This document shows positions 1-64,000 of a stretch of DNA of 64,000 nucleotides, piece by piece. The stretch is from Planctomycetota bacterium (GTDB taxonomy: Bacteria; Planctomycetota; Phycisphaerae; Phycisphaerales; Phycisphaeraceae). Position numbers and translations under genes: made by a program. The number at the start of each line of letters is the position of its first letter. Position 1 is the first letter of the stretch. The notes below the pieces were generated by a model. That model searched no databases, was not told the origin of the DNA, and saw only the letters and a list, made by a program, of their open reading frames with translations. The stretch is from NCBI GenBank assembly GCA_024279275.1, contig JAJRRS010000038.1, forward strand, positions 1-64,000, read 5' to 3'.

Positions 1-873
1 GCGGAGGAATGAGTTGGCGGTCGGGCAGTGCGCGGCGATGGAGCTTGTCTGGACAAGCAGGCGGCGTTCGTTGTCATTCAGATAGATGCAGTGGCCTAAC
101 AGTGTTCGTGGTGTGAGCAGGCCTGCGCGGTGGTAGACGCTAGTGTAGTCGGGTCCGCCGTGGAGTTTTGCGACGGCGTCGAGTTCGGGTTTCATCTCGG
201 CGAGGTGGGTCTGGATGTAGGCGTCGTGTTTGCGTGCCAGGTCGCCGGCGGCTTTGAGCAGGCCTTCGCTGCAGGTGATGGCGAAGCGGGGTGTGACGGC
301 TGTGCAGACGCGGTTGCCCGGTGCGCGTTGTTGCGGTTGCGATGGCCAATCGTTTAATAATGCTTCTGTCTCGGCGATACATTCGTCGGCGTCGCGCAGC
401 ATCGAGTCGGGGGCTTCCTGGTCGATCAACACCTGCCCGACCACGGCGCGGAGGCCACGGCGGGCGCAGCAGCCCAATGCTCGCTTCGTTGCCTCGTGAT
501 GGACGGTGGCGTAGGCGACGAAGCTGGTTGTGCCGACGGACATGAGTTGATCGATCACGCGCTCGGTCATGGCCAGGGCGTAGTCGGCGTCGGCCCAGCG
601 TGCTTCGTTGGGGAATGTGACTTGGTCGAGCCAGTCAAGGAGGCTCATGCCGTGTGCGCCGATGAGGTCGAATTGGGGGAGGTGCATGTGGGTGTCGATG
701 AAGCCCGGTGAGATCAGGTGGCCGTCGCCGCCAAAGTCGAAGGATGCGGGGAGACCGCCTTCGTGGACTTCGACGATTCGGCCGGCGTCGGTGCGCAGCC
801 AGCCCTGGGCGAGGCGCACGCCGGGCTTTTCGCCATCGGTGTCGGGAAGCAACAACGTGCCCGCAATAATCAA
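1..873 (-). CDS. guaD: Guanine deaminase / amidohydrolase (partial, runs off left edge), TTG start
   Basis: Manual minus-strand translation from TTG at 873: LIIAGTLLLPDTDGEKPGVRLAQGWLRTDAGRIVEVHEGG...LISPGFIDTHMHLPQFDLIGAHGMSLLDWL...AMTERVIDQLMSVGTTSFVAYATVHHEA...QTHLAEMKPELDAV...LLGHCIYLNDNERRLL; amidohydrolase metal motif HMH, GHCIYL typical of guanine deaminase; GGAGAG upstream of TTG. Confidence 0.85.
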   Translation of the reverse strand, partial: MIIAGTLLLPDTDGEKPGVRLAQGWLRTDAGRIVEVHEGGLPASFDFGGDGHLISPGFIDTHMHLPQFDLIGAHGMSLLDWLDQVTFPNEARWADADYALAMTERVIDQLMSVGTTSFVAYATVHHEATKRALGCCARRGLRAVVGQVLIDQEAPDSMLRDADECIAETEALLNDWPSQPQQRAPGNRVCTAVTPRFAITCSEGLLKAAGDLARKHDAYIQTHLAEMKPELDAVAKLHGGPDYTSVYHRAGLLTPRTLLGHCIYLNDNERRLLVQTSSIAAHCPTANSFLR

Positions 874-1005
874 GGTCCGCTCTCCTGTGTGTGTAATAGG
901 GTTACTATCGTACCGTGAGGCGGCGTCGGGGGTGGGAATAATACGGCCTGGCTGGGGATTATCCACTTTTGTAGATGTGGTTTACCTAGATGGAGATTCA
1001 CAACG

Positions 1006-3372
1006 ATGACAACCTTTCTAACGAATCCCATTGCATCGGTGGCGTCTTTATTTGATCGTGGCTTCGACCCGGCGCGTGCGCGTCGGCTGCCGGAGGCCAG
1101 TGAGGTGGGCGAGTCGAATGTCCGTGGGCTTTACCTGGCGGGAGAGATCGCGGGGACGCCGTTGATCAAGCTGGGGCTGAATCGTGGGCGGGCGGTGATC
1201 GATCATCTGGTCGGGGTGGACCTGGCACGCGAGTTGGGGGAGCGGGGTGTATCGATGAATGATGATGGGGAACTGGAGACGCGACAGGCGGGGTTCGACC
1301 CGACGGAGCCGCGCGACGGGCAGTGGTACGACGTGTTGATTGTGGGCGCGGGGAGTGCGGGGCTGGGTGCGGCGGATCGTTGTCAGCAGTTGGGGCTGTC
1401 TTATGTTGTGATCGAGGGGCAGCGGCCTGCGCAGCTTGTGCGGAACATGACCAAGGGCAAGCCGTTATTGATGGAGCCGCCCAACGAGGACAACCAGACC
1501 CGGCTGTACTGCGAAGAGTGCAGCAAGGAAGAGCTGCTCGAACAATGGGATCGGCAGATCGTCGAGCTTGGGCTGGACAAACACATCCGCACGTTCGAGC
1601 AGGTCACGGACATCCAACGCCAGGGCGACAAGGACGGGTTCAAGGTCACAACCGACAAGGGCGAGCACCGGGCGAGGCGCGTGGTGCTGGCGATCGGTAA
1701 GGCTGGGAACCCTCGGAAGCTGCGCGTGCCCGGCGAGACGGAGCATGCGGCGCGGATCAGTCAGAATGTGGCCGACCCGGATGAGTGGGAGGGGAAGAGC
1801 CTGGTGGTGTTCGGCGCGGGGGACGTGGCCTGTGAGGCGGCGATCGCATTAGCGGACCGGGGCAACCACATCACGATGGCGGCGCCTGATAAGGAGTTCA
1901 CGTTTCCCAAGAAGCGGAACATCGACGCGGTGAATCAGCGGGCGGCCCAGGGGAAGATCGATCTGTATCTGGGGCACGGCGCTGCGGAGATCGGGGCGGA
2001 TTCGGTGACGCTGAAAGACCTGGCCAGCGGGGAGACGAAAACAGTCCCGGCTGAACACATCTTCCGCTGCATCGGGGCGGAGATGCCGATGGGTTTTTTC
2101 AAGAAGGTTGGCATTCAGCTTGAGGGGGCGTGGAACGTCAAGCGGTGGACGATCCTGGGAGTGGCGGCGTTGATTTCGTATTTTATCTACGGGGCGAAGG
2201 CCAGCCCCCCGCTTTGGCCATTTAATATCAAGTCGAGCCTGTTCGCTGCGACGGACGGTGTGCCGCGCGGCTTTGGTGCGTGGTGGCAGACGCTACATGT
2301 CGGCGAGGGTAACTGGGCGTTCAAGTTCAACGGCTCGTTCTGGTACAGCCTGTCGTACTGCCTGGTCATGACGTGGTTCGGATTCAAGGCTTACCACCGC
2401 TGGGGGGTTCGGCACAACGACGATTACCAGAAGAAACGATTTCTGTCACTGATCTCCGTGCAGTGGCTGTTAGCGTTCTTGATTCCCAACGTCCTGATGT
2501 GGTGGGTGCACGGGATGTTCGGTGACAATCAGTGGCTTGGCAACCGCGACAACTGGTGGCACGCCTCGGGGTTTGAGTACGCGTTCCCACTATTCTTCTG
2601 GCAGTTTTTCTGGGATGTCGGTTGGCTGTATCTGATCTATGGTCTGGCGGCGACGTTTATCGTGATCCCGCTGCTGACGATCCGGCACGGCAAACGCTAT
2701 TGCACCTGGTTTTGCGGCTGCGGCGGGCTGGCGGAAACGTTGGGCGACCCATGGCGGCACCTGGCGCCCAAGGGCAAGGTCGCTGGTCGTTGGGAGTGGA
2801 TGAACTTCGCGGTCCTTATCTGGGCGGTCGCGGCGATTGTGCTGGTGGCAGGAAAGATCGGGCTGGGCAAGTGGGTGACGGGGACGCCGTTTGTCTCGCC
2901 ATCCGTCGGCGAACACGGCGCGATGACGACATACCTATTTAAGGGCTACGCCCAGTTCGCGGACCTGTGGCTGGTGGGGATCATCCCGGTGGCGCTATAC
3001 CCGATCTACGGAGGGAAAATCTGGTGCCGATACTGGTGCCCCTTGGCGAAGTGGATGCAACTGACCAGCAAGTGGTTCGGGACGCTGCAGATCTCAAGCG
3101 ACGACAAGTGCATCACCTGCGGGGAGTGTTCGCGGTACTGCGAGGTCGGGATTGATGTGATGGCGTTTGCCAAGAACCAACAATCGTTCGGAAACGACAA
3201 CACAAGCTGCATCCATTGCGGCATCTGCGTCACGGTCTGCCCGATGGATGTGCTGAGCTTCGACAACGACCGGGTCGGGACGGTGACGCGGAAGGTTCGT
3301 GAGATGCGGGGGATTGGCGTGACGATCGAGGGACGGGAGTTGGCCGATGCGGCGGCGATGCGATCCGGTTGA
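1006..3372 (+). CDS. NAD(P)/FAD-dependent oxidoreductase fused to membrane 4Fe-4S polyferredoxin (NapH/NosR/CcoG-like)
   Basis: 788 aa; GLYLAGEIAGTPL, then VLIVGAGSAGLGAADRC and VVFGAGDVACEAAIAL Rossmann motifs, several TM segments, CTWFCGCGG and CRYWCPL, then CITCGECSRYCEVG and CIHCGICVTVCPMD. Confidence 0.88.
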   Translation: MTTFLTNPIASVASLFDRGFDPARARRLPEASEVGESNVRGLYLAGEIAGTPLIKLGLNRGRAVIDHLVGVDLARELGERGVSMNDDGELETRQAGFDPTEPRDGQWYDVLIVGAGSAGLGAADRCQQLGLSYVVIEGQRPAQLVRNMTKGKPLLMEPPNEDNQTRLYCEECSKEELLEQWDRQIVELGLDKHIRTFEQVTDIQRQGDKDGFKVTTDKGEHRARRVVLAIGKAGNPRKLRVPGETEHAARISQNVADPDEWEGKSLVVFGAGDVACEAAIALADRGNHITMAAPDKEFTFPKKRNIDAVNQRAAQGKIDLYLGHGAAEIGADSVTLKDLASGETKTVPAEHIFRCIGAEMPMGFFKKVGIQLEGAWNVKRWTILGVAALISYFIYGAKASPPLWPFNIKSSLFAATDGVPRGFGAWWQTLHVGEGNWAFKFNGSFWYSLSYCLVMTWFGFKAYHRWGVRHNDDYQKKRFLSLISVQWLLAFLIPNVLMWWVHGMFGDNQWLGNRDNWWHASGFEYAFPLFFWQFFWDVGWLYLIYGLAATFIVIPLLTIRHGKRYCTWFCGCGGLAETLGDPWRHLAPKGKVAGRWEWMNFAVLIWAVAAIVLVAGKIGLGKWVTGTPFVSPSVGEHGAMTTYLFKGYAQFADLWLVGIIPVALYPIYGGKIWCRYWCPLAKWMQLTSKWFGTLQISSDDKCITCGECSRYCEVGIDVMAFAKNQQSFGNDNTSCIHCGICVTVCPMDVLSFDNDRVGTVTRKVREMRGIGVTIEGRELADAAAMRSG

Positions 3373-3375
3373 CGG

Positions 3376-3921
3376 TCACGCCCGGAAGATCGCGTAAGAA
3401 CCCAACCCGTTGAATATCTGTAACACGAACATCACGATACAGACGGCCAAGAGCCACCGACGCGAACGCCTGCCCAGCAGGGCACAGGCAGACATTAAGA
3501 TAATTGTGGCGACCCCAAAGATCATAACGATCTCCGAATCGCTAAAGGCGCTACGGTCACCCCTAAGGTGCAAGCACCACATGGTCGGCACCACCGATGG
3601 CAAGGTCGGAAATATCTTTACCCAGAACATCCGGTACCCGCCCCACCCATAATCGATCCAGAAGATCCATGTGTTGGGCAAATAGACTGCCAGCAACACC
3701 GACGACAGTGTAACCCACCACGACGGCCGGCAGCGCCACCACGATCCACTGCGCCAGCTCGACTTGGGTGGGCGCAGTTTTGCCGGGTCGAATGTTTCAC
3801 CACACTCCGGGCAGCGGGGTTCGGTCGTGCCGGTGAGGTTGTACTCGCACTTGGGACAGCACAGGCCGATGAATGGCAGGTCGGCCGCCGCAGCTATTTT
3901 CTTGTTCTCAGGCATCACCAT
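3376..3921 (-). CDS. Small membrane protein with N-terminal zinc ribbon
   Basis: CPKCEYNLTGTTEPRCPECGETF followed by hydrophobic segments. Confidence 0.65.
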   Translation of the reverse strand: MVMPENKKIAAAADLPFIGLCCPKCEYNLTGTTEPRCPECGETFDPAKLRPPKSSWRSGSWWRCRPSWWVTLSSVLLAVYLPNTWIFWIDYGWGGYRMFWVKIFPTLPSVVPTMWCLHLRGDRSAFSDSEIVMIFGVATIILMSACALLGRRSRRWLLAVCIVMFVLQIFNGLGSYAIFRA

Positions 3922-4064
3922 TCGTCTCCAAGGCGATTGTATCCGAACAACGGACTCCCACCCTTTGGGAATAATCCCAAGCCCCAGCGCGTATTGTGTT
4001 TACACGGTGGCGACCCCCGTGTCGTGGGGTATGATGCCCGTCATGATCAGGGAGACGTGCTGAC

Positions 4065-6476
4065 ATGAATCCGATATCCCGTTACATGCGTTGGCTGCAC
4101 ACACGTTGGCCGGCGGGCCACGTTGAAAAGCTCCCATTAATCAACCCCGACGGGTCCACCGCTGTGCCGGGGTTGTATGTTGTCGGAGACATCACGGGGG
4201 TCCCGCTCTTAAAGTTTTCATCCGACACCGGCGCGCGTGCGGTGCAGACGATTGTCGCGGATGCGGGTTTTGCGAAACGCGACAAAGATGTCAGCCGTGA
4301 CGGGAAGAAAGTGCTTGACCTGGTTGTCGTCGGCGCGGGTGTGTCGGGTGTGGCGGCGGCGATCGAGGCGCGGAAGAACGATCTTAGCTTTGAGTTGCTC
4401 GAAGCGTCCGAGCCGTTCTCAACCGTGGTGAACTTCCCCAAGGGCAAACCGATATTCACTTATCCAACCGACATGACCCCGGCTGGGGAATTGCAGTTCG
4501 GCGAATCGACGTCGATCAAGGAGGGGTTGGTCGATGCTCTCCACGGGTATCTGAAAAAATACGACATCCAGCCGCGTCAAATCCGGGCCGAGCGCATCAC
4601 ACGCAAGGGCGGGCTTCTCGAAGTCGTTATCCCCGACGGCGAAAACCTGCTGGCCCATCGCGTGGTCGTCGGGATCGGGCGGTCGGGCAACTTCCGCAAA
4701 CTCGGCGTGCCCGGCGAAGAACTAGGCAAAGTCTCCAACCGCCTGCACGACCCCAAAGATTACTGCGGCAAGAAAATCCTGATCGTCGGCGGGGGTGACA
4801 CGGCGATGGAAACCGCGATCGCGTTGGGCGCTTGCGGCAGCCATGTCACCGTCAGCTACCGCAAGCCGGAGTTTAGCCGACCCAAGCCCGAGAACGTCGA
4901 GAAGCTGAGGATGTTGGCGGACGACCCGATGGCGGAGGATGCCGTGGTCGAGGAACCCAGCAGCGAGCGGATCACCACCGCCGCCGGTGCGTTTATGAAC
5001 GACCACCGCAAGCCCGGGTCGGTGACGTTGTTGATGGCGAGCAAGGTCAAGGAAATCCACGAAGACCAGGTCGTCGTCACCGACGCGGACGGCGTGGACC
5101 AGAGAATAGAAAACGACGCGGTGTTCACGATGATCGGTCGAGAGGCGCCGCTGGATTTCTTTCGACGTAGCGGCGTCCCGATCCGGGGTGAGTGGCGGGT
5201 CAGTAGCTACGTCAGCTTCGCGCTGTTCTTCGTATTTTGTGTGTTCCTCTACCATTGGAAGAGTAGTGCCGGGTTCGACCTCAAGGGGATATTCAAAGAT
5301 TATCACTGGTTCCCCTTCAATATCGCAGGCCCGGATAACCCGGCGAACCTGATCGGGACGCTGGCGTTATCCATGCAGAAGCCCAGCTTCTGGTACTCGC
5401 TGGCCTACTGCCTGTGTATCGTGATCTTCGGGATCAAGCGGATCAAGCGCCGGCGAACGCCCTACGTTAAGTTGCAGACGCTGACATTGATGTCGATCCA
5501 GTGTGTGCCGTTGTTTTTGCTGCCGTACATCCTGCTTCCGTGGATGGGGCACAACGGATTGTTTAATGATGGTGTCAGCAAATCTTTTGCCGATGCGCTG
5601 TTTCCGCTGACACAGTGGGACAACCACGAGCGAGAGTATTGGCGCAGCGTCGGGTTTATCCTGGCTTGGCCGTTGATGTTCTGGAACGTGTTTACTTACC
5701 AACCCATCTGGGCGTGGCTGGTCATCGGGTCGCTTCAGACTTTCGTGCTGATCCCGCTGATCGTCTGGCGTTGGGGCAAGGGTGCGTACTGCGGGTGGAT
5801 ATGTTCCTGCGGCGCGTTGGCTGAGACAATGGGTGATGCCCACCGCCACAAGATGCCGCACGGCCCAAAGTGGAACCGCTTGAACATGCTCGGGCAGGTT
5901 TTCCTGTGGATCATCACCGCGCTATTAGTATTGCGCGTTGTGTCCTGGATCACCCCCGGTAGTACTCCGGGGGGCTGGGCGACCGCGGCGTACAACCTGA
6001 TCTTCGAGGGCAAGGATGCCAACGGCTCTCCGATCGGTGGGTTGATGCGTTATTTTAACTACGTCTGGTCGGTCGATCTGCTCTGGGCGGGTGTATTCGG
6101 GGTGGCGTTTTACTTCTGGTTCTCCGGCCGGGTCTGGTGCCGATTCGCTTGTCCGTTGGCGGCGCTGATGCACATCTATGCACGGTTCAGCCAGTTCCGC
6201 ATCCTAAGTGACAAGAAAAAATGTATCTCCTGCAACGTCTGCACCAGCGTGTGCCATCAGGGGATCGACGTCATGAACTTCGCCAACAAGGGCCTGCCGA
6301 TGGAAGACCCCCAGTGCGTGCGATGCTCGGCCTGCGTCCAGTCCTGCCCGACTGGGGTGCTGAGCTTTGGGCGTATCAACCGGAATACAGGTGAAGTCCT
6401 GGGAATTGATACACTTGGGGCCTCACCGGTGCGGATGGCGGAGCTGACGGTGAATGGGAAGACCGTCGGAACTTAA
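4065..6476 (+). CDS. NAD(P)/FAD-dependent oxidoreductase-polyferredoxin fusion, tandem paralogue of 1006..3372
   Basis: 803 aa; GLYVVGDITGVPLLKF, VVVGAGVSGVAAAIEA, LIVGGGDTAMETAIAL, ICSCGALAETMGDAHRH, CRFACPLAAL, CISCNVCTSVCHQG, CVRCSACVQSCPTG. Confidence 0.88.
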   Translation: MNPISRYMRWLHTRWPAGHVEKLPLINPDGSTAVPGLYVVGDITGVPLLKFSSDTGARAVQTIVADAGFAKRDKDVSRDGKKVLDLVVVGAGVSGVAAAIEARKNDLSFELLEASEPFSTVVNFPKGKPIFTYPTDMTPAGELQFGESTSIKEGLVDALHGYLKKYDIQPRQIRAERITRKGGLLEVVIPDGENLLAHRVVVGIGRSGNFRKLGVPGEELGKVSNRLHDPKDYCGKKILIVGGGDTAMETAIALGACGSHVTVSYRKPEFSRPKPENVEKLRMLADDPMAEDAVVEEPSSERITTAAGAFMNDHRKPGSVTLLMASKVKEIHEDQVVVTDADGVDQRIENDAVFTMIGREAPLDFFRRSGVPIRGEWRVSSYVSFALFFVFCVFLYHWKSSAGFDLKGIFKDYHWFPFNIAGPDNPANLIGTLALSMQKPSFWYSLAYCLCIVIFGIKRIKRRRTPYVKLQTLTLMSIQCVPLFLLPYILLPWMGHNGLFNDGVSKSFADALFPLTQWDNHEREYWRSVGFILAWPLMFWNVFTYQPIWAWLVIGSLQTFVLIPLIVWRWGKGAYCGWICSCGALAETMGDAHRHKMPHGPKWNRLNMLGQVFLWIITALLVLRVVSWITPGSTPGGWATAAYNLIFEGKDANGSPIGGLMRYFNYVWSVDLLWAGVFGVAFYFWFSGRVWCRFACPLAALMHIYARFSQFRILSDKKKCISCNVCTSVCHQGIDVMNFANKGLPMEDPQCVRCSACVQSCPTGVLSFGRINRNTGEVLGIDTLGASPVRMAELTVNGKTVGT

Positions 6477-6494
6477 TCCTGGTAAGGGCGTGTT

Positions 6495-7310
6495 ATGAAT
6501 GGTGTGTTGAAGTTTATTTTTATTGTTGTTCTGGCGATCGGGTCGCCGGCCCTGGCGCAGGACGCGGCGTTCCACCAGAGGTTCGCCGACCAGATTGGTA
6601 GCGCCCACGGGGCCGACGCCTACCGGTCTCACACGGCGTTGCGTGCCGATGTCACCGTCACCTTCGGCGGCAAGGTCATACTCAGTGGCGTGATCATTTT
6701 CGATACCCCGGTCGGCCAGTCGCGGATCGAAACGGCGGACGGGGTGGTGATGGTGTTTGACGGGAAGGATGCCTACGTCAGCCCAGCCGATGCGCCGGTC
6801 CCGCCGGGGATGGCGAGGTTTCAGTTATTGACCTGGCCTTACTTCGTGGCTGCGCCCTTTAAGCTCGCCGACCCCGGGACACACATCGACGACGCGGGTG
6901 ATAAACCCCTGGACGCCGGGCGCGCCTTGCCCGCCGGCAAGCTCTCTTTCGCGCCCGGCACCGGCGACTCGCCCGAGGACTGGTACATCGTTTACCGTGA
7001 TCCCGACACCGATCGTCTGGCGGCGATGGCGTACATCGTGACCTACAGCAAGTCCGCGCACGATGCGGAGAAAGAGCCTCACATGGCTATCTACGAAGCG
7101 TTCGAGGATATCGATGGCGTCATCCTGCCGACACGCTTTAGCTTGTGGAACTGGGAATCAGGCACAGGCAAGGTCGGCGAGGTGCTCGGGCGGGTCGAGC
7201 TTAGCAACTACCAATTTATTGAACCCGATGAATCCACGTTCACCAAACCCGACCACGCACGCATAGACACCCCACCATCACCACCATCCTCACAACCACC
7301 AGCTAATTAA
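6495..7310 (+). CDS. Secreted DUF6503-like protein
   Basis: N-terminal signal peptide (MNGVLKFIFIVVLAIGSPALAQ); HTALRADVTVTFGGKVILSG..., DG.DAYV; 18 nt after the preceding gene. Confidence 0.6.
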   Translation: MNGVLKFIFIVVLAIGSPALAQDAAFHQRFADQIGSAHGADAYRSHTALRADVTVTFGGKVILSGVIIFDTPVGQSRIETADGVVMVFDGKDAYVSPADAPVPPGMARFQLLTWPYFVAAPFKLADPGTHIDDAGDKPLDAGRALPAGKLSFAPGTGDSPEDWYIVYRDPDTDRLAAMAYIVTYSKSAHDAEKEPHMAIYEAFEDIDGVILPTRFSLWNWESGTGKVGEVLGRVELSNYQFIEPDESTFTKPDHARIDTPPSPPSSQPPAN

Positions 7311-7319
7311 GGATAAGCC

Positions 7320-8630
7320 ATGACCAACACAGCCAACGCTTCATCAGACACGCTTTTTGCAGACGCTATCGGTCGACTCGATCAGGCTGGGAAGATCGCC
7401 GGGCTTGACCCCGAGGTGGTCGAGTTGTTGAAGCACCCCAAGGCGGTGATGCACTTCTCGATCCCCGTGCGGATGGACGACGGCTCGCTTAAAGTATTCG
7501 AGGGCTACCGCGTTCGGCATAACAATCACCGCGGCCCGACCAAGGGCGGGATCCGTTATCACCCAAACGTGTCGCTGGATGAGGTCAAGGCGCTGGCGTT
7601 CTGGATGACGTGCAAGTGTGCCGTGGTGGGCATCCCGTTCGGCGGAGCCAAGGGCGGGATCACCGTGGACCCCCACGGGTTGTCGCACATGGAGCTTGAA
7701 CGGCTGTCGCGCGGATTCATCCAGCAGGTCGCCGACTTCATCGGGCCTGATGTTGATATCCCTGCACCGGATGTTTATACCAACGCCCGGATCATGGGGT
7801 GGATGATGGATGAGTACTCCAAGATCAAACGCCAACACAGCCCGGCGGTTATCACCGGCAAGCCGATCCCCTTGGGCGGCAGCCTGGGGCGCGACGACGC
7901 CACCGGACGCGGGGCGTATTACTGCATCAAGGAGCTTGAGAAGAGACGAAATTGGAACCCCGCCGATATCACCGTCGCGGTGCAAGGCTTCGGCAACGGC
8001 GGGCAGAACGCGGTGAAACTGCTGCACGCCGATGGGTATAAGATCGTTGCTGTGAGTGACTCCAAAGGCGGGATCTATAAGCCCGAGGGGTTCGATGTGC
8101 CCAGCCTGATCCAGATCAAGAACGAGTCGCGCAAGCTCAAGGCGGTCTACTGCGACGGCTCGGTCTGCGAAGCCATCGAAGCCGACTCGATCAGCAACGA
8201 ACAACTGCTTGAGTTGGAGGTGGATATACTGATCCCAGCTGCGTTGGAGAATCAGATCACCTCGGCGAACGTGAATAACATCAAGGCCAAGGTCATCGTC
8301 GAGGTCGCCAACGGCCCGACGACCCCGGAGGCGGACGCGGCGCTAGTAAAAAATGACACACTGGTCGTCCCGGATATCCTCGCTAATGCCGGCGGGGTCA
8401 CGGTCAGCTACTTCGAGTGGGTGCAGAACCGCCAGGGGTTTTACTGGTCCGTGCAAGAGGTTCGAGATCGGCTCGAAAAGATCATGCGGGCCGAGTTCAA
8501 CGCGGTTTACAACCTGATGGAGAAACACGAGATCGACATGCGGACGGCAGCGTATGCCCACGCGCTAAATCGGATCGGTGAGGCGGTCGAGGCCGGGGGC
8601 ACGCAGCGGTACTTCGGCGAGGCGAACTGA
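7320..8630 (+). CDS. gdhA: Glu/Leu/Phe/Val dehydrogenase (glutamate dehydrogenase)
   Basis: 436 aa; FEGYRVRHNNHRGPTKGGIRYHP, GGAKGGITVDP, PAPDVYTNARIMGWMMDEYSK, VAVQGFGNGGQNAVKLL. Confidence 0.95.
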   Translation: MTNTANASSDTLFADAIGRLDQAGKIAGLDPEVVELLKHPKAVMHFSIPVRMDDGSLKVFEGYRVRHNNHRGPTKGGIRYHPNVSLDEVKALAFWMTCKCAVVGIPFGGAKGGITVDPHGLSHMELERLSRGFIQQVADFIGPDVDIPAPDVYTNARIMGWMMDEYSKIKRQHSPAVITGKPIPLGGSLGRDDATGRGAYYCIKELEKRRNWNPADITVAVQGFGNGGQNAVKLLHADGYKIVAVSDSKGGIYKPEGFDVPSLIQIKNESRKLKAVYCDGSVCEAIEADSISNEQLLELEVDILIPAALENQITSANVNNIKAKVIVEVANGPTTPEADAALVKNDTLVVPDILANAGGVTVSYFEWVQNRQGFYWSVQEVRDRLEKIMRAEFNAVYNLMEKHEIDMRTAAYAHALNRIGEAVEAGGTQRYFGEAN

Positions 8631-8774
8631 GGCGTCCGGCCCCCCGGATACTTCCCCCGTGTATCCCTGGCCTCGCCGGTTGCCTATCGCCCCGCCCCCC
8701 ACTGCCCCGTTGCTCCGGTGGTGGTATCATCACATAGTCAGGCAAGCACCATCGGCACGGAGGCCCGGGACCGC

Positions 8775-10214
8775 ATGCTCAAAGAAACCTATCCCTACTA
8801 CCTGGCGAACCAGCCGAAGCAACCCAACATCGATCTGCCGGTGAAAGATAAATACACCGGCGAGGTCGCAACGCGCGCCGCACTCGCCGACGCCGACGCG
8901 ATTGAACAAGCGATCGCCGCTGCGGTGGACGCAGCCGAACCCATGCGCCGTCTCAAGGCGTACGAACGGCAGGCGGTGCTGGAGCATTGCGTGCGACGGT
9001 TCCGCGAGCGGGCGGAGGAGTTAGCGCAGGGCCTGTGCATCGAGGCGGGCAAGCCGATCAAGGATTCACGCGGCGAGGTGGCCCGGCTGGTCGACACGTT
9101 CAAGATCGCCGCAGAAGAAGCGACACGCATCAGTGGCGAAGTGATCCCGATGGATATCTCGGCCCGGGCGTCGGGGTACTCGGGGATGACCAAACGAGTC
9201 CCGGTCGGTGTCTGCTCGTTCATCACGCCGTTTAATTTCCCGTTGAACCTGGTGGCGCACAAGGTCGCACCTGCGATCGCGGCGGGTTGTCCGTTTGTAC
9301 TCAAGCCTGCGCCTGATACGCCGATCGGGGCGTTGATCATTGGCGAGGTTCTGGCTGAGACTGATTTGCCCAAAGGCGCATTTTCTATTTTACCGACCAC
9401 CAATGAGCTGGCTGGGCCGCTGATCGAAGACGATCGGATCAAGTTGCTTTCATTCACCGGGTCGGCGGTGGGCTGGGAGTTGCGTGCCAGAGCGGGTAAG
9501 AAAAAGGTGGTGCTCGAACTGGGGGGCAACGCGGCGTGTATCGTCGATGAAGATATCACCGGCCAACACTTGGACGATGCGGTGAAGCGCATGGTGATCG
9601 GCGCGTTTTACCAGTCCGGGCAGAGCTGCGTCGGGGTGCAGCGGGTATTGGTACACGAGTCTGTGTATGACGAGTTCAAGCGTAAGTTTGTGGAGGCTTC
9701 AAAGGCGCTGAGGGCCGGGGATCCCAAGGATGAAGCGACGTTTATTGGGCCGATGATCTCGGAGAAGTCGGCGAAGCGTCTTGAGGGCTGGATCAATAAG
9801 GCGGTAGATGGCGACGCGAGGCTGCTCTGTGGCGGTGGGCGCGAAGGTTCGATGCTGCAAGCCACGGTGCTTGAAGATGTGCCGAGCGATCGTGCGATCT
9901 GGTGTCGGGAGGCGTTCGGCCCGGTCGCGGTGTTAAAGAAGTTCAGTGACTTCGATGAAGCACTTAGAATAGTTAACGACAGCCCGTTCGGTCTGCAGGC
10001 CGGGGTCTTCACACGCGATCTCTACAAGGCGCACAGAGCCTGGGATGAGCTAGAGGTCGGCGGGGTCATCATCGGAGACATCCCGAGCTGGCGCGTCGAC
10101 CACATGCCCTACGGCGGGGTCAAGGCCAGCGGGCTTGGGCGTGAAGGCATCCGCTATGCGATTCAGGAGATGACCGAGGTCCGTTTGATGGTGGTGCGTA
10201 CGCCGGAGGCCTGA
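8775..10214 (+). CDS. Aldehyde dehydrogenase family protein
   Basis: FITPFNFPLNLVAHKVAPAIAAGCPFVLKPAPDTP, LSFTGSAVGWELRARAGKKKVVLELGGNAA, YQSGQSCVGVQRVLV; ATG at 8775 preferred over 8718 (GGAGG upstream). Confidence 0.92.
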   Translation: MLKETYPYYLANQPKQPNIDLPVKDKYTGEVATRAALADADAIEQAIAAAVDAAEPMRRLKAYERQAVLEHCVRRFRERAEELAQGLCIEAGKPIKDSRGEVARLVDTFKIAAEEATRISGEVIPMDISARASGYSGMTKRVPVGVCSFITPFNFPLNLVAHKVAPAIAAGCPFVLKPAPDTPIGALIIGEVLAETDLPKGAFSILPTTNELAGPLIEDDRIKLLSFTGSAVGWELRARAGKKKVVLELGGNAACIVDEDITGQHLDDAVKRMVIGAFYQSGQSCVGVQRVLVHESVYDEFKRKFVEASKALRAGDPKDEATFIGPMISEKSAKRLEGWINKAVDGDARLLCGGGREGSMLQATVLEDVPSDRAIWCREAFGPVAVLKKFSDFDEALRIVNDSPFGLQAGVFTRDLYKAHRAWDELEVGGVIIGDIPSWRVDHMPYGGVKASGLGREGIRYAIQEMTEVRLMVVRTPEA

Positions 10215-10268
10215 TCCGGCAGGTGTTGTATCGTATGGGTGGGGGCGACATCAGCCGATAGAAAACCT

Positions 10269-12968
10269 ATGGCCCAACCCGATCTTCATAATAACCCGGA
10301 GCGTGTCAGGCTTGCCGAGGACGCCGCGCGGCAGAAGAACTGGAAACGGTTCGGGCCTTACCTTGCGGAGCGGCAATGGGGGACGGTGCGTGAGGATTAT
10401 TCGGCGGGCGGGGATGCGTGGGGCTATTTGCCACACGACCACGCGCGTAGCCGAGCGTATCGCTGGGGCGAGGATGGGTTGCTTGGGATCAGTGATCGTG
10501 AGTGTCGATTGTGTTTCGCGTTAGCGTTATGGAACGGCAAAGACCCGATCCTCAAGGAACGGTTGTTCGGACTCACCGGGCCACAGGGCAATCACGGCGA
10601 GGATGTCAAGGAGCTTTACTATTACCTGGATTCGTCGCCGACACACAGCTACATGAAGGCGTTGTACAAGTACCCGCAACGCGAATACCCCTATGCGCAG
10701 CTTGTTGAAGAGAATGCAAAACGCAGCAAGGCCCAGGGGGAGTTCGAGCTTGCAGACACGGGGGTATTTGATGGGGGGCGGTACTTTGATGTATTTGCGG
10801 AGTACGCCAAGGGTTCCCCGAACGATGTGTTGATCCGGGTGACGATCCACAATCGTGGCCCAAAGGATGCCGAGTTGCACCTGCTGGGGACGTTGTGGTT
10901 CCGCAATACCTGGTCATGGGGCTGCGGGGACGAGGGGTGTTGGCATCGACCGACGTTGAAGTTGGATGCGGATGGGCGGGGTATCGAGGCGGGCCACAGC
11001 ACGCTTGGCGAGTTTCGGTTTCATGCCGACACCGCATCAGACGGGACAACGGGCGACTGGCTGTTCACAGAAAACGATACGAATCACAAGCGTTTGTACA
11101 ACGGCAAGAACGAGAGCGACTACGTTAAAGATGCGTTCGACCGGTACGTCGTCCATGGCGAAAAAGGCGCGGTCAACCCTGAAAAAACAGGAACGAAGGC
11201 GGCGGCGTATTACAAGCTAAACGTGCCAGCGGGCGGATCGGTGAGTGTGAATCTTCGCTTGTCATCGAATGATGAGGCACCTGCTGAGCCGTTCGGGGAG
11301 GCGTTTGAAAAAGTGCTTAGTAAGCGGATCGCCGAGACCGACACGTTTTATGAATCGTGTACGCCGACGGGTCTGAGCGACGAACATCGGCGGATCAGCC
11401 GACAGGCGGACGCGGGGCTTTTGTGGAGCAAGCAGTTTTACTACTACGTCGTGCGTGACTGGCTGCGTGGCGACTTGGCGCAGCCCGCGCCCCCGAAAGA
11501 GAGGCACACCGGTCGGAACGCGGACTGGTCGCACTTATATAACCGTGACATCATCTCGATGCCGGACAAGTGGGAGTATCCGTGGTACGCGGCGTGGGAT
11601 CTGGCGTTTCACACGATCAGCTTTGCCCGATTGGACCCGGGCTTTGCCAAGAAGCAGTTGCTGTTGATGCTGCGTGAGTGGTACATGCACCCCAACGGGC
11701 AGATGCCGGCGTACGAATTTGCGCTGTCGGATGTGAACCCGCCGGTGCATGCATGGGCGTGTTGGCGTGTGTACAAGATGACAGGTAAGCGGGGTGAACG
11801 TGATCGCGATTTCTTGACGCGGGCGTTCCAGAAGCTGCTGCTGAACTTTACATGGTGGGTCAATCGCAAAGACGCCAACGGCAAGCACCTGTTCACCGGC
11901 GGGTTCCTTGGGCTTGATAATATCGGTGTGTTCGATCGCTCCAAGCCGCTGCCGGTCGGGGGGACGCTTGAGCAGGCGGACGGGACGGCGTGGATGGCGT
12001 TTTACTGCGGGACGATGCTGTCGATGGCGTTGGAACTAGCGCTAGAACAACCGGAGTATGAAGACCTCGCGAGCAAATTCTTTGAGCACTTCATCCACAT
12101 CGCCGACGCGATGAACAACCTCGGCGGCGAGGGGTTGTGGGATGAAGAGGATGGGTTTTATTACGACCAACTCAGGCTCGCGGGGCAGAGCACGCCGTTA
12201 AAGGTGCGCTCGATGGTCGGGCTGATCCCGCTGTTTGCGGTGGAAGTCCTAAAAGGCGAGACGATCGATCGGCTGCCGGGGTTTAAGAAGCGGATGCAGT
12301 GGTTTATCAAGAACCGGCCTGACCTGGCGCGGACGATCAGTTGCATGAGCCACGCGGACGGCAGCGGCGACGACCGGTACCTGCTGGCAATCCCGACGCG
12401 CGGTCGACTCGAACGCATCCTCGAATACCTGCTTGACGAGAGTGAGTTCTTGTCACCTTATGGTGTCCGGTCATTGTCACGGGCGCACCTGGATAAGCCT
12501 TACCGATTCCTGGCGGACGGGGCGGGGTATTCGGTGGGGTATGTGCCGGGCGAATCCGATAGTTATCTTTTTGGTGGCAACAGCAACTGGCGCGGGCCGG
12601 TCTGGTTCCCGGTGAACTACCTGCTGATCGAATCGTTGGAACGATACGATCGGTTTTATGGCGGGACGATCCAGGTGGAATGCCCGAAGGGTTCGGGCGT
12701 AAAAGTCAGCCTGGGGGAGGCGGCGGACGAGATACGCCGCAGGCTGGTTCGGCTGTTTGAGCTTGACAAAAGCGGGCATCGGCCCTGCCACGGTGGTGAT
12801 ACGCGCTACGCAAACGACCCGGGATTCCGCGATCTGCTGCTGTTCCATGAGTATTTCCACGGCGAAACAGGCCGGGGGCTTGGCGCCAGCCATCAGACCG
12901 GGTGGACCGCACTGGTCAGTCAGTGCATCAACGATCAGGGTAGAATGGGGGGAGGCAAGAGCCGTTAG
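10269..12968 (+). CDS. GH63-like / MGH1-like glycoside hydrolase (glucosidase family)
   Basis: about 900 aa; WGYLPHDHARSRAYRWGEDGLLGISD, YPWYAAWDLAFHTISFARLDPGFAKKQLLLMLREWYMHPNGQMPAYEF, NSNWRGPVWFPVNYLLIESL; inner ATG at 10269 preferred. Confidence 0.85.
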   Translation: MAQPDLHNNPERVRLAEDAARQKNWKRFGPYLAERQWGTVREDYSAGGDAWGYLPHDHARSRAYRWGEDGLLGISDRECRLCFALALWNGKDPILKERLFGLTGPQGNHGEDVKELYYYLDSSPTHSYMKALYKYPQREYPYAQLVEENAKRSKAQGEFELADTGVFDGGRYFDVFAEYAKGSPNDVLIRVTIHNRGPKDAELHLLGTLWFRNTWSWGCGDEGCWHRPTLKLDADGRGIEAGHSTLGEFRFHADTASDGTTGDWLFTENDTNHKRLYNGKNESDYVKDAFDRYVVHGEKGAVNPEKTGTKAAAYYKLNVPAGGSVSVNLRLSSNDEAPAEPFGEAFEKVLSKRIAETDTFYESCTPTGLSDEHRRISRQADAGLLWSKQFYYYVVRDWLRGDLAQPAPPKERHTGRNADWSHLYNRDIISMPDKWEYPWYAAWDLAFHTISFARLDPGFAKKQLLLMLREWYMHPNGQMPAYEFALSDVNPPVHAWACWRVYKMTGKRGERDRDFLTRAFQKLLLNFTWWVNRKDANGKHLFTGGFLGLDNIGVFDRSKPLPVGGTLEQADGTAWMAFYCGTMLSMALELALEQPEYEDLASKFFEHFIHIADAMNNLGGEGLWDEEDGFYYDQLRLAGQSTPLKVRSMVGLIPLFAVEVLKGETIDRLPGFKKRMQWFIKNRPDLARTISCMSHADGSGDDRYLLAIPTRGRLERILEYLLDESEFLSPYGVRSLSRAHLDKPYRFLADGAGYSVGYVPGESDSYLFGGNSNWRGPVWFPVNYLLIESLERYDRFYGGTIQVECPKGSGVKVSLGEAADEIRRRLVRLFELDKSGHRPCHGGDTRYANDPGFRDLLLFHEYFHGETGRGLGASHQTGWTALVSQCINDQGRMGGGKSR

Positions 12969-13023
12969 CCTTTAGCTTCTGAAATCTGATCTGGCCGATA
13001 CCCGAACCTCGATACCCGAACCC

Positions 13024-13893
13024 ATGAAACCTCAACCGCTGCATTACGATGAACTGCCGAAGATGCCCGGTGCCCGGATGGTGCTTGCACTGGAAGGGTG
13101 GATGGATGGCGGAGAGGTTTCGACCGGGACGCTGGGTTGGTTAATCGATCAACTCGGTGCGGAAGAGGCGGCATGGATGGACCCGGACCCGTTTTATCTG
13201 GTGAACTTCCCCGGGTCGATGGAAGTCACCGCGATGTTTCGGCCACATGTGAACATCGAAGAGGGGCTGATCGCTGAGTATCAGGAGCCGACGAACACGT
13301 TCTACACCTCGGAGGAACACAACCTTGTTATGTTCCAGGGGGAGGAGCCGAACAACGCCTGGCAACTCTACACCGACTGCGTGTTCCACGTCGCTAAAGA
13401 GATCGGAGTGGAATCTATCTATTTCATCGGCAGCTTCGGCGGGGCGGTGCCTCACACGCGCGAGCCTCGCTTGTTTGCAACCGTATCCGGCGCATCGATC
13501 AAGCCGGGGCTTGAGACGCTGGGCATCAAGTTCAGCAACTACGAGGGGCCAGCCAGTGTGGCGACGCACATGCTCACCCGCGCGGATGATGCGGGGATGA
13601 CGATGGCGAACCTGTCCGCGGAGATCCCGGCGTACATCGAGGGGATCAACGCCAAGAGCATCGAGGCCGTCGCCCGCAAACTCGCCGCAATCCTCGACCT
13701 GAGCCTGAACTTCGACAAGCTACGCAAGACCAGCGACCGCTGGGAGAAGCGCCTGACCAAGGCGGTGAGCAAAAAAGAAGAGTTGCTCGAACACATCCAG
13801 AAGCTCGAAGAAGACTACGACCACGAGGTCTTCGATACCCAGATGGGCGACCTGAAAGATTTCTTGAAGAAGCAGGGTGTGCGGGTGGATTGA
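13024..13893 (+). CDS. PAC2 family protein (proteasome assembly chaperone-like)
   Basis: MVLALEGWMDGGEVSTGTLGWLIDQL...IYFIGSFGGAVPHTREPRLFATVSG. Confidence 0.85.
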   Translation: MKPQPLHYDELPKMPGARMVLALEGWMDGGEVSTGTLGWLIDQLGAEEAAWMDPDPFYLVNFPGSMEVTAMFRPHVNIEEGLIAEYQEPTNTFYTSEEHNLVMFQGEEPNNAWQLYTDCVFHVAKEIGVESIYFIGSFGGAVPHTREPRLFATVSGASIKPGLETLGIKFSNYEGPASVATHMLTRADDAGMTMANLSAEIPAYIEGINAKSIEAVARKLAAILDLSLNFDKLRKTSDRWEKRLTKAVSKKEELLEHIQKLEEDYDHEVFDTQMGDLKDFLKKQGVRVD

Positions 13894-13894
13894 G

Positions 13895-14242
13895 TCAAGT
13901 CTTGGGCCATGGATTTAGATTACCAGCAGTGCCCCAGCCATCCGAGTAACCACCCAAAGGCATGCTAAGATCATTCAGTTCATCTTGCATTGCAATCACA
14001 GTGTCGTAAGTCAAAATCATCTCCTTGACACATATCACATCCCAGCCCTCTGCTTCTTCATCTTTATAAAGACGGGGCTGGTAGCCGTGCGACTTAGCCA
14101 CTCCGGCAAACTGGTGGGCCAAGTCCTCGTCCGCCAACACGACCGGAAAGTCGATAGACATCGGCTTCGCCATACCGTTTCCATCTGATGCAACGCGACG
14201 CAGGGCATCACCATCCGCATCATTGGGGTATTCGATGGACAT
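13895..14242 (-). CDS. RraB-like (regulator of ribonuclease E activity B) family protein
   Basis: DADGDALRRVASDGNGMAKPMSIDFPVVLADEDLAHQFAGVAKSHGY...GWDVICVKEMILTYDTVIAMQDELNDLSMPLGGYSDGWG, matching the RraB domain layout. Confidence 0.7.
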   Translation of the reverse strand: MSIEYPNDADGDALRRVASDGNGMAKPMSIDFPVVLADEDLAHQFAGVAKSHGYQPRLYKDEEAEGWDVICVKEMILTYDTVIAMQDELNDLSMPLGGYSDGWGTAGNLNPWPKT

Positions 14243-14281
14243 GATTGGATTATCTCCCCCAGATTACAAAATGCTCAAAAT

Positions 14282-14352
14282 TGGCCCACAGGGACTCGAA
14301 CCCCGACTAAGTGGATCAGAACCACTCGTGCTACCAATTACACCATGGGCCA
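14282..14352 (-). tRNA. tRNA-Gln (anticodon CTG)
   Basis: Minus-strand TGGCCCATGGTGTAATTGGTAGCACGAGTGGTTCTGATCCACTTAGTCGGGGTTCGAGTCCCTGTGGGCCA; 7-bp acceptor, anticodon loop TTCTGAT, T arm GGTTCGAGTCC. Confidence 0.95.
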
Positions 14353-14438
14353 AGGTGTTGGGCGTATGCCCTGATACTTACGGCGAAGATGCTAAGGCTG
14401 GGTCCGCCCGGCGTCAAGGTCCGCCCCGGTGAGGCCCC

Positions 14439-15116
14439 CTACTCCACATCAGAGGCGGTCAAACCCAGACGCACCAGCAACTGGGCAAGAGGCGTCTGGT
14501 CAAGTGAATCCTGTGTCAGGTCGGCGTGGTCGAACGACTGATAGCCGGTCATTGCGGTCGGGACGGCAACGGTAAACATGCCCGCGGCCTTGGCGGCGGT
14601 GATCCCCAGAGCCGAGTCCTCCAACGCCAGCGCGGATTCAGGTGGAACACCCAGCGCTCGGCAGGCGTGCAGGTACGGATCGGGGTTGGGCTTGTGTTTG
14701 TCGGTGTCTTCGCTGCAGGTGGTGTGGTCAAAGAAATCAAACAACCCTAAACGCTGCAAGTGTCCATCCACCCATCGGTGGGTCGAGCCTGACGCCACGG
14801 CCAACTTTAACCCCATCTCCCGGGCGTCTTCAATAACCCGCTGCACACCGGGCTGGATCGGCTGCGCCGCTAAAAGTCTGGCAACGGCTTCGCGGTACTG
14901 CTCGATCAACGCATCGATGTCCAGGTCACGCTGCAGTTCCCAAGCGAGCCGGCGGGGGAACAAGTCAATCTTCACGGGCTTACCCATCACGTCCAGCCAG
15001 GCCTGTACCGGGAGATCCCGGCCGAAGGAAGCGAACACGTCCCGCCACGCCTCGTATTGGGGGCGTTCAGTTTCGAGGATTAACCCGTCAAAGTCGAAGA
15101 CGATAGCGCGGATCAT
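14439..15116 (-). CDS. HAD-superfamily phosphatase (beta-phosphoglucomutase-like)
   Basis: AIVFDFDGLILETE...KLAVASGSTHRWV...CSEDTDKHKPNPDPYLHACRALGVPPESALALEDSALGITAAKAAGM. Confidence 0.92.
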   Translation of the reverse strand: MIRAIVFDFDGLILETERPQYEAWRDVFASFGRDLPVQAWLDVMGKPVKIDLFPRRLAWELQRDLDIDALIEQYREAVARLLAAQPIQPGVQRVIEDAREMGLKLAVASGSTHRWVDGHLQRLGLFDFFDHTTCSEDTDKHKPNPDPYLHACRALGVPPESALALEDSALGITAAKAAGMFTVAVPTAMTGYQSFDHADLTQDSLDQTPLAQLLVRLGLTASDVE

Positions 15117-15820
15117 ACGCCAGCAGCTTTCATAGCGACGATCACCTTGGCGCGGTCGTCACTTCCAAAGAGCGCGGAGGCGGTGACGATGACATCCGTG
15201 CCAGCGGCGACGGCGAGCGGGGTGGTTTCGACATTGAGTCCGCCGTCCATCTCGATCCGTGTGCCGGGTGCGGTGCGCTCTTTGAGCCAACGGGTTTTTT
15301 CAAGAACCTCGGGGATAAACTTCTGGCCCGATCGGCCGGGGATCACGCTCATGACCAGGACGAGATCGAGGTCGTTAAGGTGCGGGCCGATCCCCTGTTC
15401 GAGTTGTTGCAGGGTTGTGGGTGGGTTGACGACCATCCCGGGGGACATGCCTGCATCACGGATGCGCTTAATCAATTCCCCGGCATCAACCCCATCGGGA
15501 CGCATGGGCTTGCATACTTCGACGTGGAAGGCGAACAGATTGGCCCCGGCCTGCGCGAATGAGTCAACATAATCGCCGGGCCGTTGGACCATCAGATGAA
15601 CATCAAGAAATACATCCGGGAGGTGACGGCGTACCCCACGGATCATGTCGGCACCCATCGTCAGGTTCGACACGAAGTGCCCATCCATCACATCAATGTG
15701 CAACAGGTCCGCGCCTTTGCCTAATACGTCCTGACAGTCCTTGGCCATCGCGCCAAAGTCTGCGGACAGGATTGACGCGGCGATCAGGGGGTGAGTGGGT
15801 GGCTGGGTAATGTCGAGCAT
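15113..15820 (-). CDS. rpe: Ribulose-phosphate 3-epimerase
   Basis: PLIAASILSADFGAMAKDCQ...LLHIDVMDGHFVSNLTMGADMIRGVR...VLVMSVIPGRSGQKFIPEVLEK...IEMDGGLN. Confidence 0.95.
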   Translation of the reverse strand: MLDITQPPTHPLIAASILSADFGAMAKDCQDVLGKGADLLHIDVMDGHFVSNLTMGADMIRGVRRHLPDVFLDVHLMVQRPGDYVDSFAQAGANLFAFHVEVCKPMRPDGVDAGELIKRIRDAGMSPGMVVNPPTTLQQLEQGIGPHLNDLDLVLVMSVIPGRSGQKFIPEVLEKTRWLKERTAPGTRIEMDGGLNVETTPLAVAAGTDVIVTASALFGSDDRAKVIVAMKAAGV

Positions 15821-15832
15821 GGGGGTATGATA
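15821..15832 (-). promoter_or_regulatory. Candidate leaderless -10 box upstream of rpe
   Basis: Minus strand CGC-TATCAT-ACCCCC-ATG. Confidence 0.45.
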
Positions 15833-15925
15833 GCGGGTGGTCGGGTCTGGGGTCCAGGGTATCGGAATGAATTGACGGGTCTCCCAAGCGTTTCTTATCC
15901 ATCTTGCCCGGCGCAAGAACGGGGG

Positions 15926-16942
15926 TCAGAACCGGCTGATGATCGCGACACGGACATAGGGTTCATCGCTGATATCGCGGACGGTGTCGGTGTCACGCAC
16001 ATCAAAGCCGCGGGTAAACGCCTGATCGAAGGCGTAGCCGCCAGCCACACGTAGCTCCACGCCCGGGAAGCTGTCACCCTCTCGGCCGCGCCAGACGACG
16101 CCGGCCTCGATGCGCTGCTGGGCGAACATCAGTCGGCGATTATTGTTTGGGTCGGAGTCGAGCTTGTAGGCGTTGAGGCTGCTGTCGTAGCTGGCGTAGA
16201 CCGACCAGGGCTGTGTTACTTCGTACTCGATGATGCCCTTGATCGTGGTGGGGATGAAGTAAGTGGCGCGCAGGGTCGTCTTGTCGTTGGGTTTCCAGGT
16301 GATGCTGCTGGAGGGGAAGCCGAGTGTGTAGGTGGTCTGGTCGTCGAGCCGATCGTAGTAGATGAACCCGGGGAGGGGGATGTCCGGGGCAAACGTGCGG
16401 TGGCCGTCATAGTCGAGGATGAGCTTGTAGCCCCGATGCTCGCCGAGGCTGCGTGTCACGATCAGGTCCGCCAGGCCGTAGTACGCGCCGCCGTCGCCGA
16501 AGGCATTGTCCCCTGCATACCCGCCGCCGAGGATGACTTGCAGCGTCGTGTCCGGATCGACATCAAACATCATCGCCCCGGCGAACGAGACATCAACCAG
16601 ACGCTGGGGCAGCGCGGTGTCGGGGCTGTGGATATCCAAGCGGTGTGTGTTGAAAGCGAAACTGGGCGAGAGCGTGTCGTTGGGTTCCAGACGCCACCGC
16701 CCCGCCGCCTGATAGCGAGACAACCGAACATCCATCCCGGTCTGGTCGGTATCACCCTTAGACTGCCCCCAAGCGTCGGCTGTAAAATCCACGGCCCGCT
16801 CGGCCGCCCAAGGATTAGCCAGCATCGTCGAGGCGGTCTGGGCATGGGAAACTGAAACGCAACCTACAATGAGCCAAACCGGTATCAGGGCACGGATGAG
16901 TTGTTTAGCCAAAGGACACCTCCCAAAATAACCAACAAGCAT
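15926..16942 (-). CDS. Outer-membrane beta-barrel-like protein (DUF6268-like)
   Basis: Signal peptide ending SVSHAQ; alternating amphipathic strands, C-terminal aromatic (RVAIISRF). Confidence 0.55.
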   Translation of the reverse strand: MLVGYFGRCPLAKQLIRALIPVWLIVGCVSVSHAQTASTMLANPWAAERAVDFTADAWGQSKGDTDQTGMDVRLSRYQAAGRWRLEPNDTLSPSFAFNTHRLDIHSPDTALPQRLVDVSFAGAMMFDVDPDTTLQVILGGGYAGDNAFGDGGAYYGLADLIVTRSLGEHRGYKLILDYDGHRTFAPDIPLPGFIYYDRLDDQTTYTLGFPSSSITWKPNDKTTLRATYFIPTTIKGIIEYEVTQPWSVYASYDSSLNAYKLDSDPNNNRRLMFAQQRIEAGVVWRGREGDSFPGVELRVAGGYAFDQAFTRGFDVRDTDTVRDISDEPYVRVAIISRF

Positions 16943-16974
16943 GAAGACTGGACGTGCTGAAGTATACCGCGCAT

Positions 16975-17012
16975 AAAAAAGCCAGACCTTCGATAAACTC
17001 AGGCCCGGCTTT
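16975..17012 (-). terminator. Intrinsic terminator downstream of pgk
   Basis: Minus strand AAAGCCGGGCC-TGAGTTTATCGAA-GGTCTGGCTTTTTT: imperfect stem plus T run, about 30 nt after the pgk stop. Confidence 0.75.
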
Positions 17013-17040
17013 GAGGGGGGGCAAAATGGTTGGGTGTGAT

Positions 17041-18237
17041 CTATTTTTCGTCTAGCAGCTCAACACTGGCAAACTTCTTGCCTTCGAGCATCTCCAGGCT
17101 TGCGCCGCCACCTGTGCTGACGTGGCTGACCTTGTCGGCAAACCCGAGCTGCTCGACTGCGGCGGCGCTGTCACCCCCGCCGATGATGCTGGTCGCACCT
17201 CCCCCGGAAGCATCGGCGATGGCCTGGGCGACGGCCTGGGTACCGGCGTCAAAAGGGGGCATCTCAAAGACGCCCATCGGGCCGTTCCAGACGACTGTTT
17301 TGGCGTCCTTGACCGCGTCACAAAACAGCTCGATCGACTTGGGACCGATGTCCAGCCCCTCGTAGCCGTCGGGAATATCGCCGGTGACGATCTGCTTGTT
17401 GCAGTCGCCGGAGAACGCGTCGCCGCAATGGGTGTCGATCGGGAGCACGAGTTTGTCGCCACCGAGTTCGAGTATCCGCTTGGCCATCTCGACCCGGTCC
17501 TTCTCGACCAGGCTGTTGCCGACCTGCTTGCCTTGCGCCAGGAAGAAGGTGTACGCCATCGCCCCACCGACGAGTACCTTGTCGCAGATCTTCAGGAGGT
17601 TTTCGATGACGGTGATCTTGTCCGAGACTTTCGCGCCGCCGAGGATCGCGACGAAGGGACGCTCGGGGGTGCTGATCGTATCGGTGAGGTACTTGATTTC
17701 TTTTTCGACCAGGAACCCGCAGACCACAGACTTACCCGCAGCCTTCATCGCATTAGGCACAGCCACCATCGAGGCGTGTTCGCGGTGGCAGGTGCCGAAA
17801 GCGTCGTTGCAGTAGAGGTCGCCGAAGCCGGCTAGAGTCTGGGCAAAATCCGCATCGCCTTTCTTCTCAGCCTTGGAGAATCGCAGGTTCTCAAGCACCA
17901 GCACCTGTCCGGGCTGAAGCGACAGGGCCTTGATGCGGGCATCTTCGCCGATGGTATCGCTGGCGAACAACACCTCCATCTTCAACAGCTCACCCAGGCG
18001 GTCCGCAGCAGGCTCAAGGCTGAACGCCGGCTCCGGGCCGATGCCCTTGGGCCTGCCCAGATGGCTCATCAATACCAGCGAACCCCCGCCATCCAAAACA
18101 CTTGTGATCGATGGCATAGCCATGCGTATCCGCCTGTCATCACTGATCTTGCCGTCCTGCAAGGGGACATTAAAATCCACACGCATCAACACACGCTTGC
18201 CCGCCACGTCGGCATCGGCAATCGTCTTCTTAGGCAT
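17041..18237 (-). CDS. pgk: Phosphoglycerate kinase
   Basis: [86 protein letters not shown]; start trimmed to [13 protein letters not shown] with GGAGAG upstream. Confidence 0.97.
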
Positions 18238-18501
18238 CGGTCTCTCCGAGTTGTAAATAAGATTAAGGGGGCTGAAAACTGGAATAGGCATAATAGTCAG
18301 CCGCCACGGGCATTCAAGCCCATGTGTGTAAAAATATCGACACACCCCGAGAATTCGCTCGGTCATGGGCTAGCCAATTCGCTGGGAACCCTGGGGAGCC
18401 GGGGATACCGGGGGATACCGGCGGAAGTGATTGGTAATAAGTGAAGCACCGTCCTAGAGTCATACGAGGATTATGATTGCCCGATCAAACAGGACACGAC
18501 T

Positions 18502-19746
18502 ATGACCCGTACGCAGACCCTTCACGACATCCAGACAAATGCCGGGGCCGAGTTCATCGGCTACGGGCCTGACGAATCCGGGGCTGTGGAGATTTCACAG
18601 GGCTTTGGGCATTACGAGGCCGAGTACGCCGCGATACGCCAGCGCGTCGGGCTGATGCACCTGCCGCAACGGGCTGTGCTGCGATTCACCGGCGGCGACT
18701 GCAAGGATTTCCTGCACCGGATGCTGACCCAGGATATCAACAGCCTTAAGGGCGGCTCGACGGTCCGGGCCTTTCAACTCAACCAGAAGGGCCGGGTCAT
18801 CGCGGACATCATCGTCCACCACGGCGACGTGGACACCTGGCTGGAGATGGATCGGTTCGACCTGCCCGCAGTCCGTGAGATGTACGAATCGCACCTGTTT
18901 GTAGACGATGTAAAGATCGAGGACTGGACCGACCAGCGCACAGCATTGGCGCTGCACGGCCCATCATCGATTGACCTGCTGCGCGCCGTCTGCGAGGAAG
19001 ACCCGCAGACAATGGCCGACATGCCCGGGACGCACCATGTGCTGACACTGGCGGGGGTGAAAGTGACGGTATATCGCTGGGATACCTGCGGCGTGATGGG
19101 TTTTGGTTTGTGGGTTCCATCAGCGAAAGCGACAGAGATATATCAATCACTATTGAGCGCATCCGGTTACGAGTTGGAGCAACCGGACGCCCAGACAGAC
19201 CCCAAGGCGGCGGCGGAGTTTGCCCAACGCCGACGCGCGAGCCTGCGTGGTCGGCCGATCGGCTGGTCGGCATTCAACACCGCGCGCATCGAAGCGGGCT
19301 CGCCCATCTTCCACGTCGACTTCGGACACGATTCGCTCCCGGGTGAGACCGGCATACTCGACGTGGCGGTCAGCTTTACCAAGGGCTGCTACCTCGGCCA
19401 GGAGATCGTCGCGCGGATGCAGAGCCTGGGCCATCCCAAGCGGGTGCTGGTCGGGCTTCGTGTCCAAGGCGATCAACTCCCCGTCGCGGGCACTCAGGTC
19501 ACCGAACCAGCGGAAGACGACAACCACAAAGGCAACGACACCAAATCACCCGCCGCGACACACAAAATCATCGGCGGGGTGACCAGCTCCGCGATCTCTC
19601 CGCTGCTGGGTCACACACCCGTGGTCTTTGCCGTGATGAAATGGGGGCACCACAGCCCGGGGACAAACGTACTGATCCCCGCGGAGGGTGGGCTTGTCAA
19701 AGCATCCGTCCAAGGCCTTCGCTTCCTGGATCCTGCGGCCGATTGA
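18502..19746 (+). CDS. Folate-binding aminomethyltransferase-like protein (GcvT/YgfZ family)
   Basis: RAVLRFTGGDCKDFLHRMLTQDI, QNKGRVIADIIVHH-type segment, FTKGCYLGQEIVARMQSLGHPKR (K-GC-LGQE motif). Confidence 0.88.
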   Translation: MTRTQTLHDIQTNAGAEFIGYGPDESGAVEISQGFGHYEAEYAAIRQRVGLMHLPQRAVLRFTGGDCKDFLHRMLTQDINSLKGGSTVRAFQLNQKGRVIADIIVHHGDVDTWLEMDRFDLPAVREMYESHLFVDDVKIEDWTDQRTALALHGPSSIDLLRAVCEEDPQTMADMPGTHHVLTLAGVKVTVYRWDTCGVMGFGLWVPSAKATEIYQSLLSASGYELEQPDAQTDPKAAAEFAQRRRASLRGRPIGWSAFNTARIEAGSPIFHVDFGHDSLPGETGILDVAVSFTKGCYLGQEIVARMQSLGHPKRVLVGLRVQGDQLPVAGTQVTEPAEDDNHKGNDTKSPAATHKIIGGVTSSAISPLLGHTPVVFAVMKWGHHSPGTNVLIPAEGGLVKASVQGLRFLDPAAD

Positions 19747-19956
19747 TCACTTAACACCCAGCCAGACGGGATAATCGGCCGTCATATACCCCCCGCCTAG
19801 GCAGTATGTCCGATAGTCCTGCGGGTAAAACCCGATGCCTGATGATGTGAAATACGGTGCCTGGATCGGGCTGATCGTGGTATCCTGTGGCTGTTGTTTC
19901 AACGTGTATCACGCCGATATTAATGCTGGGGAGTCATCACGGAGAAACGAGCAACC

Positions 19957-20502
19957 ATGAACCAACAGGCGTACCAGATCGACCGGGACCGCCGGGTATT
20001 GGTAGCCCGCCCAAACCGTGCCCAGTGCATGGGCGCGGACCTCGCCTCGCTTGTCGTCGAGCTTTGCCAGCGAATCGATCAGGGTGACGCCGACAGCGTC
20101 GTGATCGAACTGAGCAACGTCCAGCACATGGACTCGTGCTGCCTGGGCAGGATCATTGTTCTGCACCAACATGCCCGAGCCGCAGGCGGGTCCGTCGCGC
20201 TGGCACAGTGCCAACCCAATGTCGAGTTTCTTTTCAAGATGACTAAGCTGGACAAGGTGCTGGGGCTATACGACAGCACCGAAAACGCCATCGCCGAACT
20301 GCGCGACAGACGGACCCGACCCAAACCGCACCAGAACCGCACAGGCCCAACTGATTCGGATACACCCCGCAATCTACAACCCGCCCGACAAACACGCGGC
20401 TACGCGCCGATGATCGCGGCACTGCTGCGGGCACACAAACGCATCCACGCCAGCCGACCCGTCGCCCAGGAACAGACCCTGCACCACGGCCCCCCTTCTT
20501 AA
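19957..20502 (+). CDS. STAS-domain protein (anti-sigma-factor antagonist-like) with basic C-terminal tail
   Basis: VVIELSNVQHMDSCCLGRIIVLHQHARAAGGSVALAQCQPNVEFLFKMTKLDKVLGLYDSTENAI. Confidence 0.78.
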   Translation: MNQQAYQIDRDRRVLVARPNRAQCMGADLASLVVELCQRIDQGDADSVVIELSNVQHMDSCCLGRIIVLHQHARAAGGSVALAQCQPNVEFLFKMTKLDKVLGLYDSTENAIAELRDRRTRPKPHQNRTGPTDSDTPRNLQPARQTRGYAPMIAALLRAHKRIHASRPVAQEQTLHHGPPS

Positions 20503-20675
20503 TCCCGCCGCCTCACCACCCAAACACAACAACAAAACACCGCTGCCACAGCCCGTAAACACCCGGTCCTGCCGGTTGCAGGGGTCATTACCTCTGGCGA
20601 ACCCCGGGCAAGTAGAGAATCCAGGCAACCGACCACACCCGCCTCAGCCGCCGCCGAACCCATCCGATAAAGATA

Positions 20676-21062
20676 GTGAGGCAATACAACGCGCTGATGG
20701 CGCGGAGGATTATTATGCTCCCCGAAGGATTCGAAGTCGAGCAGGCGGGCCAACTGGTCACCGCATACCTACGCGCCACGGAGGTCGCACACATCGACAT
20801 GCAGGAGTTGATGCAGGAGTGCGCTGAAAAAATCCGCTACAACAACGCACAAAACTTCATCTTCGACCTCGAACAGGTCGAGTTCCTCGCGTCAGCCTGC
20901 ATCGGGTCGCTGGTCGAGTTCCTCCAGGAAGTCGAGCACTGCCGGGGCCAGATCGCGCTGGTGAATTGCCAGGACAACGTCACATTCCTCTTCAAGGTCA
21001 CACGGCTGGACAACGTGTTCCACATGTTCGACGACCTGGAAGAGGCGATCGAGAGCTTCTAG
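20676..21062 (+). CDS. STAS-domain protein (anti-sigma-factor antagonist-like)
   Basis: FIFDLEQVEFLASACIGSLVEFLQEVEHCRGQIALVNCQDNVTFLFKVTRLDNVFHMFDDLEEAI; start codon ambiguous (20676, 20697 or 20715). Confidence 0.78.
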   Translation: MRQYNALMARRIIMLPEGFEVEQAGQLVTAYLRATEVAHIDMQELMQECAEKIRYNNAQNFIFDLEQVEFLASACIGSLVEFLQEVEHCRGQIALVNCQDNVTFLFKVTRLDNVFHMFDDLEEAIESF

Positions 21063-21093
21063 ACCGCCCTCTATCCAACCGTAGCGACTCACC

Positions 21094-21125
21094 GATAGCC
21101 CCCGGCGGAAGCCGGGGGTTCTATC
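21094..21125 (+). terminator. Stem-loop downstream of the STAS gene (terminator or REP-like)
   Basis: GATAGCCCCCGGC-GGAA-GCCGGGGGTTCTATC, near-perfect hairpin 32 nt after the stop codon. Confidence 0.55.
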
Positions 21126-21154
21126 ACGGGCTTTCGTTCACGGTTAACAAGTAA

Positions 21155-21380
21155 TACCAATCCCATTAAATACTCGTGCGCCTGTGAAGACCACGCTCGC
21201 CCGAACGTGGGACGGCACTACTAGAGCAATTCGCGTCATTTTTCTCCTAACGAGCCGCGACCGTAAGGGAGCGGGATTCCCGTGTGTCCGCCCCCTTACG
21301 GTCGCGGTTCGTTGAGACAAATGAAAACTATTTCTGCAAATTGCTCTAACTGACGCACGAGTTCTTTTCGGGATTGGTAT
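21155..21380. repeat. Nested inverted-repeat element (MITE-like or large structured RNA)
   Basis: Four nested arms: ATACCAATCCC (21155..21165)/GGGATTGGTAT (21370..21380); ACTCGTGCG (21172..21180)/CGCACGAGT (21354..21362); TAGAGCAATT (21222..21231)/AATTGCTCTA (21339..21348); CCGCGACCGTAAGGG (21255..21269)/CCCTTACGGTCGCGG (21293..21307). Confidence 0.8.
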
Positions 21381-21537
21381 AAGCCGCTACGCCTGAATTG
21401 GGAATGCGCTAAAACGTCGTTGCCACCAGCCAGTTGCATATACAGGTAACGTCGGGGCACCGTTTAGCCGAAATTTTATAAGTGGCTGTGTGCATCAGAC
21501 GCGGGTTTTCGAGGCTTACATTATCGGGTGGTGATCC

Positions 21538-22443
21538 ATGGACAACAATCAAACCGACGGCGTGACGGACGACCCAAAGACTGGCAAAACCACGAACCGA
21601 CGCTGGCTTAGGTTTGCGCTGCGGGCCGTTCTGGTGTTGCTGCTGCTAGTCGCAGCCGGGTCCGCGATTATCATTTACCTCGCGCGCTCCGAGCCGACCT
21701 ATTGGAAAGAACATCAGGTATTCCTCCGTGAGTCTACGCCCGAGCAACTCGAACAACTCGCGGAGCAGGTTGATTTACAGTTGCAATCCCTCGCCAACCT
21801 GGGACTTGATCCGATCGACCGCGAAGCCGATGCCGCGATGCAGTCGCTCAATGCGCTCGCCGGCTCGGATAGACCCGACGACAACCAGGCCAAGGTCAAG
21901 CCCGAGGACGTTCACATCAACATCGATCAGGTATTTACCCTCACCAACGACCAACTCGCCGCCGTCGTGCAGACTCGCCTGGAAGACTGGATGAGCGATC
22001 GGGGTTACGACAAGCCGACCGAGATCACCGACCCGCTGGTCGCCGTCGATGATGGCAGCCTGGTGATGGCGTTTCAACTACAGCTCGGCAGCTTCGCTCA
22101 GATTGTTTCCGGGAGGTTCGACCTGCAGATCCACAACGACGGCATGGCCGAGCTATCCATGAAACGCTTCCTCGTCGGAACCCTCCCCGTCCCCGCCAAC
22201 GCAGTCGGCAAACACCTCCGCCAAATGTCCGGCGGCAACTCACGCGCAACCGAAGTCGGAGAATGGCTCGAAAAACTCCAGCACCTGGAGTTCAAGCCCG
22301 TCATCGAGCTGGATCATCGCCGACGCGCCCGCGTCCAAGACTACAAACTCCTTGACCACGGCCTGGAACTCACCGTCCGCGTGCAGGACCATAAGACCTA
22401 CAAATTGATGAACCAGGCGCTCGCCGGTGTGGCGGCGAACTAG
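21538..22443 (+). CDS. Hypothetical protein with a single N-terminal TM segment
   Basis: 301 aa; FALRAVLVLLLLVAAGSAIIIYLA TM near N-terminus, hydrophilic remainder. Confidence 0.65.
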   Translation: MDNNQTDGVTDDPKTGKTTNRRWLRFALRAVLVLLLLVAAGSAIIIYLARSEPTYWKEHQVFLRESTPEQLEQLAEQVDLQLQSLANLGLDPIDREADAAMQSLNALAGSDRPDDNQAKVKPEDVHINIDQVFTLTNDQLAAVVQTRLEDWMSDRGYDKPTEITDPLVAVDDGSLVMAFQLQLGSFAQIVSGRFDLQIHNDGMAELSMKRFLVGTLPVPANAVGKHLRQMSGGNSRATEVGEWLEKLQHLEFKPVIELDHRRRARVQDYKLLDHGLELTVRVQDHKTYKLMNQALAGVAAN

Positions 22444-22461
22444 AGCTTGCCCAGCCCTCTT

Positions 22462-23057
22462 CTAATCACTCGACACGGCCAGTGTTTGCCCGGCCTCTGA
22501 TGCTTCTTTGACCTCGATGAGTTGGCCGGTCTTTACATCGAAAAGAAAGCCATGGATGCGAACATCGGGCGACACGAGGGGGTGATTTCGAATACGCTGA
22601 ACATCTTCGACCACCGCCGCCTCGGGGTCTGAGATGGAAAGCCAACGTACAAACTGTGCCTCGGTCGAGCCACCGTCGTTGTCTTGGTTACGCCACACCT
22701 TTCCGTTGTATGTGGCCGTCTTTAAGCTGGTCTTTAATAGGCGAGCGATGGTTGCGTCGTCGAAGTACTCCATACCACAGTCGGTGTGGTGAATGACGAA
22801 CCATTCGCGTGTCCCAAGCATTTTGTGCGATACAACCAGAGAGCGAATCGCGTCGTCCGTAGCTCGCCCCCCGCATTCCTAAAGACGTGGGCATCGCCCT
22901 CCGTGAGGCCGGCAAACTTGGCCGGGTCTAACCTTGCATCGATACAGGTCAAGATGGAAAAGTGCCGACCGGGCGGCATAGGCAGGTCGGCCTTGTCGCC
23001 AAAACCATCCGCGTACGATTTATTTGCTTCAAGAATCTGTTTCTTAATGTCTGACAT
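22462..23057 (-). pseudogene. Beta-class carbonic anhydrase interrupted by a -1 frameshift in a homopolymer
   Basis: Upstream part MSDIKKQILEANKSYADGF...ILTCIDARLDPAKFAGLTEGDAHVFRNAGG and downstream part (other frame) [34 protein letters not shown] form one beta-CA; adding one C to the C6 run at 22867..22872 restores ...[18 protein letters not shown]... Confidence 0.85.
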
Positions 23058-23104
23058 AGTCCGCTCCATAGGGTAAAAATCGGATTGAAGGGGCGAGGCG
23101 AGAC

Positions 23105-23578
23105 TCAGTTCAATGACAACGCCTCTGCTTGTATATTCTCCTGTGACGGCACATGCCTGAACTCAGGAATCAAGTAGCCCAAGTGATGCGCGCAGTGCCA
23201 TAGCTGGAACCGATTGCACGACTTGGCATTCACTCGGCACTTTTGTTTTTTAACCGCGTTAATGTAGCGGCTAACCCCACCAGCATCATCGGTGTCTGGG
23301 AATTGCCTTGGCTTCGCAAACGGGAGCGTCGGAACCCGTATACCAAGCCAACCGGCCAAACGGCCAAACCGCATGACCCAGACCGGGATACCAACCCGCT
23401 CCGCAAACGCACCGAGGCGCTTCTCGCCATAATACTGCGAGAGTTCCATGATACTGGCCAAGTGGTTACAGTTCTCGCCCAGCGACCACTTGCCCTCCTT
23501 ACTATAGCCCGCCTCTTGTAACAGGTCGATACGCTCAAGCACCTCGTCCCAACTCACAAACATCAGCTTATTAGGCAT
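23105..23578 (-). CDS. DUF1569 / DinB-like protein
   Basis: WSLGENCNHLASIMELSQYY...FQLWHCAHHLGYLIPEF. Confidence 0.65.
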   Translation of the reverse strand: MPNKLMFVSWDEVLERIDLLQEAGYSKEGKWSLGENCNHLASIMELSQYYGEKRLGAFAERVGIPVWVMRFGRLAGWLGIRVPTLPFAKPRQFPDTDDAGGVSRYINAVKKQKCRVNAKSCNRFQLWHCAHHLGYLIPEFRHVPSQENIQAEALSLN

Positions 23579-23637
23579 CCTGTTTAACTCCGGTGTTTAG
23601 GTGTTTATATATTTGCGTTTTTCACGACAACATGGCT

Positions 23638-24177
23638 TCAAGCAAACAACGGCTTTCGGCCAAGCATCCGCCTCGCGTCCGCGACCTGGCCGCGGTGCAT
23701 CACCGGGTGCAGGATCAGAACGCCAAAGCACGCACCCACCGTCCCCATCATCGCTTCACGCCCAGGCGGGCAGTTCTTGCTGGGCTGATCCAGATCATCC
23801 TCGGTCAGCCCCGACAACACACTCAGCGTCTGCTCGCGAACCTCATCAAACTTCTTTCGAACTTCATCCCACGGAAGATACTTCTCCGCATCGGCAACCG
23901 GCTCGACACCGCCGCCGAACATCTCCTTCCAGCCGATCAGAGGGTTCTCATTCCCCAGGATGATGTGGTTGACAATGTTCGCCTCCGCATAAGCCAGGTG
24001 CCCCAGTATCCAAAGCGGGTGGTTGCCCCCCTTAGAGGTCGGCTGCGCCAATGGCGAATCCTTCATGTCGTCCAGCAACCCAAGCGTCAGATTCTTGCCG
24101 CCCTCAAGACCCGCCTTGATGAAATCGATCGTTCTCAAAACACGCTCCTTTAAGTAAGTAACACGATCCACTGCCAA
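23638..24177 (-). CDS. DinB family protein
   Basis: HPLWILGHLAYAEANIVNHIILGNENPLIGWKEMFGGG...HPVMHRGQVADARRMLGRKPLF. Confidence 0.8.
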   Translation of the reverse strand: MAVDRVTYLKERVLRTIDFIKAGLEGGKNLTLGLLDDMKDSPLAQPTSKGGNHPLWILGHLAYAEANIVNHIILGNENPLIGWKEMFGGGVEPVADAEKYLPWDEVRKKFDEVREQTLSVLSGLTEDDLDQPSKNCPPGREAMMGTVGACFGVLILHPVMHRGQVADARRMLGRKPLFA

Positions 24178-24280
24178 TCAAGCACCGCCCCACACCGGGG
24201 CCGTGACGTATCCATCCTCAATCAATCTTATTCCTGAATCATCATTCAATAAATCACCAAAAAAACCTGAACCCGCCGGC

Positions 24281-24862
24281 TCACATCAAGGACAGGGTCG
24301 TATCCACAACCGCCTGGATCGCTTTCTTCCCAGCCCCGGCCCGGGCCATCACGCTCAACCCCTGCTTGGTGTTCACCAGGAACGCCGCCATCTCTGCCGG
24401 GCCGACCTCCCCCACCCACTCCCCGCTGTCCCGCGCAGCGATCAGCTTCTGCTCCATCGCATCCTGCATCCGCTTCATCGCACGACGCGCCAGCTGCGCC
24501 ACCCCCTTCTTCTCGTTCCCAAACTCGATCAGCGTGTGGTCAATAAAACAACCCTTGCACCCAGGCGACGACATAAACCCGCCCCAGCACCGGACCAACG
24601 CCTTCACATTCTCCAACGGCGACCCAGGCCCATCCAGAACCTTCATCCCCTGGCCCAACGCGTTCTGGCAATACAACTCAAACACCCGATCATAAAGCAC
24701 CTTCTTGTCGCCAAACGCCGCATACATACTGCCGCTGTTGATGTCCATCGCGGACAACAACTCCTCACACGTCGCCCCCTCGTAGCCCTTGCGCCAGAAC
24801 ACCTCCAGAGCCGCCTCAAGAGCCTGCTTCTCATCAAACTCTCGGGGACGACCTCGAACCAT
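24281..24862 (-). CDS. TetR/AcrR family transcriptional regulator
   Basis: RGRPREFDEKQALEAALEVFWRKGYEGATCEELLSAMDINSGSMYAAFGDKKVLYDRV. Confidence 0.92.
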   Translation of the reverse strand: MVRGRPREFDEKQALEAALEVFWRKGYEGATCEELLSAMDINSGSMYAAFGDKKVLYDRVFELYCQNALGQGMKVLDGPGSPLENVKALVRCWGGFMSSPGCKGCFIDHTLIEFGNEKKGVAQLARRAMKRMQDAMEQKLIAARDSGEWVGEVGPAEMAAFLVNTKQGLSVMARAGAGKKAIQAVVDTTLSLM

Positions 24863-24941
24863 CCCACAAGCATAGTATTTGTTGAATGGATAGTCAATAT
24901 ATTGGCGTGAATTATTTTAACCCCGACCAGACAGCACTTTT

Positions 24942-26027
24942 CTACTCAAACCCATGCGTCGAAACGAAATGCCCGGGTTCGCCGGGGACTTCTAGTAACG
25001 GCGGGCGGTCCAGCAGGCTTTCACGGGTGATGTGGGTGACGCCGTCTTCGGTGTGTTCACTGGGGTCGCAGGAGGTATTAGCTGCGGCGGGCTTGCTCCC
25101 GGGGGCGGGGGCGGGGGCGTTGTCTTTGAAGAGGTGGATCGGGCTGGGGACATCGCCCTCGAGCATGATGCGTTGCTTCTTGCCGGTCGGGTCGGGGTTG
25201 GGGGCGGCGCTCAGCAACGCACGCGTGTAAGGGTGCAACGGGTTTCGATACAGCGTGTCGCGGTCGGCGAGTTCGACAATTCGGCCTAAATACATCACAG
25301 CCACACGGTCGCAAAAATGTTCGACCACAGCCAGGTTGTGCGCAATAAACAAATACGACAAACCAAACTCATCTTGAAGGTCGGCCAGCAGGTTCAGGAT
25401 CTGCGACTGGATCGAGACGTCCAGCGCACTGACTGGCTCATCGCAAACGATAAACTTAGGCTCGAGCGCCAGTGCGCGTGCGATGCCGATGCGCTGACGT
25501 TGGCCGCCAGAGAATTCGTGGGGGTATCTAAAGGCGTGGTCGGGTTCGAGGCCGACTTTATTTAAGAGCGTGGCAACCCGGTCGCGCAGCTCAGAGCCTT
25601 TGGCGAGTTTGTGGACCACGATCGGTTCGCCGATGATTCGGCCAACAGTCATGCGCGGGTTCAATGAGCCGACGGGGTCCTGGAAGATGATCTGCATCCG
25701 TTGACGAAGGCGTTTCATCTCGCCTGCGTTCTTGGCGAGGACATCCTGACCCTCGAAGTGAACCGAGCCTTCCGTGGCGGGGATCAGGCGTAGGATGGTT
25801 CGCCCGACGGTGGACTTGCCGCAGCCGGACTCACCGACCAGGCCTAGGGTTTCGCGCTGGCCGATATCGAACGACACATCATCGACTGCGCGGACGTGCC
25901 CGACGAGCCGGCGCATCAGGCCTCGCTTGACCGGGAAGTAGGTCTTGAGATTCTTAACACTCAGCAATGGCTGGGCGTTAGAAGGCGGAGCCTCATTCGG
26001 CACGGTGTGCGTGGCGGTCGCGGTCAT
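24942..26027 (-). CDS. Oligopeptide/dipeptide ABC transporter ATP-binding protein (OppF/DppF-like)
   Basis: Walker [18 protein letters not shown], signature [33 protein letters not shown]-terminal [19 protein letters not shown]; start set at [14 protein letters not shown]. Confidence 0.93.
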
Positions 26028-26039
26028 GGGGATATGATA
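26028..26039 (-). promoter_or_regulatory. Candidate leaderless -10 box upstream of OppF-like gene
   Basis: Minus strand CGC-TATCAT-ATCCCC-ATG. Confidence 0.45.
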
Positions 26040-26165
26040 GCGGGGGCTAGGGTCTAGGGTACAGGAGCCGAGGAGCCGAGGAGTCGAGGAGTCGATCGAT
26101 AGATCGTGTCTCAACACCTGATCACGCATTTACCCGTTACGGCTGAGTCGTCATCTGCGATGGCG

Positions 26166-27776
26166 TTACGGGGTGGTGAAATCCGCTGGCAATTTCAGGA
26201 TCACGAACTGCGTGACCAGTTCCCGGTTCTGCCAGGTCTTGGTGCTGATACGGATGCCTTGTGTCGGGTCGTGCAACTCGATCTGAGAAATCAGCTCATC
26301 GACGTTGGCGATGGGTTCGCCCATGACGTGGGTGATGAGCATGCCACTGTCGAGGCGTTCAACAGCGGCGACGGAGTTGCGCCTGATGGACGTGATTATC
26401 ACGGTGGGGAAATACTCGACGCCGAACCGTTCAGCAGTCCGCTCGGTGAAGTCCTGTACCCCCGCGATGCCCAGCTTCCGCAGCGTGCTCATGCCCTCTG
26501 CGGTGGCGTCGGGGTGTTTGGGATTTGTCACAGGCCCGGCAGCCAGACTCATGTTCGGGAACTCATCCAAGACAACATTGATGGTGCCAATCTCACCGTC
26601 ACGGAACAACTCGACAGCAACCTCGGCCCCGGGCTTGTACCGCGCTATGAGGCTGCGAAGCCCAGCGATCGTCGGAGTAGGCTTGTCGTTGATCTTGGTG
26701 ATGATGTCGCCGCGCTTGATCCCGGCAAGGCCTGCGGGGCCATCTACATTAACACCACTGACCAAAACGCCCTTCCCGTCGAATCCGAACGTCTGGGCCA
26801 TGCGTTCATCCAGATCGTCTACCGGGAGCGCAATCCCCAGGAAGCCGCGGCGGACTTCCCCGTCGGCGATGATCTGATCCGCGATCTCAACAACCATATC
26901 TACAGGAATCGCAAAACCCAATCCGACGAACGTGCCGTTGCCGGGCGTGCGTGGGCCGTTGCCTGCGGCGATGGCGGTGTTCATGCCGACGACTTCGCCG
27001 TAGATATTGGTCAGAGGCCCACCGGAGTTGCCGGGGTTAATCATGGCGTCGGTCTGGATGAAGTTTTCGTAGCCGCCGCCCTTGACGTTGATGATGCCAA
27101 GCTCGCGTCCGGTGGCGGAGATGATGCCCTGGCTCATGGAGAAGTCGAAGCTAAGCGGGGAACCGAAGGCAAAGACCATGTCGCCCTGCTGCACGCCTTC
27201 CCGCGCGATCGAAGCGGGGACGAGGTTCTTCACGTCCACGGTCAAGACCGCAATATCGGTACGGTCATCGGTATTCAAGATTTTGGCTTCGTACTCCGCA
27301 CCATCGTGAAAGCGAATCTTGATGACGTCTGCATTGCGCACGACGTGGTGATTGGTGATGATGACGTGCTGGTAGTCGTCCGGGTCTTCGGGGTTTTGAT
27401 ATCGGTAGACCCAGCCCGAGCCAGAGCCGATCAGACGCGGCGGTGCGTAGCGGTCGTAACGACCTGACCGTGGTTGACCATCGGTATCTGCATCGGGATC
27501 GAAGAGTCGGCGGGCTGTGCCGTGGGGATTGAAGTCGGCACGGGCCAGGACCTGGATCGCAACGACGCTGGGTTCGACGGCCTGCGAGACCTTGCGGAAC
27601 GACTCGCTAAGCTCGGCAAGGAAAGGGTTCTCCGTGAGGCTGTTCTTCACGAACGTGACACGGGATTGCGTGTGGGTGTAGGCGATCTCCCTGGCGACCC
27701 CGGGGCCTAGAATCATCACCAGCAGAACGGTGAGCAACAGAACAAGGGTCGGGCCGTACCAGCGGATTCGGGACAT
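26166..27776 (-). CDS. HtrA/Deg-like trypsin-family serine protease with PDZ domain
   Basis: ITNHHVV, RTDIAVLTV, NPGNSGGPLTNIYGEVVGMNTAI catalytic triad context; GPAGLAGIKRGDIITKIND PDZ; N-terminal TM. Confidence 0.92.
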   Translation of the reverse strand: MSRIRWYGPTLVLLLTVLLVMILGPGVAREIAYTHTQSRVTFVKNSLTENPFLAELSESFRKVSQAVEPSVVAIQVLARADFNPHGTARRLFDPDADTDGQPRSGRYDRYAPPRLIGSGSGWVYRYQNPEDPDDYQHVIITNHHVVRNADVIKIRFHDGAEYEAKILNTDDRTDIAVLTVDVKNLVPASIAREGVQQGDMVFAFGSPLSFDFSMSQGIISATGRELGIINVKGGGYENFIQTDAMINPGNSGGPLTNIYGEVVGMNTAIAAGNGPRTPGNGTFVGLGFAIPVDMVVEIADQIIADGEVRRGFLGIALPVDDLDERMAQTFGFDGKGVLVSGVNVDGPAGLAGIKRGDIITKINDKPTPTIAGLRSLIARYKPGAEVAVELFRDGEIGTINVVLDEFPNMSLAAGPVTNPKHPDATAEGMSTLRKLGIAGVQDFTERTAERFGVEYFPTVIITSIRRNSVAAVERLDSGMLITHVMGEPIANVDELISQIELHDPTQGIRISTKTWQNRELVTQFVILKLPADFTTP

Positions 27777-27903
27777 CGTGAACTCCTGATATTCGATCTT
27801 GATGCGTCTTGGTTGATTAATAAAGCCGAGTATTCGGCGACGGCCCGCTGTCGGGACACGATGCCTCTAGTAGTATCGACCGATTTACGCTCGGGGCCGA
27901 GAT

Positions 27904-28815
27904 TTATACGACGCCGGGACGCGTAGGTTCGCCAGCCTTTTTGGGGTCTGATTGACGGGCAGGTGTGACAGTCGGGTTAACGTGGTACGCCCCACCGTCG
28001 CGCTGATACTCACCGCGCGATACCGCCATGACCCAGGCGGCGGCGGCGGCCTGAACCTGGCTCCCCATGTCGATCGCCGGGGGCGCAAACGGGGGCTGCC
28101 AGTCCGATAGCTTCAGCAGGTCGTGCAGCACCACCACGTGGCCGTGGCACGCAGGCCCGGCACCACAACCGATCACCGGGATCGGCTCCCCATCATCACG
28201 ACCCCGCGCGACCCGAACCACACGCTGCGACACCTCATCGGGCACCGCTTCCAGCAGCAACGCCGATACACCCCGTGCGATCATCAACTCCGCCGTATCC
28301 ACAATCAACTCCGCATCACGCGGCGAACGCCCGGCCGCCTTGTATCCGCCCGTCGCCCTCACCTGCTGGGGACGCGAACCCAGGTGCGCCATCACCGGAA
28401 CCCCAGCGTGGCTCATCCGCTCGACCAACGCCGCGTGTGTCTCATCAACTTCCAGCTTCACCAGGTCCGCCCCGGCATCTTTGACAAACGCCACCGCGTT
28501 TTTCATGGCCTCATCGACGCCGCACTGGTAACTCCCAAACGGCATGTCCGCGACGATCAACGCCTTGGGCGCACCACGGCGGACAGCCTTGGTAATCTCC
28601 AACATGAACGGCATCGGTGCCGGCAGCGTCGAGTCGTGCCCAAGAATAAACTGCGCCGCCGTATCGCCCACCAATATCGTGCGCAGCCCGCCACGATACA
28701 ACCACTTCGCCGTGGTCGCGTCGTAACAGGTCAGCATGGCGAAGGGGTCGCCCGACCTGGCCCAGCGGCGCAGGTCGCGCAGTGTAATCCGCTTGTCGTC
28801 GGGTATTTCACTCAT
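27904..28815 (-). CDS. panB: 3-methyl-2-oxobutanoate hydroxymethyltransferase
   Basis: TLRDLRRWARSGDPFAMLTCYDATTAKWLYRGGLRTILVGDT, ALIVADMPFGSYQ, GVPVMAHLGSRPQQVRATGGYKAAGR, PVIGCGAGPACHGHVVVLHDLL. Confidence 0.95.
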   Translation of the reverse strand: MSEIPDDKRITLRDLRRWARSGDPFAMLTCYDATTAKWLYRGGLRTILVGDTAAQFILGHDSTLPAPMPFMLEITKAVRRGAPKALIVADMPFGSYQCGVDEAMKNAVAFVKDAGADLVKLEVDETHAALVERMSHAGVPVMAHLGSRPQQVRATGGYKAAGRSPRDAELIVDTAELMIARGVSALLLEAVPDEVSQRVVRVARGRDDGEPIPVIGCGAGPACHGHVVVLHDLLKLSDWQPPFAPPAIDMGSQVQAAAAAWVMAVSRGEYQRDGGAYHVNPTVTPARQSDPKKAGEPTRPGVV

Positions 28816-29918
28816 CGGGGTATTGTAGCCGGTCCAGCAGGGATATCCTCATGGATCGATGACAAGCCTTCTGCCGGGACCAGCGGGCCATCTAGCGGGA
28901 TCGCTGACCGGGCTTGCGAGTCGGCCCGTAGTGCCAGCGAAACCACAAGGGGCCGATGGTCCGACCCAGTCTCCTCACCGATCCGCCGGCCCGTGCATAA
29001 CCATTCCCCGCTGATCAGGCAGTGGTCGATCGGCAGCAGCAAAGGCATCGGCAGGCGGGTCGGCCAGGTCCCCTGGTTGCCATAGCCGTTCTGTGTGCTA
29101 CTAAGTTGGCCGTCGCCAGCGAGGATCGAAAAGGCGTAGGACCAGGGCGTGGTGTTCAGGTCGCCAATCACGATGTGCGGATCACTCTGCTCATCCGCCC
29201 ACTGTTTGGCGTAGCGCAGCACCGAGTCGCGCAGCGCCGTGGTCCGGGCCGAGACAGGCGGCGGCGGGTGGATACCTAACACACGGACACGCCGGCCCTC
29301 TAACAACAATGTCACTTCGATCGACGGGCGCTCGTCACCATCAAATCCGTCAGCCATATCCAGAACCCGGGTCCCCAACAACGTGATCGCGGCGTCATCG
29401 CCCAACTTTTCGCGCACCAGCAACGCCATCCCAAACGACCCGTCTCTGGGCTGAGACTCCGCCATACTAAAAGGGGTATCCATCTCACGCAGCGTGCGGT
29501 CCCACCAGGGATCAACTTCCTGCACCATCACAAAATCCGCATCGCATCCCCTTAGAAAATCACCGACACGCCTCTTGTCACGATTCATGTGCAGCACGTT
29601 CATCTGCACCAGTTTTAGAACCTCAGACCCGGTCGCATCAGGTGGAGTCATGGGCATAAAGACAGGCCAGACAAGTAAGCCGTTGACGATCAATACCAGT
29701 AGCGCCAGCCCGACCCGTATCCGGCACCGCATCAGCACCGCCACGATAAACAACCCGCCTCCGGCCAAGGCGTAATACACCGTAAAGTGTGAGGCCAGGT
29801 CCGCAACCCACCAGAACCGCCCCAGCAGACTAAACAGTGTCCCAACCAAGACGCCCAGAACCCCCAACGCCAACAAATCGTCCAGCCAGAGAGACCACAA
29901 ACTTTTTCCCGGCTTCAT
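28812..29918 (-). CDS. Endonuclease/exonuclease/phosphatase family membrane protein
   Basis: KLVQMNVLHMNRDKRRVGDFLRGCDADFVMVQEVDP, HIVIGDLNTTPWS, PIDHCLIS, GSDHRPLVVSL; N-terminal TMs; ORF start trimmed to 29918. Confidence 0.85.
   Translation of the reverse strand: MKPGKSLWSLWLDDLLALGVLGVLVGTLFSLLGRFWWVADLASHFTVYYALAGGGLFIVAVLMRCRIRVGLALLVLIVNGLLVWPVFMPMTPPDATGSEVLKLVQMNVLHMNRDKRRVGDFLRGCDADFVMVQEVDPWWDRTLREMDTPFSMAESQPRDGSFGMALLVREKLGDDAAITLLGTRVLDMADGFDGDERPSIEVTLLLEGRRVRVLGIHPPPPVSARTTALRDSVLRYAKQWADEQSDPHIVIGDLNTTPWSYAFSILAGDGQLSSTQNGYGNQGTWPTRLPMPLLLPIDHCLISGEWLCTGRRIGEETGSDHRPLVVSLALRADSQARSAIPLDGPLVPAEGLSSIHEDIPAGPATIPR
28816..28827 (-). promoter_or_regulatory. Candidate leaderless -10 box upstream of panB
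   Basis: Minus strand GGC-TACAAT-ACCCCG-ATG. Confidence 0.45.
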
Positions 29919-29957
29919 CTCGCTCAACACCGGCTCCTCGGGTATAAATTCAGCACC

Positions 29958-30521
29958 ATGCCTACCAACATCTGTGTCTATTGTTCGTCCAGCGACACCA
30001 TCGACCGACGGTTTTTCGATGTCGCACATAACCTCGGCACCGCGATCGGCCAACGCCGCGACACACTCATCTACGGCGGCGGAAAAATCGGGCTTATGGG
30101 CGAGGTCGCTCGAGCCTGCCATAAACACGGCGGCAAGGTCGTCGGCATCATCCCCGAATCACTTAAAACCGTCGAACTCGCCTATGAACTCTCCGATGAG
30201 TTGATCGTCACCGAAACCATGAGCGAACGCAAAACCGAAATGTTCACCCGAGGCGACGCCTTTGTCATACTCCCCGGCGGGTTCGGCACACTCGAAGAAC
30301 TCGCCGAGGTCCTGGTCCTGAAAATCCTCAAATACCAGGACCGCCCAATCATCATCCTCAACTGCCACGGGTTCTACGACCCACTGGTCGATTTGTTCGA
30401 CCACTTTATCGAACAAAACTTCGCCAAACCCAAACACCGTGAACTCTACGACGTGGTCACTGAAATCGACCAGGTATTTAAGGTGCTGGACGACCAATCT
30501 ACGCCTCGCTCGCATGGATAA
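29958..30521 (+). CDS. LOG family protein (cytokinin riboside monophosphate phosphoribohydrolase-like)
   Basis: ICVYCSSSD, YGGGKIGLMGEVARA, MSERKTEMFTRGDAFVILPGGFGTLEELAEVL (PGGxGTxxE). Confidence 0.95.
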   Translation: MPTNICVYCSSSDTIDRRFFDVAHNLGTAIGQRRDTLIYGGGKIGLMGEVARACHKHGGKVVGIIPESLKTVELAYELSDELIVTETMSERKTEMFTRGDAFVILPGGFGTLEELAEVLVLKILKYQDRPIIILNCHGFYDPLVDLFDHFIEQNFAKPKHRELYDVVTEIDQVFKVLDDQSTPRSHG

Positions 30522-32337
30522 ACTGGCGATACAGGTTCGCGTAGGTTCCGCCGTGAGCGAGCAGCTCGTTGTGTGTGCCGCGTTCGATGATTTCGCCTTG
30601 ATCGAGAACCAGCACCATGTCGGCGTGACGAACCGTGCTCAGCCGATGCGCGACAACAAAGCTGGTTCGGCCTTGCAACAGTGTCGCCAGCGCCTTTTGG
30701 ATGCGCGCCTCGGTCATCGTGTCCACGCTCGATGTCGCCTCGTCCAGGATCAGGATGCGCGGGTCCGCAAGCATGGCCCGGGTAAAACACACCAGTTGCC
30801 GTTGCCCCAGAGACAGGTTCCCGCCGCGCTCGCCGACCTGGGTGTTTAGGCCCTGAGGCAGAGACTCGAAGAGGTCCAGGCAATCCAGGTTCCGCGCCGC
30901 TTCGATCACCTGCTCATCACTCGCGCCGCTGTGACCGATGCGGATGTTGTCCATGACTGTGCCGGTGAACAGGAAGTTCTGCTGCAGCACGATCCCGATC
31001 TGCTGGGTCAGCGATCGGCCACGGATCTTGCGGATGTCCATAGCGTCAATCAGCAATTCGCCCTCGGTCGGCAGGTAAAACTTGGCGATCAGGCTGGTGA
31101 TCGTACTCTTGCCGCTGCCGGTGTGACCCACCAGCGCAACGGTCTGACCGGGCGCAGCGACGAAGTTGATGCCGTGCAATACAGGCGTGTCTTTGACGTA
31201 CTGGAAACCTATATCCTTAAATTCCACACGCCCCTTAATCGGTGGCGCGTCGATGGCGTCATCATCATCAAGCTGCTCCGGCTCAGTATCAAGCAGCGCA
31301 AACACGCGCTCCGCACCCGCCATCGCGGTCAGGGCCATGTTGTATTGCCGACCAATCATCGTGATCGGCCCAAAGAAACTGGGGACCATAAAGAAGAACA
31401 CCCACATCGCCGCAAACTGCTCGTCAGCCGTTCCCCCGCCGATCGGCAGGCCGACCAACACCTTGTAACCCCCGAGCACCAGCAACACCGCAATGAACAA
31501 CTGGTTATTCAGCTCCACCAACGGCAAGAACACGCCCACCAGCTTGTCCGCCCGAAGGTTGTAGTCAGCGTGGTCCGCAACCAAATCCCGGAACATCACC
31601 GCATTCACATCTTCACGCACAAACCCCTGCGTCACACGGATCCCCGTCACCGACTCCGCCAACGTCGCGGTCACTCGGCTAAAACTCTCCTGGATATTTC
31701 GCCAGGCCTCACTCAACCGATGCCGGTAGTAGTTACTGATCAGCAGCAGCACCGGCGCCATCGCCAGCACCACCAGGAACAATACCCAGTCGTAGTACAG
31801 CATGATCACCGCGGCAATGAACATCTGCCCGCCTTGAACCAGCGAAACGAACAAGACATCCTGAACCCCGGCACGGATCGCCTCAGCATCAGATGTCATC
31901 CGGCTGATGATCCGCCCCAGCTTGGTCTGGTTGTAGAACCGCATCGGCATCCGCTGAAGGTGCTCAAAAATCCGGCTACGCAGCTCGAACACCACCGCCT
32001 CACCCAACTCCAACCCCAACCGCATCCGCACGTGGAAGATAGCCGCGGTAAACGCCGCCAGGAGCGCAAACCAGATCGCCATCCGAAGCGCCCCCGCCGA
32101 ATCTCCGCTTGTGATCGGCCCGTTGATCGCCGCCGCCATCAACCAACCCAGCATGGGCAACTGCAGCGCACGGATCGCACACATCAAAAACAGCCAGCCC
32201 CGTGTCCGCGGGTGCGCGTTTGTCAGTGCGAGTACTCGTTGGATCAGTCTCATATCCAGAGGCCGTTTGTGCGCCTCGCGGTCACGGACAACGTGCGTCA
32301 GGGTTTTGGGGGTGGAGGCCTGGGTAGTCGGGTTCAT
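30499..32337 (-). CDS. ABC exporter (TM + ATPase), half of tandem pair
   Basis: Walker A VALVGHTGSGKSTITSLIAKFY, NLSLGQRQLVCFTRAMLADPRILILDEATSSVDTMTE, VVAHRLSTVRHAD. Confidence 0.94.
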   Translation of the reverse strand: MNPTTQASTPKTLTHVVRDREAHKRPLDMRLIQRVLALTNAHPRTRGWLFLMCAIRALQLPMLGWLMAAAINGPITSGDSAGALRMAIWFALLAAFTAAIFHVRMRLGLELGEAVVFELRSRIFEHLQRMPMRFYNQTKLGRIISRMTSDAEAIRAGVQDVLFVSLVQGGQMFIAAVIMLYYDWVLFLVVLAMAPVLLLISNYYRHRLSEAWRNIQESFSRVTATLAESVTGIRVTQGFVREDVNAVMFRDLVADHADYNLRADKLVGVFLPLVELNNQLFIAVLLVLGGYKVLVGLPIGGGTADEQFAAMWVFFFMVPSFFGPITMIGRQYNMALTAMAGAERVFALLDTEPEQLDDDDAIDAPPIKGRVEFKDIGFQYVKDTPVLHGINFVAAPGQTVALVGHTGSGKSTITSLIAKFYLPTEGELLIDAMDIRKIRGRSLTQQIGIVLQQNFLFTGTVMDNIRIGHSGASDEQVIEAARNLDCLDLFESLPQGLNTQVGERGGNLSLGQRQLVCFTRAMLADPRILILDEATSSVDTMTEARIQKALATLLQGRTSFVVAHRLSTVRHADMVLVLDQGEIIERGTHNELLAHGGTYANLYRQFIHASEA

Positions 32338-34244
32338 GCCTCACCCCCCCGCTCGCCTGTGTGCATGCCCAATAACCGTTTGCTCTCGTGGTCGGCGATC
32401 TGCAGGCTTGCCGCGTGCCGGTAGTGGCCGTGGGTGTTCATCAATTCTTCGTGCGTGCCGGTCTGCACGACCCGGCCCTTCTCCAACACGATCACCTTAT
32501 CCGCCCGCCGAAGCGTGCTGAGCCGGTGCGCCACAACAAACGTGGTTCGGCCACGCATCGCGCTGTTCATCGCTTCAAGAATCTCATGCTCGGTCTGCGG
32601 GTCAATCGCCGCGGTCGGGTCATCCAGTAAAAGGATGGCCGGCTCAAGTAACACAGCCCGCGCAATCGCCAACCGCTGACGCTGACCCCCCGACAGGTTC
32701 GACCCGCCCTCGTTAAGCACGGTGTCGTAGCCCCGCTCCAGTTCCATGATGAACCCGTGCGCCGATGCGATCTTCGCCGCCCGTTCGATCTGCTCCCGCG
32801 TTGCCTGCGGGTAGCCAAAAGCGATGTTGGCCGCAACCGTGTTGCTGAATAAAAAACTCTCCTGAAAGACCAATCCAATATTACGCCGAAGATCATCCAG
32901 GTCGTACCCGCGCACATCCTTCCCATCGATCAACACCCGCCCCTGCTGGGGATCATAAAACCTGGGGATCAGACTAAGCAGCGTGCTCTTGCCCGCCCCC
33001 GTCGCCCCCAGAATCGCCACCGTCTGCCCCGGCTCGGCGACAAGGCTGACACACGCGACCGCCGGCTCGCCCAACTGATACCCAAACGTCACGCACTCCA
33101 GTCGAACCTCGCCCCGCGCACGAGGCAAGCGCACCGCGTTGGGCGGACTCTTTATATGTAACGGCGCATCCAGCACCTCGAACACGCGCTGCGCACCGGT
33201 CAGGCTCTGCTGCACGCTGTTGGCGATCATCGCGATGCTCCCGACCTGCGCCGAAAACTGCTGTAAAAGCCCTGCGAAAACAAAAAATCCGCTTCCGATC
33301 CGGAAGCTGGGGTCGGTCATAAAGAGCCTCCCCCCGTACACCATCAGCACCACCATATTGATCTGCGGCAGGAACCCGATCAACGGCACGAACGTCGAGA
33401 CCCGCCAGAATATCCAACGCTTCTGGTCGCGCACCGCCGAGTTTGCTTCACGAAACTTCTCGATCTCCTGAGCCTGGCGTGAGAAACCCTTAACAACATG
33501 CACGCCCTGCACGTTCTCAGACAGCCGAAGTATCGTGGTGTCAAATAGCTCGCGGTTCTTGCGATACGCCGGCTTAACGATCCGCGAAAACCGCCAGGTC
33601 ATCAGCCACAACAACGGCGTCGTCGCCAGGCACCAGACCGTCAGCCAGACGTGGATGCTCAGCATATACCCCACGAAGAAGACCATCGAGATCATCAGCA
33701 TCAGCACTTCGATCAACACCCCATCGACAAACATCCGCACCGCCTGGACATCAGAGGTCACGCGGTTGATGATTGAGCCTGAGCTGTTGGCATCAAAAAA
33801 ACCAAAGCTAAGCCGCTGCATCTTGTCGTAAACCTTGGCACGAAGGTCAACAATGATCCGCAGGATCAGTAACGCCTTGGCGATCCTTGAAGTCTTGTCC
33901 AAAAAGAAGCGCACCACCGCGACACCCAGAACCACGAAGGCAACCACCCAGACCGTGTGCATCGCGGACCAGTCGCCGGGCGGCGTCAGCCCAAACGGGT
34001 ACGCCGGATCAACAGCAGCCGGGTCCAGACCCTTGCGGATCACATCAATACCCAACCCGGTCAGCCCCAGCCCCATGAGCATCAGCGCCAGCAAAAGGAA
34101 TTGCAGACTCACCACCGCAACAGCGGGCAGCCGGTAAGACCAGCCCATCCGCAACAGGCGCAGCACCAGCCGGGCGTTAGATGTCTGGGCATCACGCAGC
34201 TTCCCGTCGCCGGGCACAACCTTTATGGAAGGGGTGTCACTCAA
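32334..34244 (-). CDS. ABC exporter (TM + ATPase), half of tandem pair
   Basis: VAILGATGAGKSTLLSLIPRFYDPQQGRVLIDGKDVR, NLSGGQRQRLAIARAVLLEPAILLLDDPTAAIDPQTE, VVAHRLSTLRRAD; 4-nt overlap with partner. Confidence 0.94.
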   Translation of the reverse strand: MSDTPSIKVVPGDGKLRDAQTSNARLVLRLLRMGWSYRLPAVAVVSLQFLLLALMLMGLGLTGLGIDVIRKGLDPAAVDPAYPFGLTPPGDWSAMHTVWVVAFVVLGVAVVRFFLDKTSRIAKALLILRIIVDLRAKVYDKMQRLSFGFFDANSSGSIINRVTSDVQAVRMFVDGVLIEVLMLMISMVFFVGYMLSIHVWLTVWCLATTPLLWLMTWRFSRIVKPAYRKNRELFDTTILRLSENVQGVHVVKGFSRQAQEIEKFREANSAVRDQKRWIFWRVSTFVPLIGFLPQINMVVLMVYGGRLFMTDPSFRIGSGFFVFAGLLQQFSAQVGSIAMIANSVQQSLTGAQRVFEVLDAPLHIKSPPNAVRLPRARGEVRLECVTFGYQLGEPAVACVSLVAEPGQTVAILGATGAGKSTLLSLIPRFYDPQQGRVLIDGKDVRGYDLDDLRRNIGLVFQESFLFSNTVAANIAFGYPQATREQIERAAKIASAHGFIMELERGYDTVLNEGGSNLSGGQRQRLAIARAVLLEPAILLLDDPTAAIDPQTEHEILEAMNSAMRGRTTFVVAHRLSTLRRADKVIVLEKGRVVQTGTHEELMNTHGHYRHAASLQIADHESKRLLGMHTGERGGEA

Positions 34245-34337
34245 GGATAAACATTCGCTTCACAGCCAAACCCGCTTGATTCGGCTGCCCCCGACAATAG
34301 ACACCGTAAGCCCGGGTATCAAGCACGAGGTGGATTA

Positions 34338-34442
34338 ACGCAACCCCACGCTTCCGCGTGCGGCTATAGCGTGATGTGATTACCGTACACACAATCCGCC
34401 ATAGCCCCCGCCGGGAGGCGGGGGTTTCGCACGGTTCACGTT
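34338..34442. repeat. REP-like twin-hairpin repeat, copy A
   Basis: acgcaaccccacgcttccgcgtgcggctatagcg...gtgattaccgtacacacaatccgccatagcccccgccgggaggcgggggtttcgcacggttcacgtta. Confidence 0.85.
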
Positions 34443-34598
34443 AAAAACCCTATCCGCAATCGGACATCATGGTGGATTCAGTGCTTGTCATCGTGCGTAC
34501 CAATCCTCGCAGCCCATTCGTCGTTCAAGACAAAACCGAACGCCATCTGGGGGTAGGTGGATCCGTTCCTAAAAATGCGTAATTTACCTTCCGGCTGA

Positions 34599-34988
34599 CT
34601 ATCTTACCGACGTAAACGGTTTGTACTCTTGAAAGTGTCGGGGTTGATGGTTCACAAGCAGGTTGCCCCTGAACTGAAGAATCATAAAGGGGTTCCCGTC
34701 GTACTGCCACTGAATGAATTGGTCTTTGTCTTCAACCCCGCTGGGTAGTACGGCGGGCCTCTTTGCTAAAATCCGCCTTTGGATATCTCGATATTTATCT
34801 TGATTGCTGGGGATATCGCCTGGACCAAGATGGGACTTCACCTGCTCCAGGCTCTGACCATCACGGATATCCTCATGAAGCACCCGATATAGCGAAGGTC
34901 CGTCACCGTGACTGCGGTAATGCGATGCCGCAGATGAACAGCCCGCCGCAAGCAACACCGCGATTAGCAGAAAAATATTTTTGCACAT
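34599..34988 (-). CDS. Small putative lipoprotein
   Basis: MCKNIFLLIAVLLAAGCSSAASH: lipobox LLAAGCSS. Confidence 0.55.
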   Translation of the reverse strand: MCKNIFLLIAVLLAAGCSSAASHYRSHGDGPSLYRVLHEDIRDGQSLEQVKSHLGPGDIPSNQDKYRDIQRRILAKRPAVLPSGVEDKDQFIQWQYDGNPFMILQFRGNLLVNHQPRHFQEYKPFTSVR

Positions 34989-35119
34989 GGCTTTGTCTCC
35001 GTTGAGGTTATGTCTCATCGCTACACATCGGCGTCCATCATGGTCCCCCGAACCGGCCCCCAGTAAGAGAGACGTAGCAACGACGCACGCATTTCAGTTC
35101 GAGGGTACAAGGTGGTTGT

Positions 35120-35219
35120 ACGCAACCCCACGCTTCCGCGTGGGGCTATTGCGCGAAGTGATTACCGTATACACAATCCGCCATAACCCCCGCCGGGAGG
35201 CGGGGGTTTCGCACAACTT
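35120..35219. repeat. REP-like twin-hairpin repeat, copy B
   Basis: acgcaaCCCCACGCttccGCGTGGGGctattgcgcgaagtgattaccgtatacacaatccgccataaCCCCCGCCgggaGGCGGGGGtttcgcac. Confidence 0.9.
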
Positions 35220-35710
35220 CACCCACCTTCACTCACGCTCCCCTCGCACCAACACGCCCCGCCATGCCTGGGCAGGTAGGTCTTCATCAGGTAGTCAAAA
35301 TGAGTACGGTCCTTCACCCGCTTGCGCGACGCTCCTGTTGATAGCCAGCGTCTTCCTAACTGCTCGTGGCGTTTGGACAACTCAAGTGAGATAATATTCT
35401 TGAATTTCCCTCGCACAGAGGACCAGGCCTCGCCGGATTCCCAACTCACCAGAAGATGTATGTGGGTCGGCTCACACGCGATGGCGTGGACCCGCCAGCG
35501 GTGGCGGGCACCGATACCACGAACCACCTCGACAACAAATCGCTGTGTCAGATCGTCAAACTCGTATGGCTCATCGGACGCCGCATCACGGTACGACTCG
35601 GCCAACGCGGGATTGGTCGGCTGCACACCCTCGCTTTTTTTCACAAAACCCCGCAGGTTGTCCGGCATCCACGACCTGTAGGTGTGCAGTGTGAACAGGT
35701 AGCAGGGCAT
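35219..35710 (-). mobile_element. REP-associated tyrosine transposase (RAYT; IS200-like Y1 HUH nuclease)
   Basis: YLFTLHTYRSWMPDNLRGFV...HRWRVHAIACEPTHIHLLVSW (HxH) ... FDYLMKTYLPRHGG (candidate catalytic Tyr); flanked by repeat copies B and C. Confidence 0.85.
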
Positions 35711-35759
35711 GATGGGTAAAGGATACTGAAAACGTGGGGTTGATGTAGAAGGCGGATTC

Positions 35760-35865
35760 ACGCAACCCCACGCTTCCGCGTGGGGCTATTGCGCGATGTG
35801 ATTACCGCACACACAACCCACCCTAGCCCCCGCCGGGAGGCGGGGGTTTCGCACAGTTCACGTTA
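35760..35865. repeat. REP-like twin-hairpin repeat, copy C
   Basis: acgcaaCCCCACGCttccGCGTGGGGctattgcgcgatgtgattaccgcacacacaacccaccctagCCCCCGCCgggaGGCGGGGGtttcgcacagttcacgtta. Confidence 0.9.
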
Positions 35866-35873
35866 TTGCCCAC

Positions 35874-36548
35874 TCACCCGATCAGCAGCAGCCCAAAGAA
35901 CAGGCAGAGCCAGACGACGTCCAGGAAGTGCCAGTACATCGCGACGTAGCGCACCGGGTTGTGCGATTCGTGGTCGTAGCGGTTCCGCCAGGCGTGATGG
36001 GTGACAATGCCCAGGGGGATGACCCCGCCGACCAGGTGCAAGGCGTGGACGATAATCAGGAAGAAGACCAGGCCGTAGGGCATCAGGCCGAGGTTGGCTT
36101 CATATCGGAGTTGCTCACGGTAGGCCGTGTGCTCGCCCAGCAGCGTCATCAGGCTGGGGATCTGGATCAACAGGAACATAGCCGCCAAAGCCACAGTCAC
36201 CGTCAGACATCGGCGAAAAACTTCCTGACGCTCCTGCCGAATCGCCCGCAACGCCAGGTGGATCGTGTAGCTGGACGCGAGCATCACGGTGGTCGAAACC
36301 CAAAGCCCCGAGGGCATGTGGATCGACCCCAACGCAGGCCCAGCCTGGCGAGCAACCGCCCCGGTCAGGGGATCAGTGACAGCATTGAGCGTCATCAGTC
36401 GGATAACCAGATACGCAACCAGCGACGAGGCGAAGAGGATGCCTAACGCCACCAGGAACAGCCACATCCCAAGCGTGCCCGTGCCCGCTGGCAGGTGGGT
36501 GTGCCGATCCTCGAAGAAGCCGGGTTTGTCGGTTGCGGGTGTATTCAT
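35874..36548 (-). CDS. Cytochrome c oxidase subunit III family protein
   Basis: MWLFLVALGILFASSLVAYLVIR...HALHLVGGVIPLGIVTHHAWR...YRYVAMYWHFLDVVWLCLFFGLLL-type C-terminus. Confidence 0.88.
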   Translation of the reverse strand: MNTPATDKPGFFEDRHTHLPAGTGTLGMWLFLVALGILFASSLVAYLVIRLMTLNAVTDPLTGAVARQAGPALGSIHMPSGLWVSTTVMLASSYTIHLALRAIRQERQEVFRRCLTVTVALAAMFLLIQIPSLMTLLGEHTAYREQLRYEANLGLMPYGLVFFLIIVHALHLVGGVIPLGIVTHHAWRNRYDHESHNPVRYVAMYWHFLDVVWLCLFFGLLLIG

Positions 36549-36646
36549 CTCTCCATCACAATATAGACAAACCCATAGCCCGCGGAAAACCTGCCGTGCG
36601 ATCGTTGCCAGCAGCTATCAAAACACGCTCCCCGATTGCGACAAGA

Positions 36647-36994
36647 TTACCCCGCGACCGGGCGGACCGTGTCCGGAGGCCCGATGTTCTGCTGATACTC
36701 GCCGGTGTCCATCAGCGCGATGCCGATGAAAAGCGCCAGGAACAGGAACGCACAGACCAGGATCAGGCTGTTGAACGGTGAATCGTAACGCAGGTGCATG
36801 AAGTAAAGCCCGACCAGCGTGGCCTTAATCACCGCAACGCCCAACGCGATCCAGATGTTCGCCGGCCCAAGATCGATGTACGTCACCGCCACCGTCATGA
36901 CGGTAAAGAAAATCAGCAGGGCGAACACGCCAAGCAGCATCCAGATGGGGCTGACGTGTCCGATCCCGTGGTCGTCGTTCGTGTGTGCGTTCAT
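36647..36994 (-). CDS. Cytochrome c oxidase subunit IV family protein (prokaryotic COX4)
   Basis: 115 aa, TM segments; VAVIKATLVGLYFMHLRYDSPFNSLILVCAFLFLALFIGIALMD. Confidence 0.85.
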   Translation of the reverse strand: MNAHTNDDHGIGHVSPIWMLLGVFALLIFFTVMTVAVTYIDLGPANIWIALGVAVIKATLVGLYFMHLRYDSPFNSLILVCAFLFLALFIGIALMDTGEYQQNIGPPDTVRPVAG

Positions 36995-37064
36995 GTTGGT
37001 TGGGTCTGGGGTCTAGGGTCTAAGGTCTGAACTAATGGCTAACGGCTAACAGCTAATGGCTTCC

Positions 37065-38138
37065 CTAATGAATCAGGTACAACAGCGGGAACAGGAATAT
37101 CCAGATCAGGTCGACCAGATGCCAGTACAGGCCACCAATATCGACGGGGGCGAAGTAGTCTTTGTTGAACGCCCCTTTTTTGGCCTTCCAGAACAACCAG
37201 GCGATCAAGATCATCCCAATCAGGACGTGCAGGCCGTGCAGGCCGGTCATCATGAAGTAGATGCCAAAGAACAGGTGAACCTTCTTCTGCTCAGCACTGC
37301 TAAGGTCTCTCCAGAGAACCTGCGTGTGTTCGGCACTAGGCGTCGTCAACACGCCTGCATGATCGATCACCGCATCATTCACGCCCATATCTGCCGGACT
37401 TGCCGGAGGCTTGATCGTGGACATGTCAGCCGGAGCGCCAAACGAAGCGGTGAGTATGACCGGGGAAGCGGAAACGATATGGCCAGCACCGTCGTGACCG
37501 ACCTGCTGTGCGTCGTGCTCAATCGCAGGTGACTCGTCATACGGCACGTCTGCATCTAAAAGCCCATGCCCCCCACCGCCCTGAACCTCGCCGCCGGAGT
37601 TGCCCCCGGAGTTGCGCCCATCGATAAATTCAATCGCGTGCTCAAGTTTCTCGGGGTATTTAGGTTGGCCAGCCTCGTAGTAGAATGCGTTCATCGTCCC
37701 GGGGAACAAGTTGTGGTCCCACTTGGCTTTGTACTCAACACCCTTGATACACATGAACCCGACGCCGCCCATGAAGGTTAGAAAGAGCATCGTCAGCAGC
37801 AATTTCTGCTGCCCCTTCTGCGCAGCACGCACGCCCCAGGCCATCGTCAGCGAGCTGGCCAGCAGCACAACCGTATTGGTCGCGCCCCACATCTTGTCAA
37901 GCGCCCCGTAGCCGTAGAGAAAAACATCCTGATGGTTGCCGCGGTAGATGGCGTAGGCACAGAAAAGTCCGCCGAACATCAGGACTTCGGTGGCGAGGAA
38001 GACCCACATCCCCAGCTTCCCGGACTCGAACTGTTGTTCGGGTGTCTCGAAGTGGTGCGCCAGGTGGGCCGGATGATCCGGGGGGTGGTGGTTATCACCG
38101 TGGCCCGTGTCGCCGGTATGTTTCTGTTCGTTGCTCAT
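37065..38138 (-). CDS. Cytochrome c oxidase subunit III with long internal insertion
   Basis: LGMWVFLATEVLMFGGLFCAYAIYR...FGIYFMMTGLHGLHVLIGMILIAWLFWKAKKG...VDIGGLYWHLVDLIWIFLFPLLYLIH; about 120-aa Gly/His/Pro-rich insert. Confidence 0.9.
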   Translation of the reverse strand: MSNEQKHTGDTGHGDNHHPPDHPAHLAHHFETPEQQFESGKLGMWVFLATEVLMFGGLFCAYAIYRGNHQDVFLYGYGALDKMWGATNTVVLLASSLTMAWGVRAAQKGQQKLLLTMLFLTFMGGVGFMCIKGVEYKAKWDHNLFPGTMNAFYYEAGQPKYPEKLEHAIEFIDGRNSGGNSGGEVQGGGGHGLLDADVPYDESPAIEHDAQQVGHDGAGHIVSASPVILTASFGAPADMSTIKPPASPADMGVNDAVIDHAGVLTTPSAEHTQVLWRDLSSAEQKKVHLFFGIYFMMTGLHGLHVLIGMILIAWLFWKAKKGAFNKDYFAPVDIGGLYWHLVDLIWIFLFPLLYLIH

Positions 38139-38187
38139 AAGCGGTCATATCCCGTGGCCGGGTCGTGCCGGGGGGGGGGGGGTGATC

Positions 38188-39912
<1,725 letters not shown>

Positions 39913-39971
39913 CGCTGAATCCTCACTCCGCAAACCCTGCGGCTGCCCACGCGGGGCGTTGGTGTATCCGT

Positions 39972-41054
39972 TTACTCTTGTAGCTGCGTCTCGCCTGTCT
40001 CATCATTCCCGCCCCCGGAGGTGTCCCCGGCATCTGCACCGGCTTCATCACCTGGTGCGGCGGGCGCCTTATCGAGGATCGGCCCGTCGTAGTTGGCGCT
40101 GATCGACTTAAGCAACTCGATCACGCCGGTGATTTCCTGTTCCTTGATCTGGCCCTGGAAGGTCGGCATGACGTTGTCGTAACCCGCCACCAAATCCTTG
40201 CCCGGATTCAGGATCGAATCGCGGACGTAATTTTCATCAACCTTACGGCTCGAACCATCGGCAAACGTCTGGGTCTTGCCAAATACGTCCTTCCAACTCG
40301 GCCCCGTGCCCGCAATACCGTCCAGCGAGTGACACTGCTTGCAGCCATAGACCTTGTATGCCCGCTTACCTAACTCGACCGGCGGCATGGTCATGATGAT
40401 CTCATCGAGCTTCCTGATATAGGCGTCGTAATCTTCCTGCGACTGGACGACCACCTTCGTCACCATCGTCGAGTGCTGCTGACCGCAGTACTCAGCACAG
40501 AAGAGGTTGTATTCGCCGACCTCGGTCGCCTGGAACCATGTCTTGTTGTACCGCCCGGGGACCACGTCCTTCTTCACGCGGAAATCCGGGACGTAAAAAC
40601 TATGAATCACGTCGCTGGAGGTCAGCACCAGGCTGATCGGGGTGTTCACCGGAACGTGCAGGGTGCCGTCGTTCTGCCCCCCTGCGTAGGTAAATGACCA
40701 GTTCCACTTGCTCGCCGCGACGATGACCTGGTTGCGGGTCGCGCCATTGGGAGCCTGGTTCATATCCATGAATCCACGGAAGCCCCAGACGAAAATAATC
40801 ATCACCAAAATCAACGGCGGCAGCGTCCACCCCAATTCGATCGCGGTGGAGTGCGTCGGGCCGACCGGCTTGTCGTGGGGGCTTTTACGCCGATACTTGA
40901 TGACAAAATAAATCATCACCCCAGCAATCAGGATCAACCAGATCACGCTCATCCACAGGACAAACTGATAAAGCCCGTCGTGCGACGCGGCAACGGTCGA
41001 CCGCCCGGGGGGGAGGAAAAAAGTCTTCTCAGCTTGTGCAAGGATCGCCAGCAT
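39972..41054 (-). CDS. ctaC: Cytochrome c oxidase subunit II with C-terminal cytochrome c domain (caa3 type)
   Basis: [23 protein letters not shown], Cu[33 protein letters not shown]. Confidence 0.95.
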
Positions 41055-41076
41055 CCGCGTTCCCGTTCCTTAGGCG

Positions 41077-42036
41077 TTAGCCCTGCGCCGCGCCGTGCGC
41101 AGCTGGGTCTGTTTCGTTCGCAAGTCGTCGGCGGTGTTCCCGCCACAAAAATCCCCCGACCACAATCAACATCACAAAAACCGTCAACGCGCCCCCGAGT
41201 CGCATGATCCCCATCGCCGTCGCCGAGTATGTCCCCAGGCTCGGGTCGTAGTGCAGACAGGTCAACAAAAACTGATCTACCAGCGAACCAACCTTACCCT
41301 CCGACGCCTCGACCAGCGACAGCCTGAATGTCTGTTCATCGTCCGCGTATTTCACCCCTGACAGATACCGGGTGATCGTCCCGTCGGGGGACAAAATCAT
41401 AATCACCGCGGGGTGGGCGAACTGCTGCTGCTCACGAACCCACTTGAACCCGAACCCGACCTCGTCAGCCAGTTGTTCGATCATGTGGGCCTCGCCGATC
41501 AGGAAGTGCCAGTTGTCCTCAGCCCCCACCTTGCCGGAACCGGACTTCAGATCCTTGGCGATCGTTTCCTTCTTCATCTTCGCCAGCGAAGGCTGCTCAG
41601 CAGGGTCGATGCTGACGGTGATGATCTGGTAATCGTCCCCCAGGTCCAGGTTGGTTTCTCCAACCACCTCGCGGAGGCCTTGGAACACCAGCCCACAAAG
41701 CATCGGGCACTGGTAGTAGCCAAGCTGCAACACCACCGGCCGTTCGCCGTCGAAGTAATCACTGAGTTTGACGCGCTGGCTATCGGAGTCGGTAAAGACC
41801 AAGTCTCCTGAAACCTGTGCCCCCAGGTGGTAGTCCATGTCCACCCGCTTGAGCTGGCTTGATTCAGCGTCCGCCGGCGTCGTGGATTCCTGCGGGGCGT
41901 ACGCCTGACCATAGACAACCTGCGCCCCCGGATTTACCCCAGGCATCACCCCCGATATCAGGGCCATCAGCAAGACTCCCGCGATCACGGGCAGCAGTCG
42001 GGTTGTCGGGTTCACAGTCAATCGCATTTCGGTCAC
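41077..42036 (-). CDS. SCO1/SenC family protein
   Basis: RPVVLQLGYYQCPMLCGLVFQGLREV (CxxxC), ITVSIDPAEQPSLAKMKKE; C-terminal TM. Confidence 0.9.
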   Translation of the reverse strand: MTEMRLTVNPTTRLLPVIAGVLLMALISGVMPGVNPGAQVVYGQAYAPQESTTPADAESSQLKRVDMDYHLGAQVSGDLVFTDSDSQRVKLSDYFDGERPVVLQLGYYQCPMLCGLVFQGLREVVGETNLDLGDDYQIITVSIDPAEQPSLAKMKKETIAKDLKSGSGKVGAEDNWHFLIGEAHMIEQLADEVGFGFKWVREQQQFAHPAVIMILSPDGTITRYLSGVKYADDEQTFRLSLVEASEGKVGSLVDQFLLTCLHYDPSLGTYSATAMGIMRLGGALTVFVMLIVVGGFLWREHRRRLANETDPAAHGAAQG

Positions 42037-42066
42037 TTACTTAACAATTACGCGTTCGTAAATCTC

Positions 42067-42369
42067 TTATTGCCCAGCATCCTGCTGCTTGATGGCCTGG
42101 TCCATCCCCCATTGAATCACGGTCACAGCAACCTCTTTGCCATCCACCTGCCCGGTCTTGACCACCCGGTTCAGCTTCGCCGCCTGCGCCTCGTTCAACG
42201 ACACCAACTGAGCATACGGGACATCGACGTACTTCCGCTGGTTCTCCTGCGCAAACTCGTAGCGGAACCACGCCTGCGTCGCGACGATCAAAGCGACCAA
42301 CAGGATCGCGCTGACGATGCCCATCAGGGCGAGCAGCTTGACATTGATATCGTGTGAGCCAGACGGCAT
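42067..42369 (-). CDS. Small single-TM protein in the ACIII cluster
   Basis: 100 aa; LLALMGIVSAILLVALIVATQAWFRYEF; between actF-like and SCO genes. Confidence 0.65.
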   Translation of the reverse strand: MPSGSHDINVKLLALMGIVSAILLVALIVATQAWFRYEFAQENQRKYVDVPYAQLVSLNEAQAAKLNRVVKTGQVDGKEVAVTVIQWGMDQAIKQQDAGQ

Positions 42370-42381
42370 CGTTTCGATCCT

Positions 42382-43833
42382 TTAATACGGGTTGACGTGG
42401 CCCAGCGAAGTGCCCAGCCTCGGGTCGCCCGCCGCGATCAAACCCTGACGGGTCGCACGCAGCACGGTCGTACCCACAGCCACGCCGCCAAGTCCCACCA
42501 AACACAAAATTTCTACCGTCGGCAGTGGCACGCTCGGCGATGAATAGTTCGGCATCACCACCCACCACTGATCGATCCAGTGCATCACCAGCAGCCACAC
42601 CGCCCAAAACGCCAGGCACTTTCGGCTACGCTTGATCCACCGCGACAACAGCCCCAGGAACGGGATAAACAAGTGACCGAATAGTAGCACCAGCGACACA
42701 CAGGTCCACCCCGATATAAACGGGTTGCCTTCCTGGGTCGTGACCCCACGCTTCTCAAACCAGTACGTCTCCTCCGCGAGGTTGGCGTACCAGATCAGCA
42801 TGAACTGGCTGAATGCGATGTAACCCCAGAAGAACACAGTCATAAACAACAGCTTGCCCAAGTCGTGGTAGTGCTCGACCGAAACGCTCGGCAAATACCC
42901 AAACCGCTGCAACGCCAGCAACGCCAAAATCATCGTCGCCACCACACTCATCATCGAACCGATGAAGTAGTACACGCCCCACATCGTCGAAAACCACACC
43001 GGGTCCAGCGACATCAGCAGGTCGAACCCGGCAAACGTGATCGTCAACGCAAACAACAGCGTCCCCGGGGCAGAGAGCTTCTCCAGCCTGCGGGTCAGCT
43101 TCACGCTGTTGCCGGACTCCTGTGCGACCGAGTTTTTCAGGTAGTACCAACCCAGCCCCGACCAAACCAGCAGGTAAAAAACCCACCGCCCAGTAAAGAA
43201 CCCGGGATTAAGGTAAGCGCTCTTAATCGGGATCAGGATGTGCTCAAGCGATGCGTGAGCTTCTCTTCGCTTCGCGAAAAAAGCATCCTTGGCTTCGCTA
43301 ACCTGCCCCGCATCAGCCGTAGTGCCGTGTCCTGGGATATGGCCCTCGCCTGCCTGGGCTTCGTCGTGTGACGCAGGCTCAGCCGAAACGGTGACGATCT
43401 GCGCGTCATACGGCTGAACCAATGCATGACCCGCACCCGTGTCGCCATCCCCCTGCGCCCAAGGATAAAGCATCCCGTTGCCCATGAAGACGTACAGCAG
43501 GATCGGCACGAACAGCACAGCCATGACCGGCATGTTCGCAGCTATCACCTCAGCGATCCGTCGAACCGCCACCACCCAGCCGGCCCGGAACAGGTGCGTG
43601 ATCAACACCATGAACAACCCGCCGAGCGTGATGCTCAGGAAAAAACTGTAGTTGACGACGTAGGCATAGCCGAACCGCTCCCAGCCGCCGACACCCTTCA
43701 ATTGCGACACGCCCACCGCCGCCAGCAGTGCGATGATGCCGACAACGATCGCGGTCAGGCCGAACGACCGCGCCCCCGCGCCCAGTCGGCGCTTGTCGTC
43801 GTCTTTCAGTACGGGCTCGTGATGGTGAGCCAA
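42382..43833 (-). CDS. actF: Alternative complex III membrane subunit ActF-like
   Basis: 483 aa multi-TM; YSFFLSITLGGLFMVLITHLFRAGWVVAVRRIAE, FGYIAFSQFMLIWYANLAEET-type quinol:cyt c oxidoreductase motif; cluster position. Confidence 0.85.
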   Translation of the reverse strand: MAHHHEPVLKDDDKRRLGAGARSFGLTAIVVGIIALLAAVGVSQLKGVGGWERFGYAYVVNYSFFLSITLGGLFMVLITHLFRAGWVVAVRRIAEVIAANMPVMAVLFVPILLYVFMGNGMLYPWAQGDGDTGAGHALVQPYDAQIVTVSAEPASHDEAQAGEGHIPGHGTTADAGQVSEAKDAFFAKRREAHASLEHILIPIKSAYLNPGFFTGRWVFYLLVWSGLGWYYLKNSVAQESGNSVKLTRRLEKLSAPGTLLFALTITFAGFDLLMSLDPVWFSTMWGVYYFIGSMMSVVATMILALLALQRFGYLPSVSVEHYHDLGKLLFMTVFFWGYIAFSQFMLIWYANLAEETYWFEKRGVTTQEGNPFISGWTCVSLVLLFGHLFIPFLGLLSRWIKRSRKCLAFWAVWLLVMHWIDQWWVVMPNYSSPSVPLPTVEILCLVGLGGVAVGTTVLRATRQGLIAAGDPRLGTSLGHVNPY

Positions 43834-43917
43834 AGTAATTCGCTCCTGCTTGGTTCAGTCTTCTAAAAAATCTCTAACCGACCCGTCCAACGAGTCAGCC
43901 CAATATCTCTGTCCCGG

Positions 43918-44661
43918 CTATTCCACGCCGCCAGCCAACTCCGCCGGGGCATCCGGGGTGTCCGGGGCGTCCTGACTCATCTGCAACGCCCGCAGGTACG
44001 CCACAATCGCCCAGCGGTCTTGCACCGGGACCTGTGCGCCGTAGCCCGCCATGTTGCGGATGCCGTTAGTAATCGTATTAAACAAGTGCCCCTCAGGCCT
44101 GAATCTGCGCTCATCATCGGTCAGGTTGCTGGGCTGCACCCAACCTGCCTGAATATCCAACGACCGCTGATAGATCGCGCCGTCGCCCTGCCCGCCCAGA
44201 CCGTGACACGGGGCGCAGTAGATATTAAACCGCTGCTGGCCACGCAACATCAACGCCTGGTCAACCTTGATCCGTCCGGGGAAGCCCGTGTAATAAACCG
44301 TGTCCATCCCGCCGGTCGTCGCGTTATTCTCAAGACGGTAGCCGCGGAAGTAGTGGTCATCCGTGGCGAGCAGGTCGGCATTGGGCGCATCCACCTTTTT
44401 GCCCCAGGCGATCGTCCCCGGCACCGGCGGACGCATCGCCCGGCCATCCGCAAATATCGGCGAGTCCGACTGAGCCTTGAACTTGGTCTGCTTATCCATA
44501 TCCAATATGTAATGCGGACGCGTCTTTGGCGAAGTCGATACCCGCGCCCGCATCGCCAACGCCAAAGGCACCAACGGCAGGCACATCAAAATCAACAGCC
44601 CACCGATCAACCAGAACGGCGGAGCAGGCAACTTCAGTTCTTCAACGATCCACTTGAGCAT
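43918..44661 (-). CDS. actE: Alternative complex III monoheme cytochrome c subunit ActE-like
   Basis: LRGQQRFNIYCAPCHGLGGQGDGAIYQRSL...RWAIVAYLRALQMSQ. Confidence 0.88.
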   Translation of the reverse strand: MLKWIVEELKLPAPPFWLIGGLLILMCLPLVPLALAMRARVSTSPKTRPHYILDMDKQTKFKAQSDSPIFADGRAMRPPVPGTIAWGKKVDAPNADLLATDDHYFRGYRLENNATTGGMDTVYYTGFPGRIKVDQALMLRGQQRFNIYCAPCHGLGGQGDGAIYQRSLDIQAGWVQPSNLTDDERRFRPEGHLFNTITNGIRNMAGYGAQVPVQDRWAIVAYLRALQMSQDAPDTPDAPAELAGGVE

Positions 44662-44709
44662 CGGTCTCTCACGTTGCACGCAGGCCTGTCAGCCCACACG
44701 CAGCCATAG

Positions 44710-45333
44710 TCAGTCTTCTATCAACTCAACAGACACAGCGCCCAATCCCTTAAGGAACTCGGCCGTCTTGTCCTTGTCAAACCGGCGGTCGCGCGCCTCC
44801 ACTTCAATAAAGAAGCGGTCCGCAGTCGATCGCCGAAAGTTCACACTCTTAAGCAACGGGTTCGCCAACTTGGGCAGGCGGTTCATAATCAGCATCCCAA
44901 AGACCGCACCAAACGCGGACAGAAGGATCGTCGTCTCAAAAATCACCGGGATAAACGCCGGCAGGCTGTTGAACGGCTTACCGGAGATCAAAAACTTGTA
45001 CCCACGGATCGGTGCCACAGCCCCAGGCAGCCCAGGCACGTCAAAGTCGGTCGCCATCGTCCCCAATACCAGCATCAACCCCACCATCGTCCCGGTCAGC
45101 CCGCAAGCCAACACGATCCAGGGCAAAATAGTCGGGCGGATACCGATCGCCGCATCGATCCCGTGGATCGGGAACGGGCTATGCACATCCCAGCGCTTGA
45201 ACCCCTCGTCGCGGGTCTTCTTCGCGGCGCGCATGATGTCGTTGACCGTCTCAAACTCAGCGATTATGCCGTGCAACTTCGCGGGAGCATCGGAGGCAGT
45301 CGAGATGTCAGGCGAGTCTAGGACCTGTGCCAT
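44710..45333 (-). CDS. actD: Alternative complex III subunit ActD-like (DUF3341)
   Basis: LHGIIAEFETVNDIMRAAKKTRDEGFKRWDVHSPFPIHGIDAAIG; two TMs. Confidence 0.92.
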   Translation of the reverse strand: MAQVLDSPDISTASDAPAKLHGIIAEFETVNDIMRAAKKTRDEGFKRWDVHSPFPIHGIDAAIGIRPTILPWIVLACGLTGTMVGLMLVLGTMATDFDVPGLPGAVAPIRGYKFLISGKPFNSLPAFIPVIFETTILLSAFGAVFGMLIMNRLPKLANPLLKSVNFRRSTADRFFIEVEARDRRFDKDKTAEFLKGLGAVSVELIED

Positions 45334-46823
45334 CAGTGGCCCTCCGTCTCAGTAATCGGCCGGTCAGGGCGGTAATCCGCCTGGTGTTCGTCGGGGTTGT
45401 GAGGCTCGCCCGGCTCGTGAACGATGTCATGCGCCTGTGGCATCACCGTCTTGATCTCCGCCATCGCGATCACCGGCAAAAACTTGCAGAACAACAAAAA
45501 GAACGTGAAGAACAAACCAAACGAACCAACCAGCATCCCGATATCCACCCACGTCGGCGTGAACAACGCCCAACTGGAAGGCAAAAAGTCTCGGTGCAGG
45601 CTGGTGATAACAATCACGAAACGCTCGAACCACATACCCACGTTCACGCACATCGCCGCGAACATGATCGTGAAGACATTACGCCGACACCACTTGAACC
45701 AAAGAATCTGCGGGCCGATGATGTTGCAGAAAATCATCGTGTAATACGCCCACGCATAAGGCCCAAGCGCCCTATTTAAGAACGCCGCCTGTTCGTAGTG
45801 CTGCCCAGAATACCAGGCGATGAAAAACTCGATCGAGTAAGCATACGCAACAATCATCCCGGTCCCAAGCATGACCTTGCAGCAGTTCTCAATATGCCGA
45901 TCAGTAATGATGTCTTTGAGATTGAGCATCGCCCGTGCGGGGACAGCCAGCGTGATGACCATCGCGAAACCGCCGTAGATCGCACCGGCGACGAAGTAAG
46001 GCGGGAAGATCGTCGTGTGCCAGCCGGGAAGCTGGGCGACCGCGAAGTCGAACGACACCACCGAGTGAACCGACAACACCAGCGGGGTCGCCAACGCCGC
46101 CAGCAGCAGGTACGCCTTCTCATATCGATGCCAGTGACGCGAAGACCCGGTCCACCCCAGGCTAAATAGCCCATAAGCAAACTGCCCGTACTTGTTCTTG
46201 CAACGGTCGCGGAACGTGGCAAGGTCAGGGATCATCCCGACATACCAGAACAACAGCGACACGGTCGCGTAAGTACCCACAGCAAACACGTCCCACAGCA
46301 ATGGCGAACGGAACTGAGGCCACATCCCCATCTGATTAGGGATCGGTGCCAACCAAAACGCCAACCAAGGCCGACCAATATGGATACCCGGGAACAGCCC
46401 AGCGCACATGACCGCAAAAATTGTCATCGCCTCGGCAAACCGGTTGATCGCCGTCCGCCAGTTCTGCCTGAATAAAAACAGCACCGCCGAGATCAGCGTC
46501 CCCGCGTGACCGATACCCACCCAGAACACAAAATTCACAATCGGGAAGCCCCAACTCACCGGCTGGTTGTTGCCCCAGACACCCACACCCGTCGTCACCA
46601 AATACCCGATCAAGGCACCAAGGAACGACAACAACGACAACGCCGCACCAAAAGCAATCCACCAACTGATCGGCGGCCTGCCCGCAGCAATGCTCGTGAC
46701 CTTGTCGGTGATAGAGGTAAAGTCGTTATCCCCCAGCACCAACGGCGCTCGGCAGGTCGGATCGTCGCCCGTGTTATCAATCAACGGCTTGGGGACTTCG
46801 GGTTGGGTGGTGATGCTCGCCAT
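45333..46823 (-). CDS. actC: Alternative complex III NrfD-like membrane subunit ActC
   Basis: [70 protein letters not shown]. Confidence 0.95.
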
Positions 46824-46826
46824 AAC

Positions 46827-50077
<3,251 letters not shown>

Positions 50078-50090
<13 letters not shown>

Positions 50091-50782
50091 GTTGAGCAGC
50101 TCGTCATATAGGCTTCGTCGTTGATCAAAAGTTTCTGCTTCTGGTAAAGACCGACACGCAATTGAGCGTCCTCGGCTGTCTCACCAGGTTCCGGCGTTGG
50201 CTTCCAAGCCAAGTCATACACCTTGTCCAGCGGACGCAGGTGCTTCTCAGGCTCGCGGTGACAATCCAAACACCAGCCCATACTCAGCGGCTTGGCCTGC
50301 GAAACGACCGTCATCTTATCGACCCGCCCGTGACAACTCACACAACTCACACCCTTGTTCACATGCGCCGAGTGATTAAAGTACACAAAGTCAGGCAGGT
50401 CGTGGACCTTCACCCAAGGCACAGGCTCGCCGGTCTCGTTGCTCTTGAAGACCGCCTCCAACCTCGGACTGTCCGAGCGGATACCGCTGTGGCAGTTCAT
50501 ACACGTCTGCGTCGGGGGGATCGCCGCAAATGACGCATCCTCCACCGTCGTATGGCAGTACCGACAATCCAACCCAAGCTCACCCACATGCAACGCATGG
50601 CTATACGCCACCGGCTGCTCAGGCGCGTACCCCAGATTCAGCGTGTTCGCCGAGAAAGCGAACCCCACAATCGCCGGCGTCACCGCACCGCCGCCCGCAA
50701 CGCACACAACTATGAGCGGCAACAGGTAGTTGGCCCACCTCGGGAATATAAACTTATCTGACGGGGTCTGGTCGTTGGACAT
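50078..50782 (-). CDS. actA: Alternative complex III pentaheme cytochrome c subunit ActA
   Basis: Five CxxCH motifs: CRYCH, CMNCH, CVSCH, CLDCH, CSTCH; N-terminal TM. Confidence 0.94.
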
Positions 50783-51377
50783 AATAGGAATACGGGTCCG
50801 CCTCTTTTTCGTAGATACCCAGGCGCTTCCTTACGCCCGCCCAGACTCACGCGAATCGCCGCAAGCCTGATGCTGCGAACAATAACGAACTATTCATCCG
50901 GTGACAAAGTCGACACCGTCACAGCACACGCCCGCCGATCCGGCGTGGCACCTGTGGCCTGACTTCGACCCGATTCAACACCACACTGAAAAAAATACGA
51001 CCCATAAAAACGCCACCCCCGACCTCACGCCGCACCGCCCAACAGGCTCAAGACCACGCTGCGACACAAAATTCTCCTGTAAAAAACAAAATTTTAACAA
51101 CACAAACAGGTTAGCCTGTTGCAATCCCTCAACGGATGCCAGAGCCTGCATTCGCCGGGGGTAAATCGGGGGTTAATTTTATAACTACATTAAATTAAAG
51201 TGGTTATTAACAATAAACCCCCGCTCCCACCCGCCTCAAACCCGTACCCAAACGGTGCCCAATAGGTGAATTACCACCCGAAAAACACACAAATCTAGCC
51301 ACAACCACCCCAACAAACCCTCACCCGCCGGCACCGACACATTGCCCCGCCAAACCGCGATTCTTACACTGCCAAGC

Positions 51378-52409
51378 ATGAATACCCTTCTTCGGCTGAC
51401 ATGGATCTCCCTGTTTTCACTCGCACTGTGCCTCAGCGCAGCCCCCGTCACCGCCAAGACCTACAGCGTCGACGGCATGATCGGGCAGGTCAACGGCCGA
51501 GCGATCTACACCAATGCCGTACTCGATGAGCAACTCCGCGAAACACTCACACGCTGGGGCAAGGAATTGCCCCGTGAGACATTCCGCCAACGGGCCGCCG
51601 AACGCATCGCCATCAAACTCAACAGCATGGTCACCGACGCACTGGTCTACGGCGAAGCCAAACGCGACCTCTCCGACTCCGAACGACAAGGCCTCACCGT
51701 CGCCCAAAGCCGCTTCCGCGAACAACTCCTCCGCGAGCACGGCCAAGGATCACCCGCGCTCGCAGAGGCCAACCTCATCGAAAAAACCGGCCTGAACCTC
51801 AGCCAGACCATCGAGCAGTGGCGACAGGCCGCCGTCGTCTCACGCTACATGCGCCAAAAACTCATGCCCAAAGTCAACGTCACACGCAAAGACGTCAAAC
51901 GCTACTACCAGGAACATTACGACCAGTTCAACGCACCCCAACAACGAACCGTCCGCGTCATCCAGACCGAGTCCCAAGATGACGCCCAATATCTCAAATC
52001 CCTGCTCGACACCGGCACACCCTTCGCCGAGGCTGCCAAAGACGAACGCAACCTCTTCCGCAAGGACCGAGGCGGACTCATGGGCGCGATGGCCGGCGAC
52101 CAACTCTTCGCCGACCCCCAGATCAACCAGGCAACCCTCAGCCTCGAACCCGGACAGTGCGCAGGCCCAATCAACGTCGATGGCAAAATCTGGTTCGTCT
52201 GCGTCGAAAAACTCGAACAACCCAAAGGCCAATCACTCATGGATGTCCAGGTACGCATACAGGAAACTCTTAGAGAACAACAACTACGCGAACACTCCGA
52301 ACGCTACCGACAAAGATTGTTTGAGGTAGGCAGCTACAACTCCATCGAGAAGATGACACTCACCCTCCTCGAAATCGCCACCGACCGCTACGCCAGCACC
52401 GGACGCTAG
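51378..52409 (+). CDS. Secreted peptidyl-prolyl isomerase, SurA/PpiC (parvulin)-like
   Basis: Signal peptide; IGQVNGRAIYTNAVLDEQLRETL, QQRTVRVIQTESQDDAQYLKSLLDTGTPFAEAAKD...GGLMGAMAGDQLFADPQINQATLSLEPGQCAGPI. Confidence 0.82.
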   Translation: MNTLLRLTWISLFSLALCLSAAPVTAKTYSVDGMIGQVNGRAIYTNAVLDEQLRETLTRWGKELPRETFRQRAAERIAIKLNSMVTDALVYGEAKRDLSDSERQGLTVAQSRFREQLLREHGQGSPALAEANLIEKTGLNLSQTIEQWRQAAVVSRYMRQKLMPKVNVTRKDVKRYYQEHYDQFNAPQQRTVRVIQTESQDDAQYLKSLLDTGTPFAEAAKDERNLFRKDRGGLMGAMAGDQLFADPQINQATLSLEPGQCAGPINVDGKIWFVCVEKLEQPKGQSLMDVQVRIQETLREQQLREHSERYRQRLFEVGSYNSIEKMTLTLLEIATDRYASTGR

Positions 52410-52593
52410 AGAGCCTTCCGATTACCCCTAGCGGTTATTTCACATAAAACGACACGACTTATCGCGCCAAACAACAGCCAACCCCTCACACCGCTCGCAA
52501 GCAGCTCACCCCCCTCAACAACAACCCAACACCCCTCAACGCCGGTTCTGAGCGCAGCGAAGGACCGGGGGGCCGGGTATCCAAACTCCTCTC

Positions 52594-53022
52594 ATGGCAC
52601 ACCGCCTCCTAACCCGCCTGACCGACCTCATCGACAAACTCCGACTAAGATTCCAACGCCCAATATCCCTCGGCGATCAAGGCGAACGCATCGCCGCAAA
52701 AATGCTTAAGAAAAAAGGCTTCCGCCTCATGGCACGCAACCTTCGAAACCGCTTCGGCGAAATCGATATCATCGCCCTGGCACCCGATGGCAAAACCGTC
52801 GTCATCGTCGAAGTCAAGACAGCCCAAGACACAAACGCCCTCCCCGAGCTGCGCGTCGACCACCACAAACAACGCCGACTCACATCCCTCGCCGCCCAGG
52901 TCGTCAGGCGATACAAACTCCAAGCCCACCCCATCCGATTCGACGTCGTCGCCATCAACCTCCCACCTGATGCCAAACCCGTGATACGACACTACATCGC
53001 AGCGTTCGACTCGCACATCTGA
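52594..53022 (+). CDS. YraN family (UPF0102) endonuclease-like protein
   Basis: LGDQGERIAAKMLKKKGFRLMARNLRNRFGEIDIIALAPDGKTVVIVEVKTAQ. Confidence 0.93.
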   Translation: MAHRLLTRLTDLIDKLRLRFQRPISLGDQGERIAAKMLKKKGFRLMARNLRNRFGEIDIIALAPDGKTVVIVEVKTAQDTNALPELRVDHHKQRRLTSLAAQVVRRYKLQAHPIRFDVVAINLPPDAKPVIRHYIAAFDSHI

Positions 53023-53104
53023 TCGTCACAAGAACAGATTGCCCAGATCCTCTCCAGCAGATCGACGAGCATCAACGCCATACTCACCCCCACAATAGAC
53101 CACT

Positions 53105-53203
53105 TTTAACTTAAATAAAATATTAAGGCCCCGCTATTAAGGCCGAAAATCGGGCCTAATAAGCGACAGGTGCTGCTCGTTATTTTATTATTTTTAAGTT
53201 AAA
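53105..53203. repeat. AT-rich extended inverted repeat (cruciform-like)
   Basis: tttaacttaaa (53105..53115)/tttaagttaaa (53193..53203) perfect 11-bp arms, further pairing taaaat/attttatta, inner AGGCC-gaaaatcg-GGCCT. Confidence 0.75.
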
Positions 53204-53255
53204 TCTAATGTTATAAATCGCAGACCTTAGCCAGGGTTTGGCGTGGAGAATACCC

Positions 53256-54875
53256 CTACAACCCGTTCGAAGTACGCTTCAACTTCTCATTAAGAACCCC
53301 GCGAAACACCCCAAGCGGCGCAGCCTCCCCCGTCCACAACTCAAACTGCGCCGCCGCCTGACGCACAAACATCTCCGTCCCCGAAATCGTCACACAACCA
53401 GCACCCGCCGCATCACGCAACAACTTCGTCTTCACCGGGTTGTAGATCGTGTCAAACACCACCACACCCGGCCCGAAGTGATTTCTGATCGCTGACCGCT
53501 CATCGCTGATGTCAATCGGCGAAGCATCCACCTCCGGGTGCATCCCGATCGGCGTGCAGTTGATATACACCTCCGCCTCACTCGCCGAAAGATCACCCAA
53601 CGCCTTCGCCTCCGCACCAAACCGCTCCCCCAGCGCCTCCGCCTTTTCAAGCGTCCGGTTATACACCGTCACCAACGCACCGTAATGCGCAAACCCCGCC
53701 ACCACCGCACGCGCCGCGCCCCCTGCACCGATCACCGCCACACGCCTGCCCGACAACCCTTCACGCTGAATCGACAACCCATCACACACCGCATCCAACG
53801 CCCCAGCATAATCCGTGTTGCACGCATACAACGAACCATCCTCCCGCACATGCAACGTGTTCGCCGCACCAATACGCTCAGCCAGTTCCTCGACTTCACC
53901 CCGGCCCCCGGAGCCGCAATGCTCCTTCACAAACCGCAACAGGTTCTCCTTATGCGGAATCGTCACACTCGCACCCCCAAAATGCAACCCCTTCATCCCC
54001 AGCCAGCTCGAAACCGTCGCCTTAAAATGCTCATACTCCGGCGGGATCGGCATCGGTAGATACACACCATCCACACCCGCCGCACCAAACCCCGCATTAT
54101 GAATAGCCGGACTCATCGAATGCCCCACCGGATACCCAATCACACCAAACACCCGCGTCTGAGAATTGATCGCGTCCCACCGATACAAACCTTTCATCTC
54201 ACCAACCGTCGGCTGCCCCGGCGCCGTCCCCGCATCACCATCAATCGAAGCAAACGTCAGCATCGCACCAAACTTCTTCGCCAGCACCCTTGAAGCCAAC
54301 CCATACTCCCCCATACACAACGCAACCGTCGGCTTAACCTGCTGACCCACCAACTCAAACGCCTCCAAATTATCCCGCAACGACCGCGCATGCCAAGCCA
54401 CCTTAATCACCCGACAAAGCGAAGCCTCCCCCATCTCCCTCACCTTACGCAACAAATCACTAGGCCTCCGCTCAAAATCATGCGACGACAAGATCAACCC
54501 CGTGTCCGTCTCCCTGGGCCGGCCCGGATCATCCACCACCAGAGAAATCTTCTGCCGAAGATTCGCCGACTTCTGCCAGGCCAACAACTCCAAATCAATA
54601 TACACCGGCTTACGCACCCCAACCCCCGCATGCTCCAGCAAGCTCAACCGCGTCTGTTCATCCCCATCATACGCCCCCCCTTCCCACACCGGGCGACAGG
54701 TAATAATGCAAGGCAACGCCGACCGCTGCACCAACTCCGTCACGTCATCCGGATCGTCAGTAAACGTATCAATCCGATACTCCACCAGGTCCGCACCAAG
54801 TTCCTTAGCACGGACAGCGGCGCCCAGAGCTTGCTCCAGGCTATGCACAGTAATCGCAGCAGTAAGTTGAGTCAT
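53256..54875 (-). CDS. aroDE: Bifunctional type I 3-dehydroquinate dehydratase / shikimate dehydrogenase
   Basis: N-terminal LGADLVEYRIDTF...ITCRPVWEGG...VIKVAWHARS (type I DHQase); C-terminal FGVIGYPVGHSMSPAIHNAGFGAAGVDGVYL, VTIPHKENLL, VIGAGGAARAVVAGF (AroE). Confidence 0.94.
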   Translation of the reverse strand: MTQLTAAITVHSLEQALGAAVRAKELGADLVEYRIDTFTDDPDDVTELVQRSALPCIITCRPVWEGGAYDGDEQTRLSLLEHAGVGVRKPVYIDLELLAWQKSANLRQKISLVVDDPGRPRETDTGLILSSHDFERRPSDLLRKVREMGEASLCRVIKVAWHARSLRDNLEAFELVGQQVKPTVALCMGEYGLASRVLAKKFGAMLTFASIDGDAGTAPGQPTVGEMKGLYRWDAINSQTRVFGVIGYPVGHSMSPAIHNAGFGAAGVDGVYLPMPIPPEYEHFKATVSSWLGMKGLHFGGASVTIPHKENLLRFVKEHCGSGGRGEVEELAERIGAANTLHVREDGSLYACNTDYAGALDAVCDGLSIQREGLSGRRVAVIGAGGAARAVVAGFAHYGALVTVYNRTLEKAEALGERFGAEAKALGDLSASEAEVYINCTPIGMHPEVDASPIDISDERSAIRNHFGPGVVVFDTIYNPVKTKLLRDAAGAGCVTISGTEMFVRQAAAQFELWTGEAAPLGVFRGVLNEKLKRTSNGL

Positions 54876-54993
54876 CAGCCGTAACCTACCCCCTCCGCAC
54901 CCGCCCAGCCAATACACCATCCCCGAACACCACCCCCAAACCCATCACCCAAACTGTACCCCTCACCTTTCCCGCCTTCCGTTTCAGGACGAG

Positions 54994-55503
54994 CTATAGC
55001 TCGTCACACTTCACAAGCTCCTTTATCGATAGCGGGCCAAATTGAAATACTTTCAGTTGCGCCCCGAAGCTAAGCCCGAAGCCTTCTGAAAGTAAAGATC
55101 GAACCACATCAGATAATAGCTCCTCATCATTCGGGAAGTTGGCTAACAATTCTCCCGGCCTTGTCATCCCAGCCCCCGGATTATATTGTTTTAGTACGTC
55201 ACAAATATTCTCCATCTGGTCGAGACGATAGGCCGACGGGATCATTACCGTTAGCTCGACCGTCAATTCACCTTTCCAATCAAACGGAATGTATAGCTTC
55301 GCCAGCTTGATCACATGACCGGTTTCTTTATGCTTAAAGTACAATTTATAGCCCGGGTATCCCGCACGGACAAACACCCGGACAAAACTCCGATACTCAC
55401 TCACTGTCGCCGACAAACCGAAGCGATTTAGAGTCCACAGTGCAAACTCAAATGCTATAAAGGCAACAAGTAAGAATCCAGCTATATACAACCCGATCTG
55501 CAT
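54994..55503 (-). CDS. Hypothetical protein with N-terminal TM
   Basis: 169 aa; MQIGLYIAGFLLVAFIAFEFALW then soluble domain. Confidence 0.6.
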   Translation of the reverse strand: MQIGLYIAGFLLVAFIAFEFALWTLNRFGLSATVSEYRSFVRVFVRAGYPGYKLYFKHKETGHVIKLAKLYIPFDWKGELTVELTVMIPSAYRLDQMENICDVLKQYNPGAGMTRPGELLANFPNDEELLSDVVRSLLSEGFGLSFGAQLKVFQFGPLSIKELVKCDEL

Positions 55504-55629
55504 GGATCACCTCATGGCCGACACGAACCACCTGGTTTTTGCCGTATCCATGATAGCGGAGGATTCAATCTCGAATCGCAACATGACTTATGCCCCCCGG
55601 CCCAGGCCGATTCATCGGCCGTTGCACGC

Positions 55630-55857
55630 TCACGCACAGGTGCAGAACGCACGCCGGACACGCAACGCACGCCGGGCATAAATAGCGGACTCGACCACCC
55701 TGCCCGACAAGGCAGTCAGCAGTTGCTTGTGACGCAGCCGGGCGACCAGAGCCTTGGCGCGTTGCCGACGGCTTACCCGGGGAACCGGGGGCGGGGGAAC
55801 CGGGGCGACCGGGGTGTCTGGGATGTTTGAGGCGATGTGTTCAGCGATATGACTCAT
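55630..55857 (-). CDS. Small basic hypothetical protein
   Basis: MSHIAEHIASNIPDTPVAPVPPPPVPRVSRRQRAKALVARLRHKQ...; Pro-rich then Arg-rich. Confidence 0.35.
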   Translation of the reverse strand: MSHIAEHIASNIPDTPVAPVPPPPVPRVSRRQRAKALVARLRHKQLLTALSGRVVESAIYARRALRVRRAFCTCA

Positions 55858-56105
55858 AGTTCTATTCCATCCGGATTCCATACCGGTTTTCAGGTTCAAG
55901 GTCTGCCCAGGTCTAACGCCCGAAAGGCAAGGATTGTTCCTACGCCCCAACAATCCCCCCGGTTCGCCCCCGGTTAATCCCCCCGTAATCCCCAGTTAGC
56001 CGACTCGCCCCTCCGGCGGTAAGCTGTCAGCCCAAAGACCTGCCCGCCCTCAATAAGCAAGCCCCCCCAAACCCAAGACCCCAGACCCTATACCCCACAC
56101 CCACT

Positions 56106-57461
56106 ATGCCCGATATCCAACCCATCCCCGCGGTCACGTTCTCCACTCAAACCGGCAACGACATCTCCGACCGGATCGCACCGCCCTACGACGTGCTGGA
56201 CCACGAATCTAAAGCAAGACTCGTCGCCGCCAGCCCCAACAACATCAGCGTCATCGACCTCCCCCACCTCCCCGCCAAAACCGTCGGCCCAGATGAAGCC
56301 TACCACGGCGCAGGCAACACTTACCGCCAATGGCTCAACGAAGGCACCCTCGTCCGCCGCGACACCCCCGCTTTCTTCGTCTACCAGCAGACCTACACCG
56401 TCGCTGGGGGAACCGGGAAATCCGGGGGCACCACCTTCAAACGCCGAGGCCTCATCACCAACGTCAAGGTCCAGCCCTTCGGCCCATCGCCCGACGGCCA
56501 AGGCGGCATCCACCCCCACGAACAAACATTCAGCGCCGCCAAGGAAGACCGCCTCAAGCTCATGCGCGCCACCCAGGCCCAGCTCTCCCCCATCTTCGGC
56601 CTCTACTCCGACCCCGACAAGGCGATCGAACACCTGCTCGCCGCTGTCATCGACGCCGACAAACCCACCTTCACCGGCAAAACTCACGACGACAACGTCC
56701 TCCACGAAACCTGGGCTGTCGATGATGCCGAACGCATCAACGCCTTCCAGCAAGCCATCCAAAACAAAGACCTCTTCATCGCCGACGGCCACCACCGCTA
56801 CAACACCGCACTGAACCACTTCAACGAACTCACCACACTAAACAAACCCGTCGGCAATGCCGCCTACTGCCTGTTTGTCCTCATCTCCATGCAAGACCCA
56901 GGCATGATCGTCCTGCCCACCCACCGCGTCCTGGGCAACATGCCTAACTTCAACATGGATGCCTTCAAAAAAGCAGCCCAAGGCAAACTGAACATCGAAC
57001 CCGTCGCAGGCAATGACCCCGCACAACTCGAACAAGCCCTCGCCGATTCCAACCACCCCCACGCCATCGGCCTGTACGACCCATCCAACCCCGATGCCCC
57101 ATTATCGATAGCCACCACCCTCGACAACGACCCACTCAAAACCACCCACCCCGACCAGTCCGACGCCTGGCGTCAACTCGACGTCGCCATCGTCCAGCAC
57201 CTGATCGTCGAACAAATCTGCCAACCCACGTTCTGCACCCCCGGCACCACAGACGAAACAATCACCTGGAAGTTCCCCCACGAGATCGCCCAACTCAAAG
57301 AGCTAACCAACACCGACGCCTACCAACTAGGCCTGATCCTCCGCGCCACCCCACTAGACTCCGTCCGCCAGGTCTCCGAGGCCGGCGAACTGATGCCCCA
57401 AAAAAGCACCTTCTTCTACCCCAAACTCGCCACAGGCCTGGTCATCAACCCGCTGGATTAA
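56106..57461 (+). CDS. DUF1015 family protein
   Basis: DRIAPPYDVLDHESKARLVAASPNNISVIDLP...LFIADGHHRYNTALNHFNEL. Confidence 0.93.
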   Translation: MPDIQPIPAVTFSTQTGNDISDRIAPPYDVLDHESKARLVAASPNNISVIDLPHLPAKTVGPDEAYHGAGNTYRQWLNEGTLVRRDTPAFFVYQQTYTVAGGTGKSGGTTFKRRGLITNVKVQPFGPSPDGQGGIHPHEQTFSAAKEDRLKLMRATQAQLSPIFGLYSDPDKAIEHLLAAVIDADKPTFTGKTHDDNVLHETWAVDDAERINAFQQAIQNKDLFIADGHHRYNTALNHFNELTTLNKPVGNAAYCLFVLISMQDPGMIVLPTHRVLGNMPNFNMDAFKKAAQGKLNIEPVAGNDPAQLEQALADSNHPHAIGLYDPSNPDAPLSIATTLDNDPLKTTHPDQSDAWRQLDVAIVQHLIVEQICQPTFCTPGTTDETITWKFPHEIAQLKELTNTDAYQLGLILRATPLDSVRQVSEAGELMPQKSTFFYPKLATGLVINPLD

Positions 57462-57565
57462 ACCGGATGCGCAGCCACACGCCCCCAAAGACCCCATCCC
57501 ACCACAAACTCGTGCTTCTCCGAGCCACGTGTTAATCCAACAGATCAACTCTACCCGCCGCACCC

Positions 57566-57602
57566 AGGCTTGCCGTTTAACGGCGGATCGCAGATCCGCG
57601 TG
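57566..57602. repeat. REP-like short palindromic repeat, second family, copy 1
   Basis: aggcttGCCGtttaaCGGCGGATCgcaGATCCGCgtg; matches 63272..63309. Confidence 0.7.
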
Positions 57603-57650
57603 TGGATACCGCTTGTAATCCCCAGCAGATCATCCGATCATGTCCCTCCC

Positions 57651-58409
57651 GTGCCTGACAAAACCCACCACGATCAACTCGCACAAACCCGCACCGGCTA
57701 CGACCAATGGGCACCCGTCTATGACTGCGATGCCAACCCCCTGCAAGCACTCGAACAACCCCGCGTCCGCGCCCTGCTAGGCGACGTACGCAACCAACGC
57801 ATCCTCGACATGGGCTGCGGCACAGGCCGACACGCCTTATGGCTAGCAACCCAAGGCGCGCAAGTCACCGCAATAGACTTCTCGCAAGGCATGCTCGATC
57901 AGGCACGCAATAAACAAGGGGCCGACGCCGTCACCTGGCAAGTCCACGACCTGCACGAACCCCTGCCGTTTGACGACAACACATTCGATACCGTCGTCAG
58001 CGGATTAGTCCTCGAACACATCCGCAACCTCGACCTGTTTTTCAGCGAAGCAAAACGTGTGTTGATCCCCAAAAACAAATCCGGGGGTGAATCCGGGGGT
58101 GAATCCGCAGATGAATCCGGGGGCGGGGGCGATGGCCAACTGGTCGTCTCCGCCATGCACCCCGCCCTATTCCTGCGCGGCACCCAGGCCCGCTTCACCG
58201 ACCCAACCACCGGCCAACTCATCACCCCAGGCAGCCTCCCCCATTCCATCAGCGACTTCCTCAACGCCGCACTCAAAGCCAACCTCCACCTCACACACAT
58301 CAGCGAACACCAACCCGACCAATTCTTCGCAAACCAATTCCCCCGCGCCGAAAAATACATCGGCTGGCCCATGCTGGTGGTGATGGGGTTTGAGAAGCAA
58401 AACAGGTGA
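57651..58409 (+). CDS. SAM-dependent class I methyltransferase
   Basis: ILDMGCGTGRHALWLATQGAQVTAIDFSQGMLDQAR; VVSGLVLEHIRNLDLFFSEAKRVL; GTG start at 57651 preferred over ORF-track ATG 57570 because the latter begins inside a REP-like repeat. Confidence 0.82.
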   Translation: MPDKTHHDQLAQTRTGYDQWAPVYDCDANPLQALEQPRVRALLGDVRNQRILDMGCGTGRHALWLATQGAQVTAIDFSQGMLDQARNKQGADAVTWQVHDLHEPLPFDDNTFDTVVSGLVLEHIRNLDLFFSEAKRVLIPKNKSGGESGGESADESGGGGDGQLVVSAMHPALFLRGTQARFTDPTTGQLITPGSLPHSISDFLNAALKANLHLTHISEHQPDQFFANQFPRAEKYIGWPMLVVMGFEKQNR

Positions 58410-58433
58410 ACTTTACGAGGGTCCACTGAAACG

Positions 58434-59132
58434 ATGGCGCTCTACACTAAAAAAAATCGGGTTCGGCTTGCTAGCAGACTATTGGTTCTCTCCGCCTTAA
58501 TCCTGCTGCCACTAATCAATAGTTGGCTAGAGATTGAATGTCGCATCCATCCAAATCCCAATTTCATACACCATTTTGAAGACCCGGCCCCCTGGATCTT
58601 CCCGCAGATATTAATTCTCTTGCTTGTCGCTACCGCATGGCTGACCGCAATCAAGAATTGGCACCCGCCCGGCTCCTGCCGAAGTTGCGGCTATGACCTG
58701 CGTGGTTCGTGGCCTGTAGGCAGTGAAGCTTGCCCCGAGTGCGGCAATACGATTCACGCGGATGTCGGTAAGTCGATCCGGCTCATACCAATGTGGTTGC
58801 GTGTAGCAAATGTGCTGCTGATCGTGATCCCCTTTATCACTGTGCTAACACTCTCGATCATGGCATATTTACCAATACCCTATAAACCCTTGATCCATCC
58901 TATGGCTATGTTGTTTAACATTCCTGATTGGCAAACCCAGTACCGATCGGTGTTGGAAAATCAGATGATGATGCGTTACCTGTTAATCAACATCACCCTC
59001 TCAGCGATCAGCCTCGCAATCATCTTTCAGCACGCGTCCCGTCGACCGGGTGTGTGGGTCCTGCTGGCCCCGATCGTATCCGTAGGCCTCTTCTGTGGAT
59101 TTGCGTTCATCCTGCTGCCCGCCCTGCGGTAA
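58434..59132 (+). CDS. Membrane protein with internal zinc ribbon
   Basis: CRSCGYDLRGSWPVGSEACPECGNTI between TM segments; related in style to 3376..3921. Confidence 0.65.
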   Translation: MALYTKKNRVRLASRLLVLSALILLPLINSWLEIECRIHPNPNFIHHFEDPAPWIFPQILILLLVATAWLTAIKNWHPPGSCRSCGYDLRGSWPVGSEACPECGNTIHADVGKSIRLIPMWLRVANVLLIVIPFITVLTLSIMAYLPIPYKPLIHPMAMLFNIPDWQTQYRSVLENQMMMRYLLINITLSAISLAIIFQHASRRPGVWVLLAPIVSVGLFCGFAFILLPALR

Positions 59133-59154
59133 TAGCGTCACCTATCTCAACCTA

Positions 59155-59748
59155 CTACTCATGCCCATGCCCACCCGACTCCTCCAGACGGAACCCAGGG
59201 AACCGCCCCGGCGCGTGGGTCGTGTGACACCGCACACATGAGTTCATCATCTGCCCGTAATAAAACACGCTCAACTCGGCATCACGCTGATGCGCAGCGT
59301 CCGCCAGTTTGTCCGCCTGCTTGTGAAACCGAACATCCTGCTCAATAAAACCCTGAGGCAGCTTGGCGTGCAACTCGTGAGCCTGCTCTTTAGTCAAGGC
59401 CTGTTTAAGAATAAAGCTGTCGCGCATCTGCCCAGCGGTCTTCGAGGCCGACTCCCATCGCCCCTGCGCAATGTCCGAACCAAGCGTGCCCATCGCACGG
59501 TCCAGGCTGACCATCTCCTGACGCAGCAGGTCACGCAGGTCTGCCGACAACCCCGCCGCCGCCCCCGTTGCCTCGCTTGGCTGAGTTTCCACTGCGTCCG
59601 CCGCCTGCCCGTGTTGTTCGTGCAATGATGTCTCCCCGCCGCCCTGTGTGAGTTGCTGGTCGTGCCCCGCCTCTTCACCCCCAAGCGCAAACACGAACGA
59701 CATCGAAACCGCACAAACTGCCGTGACCGCGATTATTGTTTTTTTCAT
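59155..59748 (-). CDS. Putative class-II-like (c'/c556 type) secreted cytochrome c
   Basis: Signal peptide MKKTIIAVTAVCAVSMSFVFALG; helical; C-terminal MNSCVRCHTTHAPGRFPGF. Confidence 0.7.
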   Translation of the reverse strand: MKKTIIAVTAVCAVSMSFVFALGGEEAGHDQQLTQGGGETSLHEQHGQAADAVETQPSEATGAAAGLSADLRDLLRQEMVSLDRAMGTLGSDIAQGRWESASKTAGQMRDSFILKQALTKEQAHELHAKLPQGFIEQDVRFHKQADKLADAAHQRDAELSVFYYGQMMNSCVRCHTTHAPGRFPGFRLEESGGHGHE

Positions 59749-59898
59749 CCGATTACATCTCCTAAAAAAAGTTGCCCCGTTCAACGGCAGCGGGTGGTTA
59801 AGTGCCGCCATCTTATCGATGGCTGGCTCGCTGGCAGTTATACGGATTCCTGTTAATCCCATCGCGTTTACGAAACGCACGGTCCACCTGTGTTTAGC

Positions 59899-59935
59899 CC
59901 GGTCGCTTGCGACCGGTACTGGCCGCAAGCGGCCA
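59899..59935. repeat. Twin short palindromes
   Basis: CCGGTCgcttgcGACCGG (59899..59916) and TGGCCgcaagcGGCCA (59920..59935). Confidence 0.6.
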
Positions 59936-60466
59936 GGCCAAGCAACCCATCTCCCTGAAACCCCAGCCCGATCAGCGGTTGAACGCGCGAGGATTAACCT
60001 GAATCCATATAAGCCGTCGGCCATGACACAACGCCCCCGACACAAGCCCCACATCATAGCCTTGTAATACCCGTTAAGGATTTCGGGGATTTGTTGACAG
60101 CTTCACCCGGCCAACAATCCCCTCGCCGACGAATCCGTGCGCACCAACGCGACCCTTCGCCCTATTAATAGAGGACGTGCTTAATGCTCTGGCAACTGCC
60201 CACAATCAAACCCGGCCACACGGACAACCCCGGACAACCTCAACCTCCCGTTTGACCCCAACGGCCACACGGCGGACATCGAAAAACAGCCTTAAAAGAA
60301 CACAGACCCAGCCGGACGGCCTACCCCTCCCAGGCGGACAGAATGTAAACCATGACTAGACTTATTCTTACCAATAAATACGCTGATAAACGGGGGAGGG
60401 GGGCGGACATGGCCGCCCGGCAATCCGCCAACCCACCCGCTCACAGACCTTTTCCCCAACTTCTCG

Positions 60467-60480
60467 TACAATCTTCACCC
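60467..60480 (+). promoter_or_regulatory. Candidate -10 box (TACAAT) directly upstream of ECF sigma ATG
   Basis: CGTACAATCTTCACCCATG: TACAAT ends 8 nt before the ATG. Confidence 0.4.
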
Positions 60481-61107
60481 ATGCCGGACCCCCCAGATTC
60501 ACAACCCCTGGTAGACCTCACCGACGAGCAATTGCTGGGTCGGCACCGCAGCGGGGATGAGGGGGCGTTCGAGGTCTTAATCGAGCGGTATCGCCTGGAA
60601 TTGTTCCATTTCCTCGCCCGGTTCCTGGGCAACCGCACCTCCGCAGACGACATCTTCCAGGAAGCCTTTATCCAGGTTCACATCTCAGCCGGCACATTCG
60701 ATATCTCCCGACGATTTAAACCCTGGTTATTCACAATTGCAGCGAACAAAGCAAGGGACCACCTTCGTAAGAACAAGAGACAGAAAGCCGCCAGCCTCTC
60801 GGCCTCGGTGGACCAGAACCAGGACGGCGGCAGATCGTTTATCGACTTATTAGAGGCAGACCTACCCCTGCCACAGGAGAAAGCCCAGCAAGAGGAAACA
60901 GGCCAAATCGTCAGAGATGTCGTGTCGTCGTTGCCCGAACACCTCCGAGAAGTCCTTTTACTAGCGTACTTTAACAAAATGGCCTACCGCGAGATCGCTG
61001 AAAACCTCAGCATCCCCCTGGGCACGGTTAAGAGTCGGCTTCACGCCGCCGTCGGCACGTTTGCCGAACTCTGGAAGGCCCAGGCCAGCCGGGATGACGA
61101 TAACTAG
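60481..61107 (+). CDS. RNA polymerase sigma factor, sigma-70 family (ECF/RpoE-like)
   Basis: DEGAFEVLIERYRLELFHFLARFLGNRTSADDIFQEAFIQVH...LPEHLREVLLLAYFNKMAYREIAENLSIPLGTVKSRLHAAVGTF. Confidence 0.93.
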   Translation: MPDPPDSQPLVDLTDEQLLGRHRSGDEGAFEVLIERYRLELFHFLARFLGNRTSADDIFQEAFIQVHISAGTFDISRRFKPWLFTIAANKARDHLRKNKRQKAASLSASVDQNQDGGRSFIDLLEADLPLPQEKAQQEETGQIVRDVVSSLPEHLREVLLLAYFNKMAYREIAENLSIPLGTVKSRLHAAVGTFAELWKAQASRDDDN

Positions 61108-61158
61108 CCTTATGAGAACCCCAACGCCCCAGGAACCGTAAACTCAGTAGTATTCACC

Positions 61159-62262
61159 ATGCCAGACCCCACGCATCAACCCGAGCCTCCCAAGACCCCA
61201 GGCACCCCGAACAATCCGGGGGGGCCGATCCGCCCGTTGTGCGATCTGGACGCCCAGGCACTGGACGCCTTCTTGGCAGCCAGAGCCGGGGGAACCGGGG
61301 GAGCCGAGGGAACCGACGGGACCGGCCCTACCGACCGTGGCCCTGTGCCCGCCGGGCTTAGCGAGCGGACGGACAAAGTATGTGAACTGCTAAGCCTGCT
61401 GGACCTGGACACAGCACAAGACCCGCCAAGCGACCTGACCACCCGAACACTCGCAGCCATCCGTGCAAACCAACAACGCCAACGATTCACCAAACAGCTC
61501 CAGATGCTCACTGAGCCTCGAAGAACCATCGGGATCGCCTGGCATCAAATAGCCACCGCAGCCGCGGTGCTCATCATCGGCACATCACTACTCATGCCGA
61601 TGATGGCACGCCAGCAGGCCGACTCACGCCGCATCGCCGGGGCAGGCAACCTGCACCTCGCCGGACGGGCCATGGCCCAATACGCCACCGACAACCTCGG
61701 GCAGATGCCACGCGGCAACGTCAGGCCGGGCATGCCCTGGTGGCAAGTCGGGCAATCCGCTTCCACGAACGGCAACGCGGAATACTCCAACTCCGCTCAC
61801 CTCTTCCGCCTGGTCAGCCATGATTACATCAAGGCCGCCGACCTGACCTGCCCGGAAAACGCTCACGCCGACCGCGGTATTCACGCCGTGGGCCAACACG
61901 ACTGGGCCGGGCCTCGGGCCGTGTCATTCAGCTACCAGAACCAGTACGCACTACAGGTGCCTCGGCTCAATGAAGCGCCTGACATGGCCATCCTCGCCGA
62001 CCGCAACCCGATATTTAATGTCAACCAGGACGACCACATCGTCTTCGACGCCTCCATCCCCATGAACGCACCCAGCCGAGCACACCGAGGCACAGGCCAA
62101 AACGTCCTGACCGCCAACGGCGTCGTCGCCTGGCGCATCCACCCGACCGTCGATCCCTTCGGCCAGGAACAAATGGACAACATCTGGAAAGCCAACGGCA
62201 TCAATGTCTACACCGGCAAAGAAACCACCACCGACCCCTTCGACAGCTTCCTGGTCCCCTGA
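61159..62262 (+). CDS. Single-TM protein: anti-sigma-like N-terminus plus pseudopilin/DUF1559-like periplasmic domain
   Basis: ECF sigma partner position; TM IATAAAVLIIGTSLLMPMMA; C-terminal NLHLAGRAMAQYATDNLGQMPRGN...YIKAADLTCPENA...AILADRNPIF...SRAHRGTGQNVLTANGVVAW. Confidence 0.7.
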   Translation: MPDPTHQPEPPKTPGTPNNPGGPIRPLCDLDAQALDAFLAARAGGTGGAEGTDGTGPTDRGPVPAGLSERTDKVCELLSLLDLDTAQDPPSDLTTRTLAAIRANQQRQRFTKQLQMLTEPRRTIGIAWHQIATAAAVLIIGTSLLMPMMARQQADSRRIAGAGNLHLAGRAMAQYATDNLGQMPRGNVRPGMPWWQVGQSASTNGNAEYSNSAHLFRLVSHDYIKAADLTCPENAHADRGIHAVGQHDWAGPRAVSFSYQNQYALQVPRLNEAPDMAILADRNPIFNVNQDDHIVFDASIPMNAPSRAHRGTGQNVLTANGVVAWRIHPTVDPFGQEQMDNIWKANGINVYTGKETTTDPFDSFLVP

Positions 62263-62704
62263 CACACCGACCCACCTCCCCCAGCCCCCGGATATAACCC
62301 TGCCTCCCCAGCTTCCAACCCGTACACCCCAATCCCCAACCCCATCCAACACTCGCTTGCGGTTTAGCGCCCCTTCCCACCTCCCCCTTCCCCCAACGCC
62401 GCCCCCTGAGTCCGCGAAGGGGCGGATTGCTTTCTCCCCATCCCCATCCCCACCTCAGCAATCACAATTCAGCACCCCCTCTTTGCCGCCCCCCTTCCCC
62501 CATTGCCAAACTTCTCCACCAACTACTCATTTATTTTCCACAGCCATTGACCCGACACCCCCCAGAGGGATACTGTTACCTAGGCCCGTGTTTTATCGGC
62601 TGGCCCCCATCTTGACCATCCCCCGGGTATGTATGCCCGGCGTAAATATCGCAAGGCGGATGCGAACACCCTGACCAGTCCCAAACGGACTTGGGAGGCG
62701 ACCC

Positions 62705-63127
62705 ATGCAATTCCACCATACCGGGCTTGACCCCACACACCACGCGCTGCTGCACGAAGAATGGGAACGGCTTAACAACCCCGCCCAACGTAAAAAAATA
62801 AAAACCAGCCGAAGCAAGCAGAGCCAGCAGACGCCCGTGTGTTCGCCCGAACTCTCGCCAGTCATCACCGTATTGCCCGGCCTGATCCGCCTGGTCAACG
62901 AATGCACCGATCGACCCGTCACCAAGTTCCGCCCGACCATCAAACGCATGATCCTGGAACAACTCTTCATGGAAGCCGCCGGCGACTCGATCATCGACCC
63001 ACACCAGAACGTGCAGGTCGAAAGTTATGTCGAACTGACCATCTGTGTCCTGGTCCGCGTCCGCGAGAATTCGCTCGGACAGGATGAATGGTCCGATGCA
63101 CCCGTCACGCCACAGATGTTCGGCTAA
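62705..63127 (+). CDS. Hypothetical cytosolic protein
   Basis: 140 aa; GGGAGG 8 nt before ATG; no recognised domain. Confidence 0.55.
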   Translation: MQFHHTGLDPTHHALLHEEWERLNNPAQRKKIKTSRSKQSQQTPVCSPELSPVITVLPGLIRLVNECTDRPVTKFRPTIKRMILEQLFMEAAGDSIIDPHQNVQVESYVELTICVLVRVRENSLGQDEWSDAPVTPQMFG

Positions 63128-63271
63128 CTCCCAATGCTCGTTTTCATACCGCGTCTGCTATCCGTGAACCCCGCATGGGAATGCGGTGCTACGCAGATAT
63201 CCATACTCGCTGCAACAGATGCACACGATAAACACACCCTCGATTTACCCCATAACCTAACCCGCAGAACC

Positions 63272-63309
63272 CTGGCTTGCCGTTTAGCGGCGGATCCCAG
63301 ATCCGCGCG
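63272..63309. repeat. REP-like short palindromic repeat, second family, copy 2
   Basis: tggcttGCCGtttagCGGCGGATCccaGATCCGCgcg; matches 57566..57602. Confidence 0.7.
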
Positions 63310-63366
63310 TTGGCCCAACAGACCAAGCCTTGCCTCACCCGCCCCGCTGTGCGATGGTGTTGCACC

Positions 63367-64000
63367 ATGACTTCACAGCCACATAAAGATAACGCACCCA
63401 CGGGGACATCCGGGGAAATATCCGGGGACGGGACGCGCTGGGTCAGCCCGTTCCCGGACCTCGGCGGACTCTACCTCTTGATCGCTGGGATCGTGTTGGG
63501 CATCCTGCTTGGCCCCGCAGTACTCGGTCGCCTCGCACCCTCGATCTACGAAGACGCATTCGTCGGCGGAGCGGAACAGAAACAGGCACTCTTTGAGAAC
63601 CAAACCGAGATCGAAGCACAGGCCCAGACCCTCCAAGAGGTCGGCTTAACCGACGCCGCCATCCCCCAACACCTCCTGATGATCAAACAACAGGAGATCC
63701 TCTGGCACGCTGTAAAACAGCAACACCTCAACACCCTCGCCGGCTGGACTACCGCGCTGATGCTCGCTGTCATCGCGGTGATGATGCTCGAATCCCTGAT
63801 GAGTCCGGACACACAATCAGCCGGCACGTTTGAGGTGCCGCCAGCGATAGGCCGCCTGGTCGCCGCTCGCTACGCCTTGTGCGCGATCTGGATCACGATC
63901 ATGCTCGCGCAGCCCAAACTTCTGGCCCAGTTGCCGATCCTCTTCGCCGGGCTGTTGATTATCGTGTCCGTCGCGGTCGCGCTGGTCCCGCTTGGTCCCA
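63367..64000 (+). CDS. Hypothetical multi-TM protein (partial, runs off right edge)
   Basis: Open frame from ATG 63367 to the window end: MTSQPHKDNAPTGTSGEISGDGTRWVSPFPDLGGLYLLIAGIVLGILLGPAVLG...; absent from ORF track because no stop in window. Confidence 0.65.
   Translation, partial: MTSQPHKDNAPTGTSGEISGDGTRWVSPFPDLGGLYLLIAGIVLGILLGPAVLGRLAPSIYEDAFVGGAEQKQALFENQTEIEAQAQTLQEVGLTDAAIPQHLLMIKQQEILWHAVKQQHLNTLAGWTTALMLAVIAVMMLESLMSPDTQSAGTFEVPPAIGRLVAARYALCAIWITIMLAQPKLLAQLPILFAGLLIIVSVAVALVPLGP

Follow-up and report, generated by a model that had tools for sequence, protein, structure and literature searches.

Within the window, by which we mean the whole 64,000-nucleotide stretch of DNA that was analysed, two neighbouring genes, here called q1 and q2, encode thioredoxin reductase (TrxR)/YpdA-fold reductases that are almost certainly circularly permuted. 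Sequence and structure prediction together indicate that a stretch of about 45 residues from the end of the FAD domain, comprising a strand, the GLYxxGD/E motif and a helix, has been moved to the N-terminus. We regard this rearrangement as genuine; it is conserved in many bacterial phyla and seems not to have been described before, and the cellular role of the proteins is inferred. Few flavoprotein folds have been studied as thoroughly as the TrxR/YpdA/FNR fold. In the open-licence literature, we found no description of a naturally permuted TrxR-type flavoprotein, which is no proof of absence, and nothing relevant to the related architectures. The parts were already known, and what is new is that the fold is permuted and that the permuted unit is coupled to membrane conduits.

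Domain layout of q1 and q2

The q1 open reading frame (ORF) starts with ATG and encodes 788 amino acids. The features of both genes are as follows.

1006..3372, + strand: q1, very probably permuted TrxR/YpdA-fold flavoprotein with a NapH-like membrane polyferredoxin (ORF, Pfam/NCBIfam, alignment, AlphaFold2)
1090..1224, + strand: displaced C-terminal FAD segment, residues 29-73, strand-GLYLAGE-helix (L187 match, segment model, pLDDT)
1225..1320, + strand: new linker between the former C- and N-termini, residues 74-105 (pLDDT 64-81; length variable in the family)
1321..2127, + strand: reductase core, residues 106-374, with FAD Rossmann motif GxGxxG at 114-119 and NAD(P) motif GxGxxA at 270-275 (Pyr_redox_3, Foldseek)
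2137..3009, + strand: six predicted membrane helices, residues 378-398, 443-468, 473-505, 540-561, 598-619 and 639-668 (AlphaFold2 helices, hydropathy, charge bias)
2701..2721, + strand: C566-x3-C570-x-C572, invariant in 49 homologues, predicted cytoplasmic side (alignment)
3025..3042, + strand: C674-x3-C678-P679 (CX3CP), invariant in 49 homologues (alignment)
3109..3240, + strand: C-terminal 2x[4Fe-4S] ferredoxin, CITCGECSRYC 702-712 and CIHCGICVTVC 735-745 (Fer4_7, E 7e-9; eight invariant Cys)
4065..6476, + strand: q2, tandem paralogue of 803 amino acids with the same permuted order as q1 (ORF, Pfam/NCBIfam, segment model)
4134..4262, + strand: displaced FAD segment of q2, residues 24-66, GLYVVGDITGVPLLK (segment model)
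4311..5186, + strand: q2 reductase core, residues 83-374 (Pfam, core model)
6222..6347, + strand: q2 2x[4Fe-4S] ferredoxin (Pfam)

In the canonical layout, the FAD domain is made of residues 1-109 and 231-309, with the NAD(P) domain inserted between them (PMC5627308). YpdA/Bdr and low-Mr TrxR enzymes (TIGR04018 and TIGR01292; structures 7a76 and 3f8d) resemble q1 in having FAD and NAD(P) Rossmann domains, in motif spacing and in fold, and q1 has the GxGxxG and GxGxxA motifs in the family order. However, the layout of N-terminal plus C-terminal FAD stretches is not met, since the GD segment, which is C-terminal in those enzymes, is N-terminal in q1, and q1 is in addition fused to a membrane module. 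Pfam assigns residues 108 to about 376 to a pyridine-nucleotide-disulfide oxidoreductase and recognizes a 4Fe-4S dicluster at the C-terminus. The Pyr_redox_3 match (E 4.9e-31) aligns residues 111-372 with profile positions 1-281 of 305 and then ends, and after the NAD(P) domain the chain runs straight into six predicted membrane helices, followed by a 2x[4Fe-4S] ferredoxin. The final part of the domain is absent from its usual place and, as far as sequence can tell, the missing part is the GLYxxGD/E segment at residues 29-73. The stretch GLYLAGEIAGTPLIKLGLNRGRAVIDHL (residues 41-68) lies within this conserved unit, which gives a 67-bit match to the segment model. The first-pass annotation had placed an FAD segment at residues ~40-70, before the first GxGxxG, and had seen membrane helices and a ferredoxin where the C-terminal segment should be. 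Both observations held up: the unit at 29-73, upstream of GxGxxG at 114-119, is the only GLYxxGE segment of q1, and the six predicted helices and both cluster motifs occupy the C-terminal part. That annotation had overlooked the adjacent q2, the next gene on the same strand, which shares 31% identity with q1 and whose segment (51.6 bits) also lies N-terminal to the core. The residues that follow the second beta strand in the NAD(P) domain are SYRK in q2 and AAPDK in q1, which does not settle the preference for NADH or NADPH.

Evidence for circular permutation

For an un-permuted comparison, we used acidobacterial proteins of ~800 amino acids (L187-L190 and L203), which contain the same reductase in canonical order and are the closest canonical-order relatives found of the q1 core plus segment. 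When the family HMM was run on these proteins, the core was found first and the segment directly after it, in other words, the N-terminal part of the HMM matched after its core. BLASTP of q1 against L187 aligned the core, residues 108-374, to residues 4-262 (35% identity, 3e-40), and the segment, residues 29-73, to residues 269-313 (47% identity, 8e-10). Two matches in swapped order are the signature of a circular permutation. The acidobacterial proteins are cNMP-binding NAD(P)/FAD reductases that, like q1, carry C-terminal 4Fe-4S domains, but they are un-permuted, have two cyclic-nucleotide-binding domains and mostly lack membrane helices. They contain several 4Fe-4S clusters and are possibly cyclic-nucleotide-gated redox enzymes.

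The order was also examined by a rotation test, using an HMM of 21 canonical reductases and 200 shuffled segments as control. For q1, the core alone scored 165.3 bits, the native order 171.4 bits, and the rotated order 189.6 bits in one continuous match, compared with a mean of 166.5 and a maximum of 171.3 bits for the shuffles, so that rotation added 24 bits to the core alone and the best of the 200 shuffles only 6. For q2, the corresponding values were 155.9 (core), 164.9 (native), 172.9 (rotated) and 162.9 bits (best shuffle).

Subsequently, the position of the segment was counted across the family with separate models for core and segment and a threshold of 8 bits for duplicates. This census counts ORFs and not independent genomes, and a few ORFs represent the same gene twice. 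The segment was N-terminal in 171 ORFs and C-terminal in 28, and none was found in 6, some of which are visibly truncated and others below threshold. Above 8 bits, no second GLYxxG segment was present in q1 or in any relative tested, including a canonical C-terminal GD motif elsewhere in the soluble domain of q1, and no tandem intermediate carrying one segment at each end came to light when we looked for them. A frameshift or assembly artefact was ruled out, as the same order recurs in the 171 ORFs, nearly all from independent genomes, and duplication of the segment, with an undetected second copy at the C-terminus, was ruled out by the lack of a second segment in the relatives tested. In some members, the chain seems to start a mere 3-5 residues ahead of the segment, which indicates that the domain truly begins with the segment.

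In a tree of the cores, a single origin of the permutation was not rejected (AU p = 0.19), yet the unconstrained tree needed 4 changes and placed long canonical branches badly, and the number of origins is therefore undecided.

Predicted structure

The AlphaFold2 model of whole q1 had a mean pLDDT of 85.5 and a pTM of 0.81. The segment was modelled at pLDDT 92-94, with a strand at 42-44 and a helix at 54-72, and the linker at 64-81. Within residues 1-105 of this model, there was no other strand of at least 3 residues that could pair with 42-44, so the partner strand must be located in the core. As a control, residues 1-104 were folded alone with a matching alignment. The strand at 42-44 was then lost, pLDDT fell to 57-78 over most of the segment, and pTM was 0.34. 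In these models, docking of the segment depends on the core. With the swapped BLASTP matches, the gain on rotation and the census, this bears out the permutation proposed in the first-pass annotation.

The top Foldseek match was YpdA/Bdr 7a76, a 326-residue chain aligned over 275 columns, with E 7e-18 and a TM of 0.65 when normalized by target length. YpdA and TrxR were the top matches, and the two-domain fold was met. Contact between the segment and FAD is inferred from homology; AlphaFold2 models no cofactors. With that reservation, neither of the two outcomes that the first-pass annotation had listed as refuting it was obtained. Among solved structures, only ferredoxin domains matched the membrane part of q1. 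A natural permutant that keeps its FAD site, as inferred here, is a test of the movement made by the inserted NAD(P) domain during catalysis.

Conservation and distribution

A scan of one genome per species yielded 53 loci that encode relatives, from Planctomycetota, Acidobacteriota, KSB1, Calditrichia, Desulfobacterales, Dadabacteria, Latescibacterota and others. In 49 aligned homologues, P29, G41, G46, G61 and the three glycines of GxGxxG were invariant, as were 13 cysteines of the membrane and ferredoxin parts. Invariance of these glycines and cysteines across many phyla indicates that the q1 arrangement is not due to chance. In the reductase core, no cysteine was conserved in more than 15 of the 49 homologues. 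The only annotated homologues found, in two plasmid records, are labelled merely 'NAD(P)-binding domain-containing protein', and the permuted unit marks unannotated membrane electron-transfer systems in Planctomycetota, Acidobacteriota, KSB1, Desulfobacterota, Bacteroidota and others.

Pseudoalteromonas sp. Bsw20308 encodes a protein of the window's type, hereafter class A, among glycosyltransferase genes on a 0.9-Mb replicon (WP_007378779.1; L139:8944-11298, + strand). Another permuted reductase (L196:2399-4192, + strand) has a cysteine-rich, double-zinc-ribbon-like insert between the FAD and NAD(P) parts of its core, and L197 may resemble it.

The membrane module

NapH and NosR type proteins have a four-helix module with two CX3CP motifs and two 4Fe-4S sites, for which quinol oxidation has been proposed (PMC5928378; PMC8238504). 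Like these NapH/MauN/NosR polyferredoxins (TIGR02163, PF12801), q1 combines membrane helices and two CX3C motifs with a cytoplasmic 2x[4Fe-4S] ferredoxin. It differs in that the first motif is CX3C-x-C with Gly in place of Pro, the second being a regular CX3CP (674-679), in having six predicted helices instead of four, of which four may be the shared part, and in the flavin reductase fused in front. The profile match is weak, and both q1 (47.2) and q2 (61.4) remain far below the curated TIGR02163 cut-off of 213. The two cysteine loops and the ferredoxin are located on the same side of the six helices as the reductase. This is the more positive side and thus probably the cytoplasm. In class A, the membrane part lacks a conserved pair of histidines that could hold haem, and the architecture includes no periplasmic redox domain.

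Proposed electron path and alternatives

The reading that we favour, with some reserve, is that q1 and q2 are permuted low-Mr TrxR/YpdA-fold members on a NapH-like module that carry electrons from NAD(P)H via FAD and [4Fe-4S] clusters to a membrane acceptor, probably quinone; cofactors, direction and acceptor are all inferred. In this scheme, a short linker would join the segment to the old N-terminus, and the new C-terminus, in the loop that once preceded the segment, would lead into the six-helix module and the ferredoxin. NAD(P)H would reduce FAD, and, because the redox-active CxxC of TrxR is missing from the q1 core, FAD is proposed to hand over its electrons one at a time to the [4Fe-4S] clusters, which would share its cytoplasmic face. 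The membrane module with its invariant cysteines may then pass the electrons on to the acceptor. The path is based on the absence of conserved core cysteines, the 13 invariant cysteines of the membrane and ferredoxin parts, and the even number of helices, with every cysteine loop on the reductase side. Further context comes from classes B and C, described below, in which the permuted unit is linked to haem conduits. The genes surrounding class A members were mostly heterogeneous and without a dominant partner, with only a zinc-ribbon/YHS-like membrane protein (10 loci) and DUF3179 standing out, and hence the acceptor lacks genomic support.

A reverse or different use is not excluded, although we consider it considerably less likely. 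Quinol or another membrane carrier could donate electrons to NAD(P)+, or the protein could reduce a metal or another membrane-associated substrate, as proposed for CcoG-type polyferredoxins. NapH and NosR are indeed thought to oxidize quinol (PMC5928378; PMC8238504), but driving NAD(P)+ reduction with quinol is an uphill reaction unless a coupling device is present, and we see none. A metal-related role might be suggested by the YHS-like/zinc-ribbon membrane protein encoded upstream in ten loci, and by a copper-ATPase-like gene downstream in one, but the cysteines of the upstream protein are not conserved. This YHS-like protein occurs in several phyla (L020, L021, L022, L024, L029, L032, L039, L047, L050 and L051), its gene being located just upstream of the class A gene in nine loci and three genes upstream in L021. 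The protein ends in a zinc ribbon and has a secreted YHS-like CxxC domain, although not every copy retains the CxxC.

That the N-terminal segment completes the FAD site of the partner chain in a domain-swapped homodimer is improbable. TrxR and YpdA enzymes are homodimeric, and the linker of q1 is long and modelled with low confidence, both of which count in favour of this reading. However, the single-chain model docks the segment with high confidence, and in several members the linker, going by HMM boundaries, is only 2-8 residues long, the shortest (2 residues, L036) favouring packing within one chain. Even less credible is a disulfide reductase of the thioredoxin or bacillithiol type that happens to bear a membrane ferredoxin. 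The best Pfam, NCBIfam and fold matches are YpdA and TrxR, but q1 stays far below the NCBIfam cut-offs (108 of 339.9 for YpdA and 77 of 343.45 for TrxR), and the core lacks a conserved cysteine pair, which makes disulfide chemistry unlikely. Finally, we found no point in favour of the idea that there is no true permutation and that the GLYxxG stretch is an unrelated or vestigial fusion to a truncated FAD domain, which can be practically dismissed since a vestige would be expected to drift, whereas this segment has invariant glycines, 47% identity to its canonical counterpart, core-dependent docking and no second copy.

Class B and class C relatives

The permuted unit, an Fe-S partner and membrane attachment are shared with q1 by two further groups, classes B and C (Emticicia WP_015031197.1; L112, L141, L191). 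In contrast to q1, their ferredoxin is N-terminal, and they are tied to a b-type-like membrane protein and multihaem cytochromes c, or carry haem motifs within the chain. Class B proteins run from a membrane anchor through 4Fe-4S sites and the segment to the core, followed by either a free cytoplasmic C-terminus or further membrane helices. ORFs with 7-40 CxxCH motifs neighboured all 20 class B clusters that had enough flanking DNA, compared with 0 of 43 for class A. These ORFs usually follow a four-helix protein, which in the Emticicia case has paired histidines and is dihaem b-like. The class B cluster is a possible conduit for electrons from NAD(P)H to the periplasm; if so, cytosolic NAD(P)H would be connected directly to multihaem cytochromes in the periplasm. 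A class B member in culture is Emticicia oligotrophica, and the genome from which the window derives also encodes a class B protein, cut by the end of contig C59 (L003/L141). Clusters of this class include L109, L112, L114, L116, L119, L122, L125, L128, L140, L148, L149 and L151. Class C combines FHA, eight CxxCH motifs, membrane helices, 4Fe-4S sites and the permuted reductase in one chain of ~1100 amino acids, and was found in Acidobacteriota (L191:2872-6108, - strand; L192, L193, L194 and L195).

The first-pass annotation had suggested that the permutation frees the C-terminus for a membrane module. This is an insufficient reason, since class B has the permuted unit with an often free C-terminus and an N-terminal Fe-S domain, so the permutation did not arise merely for that purpose, and freeing the C-terminus was probably not its cause. 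What the permuted units have in common is docking onto membrane electron conduits. A single TrxR-fold permutation may have given rise to a widespread superfamily, as yet without a name, of NAD(P)H-linked membrane electron conduits, comprising classes A, B and C, with new termini that let an Fe-S partner dock near the flavin, but this remains tentative and somewhat short of an even chance.

Gene surroundings in the window

The q1-q2 tandem is accompanied by the following genes.

3376..3921, - strand: small protein between q1 and q2, by eye with zinc-ribbon-like CxxC pairs and membrane helices (no Pfam match)
6495..7310, + strand: probable secreted protein downstream of q2, with a signal-like N-terminal stretch (no Pfam or NCBIfam match)
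7320..8630, + strand: glutamate dehydrogenase (GDH), possible NAD(P)H source (Pfam)
8718..10214, + strand: aldehyde dehydrogenase (ALDH), possible NAD(P)H source (Pfam)

A tandem pair of the q1/q2 type was found again in related loci L006, L011 and L048. The small protein is kept only in L006 and L048, and homologues of the probable secreted protein adjoin q2-type genes in L006, L048 and L156. GDH is also encoded near family members in L006, L048 and L020, and ALDH in L006, L014, L015, L143 and L156. These neighbours lend modest contextual support to the NAD(P)H role, an association that rests on a handful of loci.

Elsewhere in the window, positions 39975-50782 (- strand) contain alternative-complex-III-like genes, encoding a molybdopterin-like/4Fe-4S protein of 1087 amino acids and a five-CxxCH cytochrome, together with genes for cytochrome c oxidase subunit II and a cytochrome c. 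An MGH1/GH63-like glycoside hydrolase encoded at 10239-12968 is 59% identical to that of L046:1974-4679, which directly adjoins a class A gene in an acidobacterium.
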